DNA of 64,000 nt from a virus: the IMG/VR virus record IMGVR_UViG_3300020477_001611, positions 37,155-101,154 of that record. The stretch is one strand, 5' to 3'. Positions within the stretch are counted from its first letter, which is position 1. Each line of letters opens with the position of its first letter. Under the pieces are notes generated by a model, which saw only the letters and a program-made list of their open reading frames with translations, was not told where the DNA came from and ran no database searches. This document shows, one piece after another, positions 1 through 64,000 of this stretch. The position numbers and the translations under genes are program-made.

Positions 1-3000
1 CGTCTAAAGCAGCACCGGGTTCATCCAAGATAATAAGATTGCACTTGGGCATGTTGCTAATATTTAACAAAGCAATCCTGATGGCAACGGCGGCTAGAGT
101 TTTTTCTGCTCCAGAACCATTTTCAAGAGGCCGCGGCTCATGTTTGGGATGATGAATGAAAATATCAAGTTTGTTACCATCTTTTTCAAAATAAACTTCA
201 AAGTTTACAATATTGGCCAACACCTTTGAGATTTCTTCATTAAGAACTGGAAGTGCCTTGTTGATAATATCAAAAGCGATCCCGTTGCTGTGCATACACG
301 TTAAAAACAGATGGTGCGCTGAGTATTCTGCACTCAGCCTATCTTGCTCTGTTTTTAAATGCTGTAAGTTTTCAAGTTTTTGTTCCAAGGCGCCATGTGA
401 GCCAATCAAAGAATAGAGGCACTCATCACACTCATCAATCTTCTTTTGTCTCTCTTCGACTTCATTCTTTTTTGTTGCCAACTCTGAGTATAGTTTTTCT
501 GTATTCTCTAGAAGTTCTCTATTTTCTTCGTAGTAGCGAATCTTTTTCCATAAGTTTTGTATTAATGAAGTGCTCTTTACTAAATTGCCTGACATTCTTT
601 CATGTTGGAATTTTAAATTCATCAGTAGAGACTCTTCATCTTTTCTCTTATCAGTCAGCCTGTTAAAGTTCTCAATCCTCGACCTGATTTTAAAAAGATC
701 TAGTTTTTCTAACTCAGTGGCCTTTAATGATAGCCTCTCTTTAAGATCTTCAACAACCTTTTCAGCTATCTCCACCTGCTTCTTTGCGCTATTTGCATCT
801 TTAATAAACTTACAGGTGGTAATAAATTGATTACCACAAGGCACTTCATTTAAAATATTTGTCTGCCTATTAAAATTGCTAAGATCTTTTTCAGAGTGTC
901 CCTTCTTTTGTGTAAGTTTTACAATCTCTTTTTCTATCTCATCAGCGCGGTCAGATTCGCTATTAAGATTAACAATGCCGAGTGCGCTCAAGAGCTTTTC
1001 ACTCTTTTGTAAAAAAATCTCTTTTTCCTCGATTTGCTGAAGGGTATCTTCTATCTTCTTAACCAATTCATCTTCGCGAACTTGCTGATCAAGCAGTTGC
1101 TGCCTCACCTCTTTAATATGAATAATTTCGTCTGGCAAGTCAAAAAGGGCTGCTTCCAACTCCGTAATTTCCTGTTGAAGCGCACCCAACTCTATTTTTA
1201 AACCAGCGCACTCATTTTTCTTTTTCGCTACGTCTGCCCCCGCTTCAAAAATTTCTTCTTTGACCTTCTTCATGTCCTCGTCATAATCAATATCTTTGAT
1301 CCTTTTTAGGACCCCTCGCAGTTCTGATACCTCTTCTTTAGCTAGCTTAAATTTCTTTTCAAAGAACTCCAAGTCCAAGAACTTAGCAAGGATCTCCTTG
1401 CGCCTTGTCGAGCCTTCGTTAATAAACTGCATAGAGCCAAGCTGAGAAGACATAGATGTTAACAAAAAGTCTTCTAGCGTTCCTAACATTTTTTTAATGT
1501 TTCTATCAGTGCCGTGTCTTTCAGTAGAATTAAGGTTGTATGTCCTGTTCATAACGTTATCAGTGCATACAAATTCTACATCGGTTTTTGCCTCATTCGT
1601 AACAGCGCCTTTAAGCTTCTTAACGTATTTATTTGATTCCCTTGAAATCGTGTAAGTTTTATTACCCGCTTCAATCTCCACCACCGCAGACCCTTGATCC
1701 TTGTGCTCATTGATAATGTTGTAATTCTTTCGAATATTTTTAGAAGTATTATTATAAATTGCGTAGAGTAAACTATCAATGACGCTAGATTTACCACTAT
1801 AGTTTTTACCAAAGATTCCAACAGTTCCAGCAAGTTTAGTAAAATCCAGTTCGTTCCCTTCCCCATAATTGAAGAGATTGTCCCACTTGAAATTTTTGAT
1901 TTTCCACGAAACATTTCTAGTGGTATCCTCACTGGCCTCTGCCAAGGTGTTGTATTTTGCATTAAGAGAGTATACTTCATTTAAAGTCTCCTCATCAATA
2001 TTGTACTCCTTTAAATATTCCGCTATAAGTTTTTCTTGTACACCCTGATCACGCAAATTTTCATGAATGACAGAATCTACTTCTTTTTCGACACTAATCC
2101 GCTTTGCGGCGTGGGCGCGATTCAGGAAAGAAATAGACTCTGGTTTAAAGCGTTTCTTGGCGATATCCACGGCTTTTCTGAAGATTTCGATGCTCTGGTT
2201 GTCTGAGGAAACTAAACGCAGCCTAGCGCCTTCTGGGGGCCTTGCTGACTTGGGGATTCTTCCCTTGGGAGTCAAGTTGATCGTGAAGAAAGGTTTGGGG
2301 TTGATTAGCTGATGGAAATCGCAAGTAAAGTTTTCTTTATCCTTGATGTCCCAAAGTAAAAATCCCTTGTCTAGTGATTCTCCAAAGTTCTGTTGAATAA
2401 GAGAACCCGGGTATCTAGCTTTGCCATGATTATCCACAATCTGGTTTGTTCTGTGGATGTCTCCCAACAAGCCATAATCAAAATTCTCTAAGAAATCGAT
2501 GTCTATTTCGCCATGCTCCATAACCCAGCCAGTGTCCGTTTTTGATCCAGCAACAGCACCGTGATAAAGTGCTAAGTTGATTTTGTTCGGGTCTGATGGT
2601 GGCGCCCACTTGTCCTGATCAAGAATAGAAAGAACATTAAGCACAATGCCCCCACCAACATCCACCTCTTTTGTATATTTATGAAAGTGAATGTTGGGGT
2701 CTTCCAACGCCTCAACAAGTGGTGTAACCGCGTCAAGACGGCTGGAGTTTTTAACATTACAATCGTGATTGCCCAAAATCATATGCAATGGAGCAATCTT
2801 CGCTAGGCTGGTGAACAGCCACGAAGTTAAATTAAAATACTCTGGACTCAGATTACACTTGGTGTGTGCTGTGTCTCCTGTATTAACAATAATGTCTGGT
2901 TTAAGTTCTTCCAGCTTATCAAATAGCTGTTGAAAAACTTCTCTATATTCATAGTGATACTTATAGTTTCGCACATGAATATCGCTAATGTGCGCAATTT

Positions 3001-3004
3001 TCAT
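1..3004 (-). CDS. Fused SbcD-SbcC (gp47-gp46) recombination nuclease/ATPase, C-terminal end beyond the window
   Basis: One open frame runs from an ATG at 3004 to the window edge (1001 residues), with no stop at the expected subunit boundary near 1980. Residues 1-340 are a calcineurin-like phosphoesterase of the SbcD/Mre11/gp47 type: D8-x-H10, GD at 43-44, GNHD at 78-81, and a later GDIH. From about residue 380 it is an SbcC/Rad50/gp46 ATPase: Walker A GKNYSGKS at 399-406, long charged (coiled-coil-like) arms, a cysteine pair C723/C731 where a zinc hook would sit, an ABC signature NGSGAEKT, and Walker B ILDEP with D994 and E995. In T4 these are two proteins forming a complex that resects DNA ends for recombination-dependent replication. 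Here they appear joined. The last residues after the D-loop lie outside the window. It follows the primase gene after 9 bases. Confidence 0.93.
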   Translation of the reverse strand, partial: MKIAHISDIHVRNYKYHYEYREVFQQLFDKLEELKPDIIVNTGDTAHTKCNLSPEYFNLTSWLFTSLAKIAPLHMILGNHDCNVKNSSRLDAVTPLVEALEDPNIHFHKYTKEVDVGGGIVLNVLSILDQDKWAPPSDPNKINLALYHGAVAGSKTDTGWVMEHGEIDIDFLENFDYGLLGDIHRTNQIVDNHGKARYPGSLIQQNFGESLDKGFLLWDIKDKENFTCDFHQLINPKPFFTINLTPKGRIPKSARPPEGARLRLVSSDNQSIEIFRKAVDIAKKRFKPESISFLNRAHAAKRISVEKEVDSVIHENLRDQGVQEKLIAEYLKEYNIDEETLNEVYSLNAKYNTLAEASEDTTRNVSWKIKNFKWDNLFNYGEGNELDFTKLAGTVGIFGKNYSGKSSVIDSLLYAIYNNTSKNIRKNYNIINEHKDQGSAVVEIEAGNKTYTISRESNKYVKKLKGAVTNEAKTDVEFVCTDNVMNRTYNLNSTERHGTDRNIKKMLGTLEDFLLTSMSSQLGSMQFINEGSTRRKEILAKFLDLEFFEKKFKLAKEEVSELRGVLKRIKDIDYDEDMKKVKEEIFEAGADVAKKKNECAGLKIELGALQQEITELEAALFDLPDEIIHIKEVRQQLLDQQVREDELVKKIEDTLQQIEEKEIFLQKSEKLLSALGIVNLNSESDRADEIEKEIVKLTQKKGHSEKDLSNFNRQTNILNEVPCGNQFITTCKFIKDANSAKKQVEIAEKVVEDLKERLSLKATELEKLDLFKIRSRIENFNRLTDKRKDEESLLMNLKFQHERMSGNLVKSTSLIQNLWKKIRYYEENRELLENTEKLYSELATKKNEVEERQKKIDECDECLYSLIGSHGALEQKLENLQHLKTEQDRLSAEYSAHHLFLTCMHSNGIAFDIINKALPVLNEEISKVLANIVNFEVYFEKDGNKLDIFIHHPKHEPRPLENGSGAEKTLAAVAIRIALLNISNMPKCNLIILDEPGAALD

Positions 3005-3013
3005 ATAATAACC

Positions 3014-3955
3014 TCAAAATTTAATGCCAGCGAACAGCAAAGAAAGATCACTCGTTATAGGAGTTGCATTTTCTTTTTTAATCTGGAACTGCTCCTTGGT
3101 CATTTCGCCAACGTCTTTAAACGCGCCTACATCTATTTTAAAGACTTTTATTCCATATTTCAAGAAGTTTTTTATAATTTTCTCTTCCTTGTAAGAAACA
3201 TCGGGATCTAAAGCCAAGTATATCAAAGGCTTGTGTTCAACTATTTTTTGAAACAAATAAGACCCTTCCTTAAGAGTCGAACCCAAAAGGGGAATCGTAT
3301 TTGTCCCTCCCACGATGGCATCAAACACCCCCTCTACTATTGTAACTGGCTTAAAAAAATTAATATTTAATTCATTGAAAATGATTTCATTCTTTGCAAC
3401 GGAAGGATTCAAATATTTTTTTTGACCTTTATTATAAGAGCGGGCAATAAAATAATTTACATCGCCGTTTATATCAAACGAAGGGATAATCAAACGCCCG
3501 CTGTATTCCCCACTTGGACAGTAGCCAATTTTCCACCTAACTATATCTTTTGTGTAGACGCGACGTTTCTTAAGATAGGAGATTGGCCCCAACGAAGAAA
3601 GGGGAAGGTCTGTGTCCGTAAGAGAGACAAACTCTTTAGGCAGGTTCAACGTTGGCCTACGAATTGAACCCCCCTTTTTGAAAAGCTCATTTAATTTACT
3701 TTCTATATCAGAAAAGTCAACTATGTTATTTAATCTTTTCCATGCGTCAAGATGTTCAATCGTGCCAAATCGCTTAATTAAGTATATTATTTTACTTCCT
3801 GATTTATCACACACCCAACATTTAAACTTGTTTTTTCCCAAATTAACTGAGAGTTTCTTTTTTGGGTGGCCACAGTAACCACAATTAAACAAGACCTCAT
3901 CGCCCGAACGATAATAAGACCCTAAAACTTCTTTTAATAATTTTAATTTTTCCAC
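3014..3955 (-). CDS. DnaG-type DNA primase (T4 gp61-like)
   Basis: Synthesises RNA primers for lagging-strand replication and would act with the phage helicase. The 313-residue protein starts with a zinc ribbon (CGYCGH near residue 25 and CWVC near 47). The catalytic Toprim fold follows, with VEGVFDAI near residue 208 (the acidic Toprim motif) and LALDPDV near 250 (the DxD-type metal site). The length is typical of phage primases without a helicase domain. The start codon is GTG at 3955. There is no strong Shine-Dalgarno, only AGG four bases upstream. A consensus promoter ends so close to this codon that the mRNA may be nearly leaderless. It lies between the resolvase and the SbcD-SbcC fusion in a DNA-metabolism block. 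Confidence 0.9.
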   Translation of the reverse strand: MEKLKLLKEVLGSYYRSGDEVLFNCGYCGHPKKKLSVNLGKNKFKCWVCDKSGSKIIYLIKRFGTIEHLDAWKRLNNIVDFSDIESKLNELFKKGGSIRRPTLNLPKEFVSLTDTDLPLSSLGPISYLKKRRVYTKDIVRWKIGYCPSGEYSGRLIIPSFDINGDVNYFIARSYNKGQKKYLNPSVAKNEIIFNELNINFFKPVTIVEGVFDAIVGGTNTIPLLGSTLKEGSYLFQKIVEHKPLIYLALDPDVSYKEEKIIKNFLKYGIKVFKIDVGAFKDVGEMTKEQFQIKKENATPITSDLSLLFAGIKF

Positions 3956-3962
3956 AGAACCT

Positions 3963-3990
3963 ATTATACACTATTCTGTTGTTTTGTCAA
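3963..3990 (-). promoter_or_regulatory. Perfect-consensus sigma70 promoter for primase and SbcDC
   Basis: On the minus strand, TTGACA (3990-3985) is followed by a 16-base spacer and TATAAT (3968-3963). Both hexamers match the bacterial housekeeping consensus exactly. The promoter lies inside the last codons and stop codon of the resolvase gene. Initiation 6-7 bases past the -10 box would fall at 3957-3956, only one or two bases before the GTG start of the primase. It would let host RNA polymerase transcribe the primase and nuclease genes independently of the virion genes upstream. Confidence 0.65.
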
Positions 3991-4488
3991 GTGTGCATAA
4001 AGCGCCAACACCATGCTGTCTGCCCTATCATAGCTTCCCGGTTTTGGGTTCCCCGCCTTGGTCAGTTCGTATTTAAAGTCGGGGATTGTTTTCTCTACAT
4101 GCTCCAGAACAACCTCTTTTGCCTTTTGTCCTCGTTTAACCTTTATACCAACGCTTTTTCTTGCCGTCGTCGCGGAAACATATTCTGGCTCTATGCCCGT
4201 CAAGCGGTAACACATCCAACTAACAACACCATTAAATTTTGATAGAGTTGTTAGTGTCTTTGCTGATGAAAAACCGGGACGGAACATCTGCAATGATTGC
4301 TCTATCACTATTTTTGTAATGGGGAATTTTATTTTTGTGTCAAGGAGTCGCGTGCGAATAAAAGCCGCCTTTTCAAAAAAGTTTTTATATTTACGAGTAT
4401 CCCAAGCCTCGCACATTAAAACATTACCTTTCTTGTCAATCACTGTTGCGCCGGTAATGCTGGTTGAAATATCTAGTCCAAGTATCAT
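3964..4488 (-). CDS. RuvC-like Holliday junction resolvase
   Basis: A 174-residue RNase H-fold nuclease expected to cleave branched DNA during recombination or before packaging, the task T4 gives to the unrelated gp49. The acidic residues of the RuvC fold are visible: LGLDIS at residues 3-8 (first Asp), VIEQS near 87 (Glu), and YDRADSMVLAL near 155 (C-terminal Asp pair). The family length is about 170 residues. The start is the ATG at 4488, right after an AT-rich stretch, with no obvious Shine-Dalgarno. The last codons carry the primase promoter. The neighbours (primase, SbcD-SbcC) support a recombination and replication role. Confidence 0.85.
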   Translation of the reverse strand: MILGLDISTSITGATVIDKKGNVLMCEAWDTRKYKNFFEKAAFIRTRLLDTKIKFPITKIVIEQSLQMFRPGFSSAKTLTTLSKFNGVVSWMCYRLTGIEPEYVSATTARKSVGIKVKRGQKAKEVVLEHVEKTIPDFKYELTKAGNPKPGSYDRADSMVLALYAHLTKQQNSV

Positions 4489-4500
4489 ATTATAATGATA

Positions 4501-5964
4501 TTATAAATCTATCTTTAATTTAAATGTATAATCTTGGGCATTCGTTTTTTTGATAGGAGTGGCCAATTTTGCTATCCCGACAAGATTGTGTTCATCATCG
4601 TATACATTTATTTTAGAGATGTATGTTTGATCTTGATAGGAGGATGAGTAATTTGCAAAATTACCCGACACTGTATTTGCCAAGGAAACTTTGTTGTCTT
4701 CTATATAAGCTACCGAACTAGTTTGCTTGACGAAGGTCTTCTGGTAGTCACTCCCTGATACGAGCCCTGAGCGTTGAATAAACGTTGGATTGTTAGACCA
4801 ATTTAATTCGTTTTTGTTCGCATGGGCAAACATTGTTAAAGTGTTGATGGGGTTGGTACCTTGAAAAGAAAGCGTATATGAAGAACTAACGGCTGAAAAG
4901 CTTTGAGAAATCTCTGAATCTGTTTTTTTAATATAAGAATCATATGCTCCAAAATGGACCCATCGAGGATTATCTTTAAAGCCAGCCCTTAATGTGGTGG
5001 GATTCGGAGTTTCTATGGGACAAAGATATCCATCACTTACCTCATCGCTTAAACTGTAATTGCCTGTTACTAGCAGCATTCCTTCATTGTACATAACAAC
5101 GCCAATTGTACTAGAGTCGGAAGGCCCGTAAGTTTCTATTAACTCACCATTCTGGCGGCTATCTTTGGCGGTTGCTATAAGGGTGCCGGTAACATAGAAA
5201 TTTAACTCAACGCTTCCGGGCTTTATTTTTGTGCCTCGATAAATATAGGGAACTTGAAAAAGCGTCATATACTTTTGATAAGGCGCCGCGGCCAATTCTA
5301 TACTGCCATCTTTATCTGCATTGCTTGGATTAGCACTCGTTCCATTGATCGAATTAAAATATCTTTGTGGAAATGCAGCGTCAGCAGTGCCGGAAATATA
5401 ATATTTATTATAATCAAAAAAAGGGCTCATCGGGCGATAATAATCTATAACACTTTCTAAAGCTAACATCCTTCTAACGCTACCACTGAAAGCGAGGCCG
5501 GTTCCCCAAACAGACCCCGAGAGTTCAAAACTAGAATAGGGGGCTGATGATCCTGCGCCAACCAAAAATTCTCGCGTTATTGAAGACGACAAAGGATAGG
5601 CAAGATAAATATCGGCACCCTGACCTACTTGTGTATACCCTGACGGCTTATTAAAGTTAGATGGTAGATCTGCCGCGGCACTGATTAAATCATACTTAGA
5701 CTTGGAAGATGATGCATCTGTCACGAAAGTTATATTTTCAGGATTTTCATTTTTAGTTATAAAACCGTAAGCAAGATTATCTGCAATCAACTGTCGGTCA
5801 ACATTCAACTCATAAAGCGATATACTTCCACTGGGGACGAGATTTCCCTGACTTATTTGGTTATTGATATAAGCTTCATTCTGATAAAAGGTTACATCAT
5901 ACCTTGGATAGGTTTTAAGAGTGCTGTTAAAAAGATCATTAGGCCCGAATTTATATTTTGGCAT
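4501..5964 (-). CDS. Virion structural protein, tail fibre/baseplate-associated, paralogue of the upstream gene
   Basis: A 487-residue Ser/Thr/Gly/Asn-rich protein with the low-cysteine, beta-rich composition usual for phage fibre and adhesin subunits. The C-terminal ~110 residues (NELNWSNNPTF, then GIAKLATPIKKTNAQD) are clearly homologous to the end of the upstream gene (NEFNFSSNPTY, then ATAKLSEPIKKTTSND). The two therefore share a C-terminal module. No catalytic motif or signal peptide is seen. It is the last gene of the virion block, seven bases after its paralogue and followed by the resolvase. A structural role is inferred from composition, paralogy and position. Confidence 0.7.
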   Translation of the reverse strand: MPKYKFGPNDLFNSTLKTYPRYDVTFYQNEAYINNQISQGNLVPSGSISLYELNVDRQLIADNLAYGFITKNENPENITFVTDASSSKSKYDLISAAADLPSNFNKPSGYTQVGQGADIYLAYPLSSSITREFLVGAGSSAPYSSFELSGSVWGTGLAFSGSVRRMLALESVIDYYRPMSPFFDYNKYYISGTADAAFPQRYFNSINGTSANPSNADKDGSIELAAAPYQKYMTLFQVPYIYRGTKIKPGSVELNFYVTGTLIATAKDSRQNGELIETYGPSDSSTIGVVMYNEGMLLVTGNYSLSDEVSDGYLCPIETPNPTTLRAGFKDNPRWVHFGAYDSYIKKTDSEISQSFSAVSSSYTLSFQGTNPINTLTMFAHANKNELNWSNNPTFIQRSGLVSGSDYQKTFVKQTSSVAYIEDNKVSLANTVSGNFANYSSSYQDQTYISKINVYDDEHNLVGIAKLATPIKKTNAQDYTFKLKIDL

Positions 5965-5971
5965 ATTTTCA

Positions 5972-7066
5972 TCAATAGTCTAAACGAACACGTATAGTCA
6001 CATCATTTGAAGTAGTCTTCTTGATGGGCTCACTTAATTTTGCAGTCGCGACTAACGCCCCCTGAGCATTGTACATTCCCACTGTTGTAATATAAGAAAA
6101 TGGAGGATTTTTAGGATCACTGGCTTTGACCCTAATTTGGCTCGCACTTAAATAGGTGGGGTTGCTGCTGAAATTAAATTCATTATGATTAGCTCTACAG
6201 AAATAAATTGTAGAATTCAATTCAGTTGTGTTGTTAAATTGAACGTTCTTAAGTCGATGAATCAGGCCGGCGTTCAAGACATCCATGGTACCAGTTATAA
6301 TACTGTTGTTGTAGCCGGTTACAACCCCCTCTACACTTGCTGAAATAAACTGCGATGTAGCCGTGCTTGAAACGTTGCGGCTCAAACTTTGAGAAACATC
6401 TAAAACCGCAATGCCCGCCTGATAATATAAAGTGCCAACGGCTGTTCCAGTTGCCGAGCCGACACGCAACGTAGAATATTCTCCTATTGGAGAATTAGTA
6501 TCGTTAAAACTAGATGTGGCGCCATAATCACCAATAGTGATGGTAGCCTCGCCATTGCCATCAAACGGAAGATTATAAGTTCCAGTTCCCAAAGTCAGGC
6601 GAAAAGTATCTTTTTGTATTTCATCTTTTGTTAATAATCTACTAAAATTAATAAACATGGGCGCTGTGATTTGACGCAAAGAGGTGTCATAACTGCTTGA
6701 AATGCGAAACTTATCGATTGAGCCCGTGGCGTCGTAGCCCATTAAAAGCTGCCCCATCTGGCTATAGATATTTTGCTTGTCCGTAGAGCCCGAAGAGATA
6801 GCCGCTGTGCCGGGTAAGCCGGCGACATTAGCAGAGGCTAAAAAATTAGTCTCATCAACGCCGAGTGTAACATCAAATAGGTGGTTTGCCGAAGAGCTTA
6901 AATAGGGGTAATCATAAATGGAGGTAAACAAGCCAGCACTATATGTCTTAAGATTCTCTCCGCTATAAGTGCCAGATATAACCGACCCTGTAATCGGAAT
7001 GTTCTCGTGAAGAAGAGTTTTGTTTGTAGTAACGTCATCTTTTGTTAATGGTTTTAAAGTCGTCAT
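5972..7066 (-). CDS. Virion structural protein, paralogue of the downstream 487-residue protein
   Basis: A 364-residue protein rich in Ser, Thr and Gly. Its final ~80 residues share the module seen at the end of the next gene: ANHNEFNFSSNPTY, a YITTVGMYN segment, and LVATAKLSEPIKK. The N-terminal parts of the two proteins look unrelated at this level. This fits a common docking domain on different bodies. The ATG at 7066 follows GGAAAAAAA-type purine-rich sequence. It sits in the run of fibre-like genes after the giant structural protein. The exact virion position is not known. Confidence 0.68.
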   Translation of the reverse strand: MTTLKPLTKDDVTTNKTLLHENIPITGSVISGTYSGENLKTYSAGLFTSIYDYPYLSSSANHLFDVTLGVDETNFLASANVAGLPGTAAISSGSTDKQNIYSQMGQLLMGYDATGSIDKFRISSSYDTSLRQITAPMFINFSRLLTKDEIQKDTFRLTLGTGTYNLPFDGNGEATITIGDYGATSSFNDTNSPIGEYSTLRVGSATGTAVGTLYYQAGIAVLDVSQSLSRNVSSTATSQFISASVEGVVTGYNNSIITGTMDVLNAGLIHRLKNVQFNNTTELNSTIYFCRANHNEFNFSSNPTYLSASQIRVKASDPKNPPFSYITTVGMYNAQGALVATAKLSEPIKKTTSNDVTIRVRLDY

Positions 7067-7081
7067 ATTTTTTTTCCTACC

Positions 7082-8047
7082 TTACGAAGCTGCCCTTACG
7101 AATCTAAAGGGAATGTTAACGCTAATTCCCGTCTTATCTCCACGTACCCTAACTATAGCATCAATGGTTTTAGCGGTCGTATTTCCACTAGCCTTCTGAG
7201 TCGGGAAATAACTAGAGACATCCGTACCGATCGTGTCAAATAAATAATCGCTATTGGCAATATCAGAAGAGCCCCATAAAGAAAATTTAAGTCGTTGGCC
7301 GCGGGGTCCGGAAATTACTGAGTCTCCCTGAGATGCGTCCGGGGCAGATGTATAAAAATCAGCCGCACTTAAAACGTAAGTGGCTATATTGTTTGTATCG
7401 ATGAAAGAGGCGTCAATTGGATCTCCGTTGGGGTTAACAACCTTCCCGAGCCTATCATCAATTTCTAGAATATAGGTATCTTCAACCAGATCTGCTGGGA
7501 CGCTCGTATTCCACGATATGGCCGTTGTATCTAAGCCCTGATCTACAGCCACTGCAGTCGTGTAGGCCGTGGTGAATGAGGTGCCATCAATGAAGCCATC
7601 GGGAACAGTTTTCTGATTAGGGTCAGATGTGTCCCTATTTTCTGTATATTTCTTTACTGCGGTATCGTTAACCAACACCACAAACTGGTTAGATGTTCCA
7701 CCATTGTCAGTGGAGGTGGCATATGGCATTCCAACCATAGAGGTGGCGTTAATGCGAGCGACAGGCAAATAAAGCTGTTCATTCAGGCCCTTAAGAGTTA
7801 TTAATCTTTGCTTAATGGCCGCGGCAGCCTCGGGGATAGCCTCCAACACAGGAGTTTTTAAAATGTTCAAGTCGCGGTTTGCGCTGGACTTTGAAGTGTC
7901 ATAAAGTGAGTAGTTTATTTCGTCGTCGCCAAGAGCAAAACTAACTATTCTAAAACTTCCATCAGCCCGGGCTAACATCTTCCGGCCGACATCGGTTAGG
8001 ACAGCGTCTAAAATAATATCACCACTGTTGTCTAAAAAAGAACTCAT
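7082..8047 (-). CDS. Virion structural protein with a conserved LTxxGR N-terminal module
   Basis: A 321-residue protein. Its first ~50 residues contain DAVLTDVGRKMLAR followed by FALGDDEINY. The same pattern (FRLTRVGREKLSRG, then FFDEGVLYD) opens the 295-residue protein further upstream in this operon, so this looks like a shared N-terminal anchoring or assembly module. From general knowledge, tail proteins of large T4-like phages often begin this way. The remainder is beta-rich with no recognised enzyme motif. A strong AAGGGGAAAAAA Shine-Dalgarno precedes the ATG at 8047. A 53-base gap, the second largest in the virion block region, separates it from the upstream 994-residue gene and shows no clear promoter. 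Confidence 0.65.
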   Translation of the reverse strand: MSSFLDNSGDIILDAVLTDVGRKMLARADGSFRIVSFALGDDEINYSLYDTSKSSANRDLNILKTPVLEAIPEAAAAIKQRLITLKGLNEQLYLPVARINATSMVGMPYATSTDNGGTSNQFVVLVNDTAVKKYTENRDTSDPNQKTVPDGFIDGTSFTTAYTTAVAVDQGLDTTAISWNTSVPADLVEDTYILEIDDRLGKVVNPNGDPIDASFIDTNNIATYVLSAADFYTSAPDASQGDSVISGPRGQRLKFSLWGSSDIANSDYLFDTIGTDVSSYFPTQKASGNTTAKTIDAIVRVRGDKTGISVNIPFRFVRAAS

Positions 8048-8100
8048 TTTTTTCCCCTTAATACGGTTATCACAAATAAATAGTCATTCAAAACTTATTT

Positions 8101-11085
8101 TTACTCAAGCCATTCACCAGCTTGTCCGTTATTCAAAACTTCTTCTACGTTTGAAATATCTTTTAAAGTTTCATATAGATCCGACCACTCTGGATCATCT
8201 TTGAACTTCTTCAATAATGTAAATAGGTTCTCGCATTCATTTTTGTTGGTCGCCTTGTTGGCCAATTCTGTTAGCACGCCAGCCACCATGGCCAAAACTA
8301 AATTTCCAGACGACATCATCACTTTTTGCCAGCCGGCGACGCTGCACTTGCCAGTTTTGGGATAAAACTTTTCAACGGCTGCAGCCAGAGGGTCTTCCCA
8401 CGAAACCAAAACATCGTCAGGGGTGGCACTAAGAACCCCTATAGCCGGGTCGTGTTTGTCCTTTCTATACAAAATATTAAAATCAACCTTGCGACCAGTT
8501 TTGTTAGAAGTAATTCTCATTTTAAACTGTGGCTGTGTTACATCAATATCCGAAAAAACCGAAGGGGCTAAATAGCCCAAATCTGGAATTTTTTGCTTTA
8601 TGTTGGGCGCAGACTGTAAAAGGGCCGGTTCTAATCTCACCTTTTGAGTGAAAGTTTTTTCCGTCTTTCTCTCCGGTGGCGTATCTTGGCCTATCTCCAC
8701 AATATCCACCAATGGATATACAGTCCCCCCTTCATCAAAAATTTTCACTGAATAAACCTGTGAAGGATATGAAACTAAGCCGATATTGCCCACCGCCCTA
8801 AACAAAAAATAATGTTGCACATTTGGTTCGATGTCCAAAATGGTGTGGCTCCCTTCCTTGATTATATTAACCTCTTTCTTTAATGTTTCAAAATCCTTCA
8901 CCGACGTGGGAGGAACATCACCACTAAGCTGATAAACGCGGACGCTTTGCCATGGCTGGTCCTGAAACGGGACTGTGGTGTCCCCCACTGCTTTTTCGGG
9001 ATTTTGAGTTTTATAAAAATCCTGAGCCTTTTGCCAGCCGGCCTCCCAATTTTCTTTTTTAATCTCTTTTAGAATAACTCCCTCGTCACCGCCAACCGAA
9101 ACATGTTTAAAATTAAATAAAATTTTATTATTTATTCCCCTGAAAGGGTAAAACTCAACCCACGCTGGGACTGGCGGGTATTTGAAATTAGATATAGATT
9201 TTGTCTGACTAGGTTTAATAGTCCCCACTTCGCGAACTTCCCAAGCTATTTTCTCATTGTAATCAAAAGAATACATCAAACCTGTAGAAGTGTCAGTCGC
9301 TTCTGTACTTAAAACGTAAGAAGAGTAGACTACCGGCATTAAAATTAATGAAGTCACAGCATACTCATAGATAGAATCATAAAAAAGCTGTGAATCGTAT
9401 AGGGCTATAAGCTCCTTGTCAGACGTGGCATCTTGAGTGTCAATCATGAACGATTGAATTGGAGATGTCTGAACGCTATTATATTTTGCCACCCTGTTTC
9501 CTATTGTAATAATTTTATGTTGTGACTGCAGAGATGCAGGAAGATCTTTCTCCCAAGAATTTGGTGTATCCAACAATTGAGCCGAGCCGTGAAAAAGGCT
9601 CATAAGCGGAAACGCGGCTGGTGCTGACACAACTTTATATTCCTTATCTACCAACATATCAGGGTAGGTGGACATCTTAGTATAGGGCGCTGCGACGCCT
9701 ATATTTTTTAAATATTGGGCTGAAACGGCAGACCACGTATTGGCATCTGTCCAATCCCTGTCTTTTGACAGCGGCATAAAATTCGTTGAGTAACTAGCTA
9801 AATGACTTTTTACAATATTGAGGGTAGGTGGATTTAAACGCTCATCAGCGCCGGGTGTAAAAACTTGGTTATTTTCGTTCAAAAATTGTAAATAGCCTAA
9901 AATCCAATAAGCATAAGATCCTTGAGGGAGCTTATGCTTCAATTTCAATCGCAAGTCGGGAGGCACCAAGTCTTTCAAGGTTATTTGTAGTCTCTTGTAA
10001 AAAGGAATATTGTGAGATGCTCCGTTTATGGTCGTAACACTTTTTTTGGCCGTGTCGATATCCAACAAAACATGAGATGCTTGCGGCCATGACATTAACT
10101 CAGAAGTATAAGATAACACATTTGCTACATCGATAGTGTTACCATCAGGTGTCGTTGTGGGGGGCGCCTTGTCGACCACATCTTCATATGCAAAAGCCAG
10201 AGATGTCTCTTTCTTAACCCCCTCCTCTGTGCTAGGCTTTAAGAGCCGGCCGAAGTCATCAATATAATTTTCCACCGTTGTTAGGCCCACGGGCATTGCT
10301 GCCTGATCTGGATTGGTTTTTGGACTATAATAGTATGACCGCCGCGTTTGGCCAATTTTCTTTTCAATTTTTAACTCATATAGTTTTTTCATCAAGTCAT
10401 CTAATAAAAGACGACGAGCTTCTGGAGTGGCAGCATAAGGGGGTATGGATTTTTGTAGCATGTCTACATAACTGGAGCCTCCCCACAGACTATAATTCCA
10501 CCCCTTTTTACCTTTAGGCAAGTACATATGTAGCAAGAGAATTAAAGCCACCAGTGCATTAGAGTGCGCCTCAATAGTAATTTTAAGCTTACGCGTCTCG
10601 TAAGGCATCTGGCCCGGAGGCCTCACCTCATTAACAATGTATTCCAAAGGGCCGCCCTTTCCAACATGCTGCTGGAGTTGTTGGTTGACTAATAAATAAA
10701 GCCAATCCTTCTGAGTGAAATTGGCATTAATAAACGGGCCACTGGTCATGCCAAAAGCTGGGCATTTACCATCCGAATTGGGCATACACATATAATCAAT
10801 AAAACCCTCAATGCTCCATGTTGATTTCACATTCTTAAAATAGGAAGAGGCCATTTGTGATAAATAAGATTTATAATTATACTGAGTGAGGGCATCCGAG
10901 ATGGTGGGGGAAAACATGATCTTGTCTGGGTGCCATGGATTCTTAAACCACACGCGGTTGAGTATATAAGCTAGCGGATCTCCTATCGGATAGGATGCGT
11001 TCATCGTAGTCTCATACAAATCCTCTCCCAAGGACTGAGCGTAAGAGCCGGCACTAATCTTTAAGCTTTTCTTTTTTTCCACCAT
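8101..11085 (-). CDS. Large virion structural protein with an FN3-like segment
   Basis: A 994-residue protein of unknown exact role. Around residues 710-790 a segment resembles a fibronectin type III repeat (PPTSVKDFETL, then HYFLFRAVGNIGLVSYPS). Such Ig-like modules are common on phage tail parts and often bind surface sugars weakly. The N-terminal half is rich in aromatic residues and Pro and does not match a family I recognise. No signal peptide or transmembrane segment is seen. It lies three bases after the 601-residue gene and probably belongs to the same baseplate or fibre assembly. The size would suit a long structural or distal tail component. Confidence 0.6.
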   Translation of the reverse strand: MVEKKKSLKISAGSYAQSLGEDLYETTMNASYPIGDPLAYILNRVWFKNPWHPDKIMFSPTISDALTQYNYKSYLSQMASSYFKNVKSTWSIEGFIDYMCMPNSDGKCPAFGMTSGPFINANFTQKDWLYLLVNQQLQQHVGKGGPLEYIVNEVRPPGQMPYETRKLKITIEAHSNALVALILLLHMYLPKGKKGWNYSLWGGSSYVDMLQKSIPPYAATPEARRLLLDDLMKKLYELKIEKKIGQTRRSYYYSPKTNPDQAAMPVGLTTVENYIDDFGRLLKPSTEEGVKKETSLAFAYEDVVDKAPPTTTPDGNTIDVANVLSYTSELMSWPQASHVLLDIDTAKKSVTTINGASHNIPFYKRLQITLKDLVPPDLRLKLKHKLPQGSYAYWILGYLQFLNENNQVFTPGADERLNPPTLNIVKSHLASYSTNFMPLSKDRDWTDANTWSAVSAQYLKNIGVAAPYTKMSTYPDMLVDKEYKVVSAPAAFPLMSLFHGSAQLLDTPNSWEKDLPASLQSQHKIITIGNRVAKYNSVQTSPIQSFMIDTQDATSDKELIALYDSQLFYDSIYEYAVTSLILMPVVYSSYVLSTEATDTSTGLMYSFDYNEKIAWEVREVGTIKPSQTKSISNFKYPPVPAWVEFYPFRGINNKILFNFKHVSVGGDEGVILKEIKKENWEAGWQKAQDFYKTQNPEKAVGDTTVPFQDQPWQSVRVYQLSGDVPPTSVKDFETLKKEVNIIKEGSHTILDIEPNVQHYFLFRAVGNIGLVSYPSQVYSVKIFDEGGTVYPLVDIVEIGQDTPPERKTEKTFTQKVRLEPALLQSAPNIKQKIPDLGYLAPSVFSDIDVTQPQFKMRITSNKTGRKVDFNILYRKDKHDPAIGVLSATPDDVLVSWEDPLAAAVEKFYPKTGKCSVAGWQKVMMSSGNLVLAMVAGVLTELANKATNKNECENLFTLLKKFKDDPEWSDLYETLKDISNVEEVLNNGQAGEWLE

Positions 11086-11088
11086 TGT

Positions 11089-12894
11089 CTAAAAGCCCCC
11101 CTCGCCGATCAGATAAAAAATTCCATTATAATATTCAGAATGTCCTTTGACCCTGCAAAGAATTGCCTGCTGGCCAGTCAATTGATCAACAACCGAACTA
11201 CCCAAATCTTTCCACACAAAACCAGCCACCGTGTCCTTTAAGAAATCTAAATACTCAAATTCATATTTTTGCTCAGAAACTGTTGTCAGTGTAGTAAACT
11301 TTGGCAGCGAAGTAATCGATGTCAACGCTTCTTGAATCTCGTCTGATTCTCCACAATTAATATCTAAATTTTTATCATTTCTAAGCTTATCAGCTGCTAA
11401 TATTTCTTTTATATTTATAACTTTAAAAGAAGGTATTAATTGAAGAGTCGATGTTAGATCAAATGACTTGACATTTAGTTTTGCCAATGTATCTTTCCCC
11501 TCGGTGGCACCCTGAAAAGTTGAGCCCGCCGAAGCCTTTAAGTTATAATTTGCCACAGTAGACAAAGGTAAATTTAAATTTATATTACTCTGTATCCTCA
11601 CCCGCTGTAAAAAAGAAAAATCATAAAAAGTTAATGGTGTTTTAGGGTAAGTAAATTTAGGATATGTAATAGCGGTCGATGGTTTGTTGTTTTTAACAAT
11701 TTTAGTTTTATCAGAATCCAACTTAGATGTAATCTCTCCAATAAAATCAAAAAGTATTTTTTGATATTCCAAATCAGAAACCGCCACGCTCTCATTAACC
11801 AGTGCATCAAACTCCATTGGTATTGGCTCCTTAGTATAAAAAGCACTAACAGTTGCAGAAATAAAACCTTTATCCTGTTTGTTGTCTTCTATTTGAGTAA
11901 TATAGTTGCGTGCAGTCTTTTTAGTTCGATCATCAAAAAGCATTCTCAATTCCAAATCGTATTCAGTAACCCGGCTCACGTCTCTAATAGAAAAATCAAA
12001 GAACAGTTTCCCTGAAGAATTGCCCACCTTAAGATCCTTAGCAACATTACAATCGGCCACCACAGTTGATACCACCACTTGATTGTCTGGTCTTTTTAAT
12101 TTCTTTAAATAAACTTGGCTCTTTAAAACAAAGGCGCTCCAATCAGGAATAGCCGAAGCCAAACTTGGAAATGCAGCGTAAACACTTAAAAACTTTTCCA
12201 TGTCAAAAGCAAAAACCCCAAGCATCTCGTCTGTGGGTGACGCAGTATAATAAATGTTGGAAAGGTATTTTTCCTCAAAAAGCTTTAATTTTGCTTGAGC
12301 TTGCGAGAATAAAGGCGATGTAAAATCTAAAATAGAAAAATTAACTGGTATTTGTGGGAGGCTTTTTATGTTGGCGTTCCCCTTGTCAAAGAGCTTAGTT
12401 TGGTAGACTATCCCTTCTTTGGTGTTTTCATCAAATAAAGAAACAAAAATCTTAAAGTTCTGATAATCACGATTAATATTTAAACTTATCCGCTTTGTCA
12501 TTATTTCGTCTAAAGTGCAAGCCATCTGAGGTATCACAAGCGTCCCCAGTTTTTGATCTTCCGTTCTATTGCTTGTAAAAAAAATAGACTCAATAACGGA
12601 GCGTGAAGCTTCACTGCTACTAAAATTAAAATCATTCAAATAGCTCAATAAATTTTGATCAGCAAAAATTATATTTGCATTCGGAAAATTAAAGTCATCT
12701 TCACGCTCAACATAATTCAATGAAAATGTAGCCACGTCGCCACTTATAACCGGAGTTGTAACTTCAATTTGAAAATCGCCCTCCACAACAGATGATAGCT
12801 CGGGTGGCCACACAAACAATAAATCATTATCATAATTTAATTCTTCTGTGGTAGCCCCTTGTACGGCGCTCATGAGACTATAAAGGCTAGCCAT
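11089..12894 (-). CDS. Virion structural protein of unknown function (601 residues)
   Basis: I do not recognise a family. The protein is mixed alpha/beta in appearance, acidic, with many Phe, Asn and Asp residues, and has no enzyme signature, signal peptide or membrane segment. Its ATG at 12894 comes two bases after the upstream gene's stop, and its own stop lies three bases before the next gene, so translation is probably coupled. It sits between two genes with structural hallmarks (the LTxxGR-module protein and the FN3-like protein), which is the only reason for the structural call. Confidence 0.55.
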   Translation of the reverse strand: MASLYSLMSAVQGATTEELNYDNDLLFVWPPELSSVVEGDFQIEVTTPVISGDVATFSLNYVEREDDFNFPNANIIFADQNLLSYLNDFNFSSSEASRSVIESIFFTSNRTEDQKLGTLVIPQMACTLDEIMTKRISLNINRDYQNFKIFVSLFDENTKEGIVYQTKLFDKGNANIKSLPQIPVNFSILDFTSPLFSQAQAKLKLFEEKYLSNIYYTASPTDEMLGVFAFDMEKFLSVYAAFPSLASAIPDWSAFVLKSQVYLKKLKRPDNQVVVSTVVADCNVAKDLKVGNSSGKLFFDFSIRDVSRVTEYDLELRMLFDDRTKKTARNYITQIEDNKQDKGFISATVSAFYTKEPIPMEFDALVNESVAVSDLEYQKILFDFIGEITSKLDSDKTKIVKNNKPSTAITYPKFTYPKTPLTFYDFSFLQRVRIQSNINLNLPLSTVANYNLKASAGSTFQGATEGKDTLAKLNVKSFDLTSTLQLIPSFKVINIKEILAADKLRNDKNLDINCGESDEIQEALTSITSLPKFTTLTTVSEQKYEFEYLDFLKDTVAGFVWKDLGSSVVDQLTGQQAILCRVKGHSEYYNGIFYLIGEGGF

Positions 12895-12896
12895 TT

Positions 12897-13784
12897 TTAC
12901 CCTCCGCTCCCCGGCTCAACACACTCATCTTCTGTAGTTTTTACGGTCATATCTTCATCGACAAATGTAACTTTAGTTTTGCCAACAGCTTCGTCGGTAG
13001 CAATATTAAAATACCATTCTACAGAATCTTCTGTTATGATTTCATCATTAAAATAGAGTGGCTTCATCTCTTTAAGGTTGTTCTCTTGGTCATACTCGTA
13101 CTTATAAACCTCAATTGTGAAACCGTGAGAAGACGATAATACATTTTCCTCTTGAACAAGCATCGTGAAATCATCAAATGATTTTTTTAAAAACATCACT
13201 GAATTTTCGTTGCCCTTTGGAAAAACATCTTGGGTTGTAAGATTTTTACTAGCAGCTAATTGCTTATTAAAAAACGCACTTTTTGAAGTTGAATTAGTGT
13301 CTGTTTTATCAACCCCTTCGTAAGTTCTTAACTTATAATCGCATCTTAAATCTAATTGAGGAACTTTTTCTCGGCTCCCCCCTGCTGCAGCGGCAGCTTC
13401 AGGAAGATCATAACTAATCTGCGTCGAGCCAGTAACTAATTGGCCTGCGAGCATTTTAATAGACCATGCTGGTTTATAACTATCAAAGATACTAAATGTT
13501 CCCAAGCTTGGATATTGATTTGCCAAGGGTTTTCTCTTTTCTTTAAAATTAATGGCTTTCTGAAACCCGGACTGGGCTTTTATATATGGCCCCTGTTTGA
13601 TTCTATCAGAAGCTTCATTTTGTTCTTCGGTGTCGGTTCGGTTGGCCCAAGCAATGTCATAAAGAACACCCTCATCAAAAAACTCATAATAAGCAGGCTT
13701 CAACTCGCCCCTTGACAACTTTTCCCTGCCAACTCGCGTAAGTCGAAAATCAATCACCTCTTCTTTTCTATCAAAAAACGTCAT
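12897..13784 (-). CDS. Virion structural protein with LTxxGR N-terminal module (295 residues)
   Basis: Begins with FFDRKEEVIDFRLTRVGREK and continues YYEFFDEGVLYDIAW. This aligns with the start of the 321-residue protein encoded at 8047, so the two share an N-terminal module with different bodies. The C-terminal half is acidic (TVKTTEDECVEPGSGG at the end). AGAAAGAG provides a Shine-Dalgarno upstream of the ATG at 13784, in a 21-base gap after the giant gene. No enzymatic motif is visible. Likely a tail or baseplate adaptor; this is inferred from position and the shared module. Confidence 0.62.
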   Translation of the reverse strand: MTFFDRKEEVIDFRLTRVGREKLSRGELKPAYYEFFDEGVLYDIAWANRTDTEEQNEASDRIKQGPYIKAQSGFQKAINFKEKRKPLANQYPSLGTFSIFDSYKPAWSIKMLAGQLVTGSTQISYDLPEAAAAAGGSREKVPQLDLRCDYKLRTYEGVDKTDTNSTSKSAFFNKQLAASKNLTTQDVFPKGNENSVMFLKKSFDDFTMLVQEENVLSSSHGFTIEVYKYEYDQENNLKEMKPLYFNDEIITEDSVEWYFNIATDEAVGKTKVTFVDEDMTVKTTEDECVEPGSGG

Positions 13785-13805
13785 TTAATAAACTCTTTCT
13801 TATAA

Positions 13806-16800
13806 TTAGCCATAATATGCTTTTTCCCACGATACATGATCTTTACATGGCATCCAATATTGACCCATAGCATGTACCTGCCCTTGACAGCCTTCGTTGG
13901 TGTAGCTCTCAGATGTTGCTATTGCAGCGTTTCGATCTTCATAAAGCTCTTCTGGCGGGATGCTGGCTAGTGGATCCTCTTCTTCCTCTGCCGGCTCCTC
14001 TTCTTCGTAAACACAACTGCCATCATCAACTGTTGCCTTTTCATTATAGTTGTTGGCGTTAGAATCCGTGCACCCATAGATGATTTCATCCTCAATGCCA
14101 GCCTCAAATGGGTCTTCCTCTTCGAAAGCGCCGAGGTCGGACAGGTCACCAGTAAAAAGCTCATCAGATCTTGAAGGAGGCATCTCATCTGCGCTATCCT
14201 CTAACACGCACTTGCAATTTTTACACACATAGCCGCCATCAGTATCGCACGTTCCAAGGGCTCCGTCACTGCTGCACTCCGCGTCGGGATTAGGCTCACA
14301 AGAAACCGTCACGTCGCTAGATAAGGCGCTCATGGTGGTCTTGCAGGTGTGACACTCTGGGCAGTCATCATCGTTCTTGCAAACCGGCTCTTCTTCTTCC
14401 CGTGGCGGCACATATGGTAGCCCGCACTTAATAACCAATTCTTCAAAAGATTGTCCCTGTTCTGGCGACAACTCTATCCCCAGTGATAAAAGCTCTTGTA
14501 AACGAGCCAACTCTTGCAGTTCGGGTGATGAACAAATTGCTTGTGTTGGCGCAGCGGTGTTTGTTGGCGCTGAGATGGTAAGTGGTTCGCCAAGGGCTGC
14601 TCTTTTCGCAATGACCTCTTCAGGTCTAATATAGCCACCACCACGAATATCTTTTATTCTATTGGGTGCATCGTTTCTGACCTCAAAACCGACTTCCATC
14701 TTACCTAGCTCGATCAACGAGAAATAATCATAGGGCCAATTATAGGAAAAGCGCTGGGCGATTGGATAACGATAAGCGGGCACCCCAGTCAATGCTGCTT
14801 GTGTAACATAATAATCGTATTCGGCTCGCTTTTTAATTTTGAAAATACGCCATCTTATATCTTTAGGTATCTTTTTGTCCCTAAATCCATTATATTGAAA
14901 AATTGTTGGTGATAACAATTCGCCATCCACCAATGGATGTTCTATAATAACAGTCTCAGTTTCGGGGGTAACAGCTTGGGAGGGCATCACCCCCTGCCAC
15001 CATTTTGATAGATCTGCCTGTGTTAGTGTAGAAGTAAACTCGCTAATATACATTGAAAATGGTGGATTAACATTGCCATATTCCTCCTTTGTAGTTGGCA
15101 CCCTTTTGGCCTGATCTCGTTTCCAGACGAAATCATAAATAGGGGGCACCACATACTTATCCATTTTCTTAATCATATCTGCAACCGAATTAGTCGTTAG
15201 GCGGTCCTGCCTTACATCGGCATAGCTTTTTTCAAAAATGTTAAATGGAATTTCAAAGTATGTTTCTTCACCAGTTTCACAATCTACATAAAAAGGTATG
15301 GCACATATTGCTTCTTCCACAATTTGTTCAGCCTTAAATCGCCCAATGGGCTCAGGTCGACTTGCAAAACCACAGGCTTCCACCAATGACCCTGTTAGTT
15401 CGCGGTTAATTGCATCTGGATATACGGAGTTTCCGCTCCACGAGGCCTTGCTCAGTTTCATGTTGAGGCGCGTGGCAGTGCCCGAAAGTTCTGTAGCTGC
15501 AACATCTGAAAACTGATGCCACATTCCCCTAGTACCGCACACGGTGCCCGCCGTGCCGATCGAGTGGGGATTTGGCTCGGCCGTTGGTGCGACTGGGTTG
15601 GCTGTGCTAGCATCACCATCTTTAAAGAAGTTTAATACAGGCGCCTCCCACTTTGTTCGTATTGTCCACCTCTTATCTGCATCAAGCTCAAACATGTCAA
15701 TACTTGCTGACAAAGCCATGAAGCTGGCCGACGAGGGTACCATGGAATTGCTGTTAATGGCAGTGGCACACGCATTATTTCCAGCGCCATTTAGCTCAGT
15801 CCAACTGTTTGAATTTCGTATGGTTGAATTGGCAATGATATCCGAAAATGAAAAAGAAGATTGGCCGACCTTTCCGCTACTTGGCAGTAAATTGGTGGGA
15901 TCGAACTCTAATGTCGCTCTTGTGTAGGCGGGGGCGGAATAATGGAACGAGGAGCCGCCGAAGACATCGCCAATGCAGGCGGCGGGGGCGCCGCAGCCAT
16001 AACAGTTGTTGGCGGCAACAAAATCAAAATACGCCGCTTGTCCCTCATATGCCATAAACATCACCCCGGGTGGGGCATGATGAATATAGGGATATGGTCC
16101 AAAAGCTGCGGGGTTTGAATATTGTACAAAAGAGACTGGCTTTGTTATTATAACGTCCATTGCAAACTTTTTGACGCCGGCGCTTGAACTCAATGGCCCT
16201 TCAAAGGTCCATGATGATTCTGGCGCAGATTTAAAAGTTGTTAGGCCATCTAGGAAAAAATTGGGCACTTCTGCAAAAAAATTATGAGCAGCGTACTGGT
16301 AAAGTCCATCTGTTTTATTGACGGCACCGGTGGTGTCTTGCACTATCGGCATCGGACTATGGGCCGAATAATAGCTGCCGCTACTGGGGCATATTTGAAA
16401 AATGTTGCCCACATATTCATGAGGGGCCAATATTGCATCAAAGGGTGCGCGTGATTCAAATTCTTGATCAATGCTTGCAGATGCGCGGCCGGCGATAGTC
16501 GATTTATAAGGGAAATCACAAGCAAGGCCGGCCTTGATGGAGTTATAGCCAATCCCGGGGGCCCAAAATGGCATTAAAGAAGTCTCATAAGTGGGAGAGT
16601 TTCCAAGCGGAATGCTGGACGGCGTATTTCCGGGCCCTTGGTCGTAGTCTGAATTGGCATAAGACTGAGAGAAAATCTGCGCCAACTGAACTGTTCTTTG
16701 TTGTGGGTAGAAACCATCCTTGGGCAAAATTTGCTTTACGACATCAAACGCCAGTCTTATGGCTGTCGGCTCTCCATAATAGTCTTTCAATTCCTGTAAG

Positions 16801-19800
16801 TAAGTTAATTTACTAGTAGTCGCATATCTTTCTATAGAATCTCTCCTAGATTCTGTATCTCCCGCAGGAGCACCGACGCCGCCATGGCCAGTAAAGCCGC
16901 TACCGGTCAGGGCGTATTCATATATATTGTTAACATAATTGCCGCCATGAGAAATATGCACTTCCCTAACAAAATTAGAAATTGTAAATTCGGGCATGAG
17001 GGAATAATCTTGCCCAATTAACTTTGCATCTTTTGAAAAATCATCGTAAGAGGTAAAAAAGGCACCAGTGCCAGCCTGAGCCTGTACCACATTCTTAGCG
17101 CGGCTTGTATCTAGTGTGAATGCATATCGAGAGTTTATTTCGCCGGCGACGATGGCGCCTTGGCCAGTAGAGCCTGTATTTCTCATTATGACGCCCGATT
17201 CTTCATGATCTGCTGCGGCGCCGGTCGTAGAAACATCCATAGGCCAGCCGCTGGCCGTTATATTGGTGCCAGCGATATCAGCAAGAACATTATCTTCGCG
17301 TATTGCGAGAAGATCGCTCTTCCAAAAAGAAACGTATTGTTCTCTTTCGCGTATTAAATTGCGGAAAACATTTTCATCCTTTGGAAATAGAACCTCAGAG
17401 TATAAAATGTTCTTCCACTTGCCGCTTAATTTATAAAAATCTGAATTTTGTAAATCTCTTGTAGGAGCGTTTAAATCAAAATTCTTATTTTCTATTGCAT
17501 TCTTTTCCTTGCTGTAGTCCCGAGCGAAATAATGATATTCGTTGCCAAAAGCATATTCTATGGTGCCCGTCACATCATCGATAGCCTGAATTACCTTTTT
17601 ATGTTTAATTGTAACGGGCGATTGCACTAAATCAGTGCGACTGTCAATTAGCTTATTTCGATTATCATCAAGCACTTTTCTCACATTTTGATAAAGACTG
17701 TATTTCCTTAAATCATTTGCCGCTTTTGTTTGACGCACCCGAAGTTGTTTCCAAGTCGGCCAACCATATGGACCATTATTGTTTAACAAAAAGGTATTGG
17801 TGGAAATAGCCTGATATTGCTGTGCGTGAGTTTCTCCAAGCGTATAAATATTAAAGTACGATGAGGTGGTGGAGGCAGTTGTAAATATATTACTAGCTGT
17901 ATCAAAAGTGCCTAAAACTATAGTATTATCTCCAACAAAAGAAACTCCTTGCGTATTGCCGCCATAAGTAGCAGCCTTTGCGCCCGGGACGGGGTACCAT
18001 GAGAAGTGGCCGCCGCTGATGAACTGGATGCTAGCTGAATATTCATAGCCATAAATTGGTGAATAATCACTTGCAGTAGCATCATTCTCAAACCCGTTTC
18101 CGGTTCCATATTCAGGGCCCGAACTTGTCAAAAGGCCCGGAGCGGTTGTAAGAAGTGCCTCGTTTGGATATCCCCTCTTTTGAGCAATCCAAGAGTCTGC
18201 TATCCAACGATACTGCACATCCGACTTGGGAATGCCGTGGCCCACATAGGCGTTGTCGTATACTGTCTTGGGAGATTCCAACGATGAGGATATCTGATAG
18301 CCCACGTTTCGCTGATTCTTTTGATAAGAGCCGCTTGGGGCCAACAAGACCGAATCGTAGCCGCCACTAAGAGCGTGCCTTGTTAGCAGTGTCTGCAGCG
18401 CATTTCTCACTACCAAGTTTCTGTAAGGAAGGGCATTGTAGACAGAATACTCTGCACTTTCCACATCAAGGGCGTTTTCTGCAGAAGTTTCGGGGCCGCC
18501 GGGTGCGGAGAACCTATTAACAATAATGCTATCAGTGCTGCCCGTTAAATCGCGGCGCAAGGCTGCTCGATCATCGAAAGTTATATTGGTTACAGTTTCT
18601 ATTGCGTCGTTAGTAACGCCGCTGCCGGTGGTACCCAGAGAGAGAATATAATATCTATTATTTTCGCGGCGCCCAGATGTTTGTACGATCTCGTAATTGT
18701 AATTATAGTTATTATAATTTATTCCAATTGAATTCGAAACTTTAATGTTTGCTATGTTTACTGGGCTTTTGGCGCCTGCCGCTCTTAAAAGAGTTCCCAC
18801 TGGGCGGTCTTTATCATATTCACCGTCAACTATTCTTGGATTCCTAAGCTCAAAGCCATCTGTTGCATGGTCGGCAAAGTTTAATTGATAGCCCTCTTTG
18901 CGAACTCTGGCGTCTCCAGACGAAGAATAGTTTAAAAGATTTCCATGTCTATATTGATAGCCGCCGACCTGTTCTTCGGTGTAAGTTCCTTGCATTGGCA
19001 CTTCTTTATCAAAATGATAAGAGTCAACATGGGCGTTAACAAGGTCGGCATTATTCCCCAAAGTCGTTGCCAATATTTGTTGATAAGCCGAGGGTGTCTC
19101 GCCCGATGCACTCAAAATGGTGAATGGCAAATAAGAGTAAGGTGGAAGTTGTGTTGAATCTTCGTTTGTTGAAACTGAAATTGGGAAACGGCGCCGCCCA
19201 TTAGAAGTTTCATCGCGTGAACCAGAATAAGTATAATACGGCGTATTATTAATGTTTTTAACCGCATTCGACAGGCCGGCACGAGATAGGATGGAAATTC
19301 CATCTGTTGCCGCCCTTTCAGAAAAAGTCCCTAAATAATAATTTGGTCGCGATTCATTGTTTAAATTCACGCCTGCGTGGAGAGATCGGTATGCAGCCAT
19401 ATCAAAATTGCTATAAGGCGTTGCGCTACGAGAGTAAACCATGGCTGCATTATTTTGTAAAGCATAGCGGCTGTGGTTAGCTGGTGCACTTACATTTAAA
19501 ATACCCGTTGAATCGCGGCGGGCGCTGAAGCGCCACCAGATACGACCCTCAGATTGATTTGTGACCACTGGGTCAGTAGGTGCCCTGATCTTACTAACCG
19601 TGGGGTAATCCTCTAATCGTGGCTCCCGTTGGTTGGGGGTGAGCCCCTTAGAACGCTGCATGTCTCTGGGGAATGGAGCATTTCCTGCGAATGAATTCCT
19701 AATTGGAATTTGAAGATTGGGATCCGCTCCGCTACCATCCTTTGGTGGTGGGGGTGGACTATCATCATCAAATTCGGGATCACCGCCTCCGCTGCCGTCG

Positions 19801-22800
19801 CCGCCTTGACCGCCTCCGCTCGAAGGTGATCCCTTGACTAAATCCAAATCTTGCAATTCTTTTATCTTTGTATATTTGTGTCTATATTTATTCCTCTCCA
19901 GAATATGATTTTCAATAACGCTGCGAGCCTTATCGGCCGCGTTCGCAGAGGCGGGTATCAAATTGTTTAAAACGCCGTCTAGGGCTCCATCAATCCATTT
20001 ATATAAATTGATATACTTTTCAACATCCGGATTGTTACTAATATTTTGGAAAAATAAATACCGCAACTTTTCCATAGCCTTATAGTTGGGCCGATACATG
20101 TTTACCGGTTCGCCAATTAAATTATTAAAATCACTAATCGATGCAAAAAAGCCCAACATCGCCTTAGAGATCGTATCGTACATACTGGCCTCGACGGCAA
20201 AGAAGTATTTATTTGGCCTTGATAGGCGTGTGAAAAGAGTGTCGTCTCGCGAAAGAACCTTTACCAAGTCTGAAGTATAAAGATTTTCAGGAAGTTGCTG
20301 ACGGCTGCTATCAATAAACTTAAAATCTACCACATTCGTAGAGGATTCACTAAACTCACTTCCTTGGCCGGCATAATTTGGCCCAACAAGATCAGAATAA
20401 TTGCCTAGGGGATATCGATTAACGGATCCTGTTGAGGAGCCAGAAGTGACATCTTTAATTAAAAATTTTCCGCTTGAGTCACTGCCCGTAACATTGTCAA
20501 AGTTCCAATACAACGCTAGCGTCTCTATTTTTGGAATATAAGTCCCCGAAAGAAGCCCCTCGTAAACAAAAGTATTCCTTTCGGGGTACAAACGCCCATA
20601 TGAACTTACGTCCATAGCGTGCTTTTGAATCTCTTCGTTGGTTAAATAATCATACCACACGCGGGTTGAGACAAGGCGCGTATTTGTTTCATTTTGAAGC
20701 GCGCCAGTAATGTTAGTCCGATCCGCCCCAAGATAAATACGCTTACTGGAGCCGGTCAAAAATGGCCCTGCAGTGTCCGCTACATTCACAGATGCTGAAA
20801 CAGAAAACTCATTTATTTTAGTACCCAAGCTATAATTGACGCCATAAAACTCGTAACTAGCTGTAGGGGAGGAGACTGCCTCAGAAGAAAATGGATATTT
20901 TTCTGGTCTTATTCTGAGAGCAAAATTCCACTTCTGATTTTCGTACACATTGTCATAGTAGGATGAAGTGAGGGTTGGAAACTCTCCCTGTGAAGATGTA
21001 ACATAAAAATAGGTTTTATTATTATTGTTGGTGTGTGCATATACCTTTAAGCCCGCAGGATCATTAGCAGGAACTGTAGTATCAGTAGAATTTGGAGTGG
21101 TGCTTGCACTATGGATACCAAACAAAGAAGAAGTTTTTAATTTTGGCAAATTCCCATCGGGAAAGTTTACAAATTTTGGAAAAAAGATTTCGGCTTCATA
21201 GGTAAAGGGAATATCAGCATCAGAGGCTGCGGGCAGATAACCATTATCCCCTGTACTACTAGCTGCCAAAGATGGATCAGGATATTGATAAACCACTGCT
21301 TGGCGGCTTGTTGAGCTTTTATAACCGGAAAGATCTATTACTTTATGCTTAATTGCGGTATTTTCACGATTTTCTCGTAAATCATATTCTTGATTATCAG
21401 CATACATGTTGAGGCGAATCACCTCATCATCCACACCAAAACACCGGAACAAGTTTCTAAAGGCTTTCTCGGTTCCCTTCGCTTTGTTAATATAGGCTAA
21501 ATTATTATAAATGTTTTGAAAAATTAAGTTTTTTACTTTGAAAACTTTTTCTTCATAAAGCCTTTTATCGTCTTTCGACAAGACCTCCTGAATTACCCCA
21601 GTGTCTATAAACATGCCGGGAATATCAAAACCAAAAGATTTTAAATTTCTATGAGTTTGTGGATTTGGTTTAATTTGAGATCCACTAACATAGGAGGGAT
21701 CCTTTAAACTGGTAAGGGCCCCGATTTGCCCATACAAAACGTCCAAATAGCTTCCCAAGGTCTGGCAGGTTTTTTCAATTAAATAACCATTCGCGGCGTC
21801 CTCGTCGCGGGCCCACTGCGGGATTGAATTATAAAGGCTTCCAAAATTATTTATATCATAGTCGGAACCAGACACAGTCATGTTGGTTTTATAAGTCACA
21901 ACATCTGGCTGTGTCGCATAAATAACCGGGTCTCCCTTTTCAGTTGCGACGCCACTCAATGTAATCGCACTTCCGGTTTGCCTAGAGTACGACGAATTAT
22001 AGCCAGACCAGACACCGTTGGTTAAGCGACCAGAATAATCTAGAACAACAGAATCCACCGAAGACGTAAGCGTTATTCCCTCATTAAATTTATAATAAAC
22101 ACTGAGTTTTAAGGGGTCATCATCATTGACCTTCGATGTGTCGGTATTACCACCGCCCCCAATATCAAAGAAGTAGTTACGTCCGATCTGCTGGGCGTTT
22201 CGCGCCTCTTTCCAATAACGAAACTCATCAATTGAGCCAGAAAGGCCGCCATAGCCTGTTAAGCCAAAAGTTCCGGCGAGGCTGTCTCCACAGGCGCCTA
22301 TCGTTCCAATTAGATTACCACTCATAGCTGTAGGCAACGCAGTTGACAAAGTAAAATTTACTTCCGTTTCAAAATTTCCATCAAGATAGGCAACAATCCT
22401 CATGTTTGTGGCCGAAGTTTCCTGCATAGTGATGGCGTAGTGATGCCATGTTGAATCTGCAAAAGTGGTAAGAGAGGGAAGGGTGAGATTGGTATAAAAC
22501 TTGTTTACCAAGGCCGGATTATACTGAGCGTAGGACAGCCAAAAGGTGTTGTTGTTTAAGCTATGGCGGATATACAACCCCAACTCGTGGCCCGGGTTGC
22601 CGTGGCTTGTTTGACCTCCACTAACATGAAATATCATTTCATCAGTAGTGCCGCCGGCTCCGACGAGTGGTGGAAAATCATCCTTCTTCATCCAAAACTC
22701 GATAGTGCTGCCGCTGGCCCAGTTAGCCTCTAGGCTGCCAACTTGATTTGTAGTCGTATCATAGATGAGATCCTTTGTAAAACCATCAAAATAAACATAT

Positions 22801-23228
22801 TGAGGATCGTTACTTAAACCAAAATTACCATTTGTAGCAACCTTTGTACCCCATGTCGGCGTGCCAAAGTTGGCATATCCCGTTTTGCGCGGATATTCGT
22901 TTTCTAAAACATATTGGCCGATCGGAGTTAAATCATTTTCAAATTTTAATCTTTCGGCTCGTGAGCCATCATAAGGGTATTGTCCCACAATACGATCGAC
23001 GGTATCAACGTAGTATCGTTTTGCAGATCCAAATTTGACAAAGTTGGCAGGGTCGCTGTAATCCAACTCTGGAATAAACTCAAACTTCTTTCTTGTGTAT
23101 TCTTTGACATAGGCTGCTGACTCAACATCTGTTGTAAAAGACTGCGCAGAGCCTGATTGTACAGAGCGCAGTTCGGTAGTCGGACTTAATTGTTCGGCCT
23201 TGTTTCGTTTAAAAAACTTTTTTGTCAT
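13806..23228 (-). CDS. Giant 3140-residue virion protein with LamG-like lectin domain and Cys-rich tail
   Basis: The largest gene here. Residues ~165-355 form a LamG/concanavalin A-like jelly roll (STIEFWMKKDD, then TWHHYAITMQE, then GSIDEFRYWKEARN), a fold that usually binds glycans. A Gly/Asp/Pro-rich linker near residue 1145 (GGGQGGDGSGGG, then SPPPPPKDGSG) separates an N-terminal third from a long beta-rich body. The last ~200 residues are cysteine-rich (CKNDDDCPECHTC near 2947) and contain one GCTDSNANNYN...DDGSC motif near 3046, known from secreted proteins of marine bacteria and large viruses. Acidic runs of Glu follow. No catalytic site is evident. Its ATG overlaps the previous stop by one base (TAATG). 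Likely a long tail fibre or a baseplate-attached host-recognition protein. Confidence 0.72.
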   Translation of the reverse strand: MTKKFFKRNKAEQLSPTTELRSVQSGSAQSFTTDVESAAYVKEYTRKKFEFIPELDYSDPANFVKFGSAKRYYVDTVDRIVGQYPYDGSRAERLKFENDLTPIGQYVLENEYPRKTGYANFGTPTWGTKVATNGNFGLSNDPQYVYFDGFTKDLIYDTTTNQVGSLEANWASGSTIEFWMKKDDFPPLVGAGGTTDEMIFHVSGGQTSHGNPGHELGLYIRHSLNNNTFWLSYAQYNPALVNKFYTNLTLPSLTTFADSTWHHYAITMQETSATNMRIVAYLDGNFETEVNFTLSTALPTAMSGNLIGTIGACGDSLAGTFGLTGYGGLSGSIDEFRYWKEARNAQQIGRNYFFDIGGGGNTDTSKVNDDDPLKLSVYYKFNEGITLTSSVDSVVLDYSGRLTNGVWSGYNSSYSRQTGSAITLSGVATEKGDPVIYATQPDVVTYKTNMTVSGSDYDINNFGSLYNSIPQWARDEDAANGYLIEKTCQTLGSYLDVLYGQIGALTSLKDPSYVSGSQIKPNPQTHRNLKSFGFDIPGMFIDTGVIQEVLSKDDKRLYEEKVFKVKNLIFQNIYNNLAYINKAKGTEKAFRNLFRCFGVDDEVIRLNMYADNQEYDLRENRENTAIKHKVIDLSGYKSSTSRQAVVYQYPDPSLAASSTGDNGYLPAASDADIPFTYEAEIFFPKFVNFPDGNLPKLKTSSLFGIHSASTTPNSTDTTVPANDPAGLKVYAHTNNNNKTYFYVTSSQGEFPTLTSSYYDNVYENQKWNFALRIRPEKYPFSSEAVSSPTASYEFYGVNYSLGTKINEFSVSASVNVADTAGPFLTGSSKRIYLGADRTNITGALQNETNTRLVSTRVWYDYLTNEEIQKHAMDVSSYGRLYPERNTFVYEGLLSGTYIPKIETLALYWNFDNVTGSDSSGKFLIKDVTSGSSTGSVNRYPLGNYSDLVGPNYAGQGSEFSESSTNVVDFKFIDSSRQQLPENLYTSDLVKVLSRDDTLFTRLSRPNKYFFAVEASMYDTISKAMLGFFASISDFNNLIGEPVNMYRPNYKAMEKLRYLFFQNISNNPDVEKYINLYKWIDGALDGVLNNLIPASANAADKARSVIENHILERNKYRHKYTKIKELQDLDLVKGSPSSGGGQGGDGSGGGDPEFDDDSPPPPPKDGSGADPNLQIPIRNSFAGNAPFPRDMQRSKGLTPNQREPRLEDYPTVSKIRAPTDPVVTNQSEGRIWWRFSARRDSTGILNVSAPANHSRYALQNNAAMVYSRSATPYSNFDMAAYRSLHAGVNLNNESRPNYYLGTFSERAATDGISILSRAGLSNAVKNINNTPYYTYSGSRDETSNGRRRFPISVSTNEDSTQLPPYSYLPFTILSASGETPSAYQQILATTLGNNADLVNAHVDSYHFDKEVPMQGTYTEEQVGGYQYRHGNLLNYSSSGDARVRKEGYQLNFADHATDGFELRNPRIVDGEYDKDRPVGTLLRAAGAKSPVNIANIKVSNSIGINYNNYNYNYEIVQTSGRRENNRYYILSLGTTGSGVTNDAIETVTNITFDDRAALRRDLTGSTDSIIVNRFSAPGGPETSAENALDVESAEYSVYNALPYRNLVVRNALQTLLTRHALSGGYDSVLLAPSGSYQKNQRNVGYQISSSLESPKTVYDNAYVGHGIPKSDVQYRWIADSWIAQKRGYPNEALLTTAPGLLTSSGPEYGTGNGFENDATASDYSPIYGYEYSASIQFISGGHFSWYPVPGAKAATYGGNTQGVSFVGDNTIVLGTFDTASNIFTTASTTSSYFNIYTLGETHAQQYQAISTNTFLLNNNGPYGWPTWKQLRVRQTKAANDLRKYSLYQNVRKVLDDNRNKLIDSRTDLVQSPVTIKHKKVIQAIDDVTGTIEYAFGNEYHYFARDYSKEKNAIENKNFDLNAPTRDLQNSDFYKLSGKWKNILYSEVLFPKDENVFRNLIREREQYVSFWKSDLLAIREDNVLADIAGTNITASGWPMDVSTTGAAADHEESGVIMRNTGSTGQGAIVAGEINSRYAFTLDTSRAKNVVQAQAGTGAFFTSYDDFSKDAKLIGQDYSLMPEFTISNFVREVHISHGGNYVNNIYEYALTGSGFTGHGGVGAPAGDTESRRDSIERYATTSKLTYLQELKDYYGEPTAIRLAFDVVKQILPKDGFYPQQRTVQLAQIFSQSYANSDYDQGPGNTPSSIPLGNSPTYETSLMPFWAPGIGYNSIKAGLACDFPYKSTIAGRASASIDQEFESRAPFDAILAPHEYVGNIFQICPSSGSYYSAHSPMPIVQDTTGAVNKTDGLYQYAAHNFFAEVPNFFLDGLTTFKSAPESSWTFEGPLSSSAGVKKFAMDVIITKPVSFVQYSNPAAFGPYPYIHHAPPGVMFMAYEGQAAYFDFVAANNCYGCGAPAACIGDVFGGSSFHYSAPAYTRATLEFDPTNLLPSSGKVGQSSFSFSDIIANSTIRNSNSWTELNGAGNNACATAINSNSMVPSSASFMALSASIDMFELDADKRWTIRTKWEAPVLNFFKDGDASTANPVAPTAEPNPHSIGTAGTVCGTRGMWHQFSDVAATELSGTATRLNMKLSKASWSGNSVYPDAINRELTGSLVEACGFASRPEPIGRFKAEQIVEEAICAIPFYVDCETGEETYFEIPFNIFEKSYADVRQDRLTTNSVADMIKKMDKYVVPPIYDFVWKRDQAKRVPTTKEEYGNVNPPFSMYISEFTSTLTQADLSKWWQGVMPSQAVTPETETVIIEHPLVDGELLSPTIFQYNGFRDKKIPKDIRWRIFKIKKRAEYDYYVTQAALTGVPAYRYPIAQRFSYNWPYDYFSLIELGKMEVGFEVRNDAPNRIKDIRGGGYIRPEEVIAKRAALGEPLTISAPTNTAAPTQAICSSPELQELARLQELLSLGIELSPEQGQSFEELVIKCGLPYVPPREEEEPVCKNDDDCPECHTCKTTMSALSSDVTVSCEPNPDAECSSDGALGTCDTDGGYVCKNCKCVLEDSADEMPPSRSDELFTGDLSDLGAFEEEDPFEAGIEDEIIYGCTDSNANNYNEKATVDDGSCVYEEEEPAEEEEDPLASIPPEELYEDRNAAIATSESYTNEGCQGQVHAMGQYWMPCKDHVSWEKAYYG

Positions 23229-24712
23229 TATCCCACCCTAAATGTAAAGGTCTCGTTAAGTTCTCGGTATCTGGTGCCATACTTATAAAGAAATTTAAGA
23301 CCATACTTAAAATCAGTCTCCAACATTGACATATCCAAATTAAAATAACTGCCGGAAACATCGTAAGACAACTTAGTATACGCTGGCTCTGAAGAGCTTC
23401 CAGTTCCGTAATTAATAATTGTTAGGTCATCGACCACTCGATAAAGCTTATAATACATTTCAGGTATAACGACCGATTTGGCATCTGTTGTCGCCACCGT
23501 ATAAACGTTAGGGCTCCAATTTTTGTTCCTTGTGTATAATCTAAAACGAGCATTTTCTTTTGTAGAATACTCTCGCTTTAAATTAGTAATTTTACAAACA
23601 TATGCTGGCTCCTCATCGTCGCCGCGGTCGTCAAATCGATTAACCTCTATTGATCCCGTAAAATATTGTGTATTTCTGTCGCCATCGTCGGCAGGCTGTG
23701 AGCCAGTGCTCCACACGTCATAAATTAATGAAGCTGTTGTATTCATATACACCGAAGCGGTATATATTCCTGTTAAATTTTGACCATTTATGTATGCCAA
23801 ACTTGCAGTAAAAGAAGAGCTAACGCTGCTTGTAAGAGAATTGGCATGTAAGGTAACAAACATGTAATCGCTTGTAAGCGTAGGAATGTTTTTTAAAGTG
23901 CCGCGAATACGATTATAAAAATATAAAGTATTTAAATTATCAGCAGCCGAGGCCAGCGAACTACTCGCATAAAAGTCGCCGCGATTGTCTGGACGGGAGT
24001 CGTTCCAGCGGGCCTCAATCACTGGCCTCTTGTAAAAATATTGACTATTGCGTGCAAAAAATCGCTTAGTATAATAAGACGTGGTGCTGCCCGACAATTC
24101 TTGAGAGCCTGTCAAATAGACTCCAAAGCCGTAACTGCTTGTATTAGTATTAAGCCACTCTTCCATTTGAGCAGTAATATCCATTTCAAGATCTTCTAGT
24201 CCCGTACTAAAAGTTTGTTTTGCAGAGGGTGCCAAATCATTTCCAAGAGACCCCGTTAAAAAGTCGCCACCCTCATTCTTCCAATCGTCTGAAGAAGCAG
24301 TGTTTTGTTGCCAATTGCTGGCTCCTAAATCTTTATAGTCCTCCATATCCAGACCGATACCCTCAGTCCACGAACTAGAAATAGCTGACGCAACCAAGGT
24401 GAAATCTCGTGGAGTGGTGGTACTGTGTTCAGCATTAAAAAGTCGCAAATAAAAATTTACATTTCCAGAGGTCGGAAGATCGCCGTTGTCGCGGCTCCCA
24501 CTAATACTGGCCGTGGTTGTTCCAACAACAGGGAAATCAATTAAAATTCTGGCGGCCTCTTGTGAAGATGTTGAACTTTGCGCATAGAGGTTGAAGACTT
24601 CTAAAATATCAGAAGCGCCCATATTAGAGCCAGTCCCTCTTGTAGACAAGTTGTTGGCATACGCATTAGTAATTGTATTATCTTTTGTGGCATAAAATCT
24701 TTTAATAGGCAT
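23228..24712 (-). CDS. Virion protein, DNRLRE/CBM-like repeats possible (494 residues)
   Basis: Follows gp6 with a one-base overlap (TAATG) and is overlapped in the same way by the giant gene, which places it at the baseplate-fibre boundary. The N-terminal ~250 residues have a pattern typical of DNRLRE-type carbohydrate-binding domains: ARILIDFPV, a FYLRLFNA strand, SSWTEGIGLDMEDY, and later a WLNT...YGFGVYLTGSQE strand before a ratified Arg-rich segment. The C-terminal half is a second beta-rich region ending in FRVG. The domain call is a reading of sequence pattern and is moderately uncertain; the structural role follows from position. Confidence 0.6.
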   Translation of the reverse strand: MPIKRFYATKDNTITNAYANNLSTRGTGSNMGASDILEVFNLYAQSSTSSQEAARILIDFPVVGTTTASISGSRDNGDLPTSGNVNFYLRLFNAEHSTTTPRDFTLVASAISSSWTEGIGLDMEDYKDLGASNWQQNTASSDDWKNEGGDFLTGSLGNDLAPSAKQTFSTGLEDLEMDITAQMEEWLNTNTSSYGFGVYLTGSQELSGSTTSYYTKRFFARNSQYFYKRPVIEARWNDSRPDNRGDFYASSSLASAADNLNTLYFYNRIRGTLKNIPTLTSDYMFVTLHANSLTSSVSSSFTASLAYINGQNLTGIYTASVYMNTTASLIYDVWSTGSQPADDGDRNTQYFTGSIEVNRFDDRGDDEEPAYVCKITNLKREYSTKENARFRLYTRNKNWSPNVYTVATTDAKSVVIPEMYYKLYRVVDDLTIINYGTGSSSEPAYTKLSYDVSGSYFNLDMSMLETDFKYGLKFLYKYGTRYRELNETFTFRVG

Positions 24713-26502
24713 TATTTCACGGCTCCCACTATATCAATGTCTGGATATTTTATTTCCATAACCACGTTCTCTGGTACAATAATAAATCTCCCATCGGCTG
24801 TTGTTGCATTATCAATATCAAAATCATAAGTGCTATAATTGGTACCCGTTTTTTGTACTATTTTAACGGTCTGTGCGTCAACAACATCAGGGATATCGTT
24901 TAAAACGCGATAGATATCAGATATATAAAATGGTGCTCCAAATAATAATTGCTCAGCAAATTTTTGCTTAAGAGCACTATTGCACTTCTCTAGAATTTCA
25001 GTTTGATTTGCATCTAATTTTCCCAATACCGTAAACTCAATACCAATGTTGACAATCTGTCCGTCTAAAATATCAATAGTATCATTTATCATCTTATACT
25101 GGCTTAGCCAAATTTTGAGATTTTCTTTAATAGTTGAGCTACTTTGAGCCAACCTTCCATTAACGTCCTCAGACACCACATAAAGGTTAAGGTTCCTCTT
25201 AAAAGAATCTTTATCCTGAACAATGTTGGCCCTCTTAACAGCCCCAAGCTTAGGTGGCATTCGATAAATGATACTTAAATAATCTTGACGTGTGACTGCT
25301 CTGTTTTGTGAAGCGTAGGCATCAATAGCCCTTGTACGAATCTCCTCTGCGGTAAGATCTTTAATATCTCCAACCAAAGGTTCTTCATTTTCCACATCTA
25401 AGCTCGCGACAATTGTCTGATAATTATCACTAGATGGCAGATCATCAGTTGTGAATGAAAGCTCTGGGGTAACTACGGTGTTAATTGCGCCGGCGGCTGT
25501 ATTAACAGAATCACTGTCATTCCTCCTATAGGTAACGATTAACTGCCCCTGTGGTGGGACTATTCCAAATTTGTCTGTCTTTAACAAAATTGAAGGATCA
25601 AACGAATCGTCAGAATAATAATTTCTGGCATATCGGTTCAAAGCTACATCCGTTGGATCAGGGAATTCATTGTCTGTCAAAGTTGACTCCGAGCCATATC
25701 CAAATCTTAAAGAGGTGACTCCTTCATCATCGACTTCTACAATAAACCGGCGCGGTACCAACTTTTCTCGCAAAATATAGGGGGCATCTTCAGTGTCAGT
25801 GCTTGGATTTCTCAAAGCCTGATATACCGTATTTTGTGATAAGTACGGAACTTCGCTATATTCATTTCCTTCTGCATCAACCACTGAGATAATCTCTGAA
25901 ATATTTTCGCCACCCAAATCCAGCTTAAGGAACTTTTTATAACTTCCGACCGTCAAAATTTCCGTCTCTGTTATTCCCGATATAACATCTCCATAAGCTT
26001 TATAGGCGTAAGTCTTGGCGGAACCATCTGAATTCATCTCCGCTACAACCTTTTGAACGTCACTTCGGGTAAAGTCAACATCGGATGAAAGAATAAAAGA
26101 ATTGCCGGCCGATGAGGCAAGTGTGGTGCCCGCTTTCAAAATGGGAACTAAATCAGAATCGGGATCGCCAGTTGAGTTGGAGGGAACCTGCACATAAAAT
26201 GCGCACTTTCCTGTAGCTGTAAAAGCTTGAGGCCTCTTATATCCTAATTGTTTTGCCAAAGAAAAAAGGTTTTTCTTTTCAATAGCCGTGTCCAAATAGG
26301 TTTCATTGGCCTGATAATCTAAATAAAATGATAGTACATCACCAACATAAGCCACCATATCCATCATCAAGGAACCAAATGATGCTTCGCTAAAATCTTG
26401 ATAAGTGTCAGGGTAATAAACCTTGGCATAATTAATCAAGTCTGCTTTGATACTCTCAAAGTCTCGGTTTGTATATTTAACTGGTGTAGTTTTTTTAGCC
26501 AT
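24712..26502 (-). CDS. Baseplate wedge protein, T4 gp6-like (baseplate J family)
   Basis: A 596-residue protein that opens with the conserved region of phage baseplate J/gp6 proteins: YTNRDFESIKADLINYAK, then ASFGSLMMDMVAYVGDVLSFY and NETYLDTA. In T4, gp6 dimers form the continuous ring that ties the six wedges together and drives the sheath-contraction switch. The C-terminal part (ADKLDANQTEILEKCNSALK-type helix, then PFYISDIYRVLNDIPDVVD) matches the family's usual ending. Length is close to T4 gp6 (about 660). It follows the gp25 homologue by 16 bases, the arrangement seen in many contractile-tail systems. Confidence 0.88.
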   Translation of the reverse strand: MAKKTTPVKYTNRDFESIKADLINYAKVYYPDTYQDFSEASFGSLMMDMVAYVGDVLSFYLDYQANETYLDTAIEKKNLFSLAKQLGYKRPQAFTATGKCAFYVQVPSNSTGDPDSDLVPILKAGTTLASSAGNSFILSSDVDFTRSDVQKVVAEMNSDGSAKTYAYKAYGDVISGITETEILTVGSYKKFLKLDLGGENISEIISVVDAEGNEYSEVPYLSQNTVYQALRNPSTDTEDAPYILREKLVPRRFIVEVDDEGVTSLRFGYGSESTLTDNEFPDPTDVALNRYARNYYSDDSFDPSILLKTDKFGIVPPQGQLIVTYRRNDSDSVNTAAGAINTVVTPELSFTTDDLPSSDNYQTIVASLDVENEEPLVGDIKDLTAEEIRTRAIDAYASQNRAVTRQDYLSIIYRMPPKLGAVKRANIVQDKDSFKRNLNLYVVSEDVNGRLAQSSSTIKENLKIWLSQYKMINDTIDILDGQIVNIGIEFTVLGKLDANQTEILEKCNSALKQKFAEQLLFGAPFYISDIYRVLNDIPDVVDAQTVKIVQKTGTNYSTYDFDIDNATTADGRFIIVPENVVMEIKYPDIDIVGAVK

Positions 26503-26518
26503 TTATTCGTCTTCCCTG

Positions 26519-26905
26519 CTATAGAAATTGATTCTCAATATCCAATTCTAACTTATCTGACACCCCCAAAGTTGGAATAATATATTCTATCTGTAAGACA
26601 ACCATATTTTTTTCTCTTATCAGGTCGGTCTTTAAATTCGTTATGTTTATATAAGGTAAATATTTAGATGTTTGATCAAATACTCGTTCTCTCAAAAGCT
26701 CTAAAGTTTCGGAAGTGACACTCTCAAACAACATCCGTTGAAATCCGACGCCAAAATTAACATCCATAATCTTTTCACCGGGCATTGTTAAAACCATGTG
26801 CTTAAAGTTTTGTTTTGCGGTCTCTGATAAGTCTTTTGTAAGTCCATAAGGACCGTCCACCTTATCATATATAAAGGGCACCCTAACCGATAAGCCTTGA
26901 GCCAT
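26519..26905 (-). CDS. Baseplate wedge subunit, T4 gp25/GpW-gp25 family
   Basis: A 128-residue protein with the family core: a lead-in GPYGLTKDLSETAKQNF, the motif MTMPGEKIMDVNFGVGF-like (LTMPGEKIMDVNFGVGFQR), then a LRERVFDQTSKYLPYINI helix and a final beta strand. The conserved PGE and the GxGF-like segments are the family hallmark, in which a central EPR-like motif contacts the sheath-nucleating ring. gp25 joins the wedge to the sheath and is found in phages, T6SS (TssE) and R-pyocins. It is directly followed by the gp6 homologue. The ATG lies right after the previous stop. Confidence 0.88.
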   Translation of the reverse strand: MAQGLSVRVPFIYDKVDGPYGLTKDLSETAKQNFKHMVLTMPGEKIMDVNFGVGFQRMLFESVTSETLELLRERVFDQTSKYLPYINITNLKTDLIREKNMVVLQIEYIIPTLGVSDKLELDIENQFL

Positions 26906-29041
26906 TTAGTTTACCCCCTCCAGCAACTTGTTGATGGCAATTTTTAAATTATTGTCAATAGTTTTGTCCATTTGTTCTTTCACTTCCTTCGCGAATTCAG
27001 ACTGTTTGGTGCTCCCTTCTGAATAATATGGAACTTCACCCTTCTTGAATGTGCCAATCACTTCCTTATCATAATAATTAGGGTCTCCCGACATAACTGG
27101 CCTTCCTAAATTTACCGCGATGCTGTTTATAAAATCAACCACCTTTTTATCGTTCGCCAAATGGTCAAGTATCTGCCCACTGTGCTCCTTAACTATTACC
27201 CTATCTATTTCTTGATCCATGTACCACGGAAGACTGTTGTTGTGGTCCGGGGCCTGAGAGCCATAGCCGGGGTCATAATACTTCAACATTGCCAAAAACA
27301 TACCCTCCAACTCTTCAGCAGTGATTTTTTCATGTTGCTCGGCCAATGTTAAAACGCCATGGTGTTTGGAGATCCAATCTATGAACGTATTGGTGTACGC
27401 CCCATCAACCTTCCAACGAGCATTGCCATACAAAAAATTGTATACATAAGTCTTGTTTCTGTATACTCCCGGGGCTGGGTCTCCCGCTTTCCACCTCTCT
27501 AAAGATGCATCGCTAAAGGGGCTGTTTTGGTCACTATACTTATTCACAATTGGCCGGTAAATCCCGGTACCATATTTAATACTAGTTTTTGGATTAAATG
27601 ACTGATCGGTCACACTATTATTATATTTGGTAGAAATAAGTTTATTTTTGGTAGTTTGAGAAGAGAGCTTGGGTACGCTTGCTACCAAGCGAACGCCGTA
27701 ACGCACATTCATTTTTTTGGCGATCTCGTCAACAAGCTGATACTTGTTCAAGCTACTAGCATTTTCAATATTGCCTTTAAAATACGCCCAACCCTGCTGC
27801 TCGTTCAGTCGGTCCATAATTGTCTTAATAAGTAAAGACACCTCTCGAAAAGAAAGGTAGTCCGAGTAATAGGGTGATGGCCAATAATCTTTGTGAAGGG
27901 GGATATTATCGATTTTAAAAAAATATTCTAACCAATAGCCACCGTCAATTATTTCATCCCATCCAATATATTCAAAATTGGCGGCGCGTATACCATACGC
28001 ACCAGCACAACCCGTATAAGTGTTGGCCGGTTTTGCCTGATAAACATAATAAGGTTTTAATCCAGAACCGGGAGAGGGACCCTTATAATCGCACTTTGTC
28101 CAGTTGCCTTTATACTTGGTCGTCGCTAAGGTCGCGTCAGGGGCGGGCCAGCGAAAAAGACTATCGCCTTTAAAATTAAACGCTTTTGTATCATATAACG
28201 CGGCGCGGGGGTCTGGGTCTGCGTCTTTTTTGCACCCGACCACACCAGCGTTCTTACAAGCTCCGCGTGTGTCATATACCCTAGCGCCACCATCTTTGGG
28301 CGCCCAAGGCCACTTAGATGCATTAGAAGGAGGGGAGGGAAGGCCAGCGGATTCTAGATTAAAGTTTAAAGGCTGACCGTCCTCTCCGATAAAAGAGGGT
28401 GTAGAAGAGTCATCGGCAGAGGCATCATTAGGATTCTTAAAGGCATACGGATGCTCAAAATTAAACAGGGGCGCCTCCCACATTGCACTTGAAAAATCCC
28501 AAGTTTTATTTTTTAGATGGCCAACGAACCAGCCAACTAAATTATCTGGTACGAAAGTTTTCTGAAGATTGCTTAAATAATTCTCTGTCTCGGAAGCTCC
28601 CATCTTAAGAGGCGGCCCAAAATATTTTTCATTTCCTGCATTTCCCGCCAACAACACTGCGGATAGCACTTCTGCAAAATATAATTTTAAAGATTCATCC
28701 CACTGCCATGGCTCCTCTGGCATCGCCTTTGCATGAGGGTTTTTAGAATAAAAAGCCGCAAAGCGATACAAATCTAACAACTTATCACCGAACAATTCAT
28801 TTGAAAAGTCAACCCACAGTGTATTAAAAAATGAACTGCCTATATCCATCTCCTTATAAGATTGCTTAACCAGTTGATTCCCGTACTCCTTATCATCCTT
28901 GTTCTTCAAAGTCTGCAGACTTGCCGAGTCTTGCAAAAATAAAAAAATTCGCGGTGAGGCCTTTCTAGTGAGGAACGAACGAATTTTCTCCTCCACTGAA
29001 ATTCCAAACATCATTATAATATATTGTTTTGATCCTATCAT
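26906..29041 (-). CDS. Large virion protein of unknown function upstream of gp25 (711 residues)
   Basis: No family recognised. The start ATG at 29041 overlaps the previous stop (ATGA), with GGGAG eleven bases upstream; a second in-frame MM pair at residues 10-11 is an alternative start. The protein is rich in Trp, Tyr and Pro in the middle and contains many Lys and Asp. A cysteine-containing segment (ACKNAGVVGCKKDADPDP) lies near residues 260-275. The N-terminal ~180 residues look helical. It sits between the 734-residue protein and gp25/gp6, where T4-like phages keep baseplate genes, so a baseplate hub or wedge role is likely. Confidence 0.55.
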   Translation of the reverse strand: MIGSKQYIIMMFGISVEEKIRSFLTRKASPRIFLFLQDSASLQTLKNKDDKEYGNQLVKQSYKEMDIGSSFFNTLWVDFSNELFGDKLLDLYRFAAFYSKNPHAKAMPEEPWQWDESLKLYFAEVLSAVLLAGNAGNEKYFGPPLKMGASETENYLSNLQKTFVPDNLVGWFVGHLKNKTWDFSSAMWEAPLFNFEHPYAFKNPNDASADDSSTPSFIGEDGQPLNFNLESAGLPSPPSNASKWPWAPKDGGARVYDTRGACKNAGVVGCKKDADPDPRAALYDTKAFNFKGDSLFRWPAPDATLATTKYKGNWTKCDYKGPSPGSGLKPYYVYQAKPANTYTGCAGAYGIRAANFEYIGWDEIIDGGYWLEYFFKIDNIPLHKDYWPSPYYSDYLSFREVSLLIKTIMDRLNEQQGWAYFKGNIENASSLNKYQLVDEIAKKMNVRYGVRLVASVPKLSSQTTKNKLISTKYNNSVTDQSFNPKTSIKYGTGIYRPIVNKYSDQNSPFSDASLERWKAGDPAPGVYRNKTYVYNFLYGNARWKVDGAYTNTFIDWISKHHGVLTLAEQHEKITAEELEGMFLAMLKYYDPGYGSQAPDHNNSLPWYMDQEIDRVIVKEHSGQILDHLANDKKVVDFINSIAVNLGRPVMSGDPNYYDKEVIGTFKKGEVPYYSEGSTKQSEFAKEVKEQMDKTIDNNLKIAINKLLEGVN

Positions 29042-31206
29042 GATAATTGAAGCTCCCCGGGCCCGAGGAAGCCTTCCTTGATTTTCTTTAATACCATGAC
29101 ATCATTATCAGAATTTCCTTGCTTTTGCACGTCATATTCTGTATTGTCGAACAACTCTTTCATTTTATCCTGTATTGTGCTCTTGGGATATCTATTTTTT
29201 CCATAATATCCATAATCGCTTTGAGCGGCCTTTTGCTCCTTTGGCGCTTCGCCTGCTTTGATTATGGGCAGAATAAAGGGCCCGCTCTCACTACTAAATG
29301 GCCATGAACTGGTTGCAGTTAGCTTTCCCTTGACATAAACAGCCTCAATGGGAAATAATTCTCGGCCTATCAATTGCAACAATTTCAAATAAGCATTTCG
29401 CATTTTATTTTGATTTTCCACTGTGCTGCTTGAAAATTTCATAGGTGATATAAAAAGGCCTTTTTTGCCACCAGCCCAAGGCGCAGGACTTACAGATATG
29501 GCGGTGTTGATCCCCATCGCGAGGTCGTATACCCAATATTTTTTCAAGGCCTCCTCAAACATGGTGATATTTACAGAAGAATCCTCTGCAACTATTTTGG
29601 GAGTCTCTAGTATTAAGCCATCGTTGTAAAAATTCCCCAATTCCAGCCCTTTTTGAGTGACGGCCACCTCATAGTTCGTACTTTGTGTGGCGCCGGCCAT
29701 TTTTGTAATGACCTTAAGAGACTGATTTTCTTTTTCTGTGGTGGTTGGTGTCTTAGTAAATTCAAAAGACAGATTATCAGGAGATAAAATCCAATCGTAC
29801 AAATAGGGGTTTGAACGCTCAGTGGAAAAAACACGATCCATTCGTTGATATTCTTCTTTGAAAACGCCGCTGGCTTGCTCTGAGATAACATTATCTGCAC
29901 CAATGGCCTTCATGAGATCTCCCATTGGTAATGGGGGGATCTGGGGCTTGGGGTCGAGGAGCGCGCAAAGTTTCTGAGCAGCCGTAGCAATTGCATTTAA
30001 ATTCTCATCTGTTACTTCACACACATTTGGCAAGCAAAGATTTGCACGAGAATCGTTAATAATGTCCAAGGTATTTGTGGAGGTTCCAAGGAATGTAAAG
30101 AAATCTATAATTTTTTTATCCGTATTCAGGCCAAGCTGAGAATAATCTTTAAAGGTAAAATTACTACTGTCTTTAGATCCTCTTATAGTTTTTAAGGCGC
30201 GCTGGATTGATGGCGTATCAGAAGTGGCCAACTCTGTTCTAAATTTATCATCCAACTGAGTTGCCAATATTGTATCAAGAATTTTACACTCGGCAGCACC
30301 CATCAGTAAAAAGATCATTTCTTGTTGTTTCACGAATGGCAATTCTTGTATATAAGAAATAAACTCCCTTACAGTTGTAATGGTTGCTGGTTGAATTAAT
30401 TTTCGTTCAACAGCCTGTTCGATAGTTTTATCACTAATATATGGATTGATATCAACCTTTTCTAAATCGGGGAGCTTTCCGTTGTCGAAGTCAACAAACA
30501 TGTCATCCACAGCATACATTGCCTCGGCAACTTCTCTAATAATTCGTGTTGTGATCATACAAAATGTAAAACACCAACCGCGAATAATAAGCTGCTCGAT
30601 AATCTTGCTTAAGTCTGGTATCGGAATGTAGGGAATGGGGGGTATTCTAGGTAATTCAAGTTGTGGGAGATAATTCTCAAACACCTCAGTTTGCTTGATG
30701 CTTTCCCCACAAGGGCCTTGGACAGCCTCTTCAAGAATTTTAGAATTGCCAACCTCTTTAGCCAAGTCCTGCAGCAACAAGAGAAGATAATATTGTACTG
30801 GGATGACGGCAAAAAACTTTACCATCTGTTCTTTTACACAGGCAATGGCGTCATATTTTGTCGTAGAGAGAATATCTGATAAAGTTTTTAAAACGCCAGC
30901 AGCGATGCCGGCAGCATCATCCTCGTTAGCAAAATTTTGAGCAAACGGGTTACACCCCTTAATATCATTCCAAAATTGTCCTTCTTTTTCTTTTTCAGAC
31001 AATGGCAGCTTTGCGTCCTGTAAGCGCTTCTTACATGGGCTTGGATCATCTGCATTTGCCAACTGCGCGACCATTTGGTCGGTAGCCTGAGCTAAATCCA
31101 ACAACACCGTAGCAGAAGCATACAGGCCGCCGGCGCTCCACGTAGAGGCGGGCTGCTGATCACTATCCTTTATCTGCTCTTGTATGGTTTTCTTTTCTTC
31201 TGTCAT
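29038..31206 (-). CDS. Large virion protein of unknown function (about 722 residues)
   Basis: The frame is open further upstream, but the ATG at 31206 (MTEEKKTIQEQI) is preferred because it comes one base after the previous gene's stop. A hydrophobic, possibly amphipathic, segment near residues 215-235 (GWCFTFCMITTRIIREVAEA) is the only membrane-like stretch. Conserved-looking cysteines are scattered. The last 200 residues include WAGGKKGLFISPMKFSSST and end with GPGELQLS. I do not recognise the family. Position between the spike-like protein and gp25 suggests a baseplate or tail-hub protein. Its stop overlaps the next start. Confidence 0.55.
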   Translation of the reverse strand: MTEEKKTIQEQIKDSDQQPASTWSAGGLYASATVLLDLAQATDQMVAQLANADDPSPCKKRLQDAKLPLSEKEKEGQFWNDIKGCNPFAQNFANEDDAAGIAAGVLKTLSDILSTTKYDAIACVKEQMVKFFAVIPVQYYLLLLLQDLAKEVGNSKILEEAVQGPCGESIKQTEVFENYLPQLELPRIPPIPYIPIPDLSKIIEQLIIRGWCFTFCMITTRIIREVAEAMYAVDDMFVDFDNGKLPDLEKVDINPYISDKTIEQAVERKLIQPATITTVREFISYIQELPFVKQQEMIFLLMGAAECKILDTILATQLDDKFRTELATSDTPSIQRALKTIRGSKDSSNFTFKDYSQLGLNTDKKIIDFFTFLGTSTNTLDIINDSRANLCLPNVCEVTDENLNAIATAAQKLCALLDPKPQIPPLPMGDLMKAIGADNVISEQASGVFKEEYQRMDRVFSTERSNPYLYDWILSPDNLSFEFTKTPTTTEKENQSLKVITKMAGATQSTNYEVAVTQKGLELGNFYNDGLILETPKIVAEDSSVNITMFEEALKKYWVYDLAMGINTAISVSPAPWAGGKKGLFISPMKFSSSTVENQNKMRNAYLKLLQLIGRELFPIEAVYVKGKLTATSSWPFSSESGPFILPIIKAGEAPKEQKAAQSDYGYYGKNRYPKSTIQDKMKELFDNTEYDVQKQGNSDNDVMVLKKIKEGFLGPGELQLS

Positions 31207-31207
31207 T

Positions 31208-32203
31208 TTAGTTCGTTTTATTCCACACACTGCTGATGCCATCAGTTGAAACTGGTGACATGTTTATTGTCTGACTTACTTGATTAATTTTGCCCGTTAT
31301 CAGCTTTAAAAAGTTAAATACATCGCTGAAACTCTTTGTCACGACCGTAATCGCCAATTCGGGAGAGGGAAGGGTGTAAACAAGAGCAGCCGGATGAGTA
31401 TGAAGTGCTAAAATAGTCTGTAGCAGCATCATATCAGTCTGCATTGAAAAAACAGTGCCGTTTAGCTCAGAGATTCTATCGTTCAAGGCACTAATCGCCT
31501 TTTCCACTTTTGGACCCTTGGCGATTCCATATAAAGCATAGGGAGAATTTTCATCGTTAAGCTGCTCTTTGGTGGGGTTTCCATATATCAAATTAACGCC
31601 AAGAGGCGACATGTTTGCTCTTTCGCCCGGGCTTGATGCACCATAAGTTGGTAATGTGGGGTCGATGCCCGCAACAATATTAACACCTTGGCGTCCCTTA
31701 ACCTCTATGATGTCTCCTAACACCTCAACAGAGGACACGTTCTGCAATGAAACTGGGCCCGTAGCCATGCGCTCGGCTGTCTTGGGGCCCTTTAAGTCAT
31801 CGTCAAACACATTATCTTTACCAGTTGCAGTGCGCTGATAAATGGAAATTCCAGCGCCCATTCGAACATTGGGGCTTTCTAAATTAATATCATCACCACC
31901 GGGTCGACCCTCATTCAAAAAACCAACCCCTAAAATCACCTTATTAGCAAAATCGCCCCCTTTCGATTTTCCGCCGATAACAGTCCCGTAGCGGCGATCT
32001 TGACCCATAAACAGTACAGAGTCTGCCTCACCCTTAACAATCGTCGCTCCCGACCTCTCAGACGCCTTAAACGCGGGGGCCTGCAAACCTTTGTAAGTTG
32101 CATTTTCGCCACCACCGGCAGCTTGGAGTTTAATGTTGTCTTCAACTCCGGGGCCGGCAGTCTCATTATTGCGCTGCCGTATTTTAGATACTTCGTTGCT
32201 CAT
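31208..32203 (-). CDS. Putative baseplate hub/spike-region protein (331 residues)
   Basis: The segment SSVEVLGDIIEVKGRQGVNI (residues ~155-175) has the short alternating beta pattern of baseplate spike and hub proteins. Glycine-rich loops surround it (GGKSKGGDFANK, then NEGRPGGDD). The C-terminal third is helical, contains ALHTHPAALVY, and ends SSVWNKTN. No lysozyme or PAAR domain is recognisable. The ATG overlaps the previous stop (ATGA). T4-like phages place gp5-type spike proteins upstream of gp25/gp6-type genes, so the position fits, but the function is inferred. Confidence 0.45.
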   Translation of the reverse strand: MSNEVSKIRQRNNETAGPGVEDNIKLQAAGGGENATYKGLQAPAFKASERSGATIVKGEADSVLFMGQDRRYGTVIGGKSKGGDFANKVILGVGFLNEGRPGGDDINLESPNVRMGAGISIYQRTATGKDNVFDDDLKGPKTAERMATGPVSLQNVSSVEVLGDIIEVKGRQGVNIVAGIDPTLPTYGASSPGERANMSPLGVNLIYGNPTKEQLNDENSPYALYGIAKGPKVEKAISALNDRISELNGTVFSMQTDMMLLQTILALHTHPAALVYTLPSPELAITVVTKSFSDVFNFLKLITGKINQVSQTINMSPVSTDGISSVWNKTN

Positions 32204-32715
32204 TCAAAATAACCTTTAGTGTTTTTTCCTGAATACATACCCAAATAAGGATCTAACATAATTTTATCAGTTGGATAGCCATCAAATTGAGGCGTAGTTA
32301 TATTTTCATATTTAATTTGAACCACCTCGTGAACCCGAGGAATTCTCTTCAAGTTCATTCCGGAAACATCCAGAAAAAACAAAGAACTTTCGTATTCTTC
32401 TAACGTTATCTGCCCCCTCGTGTAAGACATAAAGCGCGGGCACAACATATTAGTAGCCGGTATTTCTACCTTTAAAATAGTAATTTGCGGATCGGTCTTT
32501 GTTTGTTCGTTATTCAAAAGATCTTGATTGTTGGCCTGAAGAGACATCAAAAAATGAGGCTCTTTTTCGATCCCCCTAACGATGGCGAGAGGCTTTGATT
32601 TTTCTCCGTTGGCCGCTAGCTTATTTAAATATTCGGCAAAAAGAATGGTGACAGCTTTATGCTGCGCTATAGAGCCATAATCATTCACATACCCTCTAAG
32701 ACCATTAAAATTCAT
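32200..32715 (-). CDS. Hypothetical tail/baseplate protein (171 residues)
   Basis: Unrecognised family. The C-terminal half includes RIPRVHEVVQIKYENIT, a strand pattern like the OB-fold domain found at the base of phage spikes, then GYPTDKIMLDPYLGMYS. The N-terminal half is helical. Its start overlaps the previous stop (TGA/ATG), and its stop overlaps the next start, so translation with the 331-residue protein is probably coupled. A T4 gp53- or spike-associated role is possible but unproven. Confidence 0.45.
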   Translation of the reverse strand: MNFNGLRGYVNDYGSIAQHKAVTILFAEYLNKLAANGEKSKPLAIVRGIEKEPHFLMSLQANNQDLLNNEQTKTDPQITILKVEIPATNMLCPRFMSYTRGQITLEEYESSLFFLDVSGMNLKRIPRVHEVVQIKYENITTPQFDGYPTDKIMLDPYLGMYSGKNTKGYFE

Positions 32716-33005
32716 TTTTCGCCCGTCTTCTTTATCATATCAAAAAGATTTTCCCTCTCTTTGTCATCCAAGCTAATGTCTTCTTCGTGAGAATTCATTT
32801 TTTGCATTAAAGCAACAATCTTCACCAACTGCTCATTTGAGCGCTGCAGCGTTTCAACGTACTTCGCCGCCACGACGCCGGCCCGGGCATTTGTTGCGTC
32901 GTTAGCGGCGATTTCGCCCTTCAAGCTACTCAAAAGTCTATTAGTTTCTTTACGGTCTTCTCTTAAATTGTCTAGAGCCTCTTCAATTAATTCTTGCTTT
33001 GTCAT
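32712..33005 (-). CDS. Small helical phage protein (97 residues)
   Basis: Entirely helical and charged (TKQELIEEALDNLREDRKE, later AAKYVETLQRSNEQLVKI and a Met/Lys/Glu-rich end). This is compatible with a coiled-coil assembly factor or chaperone. It has a strong GGGGAGAT Shine-Dalgarno before the ATG at 33005, the clearest ribosome site in this part of the operon. It is the first gene after the sigma factor and begins the virion block. Function unknown. Confidence 0.55.
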   Translation of the reverse strand: MTKQELIEEALDNLREDRKETNRLLSSLKGEIAANDATNARAGVVAAKYVETLQRSNEQLVKIVALMQKMNSHEEDISLDDKERENLFDMIKKTGEK

Positions 33006-33028
33006 GCGATCTCCCCTAGACTAATTAG

Positions 33029-33046
33029 GGAAAACTACAGTTTTCC
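33029..33046 (-). promoter_or_regulatory. Small hairpin spanning the stop codon of the sigma-factor gene
   Basis: GGAAAAC and GTTTTCC pair perfectly around a TGTA loop, with the TAG stop of the sigma gene overlapping the loop. An 8-base palindrome CTAATTAG follows. There is no U-run, so this is not a clear terminator. It could protect an mRNA end, mark a processing site, or be chance. Confidence 0.25.
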
Positions 33047-33751
33047 ATCGTTCCAATCATTCGCAAAAATAGCATACTTGACTCTAGCCTTTTTTAGAGT
33101 GTTTGCAATCTGCTTGGTATTGAGTCCAGTAATTTCTCTCAAATATAAATAAATAGCCTTCTTGTTTAAAATTTCTAATTCATCAGGATCTTTTAATATT
33201 TGAAATATTGCCAATACCACCTTTCGATCATTATCGTTTTTAACAACCTCGTGATCTTCCAACATGACATTTACAAATTTTAAAAGATGGGCCCAAAATT
33301 CCCTCTCAGTACGCTTTTTCTCATAGGTGTGCTGGGTTACAGTGTTTTGAGATTCTATCAGCTTAACAGCATCATCAAGCTGAATCGTTGTCCTGTTGGT
33401 TTTTTGATTTACCTTTACCTTGTGAATAAACCAGTTTTTAGTTATGACACTGAAATAGGAGAAGGCTTTGGATCCCCGATTAGGATTATATTTATCCAAA
33501 ATTGTAGTTAGCCATAGCTTGCAGTCATCTCTTAAATAATCTATGTTGGGGAGGGTCGTAAATTTATATGTAAAAACAATTTTATCAACCAACTCAGAAA
33601 AGGCGGGCTGGATTAGATCCTTATAAAGTTTTGTTTTCTCATTAATGTCGGTTGATACCGCATATTTTACAATAGCAGCCTCATGCTCTGGTCCAAAATA
33701 AAGTCGCTTTGTTGATTTGCGCCTCTTACGCCTTTGACGTGCCATCTTCAT
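33035..33751 (-). CDS. T4 gp55-like late-transcription sigma factor
   Basis: A 238-residue protein expected to replace the host sigma factor on RNA polymerase so that late (virion) promoters are recognised. The core (IDYLRDDCKLWLTTILDKY, then NPNRGSKAFSYFSVITKNWF) is the gp55 signature, the equivalent of sigma region 2, where the -10 element is bound and melted. A basic N-terminus (RQRRKRRKSTKR) precedes it. The C-terminal part ends with a helix-turn-helix-like ITGLNTKQIANTLKKARVKY. The chosen start, ATG at 33751, has AAGGAT six bases upstream; a longer open frame to 33778 lacks this. It overlaps the end of the upstream membrane protein. Confidence 0.85.
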   Translation of the reverse strand: MKMARQRRKRRKSTKRLYFGPEHEAAIVKYAVSTDINEKTKLYKDLIQPAFSELVDKIVFTYKFTTLPNIDYLRDDCKLWLTTILDKYNPNRGSKAFSYFSVITKNWFIHKVKVNQKTNRTTIQLDDAVKLIESQNTVTQHTYEKKRTEREFWAHLLKFVNVMLEDHEVVKNDNDRKVVLAIFQILKDPDELEILNKKAIYLYLREITGLNTKQIANTLKKARVKYAIFANDWNDGKL

Positions 33752-34013
33752 ACCTATCCTTAAATTCCTGCAAATCACCTTTTAATTGTTTTGAATGTTC
33801 CAATAAAGCACTCAAAGTTTCATCCCCATAAAATGTTTGCATTTCATAAATTTTTTCTAAATGCCTTGTAAATTCATCAGTTGATACGATTACCAAGTCT
33901 AAATTTTCATTAAAATAAAGCAGTTTTTTCACTACATAAAAATTCAAAGCGATAGAAGCTATGACGAATCCAACAAATAAAACAAAGCCACCAATGGCAA
34001 GTATTTCAAACAT
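33726..34013 (-). CDS. Small single-pass membrane protein (95 residues)
   Basis: One N-terminal transmembrane helix (LAIGGFVLFVGFVIASIALN, residues 5-24) and a soluble, acidic, helical C-terminal tail (TFYGDETLSALLEHSKQLKG). Most of the chain probably faces the cytoplasm. Purpose unknown. Small membrane proteins of this design occur near gp55 in several T4-like marine phages, which is recalled from general knowledge. Its end overlaps the sigma factor gene by 26 bases. Confidence 0.6.
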   Translation of the reverse strand: MFEILAIGGFVLFVGFVIASIALNFYVVKKLLYFNENLDLVIVSTDEFTRHLEKIYEMQTFYGDETLSALLEHSKQLKGDLQEFKDRYEDGTSKA

Positions 34014-34281
34014 TTTTTTCCTCCTTCACCATATTATTTTTTCTCATTTCTTTCCTCTGTTCCTTTAGCTCGCTGCGACTCTGCTCAATAAACTCTTTTG
34101 TGACATCTCCCACTTTTTTCTCTTGCTTGGGAAGATCCTTCTTTAAGGTGAAAGAGGGGGGGAGTCGACTAATATCGATCTCAGACTTGCACGAGGGGCA
34201 CCCTTGAGGTTTATCCCCCATAGAATGCCAAGCCCCCCATACATGTTTACAACAGCCGCAATGATATTTATAGCGCGGCAT
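34006..34281 (-). CDS. Small zinc-ribbon protein (91 residues)
   Basis: Two CxxC pairs, CGCC near residues 8-11 and CPSC near 28-31, separated by about 18 residues, form a zinc ribbon like those in FmdB-type regulators. The C-terminal half is a lysine/glutamate-rich helix. Such proteins may bind nucleic acid or polymerase. The neighbouring sigma factor makes a role in late transcription an attractive but untested idea. The ATG overlaps the upstream stop by one base. Confidence 0.6.
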   Translation of the reverse strand: MPRYKYHCGCCKHVWGAWHSMGDKPQGCPSCKSEIDISRLPPSFTLKKDLPKQEKKVGDVTKEFIEQSRSELKEQRKEMRKNNMVKEEKNV

Positions 34282-34484
34282 TAATTATCTTCAGCGGAAT
34301 CTTTATCATATTCAGAGTTGGAAATCTTAAAAGTTGGTGGATTTTCAACAACCAACTCTGAGTGGTTTTCCGCCACCAGCATAAAGTTAAAACTCTTCAA
34401 TATTGGTACAATATCCGTTTGCTCTAATAGCGATTTTTGTAGTGCCATCATAACAGCACCTAGGGCTTGATCTGATAATTTCAT
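34281..34484 (-). CDS. Small hypothetical phage protein (67 residues)
   Basis: The start ATG at 34484 has a GGAG Shine-Dalgarno seven bases upstream; an earlier in-frame start inside the upstream gene lacks one. The first half forms a helix (LSDQALGAVMMALQKSL), the second half has strands (FNFMLVAENHSELVVENPP), and the tail is acidic. No family recognised. It is the first gene of the transcription and small-protein block following the sugar island. Confidence 0.5.
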   Translation of the reverse strand: MKLSDQALGAVMMALQKSLLEQTDIVPILKSFNFMLVAENHSELVVENPPTFKISNSEYDKDSAEDN

Positions 34485-35380
34485 TTTATTTCTCCTTTTA
34501 TCCATTCTTTTAGCGTGTCTGTTGGGTGCCAGCCAAACGTCTCACTAAACAAAGTAGTGCTAGCTAAAGTTTCTTGTGATTCGGCCAAACGTGGTGGTAA
34601 ATTAATAGTGTTTTTACTTATAAGTGAAGCCAACTCGTTAACCGAATAATTGATTCCCGTTCCAACATTTATTATTTTACCAACACATTTTTTGTTTAAT
34701 TTATTTGCAGCAGATATATTGGCTTTCACGACATCTAAAACGTGTGTAAAGTCTCTTCTTTGCTGGCCGTTTCCGACAATTGTAAGACTTTCGTTGCCGG
34801 CTCGCTGTCTCAAAAATATACCAACCACTGGTGCATATTGGCCGCGCACGGGTTGTCTTTCCCCATACACATTAAAGTATCTAAACACAACAGTCTCTAA
34901 GCCAAACAATCTTGTATACATCATACATAATTCTTCTGCGGCGGTTTTTGAGACGGAATATGGGTTCAAACAATCTTTTGGCATACTTTCTTTAAGTGGC
35001 GGCTTGTTTTTTAAGCCATAGGCAGATGATGTAGAGGAATAAACAACCCTCTTAACCCCCGCCTCTCTAGAGCACTGCAAAACATTAGCAGTTCCTAAAA
35101 CATTCGTCTTTACAGTCAGCAATGGATTTTCTATAGATGGTTGTATTCTTGCTTCGGCCGCCAAGTGAAAAACAACATCAACGCCATCAAACAAAGGCCT
35201 AATTTGCTCACATTCATTAATGTCAAATTTATAATTTTGAGCCTTATCATTCCAGTAAAACTGTTCATTTGCGCCCGATGATTCATTATCGATAACAATA
35301 ACCTCCCATCGACCCTTTAAAAGTGTATCTACTAAATTTGAACCAATAAAGCCGGCGCCGCCGGTGACTAAGCCCCTCAT
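34481..35380 (-). CDS. NAD-dependent nucleotide-sugar epimerase (UDP-hexose 4-epimerase-like)
   Basis: An extended SDR of 299 residues. It has the Rossmann motif GGAGFIG at the N-terminus, the acidic cofactor site VIVIDN, FHLAAEA, the catalytic SSTSSAYG and NPYSVSK (Tyr-x3-Lys), and FRYFNVYGERQ with RDFTHVLDV. This arrangement is typical of UDP-glucose/UDP-GlcNAc 4-epimerases. The start ATG at 35380 overlaps the GMD stop (TAATG) and has AAGGGGTGG upstream. It supplies an epimerised sugar for the island. Substrate cannot be told from sequence alone. Confidence 0.75.
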   Translation of the reverse strand: MRGLVTGGAGFIGSNLVDTLLKGRWEVIVIDNESSGANEQFYWNDKAQNYKFDINECEQIRPLFDGVDVVFHLAAEARIQPSIENPLLTVKTNVLGTANVLQCSREAGVKRVVYSSTSSAYGLKNKPPLKESMPKDCLNPYSVSKTAAEELCMMYTRLFGLETVVFRYFNVYGERQPVRGQYAPVVGIFLRQRAGNESLTIVGNGQQRRDFTHVLDVVKANISAANKLNKKCVGKIINVGTGINYSVNELASLISKNTINLPPRLAESQETLASTTLFSETFGWHPTDTLKEWIKGEIK

Positions 35381-36372
35381 TATTTCCACCCCTTGGTCGC
35401 GACGATGTTGCTCAAATCTGATTTATACATATCCCTAGCCAAAGCATCAAAATTATAATTCGGAGACCAGCCCAAAACTTGCTTCGCTTTTGAACAGTCG
35501 CCGAGCAAATAAGGCACTTCTTGCGGTCTAAAATACTTCCTATTCGTCCTAATAGTATCTGGAAATTGGTTTATCCCCGCTATTTCCCAGACCCTGTCTA
35601 AAAACTCTTTCACTGAATGTGTTTCTCCGGTGGCGATAACATAATCATCTGGGCTATCTTGCTGCAGCATTAGCCACATGGCGTCTACATAATCTTTCGC
35701 GTGACCCCAATCTCTTTTAGCGTCTAAATTACCAAGCTCAACATATTTCTGATTTCCAGTTCGAATATTGGCTGCAGCCATGGTAATTTTTCGCGTAACA
35801 AAGGTCTCTCCACGCCTAGGGGACTCATGATTAAAAAGAATCCCACTACTGGCGTGGAGGCCATATGAAATACGATAATTTCTTACCAAATTATGAGCAA
35901 AAACTTTAGCGCACGCATAAGGGGACGCAGGCATCAATCTTGACTCTTCATTAAAACCTTTTTTCGGAATATCGGGATTGTCCCCGTACATCTCAGAGGA
36001 GCTAGCCTGATAAAAACGACATGTTGGCAAAATATGTCGTATTGCTTCTAAAATTCTTGTTGTGCCAAGAACAATACCATTTACAGTATCCTCTGGGATA
36101 TTGAAAGATACTTTCACATGAGACTGCGCAGCCAAATTATAAAATTCATCTGGCTTATACTGTAACAGTAGGCGATAAGTTGCGCCGGCGTCGTTAAGAT
36201 CCCAATATTCCATTTTAAAATTTTTATGTTTATAAATGTGGTCAATGCGCCCCGTACAAATAACAGAAGAGCGCCGCTTGAGCCCCACAACATAGCAGCC
36301 CTTGCTGAGCAGTAGTTCTGCCAAGTATGAGCCATCCTGTCCGGTAATTCCGCTTACAAAGGCCGTTTTCAC
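35380..36372 (-). CDS. gmd: GDP-mannose 4,6-dehydratase (first copy)
   Basis: Converts GDP-mannose to GDP-4-keto-6-deoxymannose, precursor of GDP-fucose, rhamnose and related sugars. Family hallmarks are all present: GITGQDGSYLAELL, GLKRRSS, NLAAQSHVKVSF, the catalytic ASSSEMYG, SPYACAK (Tyr-x3-Lys), and GILFNHESPRRG. The 330-residue length matches bacterial GMD. The start is GTG at 36372, overlapping the GDP-fucose synthase stop (GTGA), with GAGGGG five bases upstream. Next to GDP-fucose synthase it forms the classic GDP-L-fucose pair. Confidence 0.88.
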   Translation of the reverse strand: MKTAFVSGITGQDGSYLAELLLSKGCYVVGLKRRSSVICTGRIDHIYKHKNFKMEYWDLNDAGATYRLLLQYKPDEFYNLAAQSHVKVSFNIPEDTVNGIVLGTTRILEAIRHILPTCRFYQASSSEMYGDNPDIPKKGFNEESRLMPASPYACAKVFAHNLVRNYRISYGLHASSGILFNHESPRRGETFVTRKITMAAANIRTGNQKYVELGNLDAKRDWGHAKDYVDAMWLMLQQDSPDDYVIATGETHSVKEFLDRVWEIAGINQFPDTIRTNRKYFRPQEVPYLLGDCSKAKQVLGWSPNYNFDALARDMYKSDLSNIVATKGWK

Positions 36373-37295
36373 TCTACCCCTCGTATATTATGAGGATAGT
36401 TGTCCAAAAACCACTCACATGTATTTCTTATAGCCGAATCAAAAGACACATATTCATCTTGTGTCCACCCCATTGCACGCATCTTGGATTTATCAGACGG
36501 CTTCTTAAATTGTCCAGCAGGCATTTTAATATCCCAATTTATTTTTCCCCTATAATCCATAACTTCTGCTATTTTCTCGGCAGCCTGCCGAATAGACACT
36601 TCCCGGGAATTACCAACATTTATAGGGCCCTCTCCATTATAGTTTTTTAATACGAACAACAACTCTCTAGCCAAGTCCCTAGAGTAGGTAAACTCTCTAA
36701 GCGGAGAGCCGTCGCCCCACAATACAATATCAGCTTCATTGATCTGTGCCTCATGCATTTTTCGGATAATGGCGGGAATCACATGCGAATCATTTAAATC
36801 AAAATTATCATATTCGCCAAATAAATTATTAGGAACCGCTGTAATATAATTACAACCATATTCTTTCCGGTAAGCTCGCGATTGCACATCCAGCATTCTT
36901 TTAACATGTGCATAGGCAAAGTTGCTGGGGTGTGGTGGGCCCGAATGAACCTGTTTCTCCGTTAATGGATATTTGATAGCATCGGGAAATATACATGTGC
37001 TCAGCATCGACAAAACCTTTTTAACGCCGGCCCTCCTGCAAGCCTCTAGCGTATTCGTGTTAATAAGGATATTGTCAAAATAAAAGTTGCCGGGGGAATC
37101 AGAATTTGCTTTTATGCCCCCTACTTTTCCAGCCAAGTGTATAACGTGAGTCGGCCGATGTTTTGAAATAACAGTACAGGCCTCCTCTAGGTTTCTCAAA
37201 TCACACTCACGAGAAGACAGATATATTGCCTCGCAGCCATTGGCCTGAAAGGCCTTTCCTAACATGCCGGATCCGCCGGTAATCAAAATTTTCAT
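36369..37295 (-). CDS. fcl: GDP-L-fucose synthase
   Basis: Epimerises and reduces GDP-4-keto-6-deoxymannose to GDP-L-fucose. Motifs: GGSGMLG at residues 7-13, GKVGGIKANS, MLSTCIFP, the catalytic YAHVK, PNNLFGEYDNFD, and REFTYSRDLA. This is the standard Fcl/WcaG pattern at 308 residues. It overlaps the gmd gene, so GDP-L-fucose, or a derivative of it, is the most likely product of this end of the island. Confidence 0.86.
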   Translation of the reverse strand: MKILITGGSGMLGKAFQANGCEAIYLSSRECDLRNLEEACTVISKHRPTHVIHLAGKVGGIKANSDSPGNFYFDNILINTNTLEACRRAGVKKVLSMLSTCIFPDAIKYPLTEKQVHSGPPHPSNFAYAHVKRMLDVQSRAYRKEYGCNYITAVPNNLFGEYDNFDLNDSHVIPAIIRKMHEAQINEADIVLWGDGSPLREFTYSRDLARELLFVLKNYNGEGPINVGNSREVSIRQAAEKIAEVMDYRGKINWDIKMPAGQFKKPSDKSKMRAMGWTQDEYVSFDSAIRNTCEWFLDNYPHNIRGVE

Positions 37296-37305
37296 ATTTT
37301 TTCCT

Positions 37306-38079
37306 CTATGATTTTTCTATTGTAATGCGCGTGGATGGGAGCAAAACAGCGCTACTTGTTGAAGGTAGCCTAAAGCTCTCCTCGGGGAGGCCCTCTAGAT
37401 ACTCGCGAACTTTTCGCTTATCCTCTTCCCACAATGGCTTATCTTCATTGTAAAACTTATCACATGTATAGTTGGGCACGTTTCTTTTATCCCAGTCATG
37501 CCAAAAAGTCAAATCCTCGTCCGTGAGTTGAAATCCAAGATCAGTGGCGATGTCTCCCATCCATAAGTCAATTTGCATATTGTATGAAACATGGCCCATT
37601 GCATCATAAAAGTCTCTATTAAGATATGGAACCGTTGCACATGGATGCGTATGGCCATCGGCACCATCATACACCATCGTTCTGATATGTACAAATTTTC
37701 CCCGATATCTCTCTTTTATTAGCTTATCCCAACATTCCGTTGTGTTGGTCATATCATCAGTGGCAAAGTGGATCCACTCCCCACGAGCCATCGAGGCCAG
37801 CTTATTCCAACATTCGTGCAGTTCTCCCCATGGGCGCCGAGTTTGAAAAATGTGATATTTGAAATTCAAGGACCCCCACGCTCTTACTTGATAACTTTGA
37901 AGTTGACTAATACTAGCCACATCATCATGGTCCATTCCAACAATAAATTCTATATCATTAAGATCGTGCGCCTTATCAATAAAACTATGTAATGTTTTGA
38001 TCATGCCCATCAGCCGCTCTCTAGTCAGCAGCAGAACACTCACAAATGGCCTTTTTTCTTCTAAATTTTCTTCTGGCAT
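37306..38079 (-). CDS. Family 2-like glycosyltransferase (257 residues)
   Basis: The N-terminal half has the GT-A fold pattern: FVSVLLLTRERLMGMIKTLHSF (in part), then EFIVGMDHDDVASI, where the DHDD acidic cluster could bind the metal and nucleotide sugar. WGELHECWNKLASMARGEW and HFATDDM follow, the usual GT2 acceptor region. The C-terminal ~70 residues are a charged extension. It would transfer one of the island's sugars. It lies ten bases upstream of the fcl gene. Donor and acceptor are unknown. Confidence 0.62.
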   Translation of the reverse strand: MPEENLEEKRPFVSVLLLTRERLMGMIKTLHSFIDKAHDLNDIEFIVGMDHDDVASISQLQSYQVRAWGSLNFKYHIFQTRRPWGELHECWNKLASMARGEWIHFATDDMTNTTECWDKLIKERYRGKFVHIRTMVYDGADGHTHPCATVPYLNRDFYDAMGHVSYNMQIDLWMGDIATDLGFQLTDEDLTFWHDWDKRNVPNYTCDKFYNEDKPLWEEDKRKVREYLEGLPEESFRLPSTSSAVLLPSTRITIEKS

Positions 38080-38094
38080 CGTGTATTTTCCTTT

Positions 38095-39102
38095 TTACCT
38101 TGTTAAAAACTGCCTTTCAGATGACACCCTATTTCTCCAATAATCCAATAAATCGTTCATAGTCTCTTCAAAAGATATTTCAGGGTGCCAGCCAGTATGA
38201 GAAGTAAATTTAGTAGTGTCAGGAACTTGCAAATCGGCATCTACAGGCCTTAGTCTTTCTTTATCAACTTCCACCATGATGTTTTTACTTGTTGATTTAG
38301 ATATTAAATATTTCAACATTTCCCCTATGGTACATGAAAAAGTGCCCCCTATGTTATAATATTCTCCAGAAACAGGATTTTTGGTGACAAGCAAATAATA
38401 AGCCCTCACGGCATCTCTCACATCTGTCCAAGTCCTTAAAGAATCCAAATTCCCAACCTTTACAACCGGCGGAATAAGACCGAGTTCTATCATTGCAATC
38501 TGCTTTGCAAAGGTCGATTCGGCAAAAACATCGCCGCGGCGAGGGCCCGTATGTGTAAACATCCTTGTTGTCATGATTTTCATGTTATATGCTTCTGCAT
38601 AATATCTTCCAATTAGGTCAGTTCCAATTTTAGATATTGCATACGGTGAAGCTGGATGGAAATTTTCTTCCTCAGTGATTGGCGTTCTGTCGGCAGGAAC
38701 TCTGCCATACACCTCCGAAGAGGCACAAACGTGTATGTGGGGATCAAAATTACCCTTTCTCAAAGCTTCTAACAGCTTTGCAGTCCCAATAATATTTGTA
38801 TTGAGTGTATCAAGCGGAGCATTAAAGCTGGTTTTGGGGTAGCTCTGTGCTGCTAGGTGAAAAACATAATCCGGCCTTGATTCTGCAGACGCGTCCATTA
38901 AAGAGGGTAAATCATTTAAATCGCCGTATAAAAGAAACACCCTATTTTTATTATTAATCCTGTTTGACAAATGCTCAATGTTTTCCAGATTGTCATTCCA
39001 GCGTAAAAAACCATATATCTGCCAATCAGTATTTTCTAAAAGAAAATCCGCCAAATGTGATCCGACCATACCGGTTATGCCGGTTATTAGACACCTAGTC
39101 AT
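38095..39102 (-). CDS. NAD(P)-dependent GDP-sugar dehydratase/reductase (GMD/RMD-like)
   Basis: A 335-residue extended SDR: TGITGMVGSHLADFLL at the N-terminus, VFHLAAQSYPKTSF, the catalytic CASSEVYG and SPYAISK, and THTGPRRGD. The THTGPRR and SLRTWTDVRD segments are closest to GDP-4-keto-6-deoxymannose reductases (RMD) and GMD-like enzymes. The start ATG at 39102 follows the upstream stop with an 8-base overlap; the longer open frame above it lies inside the previous gene. It would act on a GDP-4-keto-6-deoxy sugar. Confidence 0.72.
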   Translation of the reverse strand: MTRCLITGITGMVGSHLADFLLENTDWQIYGFLRWNDNLENIEHLSNRINNKNRVFLLYGDLNDLPSLMDASAESRPDYVFHLAAQSYPKTSFNAPLDTLNTNIIGTAKLLEALRKGNFDPHIHVCASSEVYGRVPADRTPITEEENFHPASPYAISKIGTDLIGRYYAEAYNMKIMTTRMFTHTGPRRGDVFAESTFAKQIAMIELGLIPPVVKVGNLDSLRTWTDVRDAVRAYYLLVTKNPVSGEYYNIGGTFSCTIGEMLKYLISKSTSKNIMVEVDKERLRPVDADLQVPDTTKFTSHTGWHPEISFEETMNDLLDYWRNRVSSERQFLTR

Positions 39103-40096
39103 TGAAGTAATTGTTCCTTGTCTTGTAAAGATCTCTGTTTTCCGCAAACCAATCGACTGTTTCTTTAAGTCCCTCGTACAAAGATGTCTTGTTTTTAATC
39201 CCATGGGATTCTGCTCTAGAAGTATCCATGATCCTCTTCGCGTCACCCTTTGGTTTGCTTGTATCCCAAACAATGTCAACATTTTTATCGTAAATGTCTC
39301 TAATGGTTTCTGCCAATTCTTTAATGGTGATTCCTGTGCCCGATCCTAAGTTAACCGGCTCTGTGACACCGTTTTCTACTAATTTAATCATTGCTGCTGC
39401 GCAGTCGTCGGCATAAATGAAATCTCTAATGGGGGCCCCATCCCCCCAGCAGACTAACGGTGATTCTCCAGAAGCTATTCGATTAATTAAAGATGGAATC
39501 ACCATAGCATTATTTGGATCAAAATTGTCCCATTTTCCATATACGTTAGCGGGGCGCGCAATTGAAATATTATTCTTTCCATTTTGTACCGCGTAGGCGC
39601 CCGCTTGAAGTTCCCCGATCCTCTTAGACCAGCCGGGATATTTGTCGTTCTCTGAAGGGAACGTTTTCCAAACATCGTCCTCCTTAAAAACTGGGGCTGG
39701 ATGGTACACTCCAACAGAACTAGTGTACAAGTACCACTCAACCCCCTCTCTCATAGCCGCTTCCATCATATTCGTATTAAACATCAACATTGGTACCATA
39801 AATTTTGCTGGCTTTTCGCGTGACATTTTTGGGGAACCCTTAATGCCAATTAAATTAAATACATATTCTTGGCCCTCAACAGCCTTAAGGCAATTTTCAA
39901 ATGAGGTCAAATCTAGCTTTTTAAAATTAACACCTGTGGGCAGTCCCGCAGGATCGTCCAAGGAAACAACAGTCACTCTACAGCCTTTTTCGACGAGCCT
40001 ATCTACCAAGTAACGGCCGATCATGCCGGTTCCGCCAGTAACTAAAACTTTTTTATTTACTAAGTTATTTTTAAAAATAGACACTCTCGCCCCCAT
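39095..40096 (-). CDS. NAD-dependent epimerase-like SDR, catalytic Tyr displaced
   Basis: Rossmann motif GGTGMIG near the N-terminus, YTSSVGVY, PANVYGKWDNFD, and WGDGAPIRDFIYADD place it with GDP-fucose synthase-like SDRs. The active-site Tyr-x3-Lys is not standard: the segment reads YPGWSK, with Pro four residues before the Lys and Tyr five before. Related enzymes usually show YGWSK here. It may be inactive, or act without that tyrosine. The start ATG at 40096 is chosen; TTG at 40105 and GTG at 40084 (with GGGGG upstream) are alternatives, all inside the previous gene. Confidence 0.68.
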   Translation of the reverse strand: MGARVSIFKNNLVNKKVLVTGGTGMIGRYLVDRLVEKGCRVTVVSLDDPAGLPTGVNFKKLDLTSFENCLKAVEGQEYVFNLIGIKGSPKMSREKPAKFMVPMLMFNTNMMEAAMREGVEWYLYTSSVGVYHPAPVFKEDDVWKTFPSENDKYPGWSKRIGELQAGAYAVQNGKNNISIARPANVYGKWDNFDPNNAMVIPSLINRIASGESPLVCWGDGAPIRDFIYADDCAAAMIKLVENGVTEPVNLGSGTGITIKELAETIRDIYDKNVDIVWDTSKPKGDAKRIMDTSRAESHGIKNKTSLYEGLKETVDWFAENRDLYKTRNNYFND

Positions 40097-40853
40097 CTGC
40101 CGCAATTGATGCCCCGCTTATCAAACTAGCTTTGTCCGAACATAGAAAAACAACCAAGTTGGCAACCTCTTCGGGAGTGCCCATACTGCCTCGCGGGAAG
40201 TTGGACCTAATAAATTCTTCAAAACCTTGTGGGTCCTTCTCCCTCATTGTCTCCCAGCCCGTATTTGGAATCCAAATACCCCCGGGCGCGACAGAATTAA
40301 ATGTAATGTTTGCCGATGCATATGCTGGATTTCTTGATAAATTTTTCATTAATGTTGTTTGCGCTGATTTTGCCACATTAAACCATGGTCGGCCGCCGGC
40401 CTGTTTTCCATAAATTGATGTAATTGCAATAACGCGCCCCCACTTTTTTTCAATCATGTGCGGTAAAAACATTCTACTATATTTCATTGCAGAAGTTAAA
40501 TTTTTATCATAAACTTCTTGCCAAACCAGATCGGTGGTCTCTAGAAGGTCTGGGGATCCCCATCGGCCGCCGCCGCCGACGTTATTTACGACAATATCAA
40601 CTCCACCCCATTTTTCTTTTATAGCAGATTCGACTTTGAAGAAGGATTCATTATCCAGTACATCTGCCACAATACAAATACTTTCTATATCATATTCAGA
40701 TAAGAAATCTTTTGCCTCTTTAACCCTTTCTGGTGTGCGGCTAAATACGGCGATGTCAACTCCCTCCTTGGCCAGTTCAATAGCGATGGCCTTTCCTATA
40801 CCATGTGTTCCGCCACTAACAAGAGCCCTCTTTCCCCTTAAATCTAAATTCAT
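40071..40853 (-). CDS. Classical SDR-family oxidoreductase with Tyr-to-Phe substitution
   Basis: A 260-residue classical SDR: SGGTHGIGKAIA for NAD(P), VVNNVGGGG (NNAG-like), Ser146 in the catalytic region, and a C-terminal GASIAADGGES. The catalytic YxxxK is FNVAK (Phe158, Lys162): the general-acid tyrosine is missing. Related SDRs in some polysaccharide clusters also carry this WFNxAK form, as recalled from general knowledge. It may be a reductase using another acid, or a non-redox protein. GGAGCAAAA gives its Shine-Dalgarno. It follows the transketolase pair and could act on the same sugar. Confidence 0.75.
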   Translation of the reverse strand: MNLDLRGKRALVSGGTHGIGKAIAIELAKEGVDIAVFSRTPERVKEAKDFLSEYDIESICIVADVLDNESFFKVESAIKEKWGGVDIVVNNVGGGGRWGSPDLLETTDLVWQEVYDKNLTSAMKYSRMFLPHMIEKKWGRVIAITSIYGKQAGGRPWFNVAKSAQTTLMKNLSRNPAYASANITFNSVAPGGIWIPNTGWETMREKDPQGFEEFIRSNFPRGSMGTPEEVANLVVFLCSDKASLISGASIAADGGESVYF

Positions 40854-41776
40854 TTTTGCTCCAAAAAATTTGTTATCTTGTTCACAACGCTAGCCTCATC
40901 TAATGAATATTTTTTATGAAGTTTTTGGCGAGTGCCATAATAAAAACAATGCTGATCTCTCACGGCTATTGGTAGAAATTTTTTATGCAAATGATGCTTA
41001 GCCAGCAAAAATCCAATCTTCTCGCCCACACCGCCCGAGTATGTATTTTCTTCTAGCGTGATAATGTTCTCGGCATTTTGTAATAATTTAAGTATTTTAT
41101 TTTCGTTCAAAGGTTTAAGTCTATAAATATCAATAACAGAAACCCCCTCAAGCCGATTTGCCGCCCCAACTGCAACATGGGTCATGTAGCCTGTAGATAA
41201 AATCAAGGTATTCTGTGGCGGGCCTTTAAGCAAGTGAGCGCCCTCTTGAACATTAAAATCGTGATTATAAATTCTATTACACACGCCCTTTTCTATTCTA
41301 AAATATTTTGGACCGTGGGTGTAATAAGCCATCTCTGCCAAGCTTCTTGAGTTTACTTCATCTGTAACGTTAAAAACTTGTAACCCGGGGAGGGTCATCA
41401 TCGCCTGAGCGTCCTGCATCCCTTGATGTGTTGGGCCATCCGTACTATATGTAAAGCCGGCGCCGACGCCAATTAAATTGACGTGAGAGTTCATTGCGCA
41501 CAAATCTATATTAACTTGCTCTAAACTCCTCATTGATATAAAGTTATTGATACTATAAACATAAACAACTTTTCCTGTTGCTGCCAACCCTGCGGCAAAA
41601 CTAATCATATTTTGTTCAGCTATGCCAACATTCAGATACTGTGAAGGGAAATCTTTTTCTATTCTTGATAACCCAAAAGCTCCATGATCTGCTGTCAATA
41701 TAATCGCTTCTTTATGTTCACTAATGATTTTATAAACGCCATCAAAAAAAGCGTCTCTCATGTCCACAATACTCAT
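40850..41776 (-). CDS. Transketolase, C-terminal (Pyr plus C-terminal domain) subunit
   Basis: A 308-residue subunit with the pyrimidine-binding domain (ILTADHGAFGLSR, then LNVGIAEQNMISFAAGLA with the catalytic Glu) and the C-terminal domain. HQGMQDAQAMMTLPG is typical. With the subunit just upstream it forms a split transketolase that moves two-carbon units between sugar phosphates. Split forms occur in archaea and in sugar clusters. Its ATG overlaps the upstream stop (ATGA). It could make the seven-carbon sedoheptulose 7-phosphate for the heptose genes elsewhere in this island. Confidence 0.82.
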   Translation of the reverse strand: MSIVDMRDAFFDGVYKIISEHKEAIILTADHGAFGLSRIEKDFPSQYLNVGIAEQNMISFAAGLAATGKVVYVYSINNFISMRSLEQVNIDLCAMNSHVNLIGVGAGFTYSTDGPTHQGMQDAQAMMTLPGLQVFNVTDEVNSRSLAEMAYYTHGPKYFRIEKGVCNRIYNHDFNVQEGAHLLKGPPQNTLILSTGYMTHVAVGAANRLEGVSVIDIYRLKPLNENKILKLLQNAENIITLEENTYSGGVGEKIGFLLAKHHLHKKFLPIAVRDQHCFYYGTRQKLHKKYSLDEASVVNKITNFLEQK

Positions 41777-42597
41777 TGTGTGCCCCTGCTGATTTCTTCT
41801 TTACAGAGATGATATGTGTCTTTATCAATGCCGCCGTGATGCCACTTATGATTATTCTCCATAAAAGAAACGCCTTTTCCCTTGGTCGTATTTGCTATAA
41901 TTACTGTTGGCTTATCGCCCCCTATAGCAGAAAAAACCTCAAAAAGTTTTTTATGATCGTGGCCGTCAACTTCAACAACGTTCCACCCAAAGGCCCTCCA
42001 TTTGTCACCAAAAGGATTTAATCTATTTATTTTTTCAGTTTGCCCGTGAATACACAGCCCATTTCTGTCCACAATAGCAATAAGATTATTAAGCGATAGG
42101 TGGGCAGAAAGTTGTGCCGCTTCCCAGATCGTCCCTTCGCAACACTCCCCATCGCCCAATACAACATACGTCTTACAGTTTTTATTGTCAAGCTTTGCTG
42201 AATATGCCATACCAGAGGCTACTCCCAAGCCATGACCCAAAGAGCCGGTGTCAAATTCAATTCCCGGGATATTATGATCCGGATGTTCTCCCAGCAACCC
42301 TTCATTATTCATCGACATAAGATCTTTTTCTGTAATTAATCCAAGCTCTTGTAATATCACATATTGCGCGATGGCGGCGTGACCCTTGCTTAATAAAAAT
42401 CGATTTCTATCTTGACTTAAATAATTTTTCTTGTTCAATCCGAGGAATCCACCATAATATAATACAGTTAGAATATCTACACACGAGTATGCTCCACCAA
42501 TATGGCCCTTCCCCGCGTTATAGATTGTTTTTAAAATTTTAAGTCTGAATTTTGTACTTAAACTTCTTAACTGCTTTACCAAAGCCTCTTTTTGCAT
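41773..42597 (-). CDS. Transketolase, N-terminal (ThDP/PP domain) subunit
   Basis: A 274-residue N-terminal half: GKGHIGGAYSCVDILTVLY (His-Gly-Gly region), LGHGLGVASGMA, the ThDP-binding motif GDGECCEGTIWEAAQ ... NRNGL-like (DRNGL), and a final WHHGG. The partner subunit follows directly. The pair replaces the single-chain bacterial transketolase of about 660 residues. TGAGGCACG provides the ribosome site before the ATG at 42597. It likely feeds the sugar island rather than central metabolism, given the neighbours. Confidence 0.82.
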   Translation of the reverse strand: MQKEALVKQLRSLSTKFRLKILKTIYNAGKGHIGGAYSCVDILTVLYYGGFLGLNKKNYLSQDRNRFLLSKGHAAIAQYVILQELGLITEKDLMSMNNEGLLGEHPDHNIPGIEFDTGSLGHGLGVASGMAYSAKLDNKNCKTYVVLGDGECCEGTIWEAAQLSAHLSLNNLIAIVDRNGLCIHGQTEKINRLNPFGDKWRAFGWNVVEVDGHDHKKLFEVFSAIGGDKPTVIIANTTKGKGVSFMENNHKWHHGGIDKDTYHLCKEEISRGTQ

Positions 42598-42603
42598 CGT
42601 GCC

Positions 42604-43161
42604 TCACATCTTGGTGCATATCATTTTTGTGTTTATTCTAGACTTCATAATGTCCTTCATCAACTCTGGACATTCATATTTCTTTAATTGCTCGACCTCA
42701 AAGCCTCTCTTCATCATATATTTTTCTATATCCACATGATAATATTTTGAAGAAAAATTATTATTAAAAAGTATTTTACCACCCTTGACAACGTTATTTA
42801 TAGCCCATTCTAAACACTGAAGGCGCAACTCGGGATGTGTTGCGGCTGCAGCAACATCGATCTCACAAAAAGCTAAATCAATTTTTTTATTTAAATTATT
42901 ACAATCAACTATTTGTATATTTGGATGTCCAAGAGGATTAAGCCAATCATACCCTATCACGCGCTCCGGCCCATATATGGAACAAAGATTTTCGATGGCC
43001 AAGCCCAAACCACAACCGACCTGCACAATGTAGCCGTTGGGCGGTATATTTAATCTTGGCAGCACATATTTTGAAACTAAAAAAGAACAATATTCATACC
43101 CATAGTGCGTCCACTTAAGAGAAGAAAAAGATTCGTCCATTTTTTCTTTTTCTGTCATCAT
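42604..43161 (-). CDS. Class I SAM-dependent methyltransferase-like protein
   Basis: The glycine motif YIVQVGCGLGLAIENL (motif I) and the later NPLGHPNIQIVDCNNL and DLAFCEIDVAAAATHPE (post-motif and acidic loop) fit a Rossmann methyltransferase, with a conserved GGKILFNNN strand at the end. The start ATG at 43161 overlaps the upstream stop and has AAGGAG eight bases upstream, giving 185 residues; a longer open frame lies inside the previous gene. It could methylate a sugar. Substrate unknown. Confidence 0.62.
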   Translation of the reverse strand: MMTEKEKMDESFSSLKWTHYGYEYCSFLVSKYVLPRLNIPPNGYIVQVGCGLGLAIENLCSIYGPERVIGYDWLNPLGHPNIQIVDCNNLNKKIDLAFCEIDVAAAATHPELRLQCLEWAINNVVKGGKILFNNNFSSKYYHVDIEKYMMKRGFEVEQLKKYECPELMKDIMKSRINTKMICTKM

Positions 43162-43835
43162 ATGATAAACTCCTTTTCCTCTAAAAGGTGTAAAGAGTCT
43201 GGTGTTGTTATTCCCGTAACTTGTAATGTCCACTTGTCCGCAATGCCTGCGTTGCAAGATAAATGATACATACCATAAGGCCATGTGTAAGTATCGCCTC
43301 TTTTCCAATTTGTTACAACATTATTGCCGATTTGTACCATGTGGCCCCAATGCCAATCTTCTAAAAACATCAAATATCTTCTCACGGTGGTAAGGTCGGA
43401 GATGTTTTGGGAGTCTCTAATCATCTTATATGTATCAAAATGCCATGGCACAACATTTCCGGGGCGCTGTCTTATCATTGCCAATGAGCAATTTGATAGT
43501 CCAGAAATTTCTGCGATGCGATGACAAAATTCAGGGAATTTGTGATCATTGGTGCTGGTGATTTGGAATCTACGTGTATTATGCTCAGTATATCCAGCGG
43601 CCACATAAAGCTCTTTGCCCCAACTCAAATTAAACTCATCTAATGGTTTATCATAATCTTCTGGGTATATATCCACGGCATGGCCTTCCTCAACTTGTTC
43701 AGTCGCTACTTTAAAATTATCAAAATCGCCCACAAATCTACCCACATATTGACCATCTTGTGATTCAATTTGTGGATCATAGTGCCAATCCTGAAGGGAT
43801 TTTTTATATTCTAGCTGACTGTCAAATTTAAACAT
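43158..43835 (-). CDS. 2-oxoglutarate/Fe(II)-dependent oxygenase (hydroxylase-like)
   Basis: A 225-residue protein with the double-stranded beta-helix metal triad: PWHFDT (His-x-Asp) near residue 130 and the distal His in MYHLSCNAG near 190, with RRYLMFLEDWHWGH between them. This resembles the Asp/Asn hydroxylase-like oxygenases seen in cyanophages and in sugar clusters. It could hydroxylate a sugar, amino acid or lipid. The ATG at 43835 has AAGGAATTTAAGA upstream. It lies next to an aminotransferase, suggesting joint modification of one substrate. Confidence 0.72.
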   Translation of the reverse strand: MFKFDSQLEYKKSLQDWHYDPQIESQDGQYVGRFVGDFDNFKVATEQVEEGHAVDIYPEDYDKPLDEFNLSWGKELYVAAGYTEHNTRRFQITSTNDHKFPEFCHRIAEISGLSNCSLAMIRQRPGNVVPWHFDTYKMIRDSQNISDLTTVRRYLMFLEDWHWGHMVQIGNNVVTNWKRGDTYTWPYGMYHLSCNAGIADKWTLQVTGITTPDSLHLLEEKEFII

Positions 43836-43837
43836 TC

Positions 43838-44776
43838 TTAAATTCCTTTATACCTTTCTTCTAGGGGTGTCCCGTTTGAAACCAAGGGCATATCCCCCAA
43901 AAGACCAGAAATTGTGACCCTTCTCCAATCTGTCCCCCTTTGAAAATCCTTAAATCTTTCATCATCTTTTGCCGCCAAACCAAAAGAAATGCAATTTGTG
44001 GGAATCAAATTGGACTCGTCACACACCATAATTTGTTTTTCCCTATATTTATCTTGAATATAATCAGGCGAAAAATGATTACATATGGCATCTCCGACAA
44101 TGCACCCCATTGTAGATACTTGGCCCAAACTGTTAAAAACATCCACCGGATCATCGTTAAATTCTCTTTTACACCTCATACCAATTCTTATTTTTTCAGT
44201 GCCATAAAACCCCTTACTCATACTAAAAGCGACACCCTTGATGCACTCTCTTTCTAAACTAAAATTTATATTTCTAGCCATAACATAATACGCACAATCA
44301 ATAAATACTGGTACTCCCAATAAGTCACACTTGTCTAAAACAGACTCTAGTTTCGGGTGAATTGAGCCATAATCACTAAACGGGACTGATACTATAAAAG
44401 CATCCCCCTCTCGGATCTCGTCATCCTCAACATAGGCCCAGCCATGATAGTTGTTTCTCCAAGAAAGCCAATGATAAGCAAATTCACCTTTAAAGCATCT
44501 CATTCTCCTATCCTTATATTCAGAATAGAAAAAATCAAAGGCCTGTGTTGAACCATGCACATAGCTTAATTTGTTAAATTCTCTTATTCCTTTCAGATTA
44601 TTATGTTTGCTTTCTTGAACCCATTCGTGAAATCTACATAAAAAATCACTTTGGATACCCCTGTCAAATAACTTAGAGGGATCATGAGCCTTTTTTATAA
44701 ATTCAAATGCCACAGAGTCTGGGACTGGGCGGGAGCCCTTTTGCAGTCCGGGCGGGCATAGCCGATTTTGTTGCAT
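43838..44776 (-). CDS. PLP-dependent aminotransferase-like enzyme (fold type I)
   Basis: A 312-residue protein. VHGSTQAFDFF (the phosphate-binding GST region), VPVFIDCAYY (the Asp that holds the pyridine nitrogen), and FSMSKGFYGTEKIRIG, where SxSK places the Schiff-base lysine and RIG follows, are the fold-type-I class I/II signature. The chain is about 80 residues shorter than standard enzymes. AGGAGTTAAGAA precedes the ATG. It sits between the ThDP pair and the oxygenase. Amination of a keto sugar or of a keto acid is plausible. Confidence 0.7.
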   Translation of the reverse strand: MQQNRLCPPGLQKGSRPVPDSVAFEFIKKAHDPSKLFDRGIQSDFLCRFHEWVQESKHNNLKGIREFNKLSYVHGSTQAFDFFYSEYKDRRMRCFKGEFAYHWLSWRNNYHGWAYVEDDEIREGDAFIVSVPFSDYGSIHPKLESVLDKCDLLGVPVFIDCAYYVMARNINFSLERECIKGVAFSMSKGFYGTEKIRIGMRCKREFNDDPVDVFNSLGQVSTMGCIVGDAICNHFSPDYIQDKYREKQIMVCDESNLIPTNCISFGLAAKDDERFKDFQRGTDWRRVTISGLLGDMPLVSNGTPLEERYKGI

Positions 44777-44786
44777 TTCTTAACTC

Positions 44787-45320
44787 CTATTGATTATAGT
44801 ATTCGCCATATTCCACCAATAACGTTGGCTTTGAATCTTTTCTTGTCAATGCTTTTTGATACGCCGGAAAAATGTCTTCCTTGTTTTCCAGCAACACTAC
44901 TTCAACATTGGTTAGTAAGTGGCGAAACGCCTCAGTATGGTCCTGCGTGTGTTGCACCCCCCCATTAAGGGGAACTTTGGCACCAATTGAAGTGCGCACT
45001 ATAACCCGTGGTTTGTAGGTCCCGCGAGTCATCTCTTCCATCTTGTCTAAATGATTAACCAATTGATTTATTGCAAGCAGTAAAAAATCAAAACGCGGAT
45101 AGCAAGTAACAGGAACATACCCCTCCATGGCCAACCCAATAGAAAGGCCCATCTGCGTTTCTTCAAACACTGGAGTTTCGATCTTTCTATCTTTATTGAT
45201 TGTTTTTAAGGTGTTATAAATTGAATTTCCGCTATAGCTGACAGACTGGCCAAGAAAAACAACTCTTGGGTCCTCTGCTAAATATTCCATCGATTTAACT
45301 AAATGATCTACATACTTCAT
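44787..45320 (-). CDS. Minimal ThDP enzyme, E1-beta-like Pyr-domain subunit
   Basis: A 177-residue Pyr domain like the N-terminal half of pyruvate/branched-chain dehydrogenase E1-beta: VVFLGQSVSYSGN, TPVFEETQMGLSIGLAMEG (catalytic Glu), GGVQHTQDHTEAF. The usual C-terminal transketolase domain (about 140 residues) is absent. With the partner upstream it makes a reduced two-subunit ThDP enzyme, like sulfopyruvate decarboxylase. The start is ATG 45320, after AAGGAAAAAAAG; a longer frame reads into the partner gene. It may form or cleave C-C bonds of a keto sugar. Confidence 0.72.
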   Translation of the reverse strand: MKYVDHLVKSMEYLAEDPRVVFLGQSVSYSGNSIYNTLKTINKDRKIETPVFEETQMGLSIGLAMEGYVPVTCYPRFDFLLLAINQLVNHLDKMEEMTRGTYKPRVIVRTSIGAKVPLNGGVQHTQDHTEAFRHLLTNVEVVLLENKEDIFPAYQKALTRKDSKPTLLVEYGEYYNQ

Positions 45321-45330
45321 CTTTTTTTCC

Positions 45331-45972
45331 TTAAAACAAAATCCACTGGCCAGTGCCATGATGTGGGTATCCCCTCTCGTAAGAATAATAAAAAACGTCT
45401 TCAGGCGGTATTGTTTTTGTTCCATTCCACGTTTCATCTGTTGGCGTATTAGTACTCATATTGTTGTCCTCGACAACAAACTCCAATGGAAGGTTGTGTC
45501 TTCTGGAGTATTTATATACCTCATTAAAAATACCAGTTTCATAAGTCATATCACCTACGAAAGCCCACACTTTTCTATCTGTACCCTTCATTTGTTGAGC
45601 TTTGGCGGCGCCAAGTGCAATTGGAATAATTCCGCCCACAATAGAAGATGTATACAATTTTGGACTTTTACAATAAACACTCATGCTCTTTCCAGCAGTT
45701 ATTAATTCCCACAAATGTTCTTCTGAGACGCCATGTAAAAGAGCGTGATAGTGGTTTCTCCAAGACGAAAAAACCCAATCCTCTGGGTTGACATATTTAA
45801 AGACTTCAATCAACTGTTTTTCATTGCCCTTTGACATGTGAACTGGACCAGTAATTGTGCCCTTTTCATATTCCTCTTTGACGCGCAACTCAAAATTTAC
45901 TAGATCTTGAGCAGTTAATTTCACATCATTAATTTCTTTATTTTTAAATTTCTCTGGAATGTGCAAATTCAT
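45331..45972 (-). CDS. Minimal ThDP enzyme, E1-alpha-like PP-domain subunit
   Basis: A 213-residue ThDP-binding subunit: GPVHMSKGNEKQLIEV, WRNHYHALLHG, IVGGIIPIALGAAKA, and the ThDP/Mg motif GDMTYETGIFNE ending in DNN (the usual GDG...NN is here GDM...NN). E1-alpha proteins have about 320-360 residues, so it is short. The ATG at 45972 (AAGGAATAAA) is preferred over an in-frame codon 33 bases upstream. Translated just before its partner, and associated with aminotransferase and epimerase genes. Confidence 0.74.
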   Translation of the reverse strand: MNLHIPEKFKNKEINDVKLTAQDLVNFELRVKEEYEKGTITGPVHMSKGNEKQLIEVFKYVNPEDWVFSSWRNHYHALLHGVSEEHLWELITAGKSMSVYCKSPKLYTSSIVGGIIPIALGAAKAQQMKGTDRKVWAFVGDMTYETGIFNEVYKYSRRHNLPLEFVVEDNNMSTNTPTDETWNGTKTIPPEDVFYYSYERGYPHHGTGQWILF

Positions 45973-45973
45973 T

Positions 45974-46933
45974 TTATTCCTTATAACTTTTTTTATACCA
46001 TTCAATGGTTTTTTGGATTCCCTCTTCTAGTGAAGTCATAGGATGCCAACCCAACTCTTCCTTCGCCTTAGTTGAAATTAACGCGAGCTTTGTGTTAATT
46101 GAAGGTTTCGTTAAATCATGCTTTATGGTAACATTTTTATTAGAAATTTTTATTATTTTTTTCACTATCTCTTTAACAGAAAATGATTCTCCATAGCCCA
46201 CATTATAAAGTTCATATTGGCTTTTCTGACTGTTAATTGCTTTGTGTATGAAGCCTACAACATCATCCACATAAAGAAGGTCTCTTTCAGTAGAGCCATC
46301 GCCCCAAACAATAATTTCTTCTCCGTCTTTGGCGTTCAAGACCTTAGTAATAGTTGCGCCGAACATGTGAGATTTTTCTAAGTCATACTTGTCGTGAGGG
46401 CCATAAGTGTTGCTGTGGCGAATAGAAGTGTGTTTTGTTTTGCCCAATCCAGCAAAAAACTCACACATTTTTTCAACATAAACTTTTGTCCAGCCAACAC
46501 CAAAATAATTTTTGAAAATTGGCTCATCTAAATAATAGTCTTTCTCTGTTACGGGCGAGCGTGCGGGATTATACATGACTCCACAGCTTAAAAACAAAAA
46601 GTGCTCTATCGAATGGTCATAACATGCCCGCAGAATAAGAGAATTCATGACTGCATTATCTGTGACATGTAGATAGGGTCTTTCTATAATGTCCTTTGCC
46701 CCTGAAGTGGTTGCTGCTGCTTGAATAACAATATCAAACTTTTCGCTATTAAACACTGCGTCGATGCCGCCTTGTGTTGTCAAATCCTCATAAAATATCT
46801 TTTTACCGGGCCAGTCATCATACCTCCTAGTATTGGCAACGCCATATACTTGAAAGTTCTCCAAATTGGAAAAATATTCTGATATGTTCCTTCCCATGAA
46901 GCCGGTAGCGCCGCAAACTAAAATCTTTTTCAC
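45974..46933 (-). CDS. GDP-fucose synthase-like SDR lacking the catalytic Tyr
   Basis: GATGFMG Rossmann motif, VIQAAATTSGAKD, FLFLSCGVMYNP, and SNTYGPHDKYD, WGDGSTERDLLYVDD: an extended SDR close to GDP-L-fucose synthase. Where Tyr-x3-Lys is expected, the sequence reads FGVGWTKVYVE: Val occupies the Tyr place (Val-Gly-Trp-Thr-Lys). The start is taken as GTG at 46933, overlapping the upstream stop (GTGA) with GGGAG eight bases upstream; a TTG 15 bases earlier is the alternative. Function in the island uncertain. Confidence 0.68.
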   Translation of the reverse strand: MKKILVCGATGFMGRNISEYFSNLENFQVYGVANTRRYDDWPGKKIFYEDLTTQGGIDAVFNSEKFDIVIQAAATTSGAKDIIERPYLHVTDNAVMNSLILRACYDHSIEHFLFLSCGVMYNPARSPVTEKDYYLDEPIFKNYFGVGWTKVYVEKMCEFFAGLGKTKHTSIRHSNTYGPHDKYDLEKSHMFGATITKVLNAKDGEEIIVWGDGSTERDLLYVDDVVGFIHKAINSQKSQYELYNVGYGESFSVKEIVKKIIKISNKNVTIKHDLTKPSINTKLALISTKAKEELGWHPMTSLEEGIQKTIEWYKKSYKE

Positions 46934-47343
46934 CAGCTTATCTCCCAATCTTTAAACTCTGCGGCCAAACAATCAATTTTATAGTCTTTTCGGCCGCCGG
47001 CATATTCCTGAATTTTATTCTTTGCTGTATTTCTAATGCCATTTAAACCATGTGTAAGCTCTAGGTTGTTTCCGTCTTTAATTCCTTTGCGGTAATTGCT
47101 TTCGTTGTGCCAAATGTGCAAATTCATCTGAGAGAGAACAACGATTGCCCTAACCGTCTCCGCATCTATATTTTCGGCCTTATTCAGTATAAGCTGAATA
47201 TCGTGACATATATCCTCTATTTCTTGCGCATACTCACTTTTATGATCTGAAATAAACACTTCCTTAAGCTGAGCGATAGAAAGTCTATCAACTAGTTCAG
47301 ATAGCGTAGGCAAGTATTTTCTTTCCGCATTATTTTCCAACAT
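46930..47343 (-). CDS. Hypothetical protein, DUF4254-like helical (137 residues)
   Basis: Helical protein with an MNLHIWHNESNYRKG segment near residue 73 and a NTAKNKIQEYAGGR segment after it. This spacing resembles the DUF4254 family found in polysaccharide clusters, but the match is by eye and weak. Its start has no Shine-Dalgarno. A TGGTATAAT box ends five bases before the ATG, so a promoter here would give a leaderless mRNA. It precedes the epimerase-ThDP-aminotransferase group and may belong to it. Confidence 0.5.
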   Translation of the reverse strand: MLENNAERKYLPTLSELVDRLSIAQLKEVFISDHKSEYAQEIEDICHDIQLILNKAENIDAETVRAIVVLSQMNLHIWHNESNYRKGIKDGNNLELTHGLNGIRNTAKNKIQEYAGGRKDYKIDCLAAEFKDWEISW

Positions 47344-47348
47344 GAACC

Positions 47349-47357
47349 ATTATACCA
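47349..47357 (-). promoter_or_regulatory. Extended -10 promoter candidate before the DUF4254-like gene
   Basis: TGGTATAAT on the minus strand, an extended -10 (TGn plus perfect TATAAT), in one of the few intergenic gaps of the sugar island. The -35 place has only a weak match (TTAAAC, 17-base spacing), which extended -10 promoters can tolerate. Expected initiation at 47343-47342 coincides with the ATG. Confidence 0.45.
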
Positions 47358-47378
47358 CTTAAACGAAAACAGTTTAAG
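47358..47378 (-). promoter_or_regulatory. Inverted repeat upstream of the candidate promoter
   Basis: Perfect 7-base arms CTTAAAC and GTTTAAG around a 7-base loop, between the methyltransferase stop and the -10 box. It overlaps the -35 position of the promoter, so it could be an operator or an RNA hairpin at the upstream transcript end. It lacks a U-run and GC-rich stem, so a terminator is unlikely. Confidence 0.35.
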
Positions 47379-47390
47379 GGGTGGACGATG

Positions 47391-48032
47391 TTATGAGGAG
47401 GCCCTCTTAAAGGCAATAAAGCCGTTTCTTTCATTGGAATAGTCTTTCAAAACATCCCATTCCTTAGATACAAGGAGGTCTTTCTTGACATCATAATTTT
47501 TTAATATGTTGGAGTCATCTAAAAGAATAATATTGGCGCGATCATTTATTTTTTTATATTCTGCATAAGAACTAAATTCGCCGCCGTCCAACAGGAGTAC
47601 ATCTATAGATGGTGGCAATTTATCAAATATATTTATACACTCCTTTTTATTATACCACTTTATGTCTCCGCTATGCCACTCCTCCCAGCCAGTATGGCGC
47701 GGTGGGCCGACCTCTGATGTTTTTATTTCTTCTAAAGTCATAATTTCTGACGGCTCAATAATTCTTCCCAAAAGGAGGTGAATTTTTTTTCGGCGATAGG
47801 CTGCTGTAATCGGCGCCCAATATGTAACAGCTTGATCGTAAAAAACAGAATGAGACTCTATACTATATAATACACTGTCGTCATCCCTCTCAAATAGCGC
47901 ATCCATAAAACATTTCGTGCTACCTTGCCCATTCCAAGTGCCTATTTCCACAAATGTTTTATTTGTTGTATCTCTTGAAAGATCATAAATTAACTCTCCG
48001 GGCCTGCTGCCTCTATTTATTTGGCCACTCAT
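47391..48032 (-). CDS. Class I SAM-dependent methyltransferase-like protein (213 residues)
   Basis: FVEIGTWNGQGST near residue 30 is a glycine-rich motif I of Rossmann methyltransferases in sugar clusters, and VLLLDGGEFSSYAEY gives the acidic motif for cofactor or metal. NIILLDDSNILKNYDV follows. The start ATG at 48032 overlaps the radical SAM stop. It may methylate a sugar hydroxyl. The inverted repeat and promoter candidate lie directly after it. No further function can be assigned. Confidence 0.62.
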   Translation of the reverse strand: MSGQINRGSRPGELIYDLSRDTTNKTFVEIGTWNGQGSTKCFMDALFERDDDSVLYSIESHSVFYDQAVTYWAPITAAYRRKKIHLLLGRIIEPSEIMTLEEIKTSEVGPPRHTGWEEWHSGDIKWYNKKECINIFDKLPPSIDVLLLDGGEFSSYAEYKKINDRANIILLDDSNILKNYDVKKDLLVSKEWDVLKDYSNERNGFIAFKRASS

Positions 48033-49549
48033 TTTCTCTCTCCCCCATAGTTTAAACTATCACAAGTCTGTTTTAAAATAAATTCTGGTATAATAATATT
48101 ACCCTGTCCCATTGAATGTTCGTATTTAACACCGGGTCGGGCAGAATAAAAAGGAATATTAAGTTTTGTTCTAACTTCCCTTTCTAGGGCTTCTCTCTCC
48201 TTTACCAAGCTCTCTGCAGAAATATGGTCTGTCCATACATATGAAATATATCCACCACTTGGATCTCCTTTATAATAATCCTGTTCTGTCAAATAGTTAA
48301 GAGGTTTTTGATAAAGTTTATCGCCTGATATATCAGACGTATACACATAGTGGTCTCCTTGCTTTACTGCCTCATCAAAATAGGGTGAGCCCGGATATGT
48401 TGTAATAATTGTGCAGTCAAACTCTTCTGGCTGTGTTTTTAATAGCCAATTTTTAGTATTTTCAATCGTTTCTGCGCTTTCGCCAGCGTGGCCTACAGAC
48501 ATAAGAGCTTTTACTTTAAGACCGTGCTTCTTTGCAATTTCAACACATCTAGTGTTGTCGTCTTTTGAGGCCCTCTTCTTAATATTTGTTAAAATTCTTT
48601 CATCACCAGATTCAAAGCCGGTCAAAATCCACCTAAAACCAGCGCGGTACATTGCCTGTGCCTGCACCTCATTAAATAACTCAGCCTTTATGAAACCTCT
48701 CAATTTAAAATCTACACCGTGCTTTTCCTGTAAATCACTAATCTGATTCATCATCGGCACCATATTTTTATTAACGTTAAGTTCGTCGTCGTAAAACATG
48801 AATGCTTTGAATCCGTACTCCAAATATAAATGTTCAATCTCTTTAATTACCGAATCGGTGCCACGCGTGCGGATTTTTCTTAGGAATGGAGAATTGCGGC
48901 CACTACAAAAAGTACAAAAAAACGGACAGCCCAATTGAGCTATTAAACTAACGGCGTCCTCGCCCTCAATCTGATATTTATATGAGCCAACATCGACCAA
49001 GTGCCTTGCTGGCATCGGGAAGTTGGTAAACTGCTTATTGCTCAAAAATAACGGTGAACGCCTATCATCAGCATCAACAACACCGCTGTCTATTTTAAGA
49101 GCCTCAAAAATTGCCAATTCGCCGTCACCGCAGACCAGCACATCATATAAACCAAGCAACTGTTCAATGTCTTTTGTCGCCCGATCACTACCCACAAAGT
49201 TCTTTTCTTTTTCTTTTTTTGATGCCGAGTGCATCAAAGAAACGTGCGGACCACCCAGCATCAACTTTCCCACTTTTCCTTTTAAAGCGTGTGCGATTTT
49301 TACAGCAAACGGCACCTGTGGTGTTGTTGCAGTCACTCCAATAACCTTCGCGCTCCCGGGCATTTTAACATAATCATTTAACACATCAACAAAATTTGAA
49401 ATACCACTCAAATCAACAAAATCAACTTTATATCCCTCCTGTTCAAGTACGGCTGCAACTTTTAAAACGCCAATATGCATAAACACCCGCTCATCCAAAA
49501 GGAACGGCGAAGGTGGAGTAACCAAACATATGTGCTTATTTACATTCAT
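48029..49549 (-). CDS. B12-binding radical SAM enzyme
   Basis: A 506-residue protein. The N-terminal ~190 residues form a cobalamin-binding-like domain (LVTPPSPFLLDERVFMHIG, then KLMLGGPHVSLM and VLVCGDGE). The radical SAM cluster motif GCPFFCTFC (CxxxCxxC) lies near residue 215, followed by FMFYDDELN and GFESGDERIL barrel strands. Such enzymes carry out methylations or ring rearrangements at unreactive carbons. In polysaccharide clusters they can modify sugars. The stop overlaps the methyltransferase start. Substrate unknown. Confidence 0.8.
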   Translation of the reverse strand: MNVNKHICLVTPPSPFLLDERVFMHIGVLKVAAVLEQEGYKVDFVDLSGISNFVDVLNDYVKMPGSAKVIGVTATTPQVPFAVKIAHALKGKVGKLMLGGPHVSLMHSASKKEKEKNFVGSDRATKDIEQLLGLYDVLVCGDGELAIFEALKIDSGVVDADDRRSPLFLSNKQFTNFPMPARHLVDVGSYKYQIEGEDAVSLIAQLGCPFFCTFCSGRNSPFLRKIRTRGTDSVIKEIEHLYLEYGFKAFMFYDDELNVNKNMVPMMNQISDLQEKHGVDFKLRGFIKAELFNEVQAQAMYRAGFRWILTGFESGDERILTNIKKRASKDDNTRCVEIAKKHGLKVKALMSVGHAGESAETIENTKNWLLKTQPEEFDCTIITTYPGSPYFDEAVKQGDHYVYTSDISGDKLYQKPLNYLTEQDYYKGDPSGGYISYVWTDHISAESLVKEREALEREVRTKLNIPFYSARPGVKYEHSMGQGNIIIPEFILKQTCDSLNYGGERK

Positions 49550-50339
49550 TTAAAATTTTTTCTTCCCAGTATTTCATATATAGCATGTCTTTGGGGTTAT
49601 CCTTAACCCTTTCGTATTCTGAATTTAAAAAATCTAAATCTGCCAATTTGTCCCATGTCTCCAGTGCTATAACGGGCAATTCAGTAAAAAAAGAATTTCC
49701 CCTACTCCTTTTAATTATTGGAACTCTCCCTAAATAGAGAGCTTCCCAAAACCGATGAGTTTCTGCCGGCGCATTCCCTCTGGGGCATACAACCATCTTG
49801 TGATTCAAAATGCCCATTAAGTATTTTGTGTATGACCTATATCTTGATTCTTCATGAGTTTGGGATATACTATCAGTTATATATGGCAAACCCTGAGATA
49901 TATCATACACCCGCTGCCTTATAGGGTGAGTTGTTAAGCTATAATTTGCATATAGTTCTTTTTCTGGGTGGCAAAAAGGGGGGCTGCACAGTAAGATTAT
50001 CTTCTCTGCAGCCTCTGAGTGGCCCTTACCATGCCCCCTCAACATACAATCTTCATGATTTTCGATACCGTATGGCATCCCAACGACCAAAGGGTTTTTA
50101 GTAACAACGCCCTGAGCAAACCACTTTTTAATACACGAAGGTGCAGAATATAATATTTCATCGGTAAGTCCAATATCACTATTACCGGAGATTAAAATAG
50201 AGGGCTTATTATGATTTTTTAGAGAGTTAAAAAGTTGTGGTAGGTAATCTGTTTTACAAAAAAATACATTTTCTCCGTTATGAAAACGAGCGAATTTATT
50301 AAACTGTACTATATCAGCCGGCGTAAAAAAATGATGCAT
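49536..50339 (-). CDS. Exostosin-like glycosyltransferase
   Basis: About 267 residues. VVCPRGNAPAETHRFWEALY (in part) followed by GRVPIIKRS is the exostosin-family pattern for the nucleotide-sugar site, and DWEKIL-like helices follow. Chosen start is the ATG at 50339, directly after the cupin stop (GGGGATTAAC upstream); a longer frame reads back through the cupin gene. It would extend or decorate a glycan. Its own stop overlaps the radical SAM gene. Family call moderately sure; substrate unknown. Confidence 0.62.
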   Translation of the reverse strand: MHHFFTPADIVQFNKFARFHNGENVFFCKTDYLPQLFNSLKNHNKPSILISGNSDIGLTDEILYSAPSCIKKWFAQGVVTKNPLVVGMPYGIENHEDCMLRGHGKGHSEAAEKIILLCSPPFCHPEKELYANYSLTTHPIRQRVYDISQGLPYITDSISQTHEESRYRSYTKYLMGILNHKMVVCPRGNAPAETHRFWEALYLGRVPIIKRSRGNSFFTELPVIALETWDKLADLDFLNSEYERVKDNPKDMLYMKYWEEKILNECK

Positions 50340-50340
50340 G

Positions 50341-50718
50341 TTAATCCCCGCTGATAATCCGATAAGAATCGCTGTCAAAATGTTGAGTTGAAAATTCAAA
50401 TAACTCTGTATCATCTAAAGCCAACATTTGGTGTCTTAAGCCACGATAAACATGAAAATTATCACCCTTGCTTAAAACCACTTCTTTTGATTTTTCGATG
50501 TCATCTTGTTCTGAAAACCTTACTAGGATCTTCCCTGATTGGATGTAAAACACTTCGTCTTTAAGCTTGTGGTAATGCCAAGAGCATTTTTTTCCTTTCA
50601 CAAAATATAATAATTTTCCGCAATATTCTTCGCAGTTTACAATCCACTTTTCAAAACCCCAGCCCTTGGGGACAAACTTAATCGGCAAAGAAGTCACTAT
50701 CTCTAATCCCCTTATCAT
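50341..50718 (-). CDS. Cupin-domain protein, sugar isomerase-like
   Basis: A 125-residue single cupin. CSWHYHKLKDEVFYIQSG carries the metal-binding His-x-His and Glu of cupin motif 1, and GLRHQMLA gives the motif 2 His. It resembles the C-terminal cupin of mannose-6-phosphate isomerase/mannose-1-phosphate guanylyltransferase and related sugar isomerases. The start is not certain: the ATG at 50718 lies inside the previous gene, and a GTG at 50697 after AAGGGG is an alternative. Probably isomerises or epimerises an activated or phosphorylated sugar. Confidence 0.7.
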   Translation of the reverse strand: MIRGLEIVTSLPIKFVPKGWGFEKWIVNCEEYCGKLLYFVKGKKCSWHYHKLKDEVFYIQSGKILVRFSEQDDIEKSKEVVLSKGDNFHVYRGLRHQMLALDDTELFEFSTQHFDSDSYRIISGD

Positions 50719-51013
50719 CTATATAGAAATCAGCGCTAGGCTTTCCCAAAAATAGATGATGATATTTTACCCCCCACTCTTTTAATTGGTTGGCGGTAAG
50801 CTCATAAAAATCCTGTATTGCCAACATCATGTTGTTTTTATGTCGGCCCATTCCCCGCGCAGTATAGCATATAATTGTATGCCCCTCATTATAAAGAGTG
50901 TTTATTTTTTTTATCCGCTCTTTAAAAGGCTCTGCGTTTTTATAGCGCGGCGATGCGTGGCTACAAATTGTACCATCTATATCAAATACATAAATCACAC
51001 GCTGCTCCTCCAT
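50678..51013 (-). CDS. HAD-superfamily phosphatase
   Basis: 111 residues. VFDIDGTICSH holds the catalytic Asp pair (DxD) of HAD hydrolases; YTARGM gives motif II Thr, KPSADFYIDDKGI the motif III Lys and motif IV Asp pair. This is the small form seen with capsule and heptose clusters. It could remove the 7-phosphate of heptose bisphosphate, the GmhB step, or another sugar phosphate. The start ATG at 51013 is preferred over a longer frame inside the kinase gene. It overlaps the kinase and cupin genes. Confidence 0.76.
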   Translation of the reverse strand: MEEQRVIYVFDIDGTICSHASPRYKNAEPFKERIKKINTLYNEGHTIICYTARGMGRHKNNMMLAIQDFYELTANQLKEWGVKYHHLFLGKPSADFYIDDKGIRDSDFFAD

Positions 51014-51804
51014 TTTTCTACATCTTCCTCTCTTATAACATAAGTTCCGAAATTTTTTACCGCAATCGAAGCACAAAAATTAGCAAATTTAATTGCTTCC
51101 GGGGGGTCCTCGCCGGCCAAACAAGACGTAACAAAGGCAGCCAAAAAAGTATCGCCGGCCCCGCAAACGTTGGGGGAGAGTCCAGTGTTATCTATCTCGC
51201 TCGGATATGACTCATAAATTCTGTCTTGATATAAAGCGCCCCTCTTACCAAGGGTAATTATAAACTGACAATTAGAAGGTTCTCGCTTCATAGATTCAAA
51301 TTCATTTTCATTTATTTTCAAAAAACAATCTTTATAGCAAGAAAGATCTTTCTTTTTAGAGTCGGCAAAAACAGGGACATTAGCTTTGGCAGCCTCCTTT
51401 AAAATTATATTAATAGAAGTCTCGTCTAAAAAACCCTTATCATAATCTGAAATAACAATTGCATCATATTTTTTAAAATTAATATTTTGTTTAAGGCGTG
51501 TTGGTTTTGTTTTCTTTGTTTCGCCCGTGTCTAGCCGCATGATATGGTGATTGCTGGTGGTTACCACAAACCTCTCTTTTGTTATTTTATTATTGTGAGT
51601 AATCAAAGAAACTTTATTTCCAAGATTAATTAAATTCAGGCAGACATTTCCTGCCATACCTTGGCTTTCTTGTGTGTTTACCAATTTGAATATAGGAACT
51701 GGAGCTTCCGGGCTTAGGCGAATGCACTCCCCAAAGTGATACCTATCGATGCACGAATCACCTATCACTAATATCTTTGATGATTTTGGTTGTGGAATAT
51801 CCAT
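50995..51804 (-). CDS. PfkB-family sugar kinase, HldE kinase-domain-like
   Basis: 269 residues. The start ILVIGDSCIDRYHFGEC and RLSPEAPVPIFK match the kinase domain of HldE (D-glycero-beta-D-manno-heptose 7-phosphate kinase). GMAGNVCLNL is the PfkB glycine motif, and NVCGAGDTFLAAF has the catalytic Asp and anion hole. In bacteria HldE is often one chain with a nucleotidyltransferase domain; here that domain is encoded just upstream in a separate, overlapping gene. It would make heptose 1,7-bisphosphate. Confidence 0.82.
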   Translation of the reverse strand: MDIPQPKSSKILVIGDSCIDRYHFGECIRLSPEAPVPIFKLVNTQESQGMAGNVCLNLINLGNKVSLITHNNKITKERFVVTTSNHHIMRLDTGETKKTKPTRLKQNINFKKYDAIVISDYDKGFLDETSINIILKEAAKANVPVFADSKKKDLSCYKDCFLKINENEFESMKREPSNCQFIITLGKRGALYQDRIYESYPSEIDNTGLSPNVCGAGDTFLAAFVTSCLAGEDPPEAIKFANFCASIAVKNFGTYVIREEDVEKWRSSV

Positions 51805-52156
51805 CTATGAACTCAAATATATGAACTGTTGCCAGATCAGACCCTACAACATCTGCCGCCTTATAGTCGCCGCCCTTTACAATTATATCAGGCTTTATTC
51901 CCTTTATTAAGTTGTATGGAGTGTCTTCTTCAAAAATTTTTACTTCATCAACATATTTTAAGCTCTCTAATAAATATTTTCTGTCCTGTTCTGAATTAAT
52001 GGGGCGATCGGGACCTTTTAGGCGTGCTACGCTAGCATTGCTGTTTAGACCCACAGTGACATGCCCCAAAGACTTACAATATTTTAACAATTCTAAATGA
52101 CCTCGATGAAAAATATCGAAGCACCCATTAGTAAAAACCTTAATCATGGTGCGCAT
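51758..52156 (-). CDS. HldE-like nucleotidyltransferase (ADP-heptose synthase type)
   Basis: 132 residues. TNGCFDIFHRGHLELLKYC is the nucleotidyltransferase signature (HxGH), DRPINSEQDRKYLLESLKYVD continues the family, and GYSTTKII is the C-terminal motif seen in the E. coli HldE second domain. Expected to form ADP-heptose from heptose 1-phosphate. The glycerol-3-phosphate cytidylyltransferase relatives have a similar fold, so the substrate needs checking. The ATG at 52156 has AAGG four bases upstream. It overlaps the kinase gene. Confidence 0.8.
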   Translation of the reverse strand: MRTMIKVFTNGCFDIFHRGHLELLKYCKSLGHVTVGLNSNASVARLKGPDRPINSEQDRKYLLESLKYVDEVKIFEEDTPYNLIKGIKPDIIVKGGDYKAADVVGSDLATVHIFEFIDGYSTTKIIKDISDR

Positions 52157-53102
52157 CTTGCCTTAAAAGGGCTATATCGTTCATGACCATTTTTTCAGCC
52201 ATTTTTTCAAAAGTAACCTTGGGCCTCCAGCCCAATATTTTCTTTGCCTTTGTACAGTCGCCAACAACATTGTCCACATCTAGTGGGCGCATATATCTTT
52301 CATCATACCTAATATACTTTTCCCAATCACGAATATTAACACATTCAAACGCTGCAGCAAGGAAGTTTCTAATAGAGTTAATTTTTTCGGTAGCGATAAC
52401 ATAATCATCTGGCTGCTCTTGTTGCAATATCAACCACATAGCCTCGACAAAATCTGGAGCATACCCCCAGTCGCGGCGGCCGTCTATATTCCCCAAAACA
52501 AGGTGATCCTCCAAGCCTAAATATATTTTTGCCACACCCTTGGATATTTTCCTAGTAACAAATTTCTCCGGCCTTCGTTCTGATTCGTGATTAAAGAGGA
52601 TTCCGCTGCAAGCAAACATCCCGTATGATTCACGATAATTTCTTGTTATGCAGTGTCCGAATAATTTTGAAACTCCATAAGGGCTCCTCGGATGAAATTG
52701 TGTTGCCTCATTCTGCGGCGCTTCTAGTGGTTTTCCATACATCTCGCTAGTAGAGGCTTGATAAAATTTTATTGATTTATTATAATTTTTTATTGCGTCC
52801 AACAATCGAAGGACGCCAACACCATTAATGTCGTTTGTATATTCTGGGGCTTGCCAAGATGCACCTACGGAAGAAATGCCCCCTAGGTTATAAACTTCAT
52901 CAGGATCGACCTCTTCCAAGCAGCCAATTAAAGATTTCTTGTCTGTGAGATTCCCCGCAACACATATAATACTCTCATTTAGATGATTGCCCTTTAAGCC
53001 GGTTCTGGACATTCCATATACTTTATAGCCTTTCAACAATAAAAACTCAGAAAGATAGTAGCCGTCTTGACCATTGATTCCAGTTATAAGGGCCCTTTTC
53101 AT
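52140..53102 (-). CDS. gmd: GDP-mannose 4,6-dehydratase (second copy)
   Basis: 320 residues: TGINGQDGYYLSEFLL, NLGGISSVGASW, the catalytic ASTSEMYG, SPYGVSK, and GILFNHESERRPEKF are all GMD motifs. It differs in sequence from the copy at 36372 and is 16 kb away next to heptose genes, so it may act on a different GDP sugar such as GDP-heptose, giving 6-deoxyheptose. That substrate is an inference. The start ATG at 53102 has GAGG six bases upstream and overlaps the previous stop (ATGA). Confidence 0.85.
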   Translation of the reverse strand: MKRALITGINGQDGYYLSEFLLLKGYKVYGMSRTGLKGNHLNESIICVAGNLTDKKSLIGCLEEVDPDEVYNLGGISSVGASWQAPEYTNDINGVGVLRLLDAIKNYNKSIKFYQASTSEMYGKPLEAPQNEATQFHPRSPYGVSKLFGHCITRNYRESYGMFACSGILFNHESERRPEKFVTRKISKGVAKIYLGLEDHLVLGNIDGRRDWGYAPDFVEAMWLILQQEQPDDYVIATEKINSIRNFLAAAFECVNIRDWEKYIRYDERYMRPLDVDNVVGDCTKAKKILGWRPKVTFEKMAEKMVMNDIALLRQDAHHD

Positions 53103-54175
53103 GAAATACCTCTTAGTACCTCTTTCCACAAATCATAAATTTTTTCCTTTCTAACCTTATTAAAAGAAAGCATGTTCTGGCTTACAGCAGTAGTATCCAC
53201 CTCATTTAACATGGCTGAAAGCTCGTGGAACGAATCAAAGTAGTTTATATGCGGCATCCACTCCTCATCATAGAAGTCGGCCAGTTCAATCCATGGCCTT
53301 TCTTGGGCGACATTCCCATAATTATTAATATCTGTTTCGCCCGGTGGTCCAGAAATTATAGTTCCTGAAGGAAGGCCCCAGACCTCTCTCCACGAAAGTT
53401 GATTCAGCACCCCCATGTTACCAAAAGTCCCTCTCAGCTTCAACATGAATTCTAAAGAGGGGAAAAACATGGGCATCCCAGAAGTATAATTTTCAAAAAT
53501 GGACATGGTTGAAATATTATATGGTATGTGGACTATTCCACGATATTCTGTTAATTCGTGCCACTTATAATGTGGACCAAGAGCCTCTTTCTTGTTCTGT
53601 ATAATCGGATCATAGTGTAATGTGTGCAGGGGAAGCAGCGAATGATAAAGAAAAGAAAGGTTCTTCGGATCATATAGCGACTCAGTATATTCACAAAGAC
53701 TCGGAATGTGTTTCCACTTTCTTTGTGTGAGCGTCTCACAATATTTTTTATCACACTTGTTGTTGGCTATTGGAATTATTAATCCGCTATCAATACCTTC
53801 TCTCAAATATTCGTTATACCATTCCCACTTTTCCTTGTCATTCCAGAATGGCGCTTCATATCTAATAGGAGCAACTGTTATTATGGGTTTTTTAAATTTC
53901 TCATATAACAAACAAAAACTTGGAGCATATGTACAAATAAATCCATCATATTGACTTAATTCGTCCTTGTATCGCTCATAAAAAGCATCGCACATATTCT
54001 TATCTAGATTGTGCCAATTTGCAGCGCTGATAATGTCTACCTTATCAGGAGAGCGGCCCATGGCCCAACTATGACCCGATAAAGTCCAATCATCTACTTG
54101 ATGTCCCAAATCTTCAAAAATGCGCTTAATGTCCGCAATGACGGCAATATGTAAATCTAAATTAAAAAATTTCAC
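53099..54175 (-). CDS. Glycosyltransferase-like protein (GT-B type suspected, 358 residues)
   Basis: I do not recognise a defined family. The N-terminal half looks like the first Rossmann domain of a GT-B enzyme (IKRIFEDLGHQVDDW, GFICTYAPSFCLLYEKF), and the middle has IVHIPYNISTMSIFENYTSG, where a nucleotide-sugar site would be expected (Glu within FENY). The C-terminus is helical. The neighbours are a glycosyltransferase on one side and a GMD on the other, overlapped at both ends, which supports a transferase role. Confidence 0.5.
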   Translation of the reverse strand: MKFFNLDLHIAVIADIKRIFEDLGHQVDDWTLSGHSWAMGRSPDKVDIISAANWHNLDKNMCDAFYERYKDELSQYDGFICTYAPSFCLLYEKFKKPIITVAPIRYEAPFWNDKEKWEWYNEYLREGIDSGLIIPIANNKCDKKYCETLTQRKWKHIPSLCEYTESLYDPKNLSFLYHSLLPLHTLHYDPIIQNKKEALGPHYKWHELTEYRGIVHIPYNISTMSIFENYTSGMPMFFPSLEFMLKLRGTFGNMGVLNQLSWREVWGLPSGTIISGPPGETDINNYGNVAQERPWIELADFYDEEWMPHINYFDSFHELSAMLNEVDTTAVSQNMLSFNKVRKEKIYDLWKEVLRGIS

Positions 54176-54828
54176 TTTAAAGCCTCTTTAAGAATATTCA
54201 CATGCTCTTCAATTGTGTTGTCGTTTTCATCAAAAACTTGCCCCACAAATTCGTTGTCTTGGCGAAGCGTTGGAAAAGAATTCCCCTCAAAAAATTCATC
54301 ATGTACAAGTATATCATCTTCAATTCTAGGCAGCACAACATCAGCAAGAAATTTGTAATCGGTGCCGTAAGCATCCTCTTGGGAAAAATTATCTATAAGA
54401 TCCCTTATGCTTGATAATATACCAGACTTGATACCCCACATGCCCCCCAATACTGGAAACCTGTGCCATGGGTGATCGCGCATAATATGGAAACCCTTGT
54501 CAGACGTTGCCCACTGATCCACAGCGGCCTTTTCACGGTAATTAAGCCGCGAGTCAGCATCTCGCGAAATCATAATTTCTACGCCCCTTTCATCGATAGC
54601 CTCAAAGCGCCAGAACATCCCCCTCCAATCGCCGAATTCGGATCTTTCTACAATCTGAACATTTTCTCTTTTTTTTAATTCATGGATCACGGAAAAAGGA
54701 ACACTCTGCCCAACATAAAAACGACAAAACCAATCTGGATATATTTCTCTAGCTAGGTCCGCGTTTTTTATAGCGCCAACCAAATATTTTGGATCGTTGC
54801 CCCAAAGAGAAAAAGTGATTAATTTCAT
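54172..54828 (-). CDS. GT-A-type glycosyltransferase (218 residues)
   Basis: MISRDADSRL near residue 88 is a DxD-like metal and nucleotide motif; WHRFPVLGGMWGIKSG and GTDYKFLADVVLP follow as in small family glycosyltransferases that sit in phage and bacterial sugar clusters. YLVGAIKNADLAREIYPDW at the start resembles enzymes of uncharacterised phage origin. Start ATG at 54828 overlaps the previous stop. Donor and acceptor unknown. Confidence 0.6.
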   Translation of the reverse strand: MKLITFSLWGNDPKYLVGAIKNADLAREIYPDWFCRFYVGQSVPFSVIHELKKRENVQIVERSEFGDWRGMFWRFEAIDERGVEIMISRDADSRLNYREKAAVDQWATSDKGFHIMRDHPWHRFPVLGGMWGIKSGILSSIRDLIDNFSQEDAYGTDYKFLADVVLPRIEDDILVHDEFFEGNSFPTLRQDNEFVGQVFDENDNTIEEHVNILKEALK

Positions 54829-56816
54829 CCTGCGGCTGTAACATCCTTATACTTCTCATAAATTTCTGCTTCTTCTTTACGCTTCCAGTCAAAATTTTCT
54901 GGATTTGTAGAAATACCCTTCGGATTAAAATAATATAATCCTAAAGGCTGCTGCATTTTTTTAAATTTTGAGCCCTTAGAGGCCGCTCTCAACCACATCT
55001 CCCAGTCTCCAGCAGATCTATATTTATCTTCGAACTTTCCATATTTATCATGAATGGTTTTTCTCCACATAGGAGAAGCATGTGGCATATTAACCATCTT
55101 CAAGTTATCAAAAGAAAATTCCGGAAAATTATACTTAGCGTTGTTGCAAGAGTTGTTTTCAAATGTTTCGTTTGGCTTTTGTGTGATCAACATATCCGCA
55201 TACACCAAATCTATGTCATCAGCTTGGTATAAAGCTTTGGCGTGTTCTTCTAGTGAATTGGTGGCCTTCCGATCATCCAAGTTCGCATTTGTTAAATATT
55301 CCCCAGAGGCCATTTCGACTCCCATGTTCCAAACGCCATAAATGCCGGGATCATCATCTAACTTTACATATTTAATGTTATCTGGATATTTTTCCACATA
55401 TTTATTGATAATATTTTCTTCATTGCCCGGAGAATTTGCGTTAATCAATAATAACTCACACTTCTCCTCAAATATGGTTTGACGAGTAATATCCTCCAAA
55501 AATGGCTCAATATAATCATCGCCGTCATAAACCGAAGTAATGATGGAAATGGTTGGAAGATCCTCTATTTTGACAGGAGGTTTGATTTCTTCACCTAAAA
55601 TATTTTCACAAAATTTGTGATAAATCGTTTCTTCGGAAAATTTTCCACTTTCATAAATATATTTTTTAAGGGTCCGAGCTTTGTTCTGTGCAAGGCTATA
55701 ATTTTCACAAACCTCGCGCATAGCGATTTTGGCGCTCTGCTCATTCACAAAAGCCCATTTCGCTTCGGGCTCCAATACCCCGGGCCAGACCGCCTCTTTT
55801 TGTATAGGCCTTACCTCATAGACAACCTTGGAGAAAAAAGCACGCATCTTTTCTTTCTTGGTTTTTTTGTCCTTCTTTGGAGCGTATAAAAAATCTCTTT
55901 GGCCACCCCAATCATGAGTAATCACTGGAACTCCACAACAAGCCGCTTCGTACAGTGGAAGGCCAAAGCCCTCACCGTGACCAAAATTAATCATAGCCTT
56001 AATTTTGGGACTTTTGATTAAAGAGCCCATCTCTTCATCTGTCAAATAGCCATGAATTAATTTAACAGAACAAACACGATCTGGATAATTTCTTAAGACC
56101 TCTCGCAGTCTTTTTTCAGTTTCGTGCCTGTCAATAATTGAATTCCCCGCAAGATGAGCCTTAATCACAAGGCCCACCTCATCATCATGAAACTCTTCTA
56201 AAAACATTTTTAAAGTGCCTTCAAAATTTTTACGGGGGCCCCATTGCGATACACACAAAAAATTAAAGTCATGTTTAAAATCAATTGTTAACTTATTTTT
56301 ACTCTCCGTCACAAGGGAATTGATAGGATAATTAACTGGGTGTATCGGTGTTTCTATCTTAAGCTCAAAGACCTGTCCTTGTGGGTTCTGTGCGTTATAT
56401 ACAGCATCTATAAACCCCTTCTTAGCGAAATCAGCAGTAACTATGATTCTATCTACAAATTGATTTGCGGCTGCTAGCCAATGCCCAGATACTTTATCTG
56501 CTTCAATGCCAGCACACACGCCGATATTTACTGGTGCGTTACGATATTGTTCCCACTCGCTAGGAATGGTCACCATCACACAAAGATCAAAAGTTCCCTT
56601 TTGCTGTAAATAATTAGCGGCCTTGCTAACCGCACTATCTATTTCGCGGCGTTCTTCGGAGTCTTCAAATTGCCAAGAAGTCTGCCCCCACCCAATTGGC
56701 ATCACATATAAATCAAAAAGATCTGGGCGACTCTTCAAGGCCCGATAGACTGTTCTTGCGTGTACACCGTATCCTGATTGGGTAAGGATCGGCCCTACTA
56801 ATAATACTTTTTTCAT
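54825..56816 (-). CDS. Two-domain glycosyltransferase: GT4-like plus GT2-like
   Basis: 663 residues. Residues 1-400 form a GT-B fold with NFLCVSQWGPRKNFEGTLKMF and the EX7E-type ending EGFGLPLYEAACCGVPVI. Residues ~420-663 are a GT-A, family 2 domain: TISIITSVYDGDDYIEPFLE, NANLDDRKA with the metal Asp, and SAGDWEMWLRAAS near the acceptor site. Two transferase steps are therefore joined in one chain, probably for consecutive sugars of one glycan. It overlaps its neighbours at both ends by four bases. Confidence 0.8.
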   Translation of the reverse strand: MKKVLLVGPILTQSGYGVHARTVYRALKSRPDLFDLYVMPIGWGQTSWQFEDSEERREIDSAVSKAANYLQQKGTFDLCVMVTIPSEWEQYRNAPVNIGVCAGIEADKVSGHWLAAANQFVDRIIVTADFAKKGFIDAVYNAQNPQGQVFELKIETPIHPVNYPINSLVTESKNKLTIDFKHDFNFLCVSQWGPRKNFEGTLKMFLEEFHDDEVGLVIKAHLAGNSIIDRHETEKRLREVLRNYPDRVCSVKLIHGYLTDEEMGSLIKSPKIKAMINFGHGEGFGLPLYEAACCGVPVITHDWGGQRDFLYAPKKDKKTKKEKMRAFFSKVVYEVRPIQKEAVWPGVLEPEAKWAFVNEQSAKIAMREVCENYSLAQNKARTLKKYIYESGKFSEETIYHKFCENILGEEIKPPVKIEDLPTISIITSVYDGDDYIEPFLEDITRQTIFEEKCELLLINANSPGNEENIINKYVEKYPDNIKYVKLDDDPGIYGVWNMGVEMASGEYLTNANLDDRKATNSLEEHAKALYQADDIDLVYADMLITQKPNETFENNSCNNAKYNFPEFSFDNLKMVNMPHASPMWRKTIHDKYGKFEDKYRSAGDWEMWLRAASKGSKFKKMQQPLGLYYFNPKGISTNPENFDWKRKEEAEIYEKYKDVTAAG

Positions 56817-58090
56817 AAATCAATCGCCTTCCAAGGTTCATAGCCCTTTCTACTTTCCCAAGAACCATGCTTTTTATGGGTATCTTCCATTAAACTAACC
56901 CACCTTTCATTAAAATCTTTAAAATTAAAATTTTCCTTAACATGCTTTCTGGCACGTTTAGTAAGCTTCGTCTTTTCCTTATCGGTCATATTATAAACCT
57001 TCATCAGGGCCTCCAAAAAATCTTCTTTAGAAATCCGATCTTCATAAATGTAAGGAACCTGTTGTGAGCCTACAATTTGTTGAGAGCACGGATAGATTGG
57101 AATGCCACATTCCTCATCACCATTCTTAATTTGATCTTGAAGACCACCTGTCATAATAGACACAATCGGCACCTCACAAGACATCGCCTCCAAAGTAGAG
57201 AGGCCAAAACCCTCTGCATCTGAAATGTTAACTACGCAGTCTGCCATGTTGTATAAGCGACCCATTTGGTCCAGCGGAATTCGCTCTCGTGAAAACAACA
57301 CTTCCCCGTTTGCGATCTCAAGATCCTCGATCATCCGCTGTAAATTTGGACCGTTGGTGTCAAATGGGTCTGTGTGCATGATTAAAGTTGCTTTGTCGTG
57401 CCCTACTCGGTCTAAAAATTCTTTAAACCACAAAATTAAAGTACCAGAATGTTTTCTTCTGGCGTTCCTATTACACCAAAAGACAATAAATTTGTCCTCC
57501 ATGGACTTTCCATCGGGCGTTTTGTTTGTTTCCCGCAGAATTTTTCTATTTTCGGCGCCCTCATTCTTATATATTTCAGAATCAACTGCATGGGGTATGT
57601 GATGCAACTCAACCTCCGGAGCTACATGTTCAACCAAGTCGTTTGTAAGTTGTGAAATGGAGACTATCACATCATTCGATAAATAGGGTGCTCTATTATA
57701 GTGAGGATAGGGATAGTTATCCCACACATGATAATATACCATTGGCATCAAAGGCCTAATTTCGTTTTCCATTTCCCACAACCAACCCCAAAAACGCGGG
57801 TCGGTCATAAACCACAATATATCTGGCTTTTCTCGGCGGATAATAGAGCGCAACAAATCTTTCGTTCCAAAATTATCTACTGGTAAGACCCTCCAGTCTT
57901 CTCCATACTCTTCCGTTTGAATTATATTATATTGGCTGTGCTTAATTGCGCCCCCAATAGAAAAAACTTGAAACTTGCCGCTCTTAAGCAGCGCTTCAAT
58001 CATATTCCTAGTTTGAATGCCGACGCCTGAGAACGCCAAGGGATGATCGCCTAGTGTAAGGACTTTTATTTTTTTATCTGTCATGGACAA
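56813..58090 (-). CDS. GT4-family glycosyltransferase
   Basis: 425 residues, GT-B fold. FIVFWCNRNARRKHSGTLILW (in part) marks the nucleotide-binding domain start, and DAEGFGLSTLEAMSCEVPIV is the classic EX7E motif of retaining GT4 transferases. SMTDKKIKVLTLGDHPLAFSG is the N-terminal Rossmann strand. It heads the sugar island in transcription order, overlapping the nuclease gene end. Role: transfer of a nucleotide-sugar to a glycan, virion protein or host polysaccharide; not resolved here. Confidence 0.82.
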   Translation of the reverse strand: MSMTDKKIKVLTLGDHPLAFSGVGIQTRNMIEALLKSGKFQVFSIGGAIKHSQYNIIQTEEYGEDWRVLPVDNFGTKDLLRSIIRREKPDILWFMTDPRFWGWLWEMENEIRPLMPMVYYHVWDNYPYPHYNRAPYLSNDVIVSISQLTNDLVEHVAPEVELHHIPHAVDSEIYKNEGAENRKILRETNKTPDGKSMEDKFIVFWCNRNARRKHSGTLILWFKEFLDRVGHDKATLIMHTDPFDTNGPNLQRMIEDLEIANGEVLFSRERIPLDQMGRLYNMADCVVNISDAEGFGLSTLEAMSCEVPIVSIMTGGLQDQIKNGDEECGIPIYPCSQQIVGSQQVPYIYEDRISKEDFLEALMKVYNMTDKEKTKLTKRARKHVKENFNFKDFNERWVSLMEDTHKKHGSWESRKGYEPWKAIDL

Positions 58091-58896
58091 TTTTCCGTAT
58101 TCTTAAAAACACAATATTTGCAAGACAGCCTATTTTTAAACGGCTTATTGTTTTTTATATTATATACGAACCTTTCTAAAGATTTAATTGCATTTTGTGT
58201 TTTCTTTGTACCGCTTGTTACACGATAGATTTCTACATTATCACGTTTTGCCGTTCTTTTAAGTAAAATAAAATAAGTTTCCACATCTTTTGGATCTAAG
58301 TCATATTTTTTTACAAAATAATTTTTATAAAGAGTCAATTGATACGTGGTCAATGGGCTAGTTTTTTTCTGAAAATTCCAACCCCATGAGCATGTTTTCC
58401 AATCAATAACATGATATTTGTTATCTGGAGTCTTAATAACCAAATCTATATATCCCTTAAACTTATAATCAGGCTCAGGAAATTCCTCTATTGGTTCATA
58501 TAGGGCCTCTTCGGCTGCCACCACCTCAAATTCTCCAAAATGGTCCTTGAGAGCCGGCATTATTTGAGGGATAATTCTTTTTCCCTGTTCAACGAACTGC
58601 TCCTTTACATCCTCAGTAATTTGCTTTGTAACCTCTAATAGTTCTTTATCAAAAGACTTTTCAAAGAGAAGCTTGCCTTGAGCGGGGCCCTGCACACGTC
58701 CCAATGTCATTTTCTCACATACTTCATGAATGGCGGTTCCAAATGCAGTATATTCGTTGCTTGAAAAATAAGGAATCTTATCTAAATAAACCAATTTGTG
58801 CCGCCATGGGCACTCACTCCAGTTTTTATATTCAGAATAACTTATATGTGTTTTATTTGTTTGATTTTGTGATTGTGAGCTTTGTGAGTTTGTCAA
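58081..58896 (-). CDS. PD-(D/E)XK nuclease, Cas4/RecB-like
   Basis: 271 residues. YSEYKNWSECPWRHKLVYLD and GTAIHEVCEK open the family; YKFKGYIDLVI, then YHVIDWKTCSW (Asp-x-Lys), and TTYQLTLYKNYF are the nuclease core. Four cysteines could hold a Fe-S cluster: one in SECPW and CKYCVFKNTENC at the C-terminus, as in Cas4 and AddB. Expected role: 5'-3' DNA end processing. The start is probably TTG at 58896, with AGAGG seven bases upstream. It overlaps the upstream 100-residue gene by 44 bases. Confidence 0.82.
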   Translation of the reverse strand: MTNSQSSQSQNQTNKTHISYSEYKNWSECPWRHKLVYLDKIPYFSSNEYTAFGTAIHEVCEKMTLGRVQGPAQGKLLFEKSFDKELLEVTKQITEDVKEQFVEQGKRIIPQIMPALKDHFGEFEVVAAEEALYEPIEEFPEPDYKFKGYIDLVIKTPDNKYHVIDWKTCSWGWNFQKKTSPLTTYQLTLYKNYFVKKYDLDPKDVETYFILLKRTAKRDNVEIYRVTSGTKKTQNAIKSLERFVYNIKNNKPFKNRLSCKYCVFKNTENCP

Positions 58897-59155
58897 TTAA
58901 TGCCTCTTTACTTTTTTTCCAATACTCAGGAATGTTTTTATTTTTAGCCTCAGTACGAAGTTCTTTATAAGTCATTATAACAAATTTTTGTCTTTGTTGC
59001 AAATATTTTTTTTCTTCGGCTAAAAGGGCGGCGCTCTTCTTCTTTTCTCTTTCTAGGCGGCCGTGCTCAACCACTTTATTATGAGCCTTCTGTTTTTCAG
59101 AAGCGATAGCAGCGACCTTTGACGCAAAATTTGTACGAGCATTACTTCTCTTCAT
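58853..59155 (-). CDS. Small basic protein with SAP/HeH-like C-terminus
   Basis: 100 residues, strongly basic. The first 60 residues are a charged helix (EREKKKSAALLAEEKKYL). The last 40 (YKELRTEAKNKNIPEYWKKS, then KEALIDKL) resemble SAP/HeH motifs that bind DNA. The resemblance is by eye. Might be a DNA- or RNA-binding accessory of the nuclease gene it overlaps. No other function seen. Confidence 0.5.
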   Translation of the reverse strand: MKRSNARTNFASKVAAIASEKQKAHNKVVEHGRLEREKKKSAALLAEEKKYLQQRQKFVIMTYKELRTEAKNKNIPEYWKKSKEALIDKLTKLTITKSNK

Positions 59156-59826
59156 AGTGTGTTCTCAACCTCTTCTACTTTTTCCAGCAAAACTGGGCAT
59201 TCCTTTAAATCTCTTGGACGTTCTAAAAAGTATATTTCAAAGCCACTAGCAAAATACTCTCTCAAAGAAGTCACACTATAAGTATTTGGAAACAATCCTA
59301 AAATAAAAAATTCTAATTTTTCGTATCCCAACTCTTTATACAAAAAATTATCGAAACTTGAAGAATAATCAGAATTTACGAATTCTTCTTTAGAAACTTC
59401 ATAATTATGGGCTTTTAAAATTTGATATAATTTATATCTCTTAGCTAAGAATTCTCGCTGAAGACGGCCATCGCCATATATTAGAGTATTGTTTTTTTCT
59501 TCGATAGAGTGGGCCATTTCGTGGATCAAGTCGTCCACTAAATCTTGATGGTCATCTTGGTCATTACTAACAAAAATAGCGCCATCCTCGTAAGCGGCAT
59601 TAAGATTTCTTTTTTTTAAAAAATCAAAATCCCCCACATATATGGTATCAACACTTTTTAGTACCCCGAGAGGCAGACGTTGCTTTATATCCATAAGAGC
59701 ATCGTGAATAGAAACTCCGTTGCTTATTTTGTCTTTTACGATGACATGGGCGCCGCCGACAACAAAATCTTGACTCTCAAGAAGACGCTTGTGTTTGTTT
59801 TGGATGTACTTCAACTTGATCTCCAT
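59152..59826 (-). CDS. Zincin-like metalloprotein with HExxH
   Basis: 224 residues. H102-E-M-A-H106 is the zincin active-site motif (LIHEMAHSIEEKN), with the likely third ligand in REYFASGFE near residue 195. The N-terminal 90 residues are a mixed domain with VDTIYVGDF. Small zincins of this form are related to toxin and phage-associated peptidases, e.g. the lethal-factor-like group; whether it cleaves protein is unknown. No signal peptide. The gene starts inside the previous gene by 50 bases and ends at the next start. Confidence 0.7.
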   Translation of the reverse strand: MEIKLKYIQNKHKRLLESQDFVVGGAHVIVKDKISNGVSIHDALMDIKQRLPLGVLKSVDTIYVGDFDFLKKRNLNAAYEDGAIFVSNDQDDHQDLVDDLIHEMAHSIEEKNNTLIYGDGRLQREFLAKRYKLYQILKAHNYEVSKEEFVNSDYSSSFDNFLYKELGYEKLEFFILGLFPNTYSVTSLREYFASGFEIYFLERPRDLKECPVLLEKVEEVENTL

Positions 59827-60067
59827 ATTTTTTCTTTAATTCTTGGATATCGTTTAATGCCTGCTCATAACCGCGAATATAATTTTCTTCTGCGAGTACC
59901 AGCAAAAATTCTGGGAATTCATCAGCCATTACCCCCAGCACCATGTCGATGGTTACATTTCCATCCTCTGGCTGTAGTTTGTTGCCTGCATACTGAACAA
60001 TCAATTCTTTAATTTTTGTATTTTCTTCGACTAAATTATCTTTTATTGATAAATCTTCTTGATTCAT
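59777..60067 (-). CDS. Hypothetical protein (96 residues)
   Basis: Unrecognised. A helical, acidic chain: FPEFLLVLAEENYIRGYEQA and IQELKKKYGDQVEVH. The motif NYIRGYEQAL is common in phage small proteins of unknown role. The ATG at 60067 has AAGGAAAAAAA upstream. It lies between the PhoH gene and the zincin gene, overlapping the latter by 50 bases. Confidence 0.5.
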   Translation of the reverse strand: MNQEDLSIKDNLVEENTKIKELIVQYAGNKLQPEDGNVTIDMVLGVMADEFPEFLLVLAEENYIRGYEQALNDIQELKKKYGDQVEVHPKQTQASS

Positions 60068-60076
60068 TTTTTTTCC

Positions 60077-61411
60077 TTATAAAATTTTTGCTGCAAGTGT
60101 GGCCACCTTAGACCTTTCGCCTCGTGTTAAAGTTACATGTCCTGCAATGTCATGTTCCTTGAATTTTTCTACTGCATGTGTAAGACCATTGGTTGTTTCA
60201 TCGATATAAACATTATCAATCTGCTCAATGTCTCCCATTAAAACAATTTTTGAATTATCTCCGACGCGAGTCACAACAGTTTTAAGTTCGTGGGCTGTCA
60301 TATTCTGAATTTCGTCAACTACAATAAAAGCATTGTTTATACTTCGCCCACGAATATAAGTAAGCGCTTCAATCTCAATTATACCCTCATTAACATATTC
60401 TTTTAAACTATCCTTGCCGTTTCCTAAAAGATACTGTAAATTGTCATTAATTGGGGCCAGCCAAGGAGACATCTTCTCCTCTAAGCTGCCGGGAAGATAT
60501 CCAATGTCCTTGCCCATGGGTTGTATCGGTCTAGAGACGATAAGGCGGTTGTAACGCGCTTGTTTGGGAATTACGGTGTGCCAGTCGTCTACAGCCTGAC
60601 AAAGCCCAGCAAACAGCGCTATCATCGTTTTACCGGTACCTGCTGGTCCGACAAGAGTCACAACCTTGACGTTGGGATCCATCAGAAGGTTCAAGGCAAA
60701 ATCTTGTTCTTTGTTTCGAGATTTTATATTCCATTTTTTGTTAGAGTAATCAATAATCTTGCCTAAGTGTTTATTATAACCAGAAAATCTTGCTAGCGCC
60801 GTTTTCTTCTCGTTACCCACAGAAACAAGCAGCACAAATTGATTTGGATAAAGCTTTACTTCATCTTTATCCAAGAAAACATTCTCGCCGGCGTAGAACT
60901 GGTCGATCACCTGATCATCTACCAAATGCTTGGTTACTCCGGTAAAAATCTCCGATCTGCTTTTGACCACTTTTTCAGTTTCATAGTCTTCGCCTAAAAT
61001 ATCAAGAGCATCACATTTAACGCGCATGTTGATGTCGCGAGACACAACAACAACCTTTCTTCTAGGATTGTCCTTCTTTTCACTTAGGGCCGTTGCTAAA
61101 ATCTGGTTGTCAGGGTCTTTGTCATCGAAGCCGGGAGGAAGCAGCCCTAATTCATAGCTCCTAGCCCTCAGAATGCCCGCTCCGCGTCTTATCCGCACTC
61201 CCTTGGACAAGTTCCCCTTTGAGCGGAGTTCGTCCAGTGTACGGATTATACGGCGGGCATTTGAGCCGACACTATCTTGGCGCTTTTTATGTTTGTCGAT
61301 TTCTTCTAAAACTTTAATAGGAACAACAATGTCGTTGTTGCTGAACGAGAAGATCGAATTTGAGTCTGTTAGATATACATTGGTATCTAAAATGTAGGTT
61401 TTTTTAGCCAT
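60077..61411 (-). CDS. PIN-PhoH ATPase
   Basis: 444 residues. PIN ribonuclease domain at the N-terminus (YILDTNVYLTD with the catalytic Asp pair, then VVPIKVLEEIDK), then an OB-like linker, and a PhoH ATPase domain: TLVGPAGTGKTM is Walker A, then VDEIQNMTAHELKTVVTR, with GDIEQID (Walker B and sensor regions). PhoH2-type proteins of this layout act as RNA helicase-nucleases; phage PhoH genes are common in marine phages. It is followed downstream by the zincin and nuclease genes. Confidence 0.87.
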   Translation of the reverse strand: MAKKTYILDTNVYLTDSNSIFSFSNNDIVVPIKVLEEIDKHKKRQDSVGSNARRIIRTLDELRSKGNLSKGVRIRRGAGILRARSYELGLLPPGFDDKDPDNQILATALSEKKDNPRRKVVVVSRDINMRVKCDALDILGEDYETEKVVKSRSEIFTGVTKHLVDDQVIDQFYAGENVFLDKDEVKLYPNQFVLLVSVGNEKKTALARFSGYNKHLGKIIDYSNKKWNIKSRNKEQDFALNLLMDPNVKVVTLVGPAGTGKTMIALFAGLCQAVDDWHTVIPKQARYNRLIVSRPIQPMGKDIGYLPGSLEEKMSPWLAPINDNLQYLLGNGKDSLKEYVNEGIIEIEALTYIRGRSINNAFIVVDEIQNMTAHELKTVVTRVGDNSKIVLMGDIEQIDNVYIDETTNGLTHAVEKFKEHDIAGHVTLTRGERSKVATLAAKIL

Positions 61412-61413
61412 TT

Positions 61414-62055
61414 TTAAATGATTTCGTCAACAAGGCCCCACTTTAAACACTTTTCATGGTCGAGCCAAAGATCCCTCTTTAAAATTTTATCCAACTCTCG
61501 CTTTGGAATCGATGTGTGGAGTGTGTAAATCCTCTTTATATTTTCCATGAGCATTTCTAAATTTTCCATCTCATCCTTGATCTCTTCAAACTTTCCCCAC
61601 ACAGAGGAAGATAACTGATGGATTAACATATAACTATTTCTTGACATATATCTCTTAGTAGTACAACATGAAATCAAAGTAGCTGCGCTAGCAGCAGACC
61701 CGTCGATATAAGAATGAACCGGCGTTTTAAGCTGGCTAAGGGTATCCACTACGGCGAATGCAGAAAAGAGGCTTCCCCCATAGCTGTTTATATGTAATTC
61801 AATTGGGGGCGCCTCACATCCATATTTAATAGTAAATATTTGAGATTCTTTATCTAAATGCCGCAGGGCACGATTCAATAATTTTATATTGCCATCATCG
61901 ACCACGCCGTAAAAATAAATTATATTATTTTGAACATCCACGGCGTGTTGACCGCCGCTGCCGTCATCGTGATTTAGAACAATAATAGGAGTCTTTTCTT
62001 TGGAGGGTGCCTCGTCTCCCTCTTTAGGCTTTGATGCCCAATATAAATCTTTCAT
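61414..62055 (-). CDS. ClpP-like serine protease
   Basis: 213 residues, close to bacterial ClpP. HINSYGGSLFSAFAVVDTL is the substrate-pocket region; GSAASAATLI carries the nucleophile Ser123 (GxAAS), YMLIHQ the His146, and KRDLWLDHE the Asp. All three catalytic residues are thus present. ClpP needs an AAA+ partner (ClpX/ClpA), not seen in this window, so it would use the host's. The N-terminal 30 residues are a charged extension. GGAAAGCA precedes the ATG. Upstream by 1.6 kb is a tmRNA whose tag ends in a ClpXP degron. Confidence 0.85.
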   Translation of the reverse strand: MKDLYWASKPKEGDEAPSKEKTPIIVLNHDDGSGGQHAVDVQNNIIYFYGVVDDGNIKLLNRALRHLDKESQIFTIKYGCEAPPIELHINSYGGSLFSAFAVVDTLSQLKTPVHSYIDGSAASAATLISCCTTKRYMSRNSYMLIHQLSSSVWGKFEEIKDEMENLEMLMENIKRIYTLHTSIPKRELDKILKRDLWLDHEKCLKWGLVDEII

Positions 62056-62113
62056 TGCTTTCCATAATTAGTTAGTAGGTTGATTATGACTTAAATTGTT
62101 ATGCTCAATAAGT

Positions 62114-63112
62114 TCAAATTTTTTCTGGGGAGTCTGAAAAAAATATTTCCTCCACTCCCCACCTCTTTAATTTAAATTTGAAATACTCTTCAAATTTTTT
62201 CCGACCTTCAAAAACTTCGTAACTATTTTTCTTGTGTCTTATCACCCAACGATTAACCTCTTCTAAAATATCCATTTTATTAAAAACTAATTTATTGACA
62301 CCATTAATTTTAACAGATTTTTCTAAAAATGGCACTTGTATCCAGCCGCACTGGCGAGGACGACCAGTTGTGGCGCCGTATTCTTTTCCTAAATTTCTAA
62401 TCTGTGAGAAAACTGGGTTAGGTAGCTCAAACTTCTTTGCACCGACATATGTTTCATATGCCTTCGCAACACCCCAAACATCCCTAATGGCTTGTGGTGG
62501 AATCCCGTTTAAAAGAGCAGACCCGACAGTGCAATGACTGCTGGTGACAAAAGGATAGTCGCCCCAATCAATATCAAGGCCGAATCCTTGTGCTCCCTCG
62601 CAGAGAATGATTGGAATTTGTGTGTTTTTGTGTAATTCATCATAAATGTTCACCAAGTAAGACTGTAAATAGGCCAAATCTTTTGCTAAAAGCCCGTTTC
62701 TAGCATATTTTTCTCTATAGGCTGGCCCGTTGCCTCGTTTAGTAGTACCAATGGTGGTATCCCTCCCATCTTCTTCTAAATGTTCGTCTGTAATAATATG
62801 GGCGTTTTCTGCAATATAAACTAAATTTTCCACATCGACGCCGCCTTCCCTAAGCTCTTCAAGTTCTTTAAAAAATTGAGTTGGGTTAACGACACAGCCG
62901 GGTCCAATAATACTTTTGATTCCAAAAAATACGCCGGCGGGAATATGGTGTGTAACAAACTTTCTGCCTTTGTGATAAATGGTGTGACCGGCGTTACACC
63001 CACCATTAAAACGAATTACGTGTGTATAATTGCCAGTCTTGCATAGATGATGAGTAATTTTTCCTTTTCCTTCATCACCGTACTGAAGGCCGAGAACAAC
63101 ATCAGCTATCAT
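62114..63112 (-). CDS. Adenylosuccinate synthetase-family protein (PurA/PurZ clade)
   Basis: 332 residues, about 100 shorter than bacterial PurA (about 430), but near archaeal PurA and phage PurZ. Motifs: GLQYGDEGKGK with Asp13 at the catalytic position, GGCNAGH, TTIGTTKRGNGPAY, CEGAQGFGLDIDWG, and GATTGRPRQCGW. In characterised viral PurZ enzymes, which make the precursor of 2,6-diaminopurine DNA, the Asp is replaced by Ser; here the Asp is kept. It may be a short archaeal-like PurA or an atypical PurZ. Reaction: GTP-dependent joining of aspartate to IMP or dGMP. A 58-base gap follows. No DatZ-like or matching polymerase gene is in the window. Confidence 0.82.
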   Translation of the reverse strand: MIADVVLGLQYGDEGKGKITHHLCKTGNYTHVIRFNGGCNAGHTIYHKGRKFVTHHIPAGVFFGIKSIIGPGCVVNPTQFFKELEELREGGVDVENLVYIAENAHIITDEHLEEDGRDTTIGTTKRGNGPAYREKYARNGLLAKDLAYLQSYLVNIYDELHKNTQIPIILCEGAQGFGLDIDWGDYPFVTSSHCTVGSALLNGIPPQAIRDVWGVAKAYETYVGAKKFELPNPVFSQIRNLGKEYGATTGRPRQCGWIQVPFLEKSVKINGVNKLVFNKMDILEEVNRWVIRHKKNSYEVFEGRKKFEEYFKFKLKRWGVEEIFFSDSPEKI

Positions 63113-63353
63113 TTCTCACCCCCGCCTTTTTGTAGAAATTTTTATTTTTACGTTTACTCTTATTTCGGTGAGCTTCTACCACCGTAGAGCGAACTTTTAC
63201 TACATACCCTGCGCGCAATTTTTTAACTTTCGCTTGGCGATCTCTCTCTGTAAGGTATTTTTTTCTGGCCTTATCGGCCTCTTCAAACGTATTAAACCGG
63301 GCTACACTTTTCCATGGGCGCCCATATAATGGATCTCTTGCTTCTGCCTCCAT
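63102..63353 (-). CDS. Small basic hypothetical protein (83 residues)
   Basis: Unrecognised. The first part (WKSVARFNTFEEADKARKKY) has the shape of a small SPOR-like or phage accessory domain, and the end is Arg/Lys-rich (HRNKSKRKNKNFYKKAG). AGGAGGAACT is a very good Shine-Dalgarno before the ATG at 63353. It overlaps the purA-like gene by 11 bases. Confidence 0.55.
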   Translation of the reverse strand: MEAEARDPLYGRPWKSVARFNTFEEADKARKKYLTERDRQAKVKKLRAGYVVKVRSTVVEAHRNKSKRKNKNFYKKAGVRNDS

Positions 63354-63361
63354 AGTTCCTC

Positions 63362-63676
63362 CTATTTCGTTGGCTGCTTTAATAACTCTAAATTCCTTAT
63401 ATGATATCCTCTAATCACATAATTCACAGAATCAGATAATAACATAAATGTATGCTGAATATAAAATAAACTTTTTTGTTCTCGGTGCAACAATCGCTTT
63501 ATCTTTTGTTTTCCAAGATATTGAAATAAACTATCTCGCTGCAAAATACATTCATGTCGATTAGTAGATCCCCATCTAACAACTGGGATATCCATTATAG
63601 AAGTTTTATATGCATCCAAGCGAGCGGAGCCTTTTATTCTATAAAGCCTACCAATTTCTAATTCTGACACTTTCAT
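63362..63676 (-). CDS. Hypothetical protein starting six bases after the tmRNA
   Basis: 104 residues, unrecognised; a basic protein with KVSELEIGRLYRIKGSARLD at the N-terminus. The chosen start, ATG at 63676, is six bases downstream of the tmRNA 3' end; a longer open frame above it reads through the structured RNA and is rejected. There is no Shine-Dalgarno in those six bases. If the tmRNA is cut out of a joint transcript, the remaining mRNA would be almost leaderless. Confidence 0.5.
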   Translation of the reverse strand: MKVSELEIGRLYRIKGSARLDAYKTSIMDIPVVRWGSTNRHECILQRDSLFQYLGKQKIKRLLHREQKSLFYIQHTFMLLSDSVNYVIRGYHIRNLELLKQPTK

Positions 63677-63682
63677 AACAAA

Positions 63683-64000
63683 TGGTGGAGACGGCGGGAG
63701 TCGAACCCGCGTCCTCAACATCTCTATTATACCATCATTCACAAGGTTAGTTAAGCTCCCTACCTAACTTAACAATCCGTTTAAACCTTCTGCGCCACGC
63801 GCCACTTATTTTTTTAATGAGAAATAAGAAACTCTGGCGGCATAACCTCCACCAAATTTATTCAATAGGAAAACTTGGAAAACCCTTCGGACACATCCGC
63901 GGTGCCCCATTAGCAGTCTTTGTTTTACAGGGCGCTGCGCTTCCCCGTGATTATGCCGCTAGGGCGTAATCAAATGCAACGTTATCGTTGGCAATTATTG
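63683..64000 (-). ncRNA. ssrA: tmRNA (ssrA), 3' part with tag-coding region; 5' end beyond the window
   Basis: The 3' end is a tRNA-like domain: T-arm GCGGG/CCCGC with TTCGACT loop, then GTCTCC and an encoded CCA at 63685-63683. The tag reading frame starts at GCC (63992-63990) and reads ANDNVAFDYALAA then TAA (63953-63951). This is a normal (A)ND...LAA proteolysis tag. Pseudoknot-forming GC-rich segments lie between. tmRNA frees ribosomes stalled on broken mRNA and marks the product for ClpXP-type proteases. The tRNA-like 5' half and promoter are outside, so one-piece or permuted form cannot be told. Phage tmRNA genes are known but uncommon. Confidence 0.93.

Follow-up and report, generated by a model that had tools for sequence, protein, structure and literature searches.

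A single-chain SbcD-SbcC fusion of the Mimivirus R555 kind, with a putatively exchanged coiled-coil arm, in a contractile-tailed phage

Introduction

Fusions of Mre11 and Rad50 were reported in 2011 for Mimivirus R555, for twelve further database entries, and from aquatic metagenomes (Yoshida, Claverie, Ogata; PMC3175470), and relatives of the R555 fusion were found to be abundant in aquatic viral metagenomes (PMC3175470). Fusions of this type carry the Mre11 part ahead of the Rad50 part, preserve the helix-loop-helix (HLH), and could accommodate a linker of 9-12 residues; the scaffolds of the metagenomic representatives also carry phage primase genes (PMC3175470). In R555 itself, Asp replaces H206 and His replaces the third Asp of GDxxD (PMC3175470). 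This was the sole relevant study found in the literature on SbcCD fusions. SbcC and SbcD are described as near-universal in a 2021 review of jumbo phages, the consulted passages of which make no mention of a fusion.

T4 gp47/gp46 and E. coli SbcD/SbcC share the domain set and presumed function of the protein described here, but they are made as two chains and have a GHxH motif V and a canonical CXXC hook. A closer counterpart is the full-length fused relative WWT39521.1 of Microcystis phage Mel-JY01 (1066 aa; 28.9% identity over the window-encoded protein), which likewise has a primase gene nearby upstream; unlike the query, it has a CXXC hook (CKHC) and is annotated merely as 'AAA domain containing protein'. 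The Listeria phage LMTA-57 'recombination exonuclease' (1009 aa) is also a one-frame SbcD-SbcC fusion, although it differs from the query in its position in the tree, next to unfused Twort, and in an apparent relic start, MFTFKKVKIKN.

Gene and domain organization

The DNA analyzed here (the window) is a 64,000-nucleotide stretch of a metagenomic IMG/VR record of 101,154 bases, spanning positions 37155-101154 of that record. Its first gene and the domains that it encodes are as follows.

2..3004, minus strand: fusion gene, residues 1-1001 of 1053; 1001 stop-free codons, running off the window edge
2330..3004, minus strand: calcineurin-like nuclease domain, residues ~1-225 (Pfam Metallophos at 1-176, E=2e-13; motif columns in 98 relatives), with nuclease motifs D8xH10, GD44xxH47, N79H80D81, H148, and GD182xH184
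2048..2329, minus strand: capping region, residues ~226-319 (AlphaFold strands plus helix; placed from Mre11 architecture)
1931..2047, minus strand: Rad50-binding HLH region, residues 320-358 (model helices 320-334 and 338-358)
1907..1930, minus strand: linker EDTTRNVS, residues 359-366 (~8 residues; the model starts the first ATPase strand at 367)
1325..1906, minus strand: ATPase lobe I, residues 367-560 (Walker A GKNYSGKSS at window 1784-1810; Q-loop Q521)
284..1324, minus strand: antiparallel coiled-coil arm, residues 561-907 (DSSP helices; identity breaks at 560 and 907)
812..838, minus strand: putative hook tip C723-X7-C731 (PCGNQFITTC)
2..283, minus strand: ATPase lobe II, truncated by the window edge (signature SGAEK, Walker B D994-E995, D-loop)

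The window cuts off the final 52 codons; the complete gene occupies 36997-40158 (minus strand) of the source record, encoding 1053 aa and ending in TGA. The protein begins MKIAHISDIH, has a computed mass of 120.8 kDa, and is preceded by GAGG upstream of its ATG. The first-pass annotation had placed SbcD and SbcC in one uninterrupted frame, and rightly so: the frame is open through 1922-2070 and throughout the 1001 codons, it contains both D8-x-H10 and Walker B residue Asp994 (window 23-25), and the two other forward frames contain stops in the junction region. The identity of the product as a single-chain SbcD-SbcC fusion also holds, and no second copy of SbcC or SbcD was found elsewhere in the 101-kb record.

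All five metallophosphoesterase motifs were found, with GDIH rather than GHxH as motif V, and the Rad50/SbcC set around the coiled coil is complete, including Walker A, Q-loop, signature, Walker B, D-loop, and the H-loop (H1027, outside the window and seen in the full gene). The ATPase half matches PHROG_77 SbcC at residues 293-1001 (E=3e-45) and Pfam SMC_N at 370-1001, the latter with a score under Pfam's cut-off. An AlphaFold model (mean pLDDT 79, pTM 0.43, so that relative domain placement is weak) contains a phosphoesterase fold, the capping region, the HLH helices, and long coils at 546-904. Foldseek matched it to Mre11, SbcCD, and Rad50-containing structures in the PDB and to full-length proteins in BFVD, the best being from Tupanvirus (E=4.6e-47); other full-length matches come from Harvfovirus, Catovirus, and Tenacibaculum phages, and proteins of Bacillus phage 0305phi8-36 (A7KV18), a case from 2011 (PMC3175470), and of Megavirus also match. 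The arm tip lacks the canonical CXXC zinc hook and carries C723-X7-C731 instead.

The query protein is classed with R555-type viral fusions and not with canonical Rad50. Like the R555 type, it has the Mre11-then-Rad50 order, the HLH, a short linker, a primase neighbor, and an aquatic phage setting; its D182 corresponds to the Asp at the H206 position and its H47 to the His at the third Asp. The linker of ~8 residues in the model is slightly under the 9-12 estimated for that type (PMC3175470). Compared by published description, R555 is longer (1351 aa versus 1053 aa), and the query arm is probably the shorter one. The gene fits the 2011 description on every point that could be tested; the architecture is known, and the fusion itself is ordinary.

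Conservation among fused relatives and alternative interpretations

An IMG/VR scan with the fusion protein returned 18 relatives, and in an alignment-based scan at least 583 of 600 candidate stretches encode a relative (a count of relatives rather than of verified fusions), from which the best 80 loci were kept. A single frame runs across both halves in 98 fetched loci from many samples, a set that includes the query gene plus a few overlapping or near-identical records. Among the fetched loci outside this set, three are cut short by contig ends and one by masked bases. The fusion also occurs in two isolated phages, namely Mel-JY01 (one of the 98 loci) and pT24.

An open frame could still yield a two-chain working enzyme if the ATPase half were also made by internal initiation or if the chain were cleaved. 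Coupled expression is a likely ancestral pattern, since the E. coli sbcD and sbcC frames share 4 nt and the T4 pair is separated by two small genes; moreover, a weak Shine-Dalgarno sequence accompanies an ATG within residues 290-400 in nine of the 98 loci. The query gene, however, has no ATG in residues 281-420 and only two TTG codons there (317 and 354), neither with a good ribosome site, and there is no conserved start-codon column across the 98 loci. A two-chain working enzyme is considered improbable.

Another reading holds that nuclease activity has been lost and that the protein is a structural DNA-end tether. It draws on motif V, in which the His is replaced by Asp182 (GDIH) in 98/98 loci, as opposed to GHxH in T4, Twort, and E. 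coli. Asp can ligate Mn, however, and the other metal-ligand positions, which loss of activity would be expected to erode, are all near-invariant: D8, H10, D44, N79, H80, H148, and H184 across the 98 loci, with H47 present in 93 of the 94 loci having a residue at that column. Conservation extends to the Walker A, Q-loop, signature, Walker B, and H-loop motifs. In addition, GDLH is found in the unfused SbcD of Vibrio phage D254; the His-to-Asp change is therefore not tied to fusion, and the idea that fusion caused it is weakened. The change could alter metal use or activity, but a purely structural tether appears very improbable.

At the junction, R363 of the linker is found in 98/98 loci and N364 in 97/98, and the four pairs with enough change give dN/dS values of 0.05-0.12 for residues 325-380; by this measure, the junction is under purifying selection. 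Although the record is metagenomic and T4, Twort, and E. coli keep the neighboring genes unfused, an artifact of sequencing or assembly (a missed stop or frameshift) joining two normally separate genes is effectively ruled out, because the same open frame recurs in 98 loci from many samples, including the query and isolate Mel-JY01, isolate pT24 is also fused, the junction residues are conserved with low dN/dS, and no relic ATG marks the ATPase start.

What remains is a genuine single-chain fusion, of which the complete genes and neighborhoods on long contigs confirm the short-read inference of 2011 (PMC3175470); R555-like fusions are commonly carried by many aquatic phages. The first-pass interpretation stands with regard to the fusion and to a fixed 1:1 ratio of nuclease and ATPase, which follows because both are on one chain. 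Its implied novelty does not, given that the architecture has been in the literature since 2011 and is widespread, and neither does its proposal of altered nuclease control, considered below.

Several related loci depart from the intact gene. In phage LR756508 (484 kb), a ~290-aa ORF interrupts the fusion gene inside the nuclease domain (L003:6670-7600); judged by eye, this ORF resembles a zinc-finger homing endonuclease. The broken copy gave no Rfam intron match, and without one an intron was rejected. At L075:9150-9362 and L080:7696-7905, the full gene is followed by a second, partial copy of the last ~60 residues of the fusion. The fusion gene in CP070664, the 2.8-Mb 'chromosome' of a WOR-3 bin, runs into masked bases (L026:5956-8049) and is probably phage sequence.

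Origin of the fusion

A quick tree was built from 27 fusions and seven concatenated unfused pairs. All but one of the sampled fusions (26/27) fall on one side of a branch with a support of 99, while the remaining one, from Listeria LMTA-57, groups with unfused Twort. This topology implies two or more fusion events, with long branches making the deep joins uncertain. The LMTA-57 gene may represent an independent fusion event or a read-through artifact.

Putative exchange of the coiled-coil arm

Relatives that share ~90% identity with the query in the heads share ~27% in the arm. In comparison with L005 and L018, head identity is ~80-100% per 30-residue window, whereas that of residues 561-907 falls to about 3-50%; the opposite holds for L007, with ~51-55% (~54%) in the nuclease and 70-93% (~80%) in the arm. 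The breaks in identity coincide with the borders between head and coil (residues 560 and 907). The simplest reading of these identity profiles is that the arm (residues ~561-907) was exchanged as a cassette from another lineage. A chimeric assembly involving L007 itself is unlikely, since arm identity is ~80% and not near 100%. No second genome with the same head-arm combination was found.

Most phage relatives have a hook tip of the form PCGxx(F/Y)xxC(K/R), i.e., CX6-7C, unlike the R555 type, and some have CXXC. A speculative extension, which is considered unlikely though not negligible, is that the fused head serves as a platform for recombinational exchange of whole arms, with CX6-7C tips giving arm-specific pairing that would prevent cross-tethering of the DNA of co-infecting phages. 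The arm swap and the CX6-7C hook are more unusual than the fusion itself, and the swap amounts to a natural domain-exchange experiment on the independence of arms from heads.

Gene neighborhood and proposed role

The fusion gene is directly preceded by two genes on the same strand:

3014..3955, minus strand: DNA primase (CHC2/DnaG type), upstream syntenic gene (phrog_47, E=5e-38)
3964..4488, minus strand: RuvC-like Holliday junction resolvase (phrog_159, E=1e-14)

A same-strand primase is present in 78 of the 98 loci (within 1 kb upstream in 55 of these) and RuvC in 66. The contig also carries genes for UvsX, SSB, DnaB helicase, and a 5' exonuclease, together with genes for the tail sheath and baseplate of a contractile-tailed phage. 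The jumbo-phage setting suggested initially is not established by this record, a 101-kb fragment.

Taken together, the protein is very probably a viral Mre11/Rad50 fusion of the Mimivirus R555 and aquatic phage kind, predicted to act as a homodimer in gp46/gp47-like end resection. One chain comprises a metal-dependent nuclease, a capping domain, and an HLH gripping the root of the Rad50 coil, followed through the ~8-residue linker by an ABC-type ATPase with a folded-back arm. Two such chains would dimerize, turning M2R2 into a homodimer; ATP would keep the heads closed and the nuclease shielded, and hydrolysis at a DNA end would open the nuclease to trim or nick. By analogy with T4, the most likely role is to serve, as gp46/gp47 do, in generating recombinogenic ends for UvsX-driven, recombination-dependent replication and repair.

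In solved complexes, the HLH docks Mre11 on the root of the Rad50 coil. Because the HLH is retained and the linker approximates the gap between the two chain ends of the T. maritima complex, which is about as short (PMC3175470), native geometry is the simpler expectation, and altered control of the nuclease by the ATPase is unsupported. As a single chain of ~121 kDa, this Mre11-Rad50 protein would be convenient for structural work.

Other features of the window

An adenylosuccinate synthetase-like protein of 332 aa (window 62114-63112) matches phrog_1211 and PurA models; its PurZ match is well under the cut-off, and a diaminopurine genome is no more than a possibility. An Rfam tmRNA match at window 63683-64000 (minus strand) is cut at the record end and was not reported by ARAGORN. 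Finally, a long stretch with sugar-modification genes extends over window 38095-58090, including three nucleotide-sugar epimerase genes (38095-39282, 45974-46948, and 52140-53129) and two glycosyltransferase genes (54825-58090).
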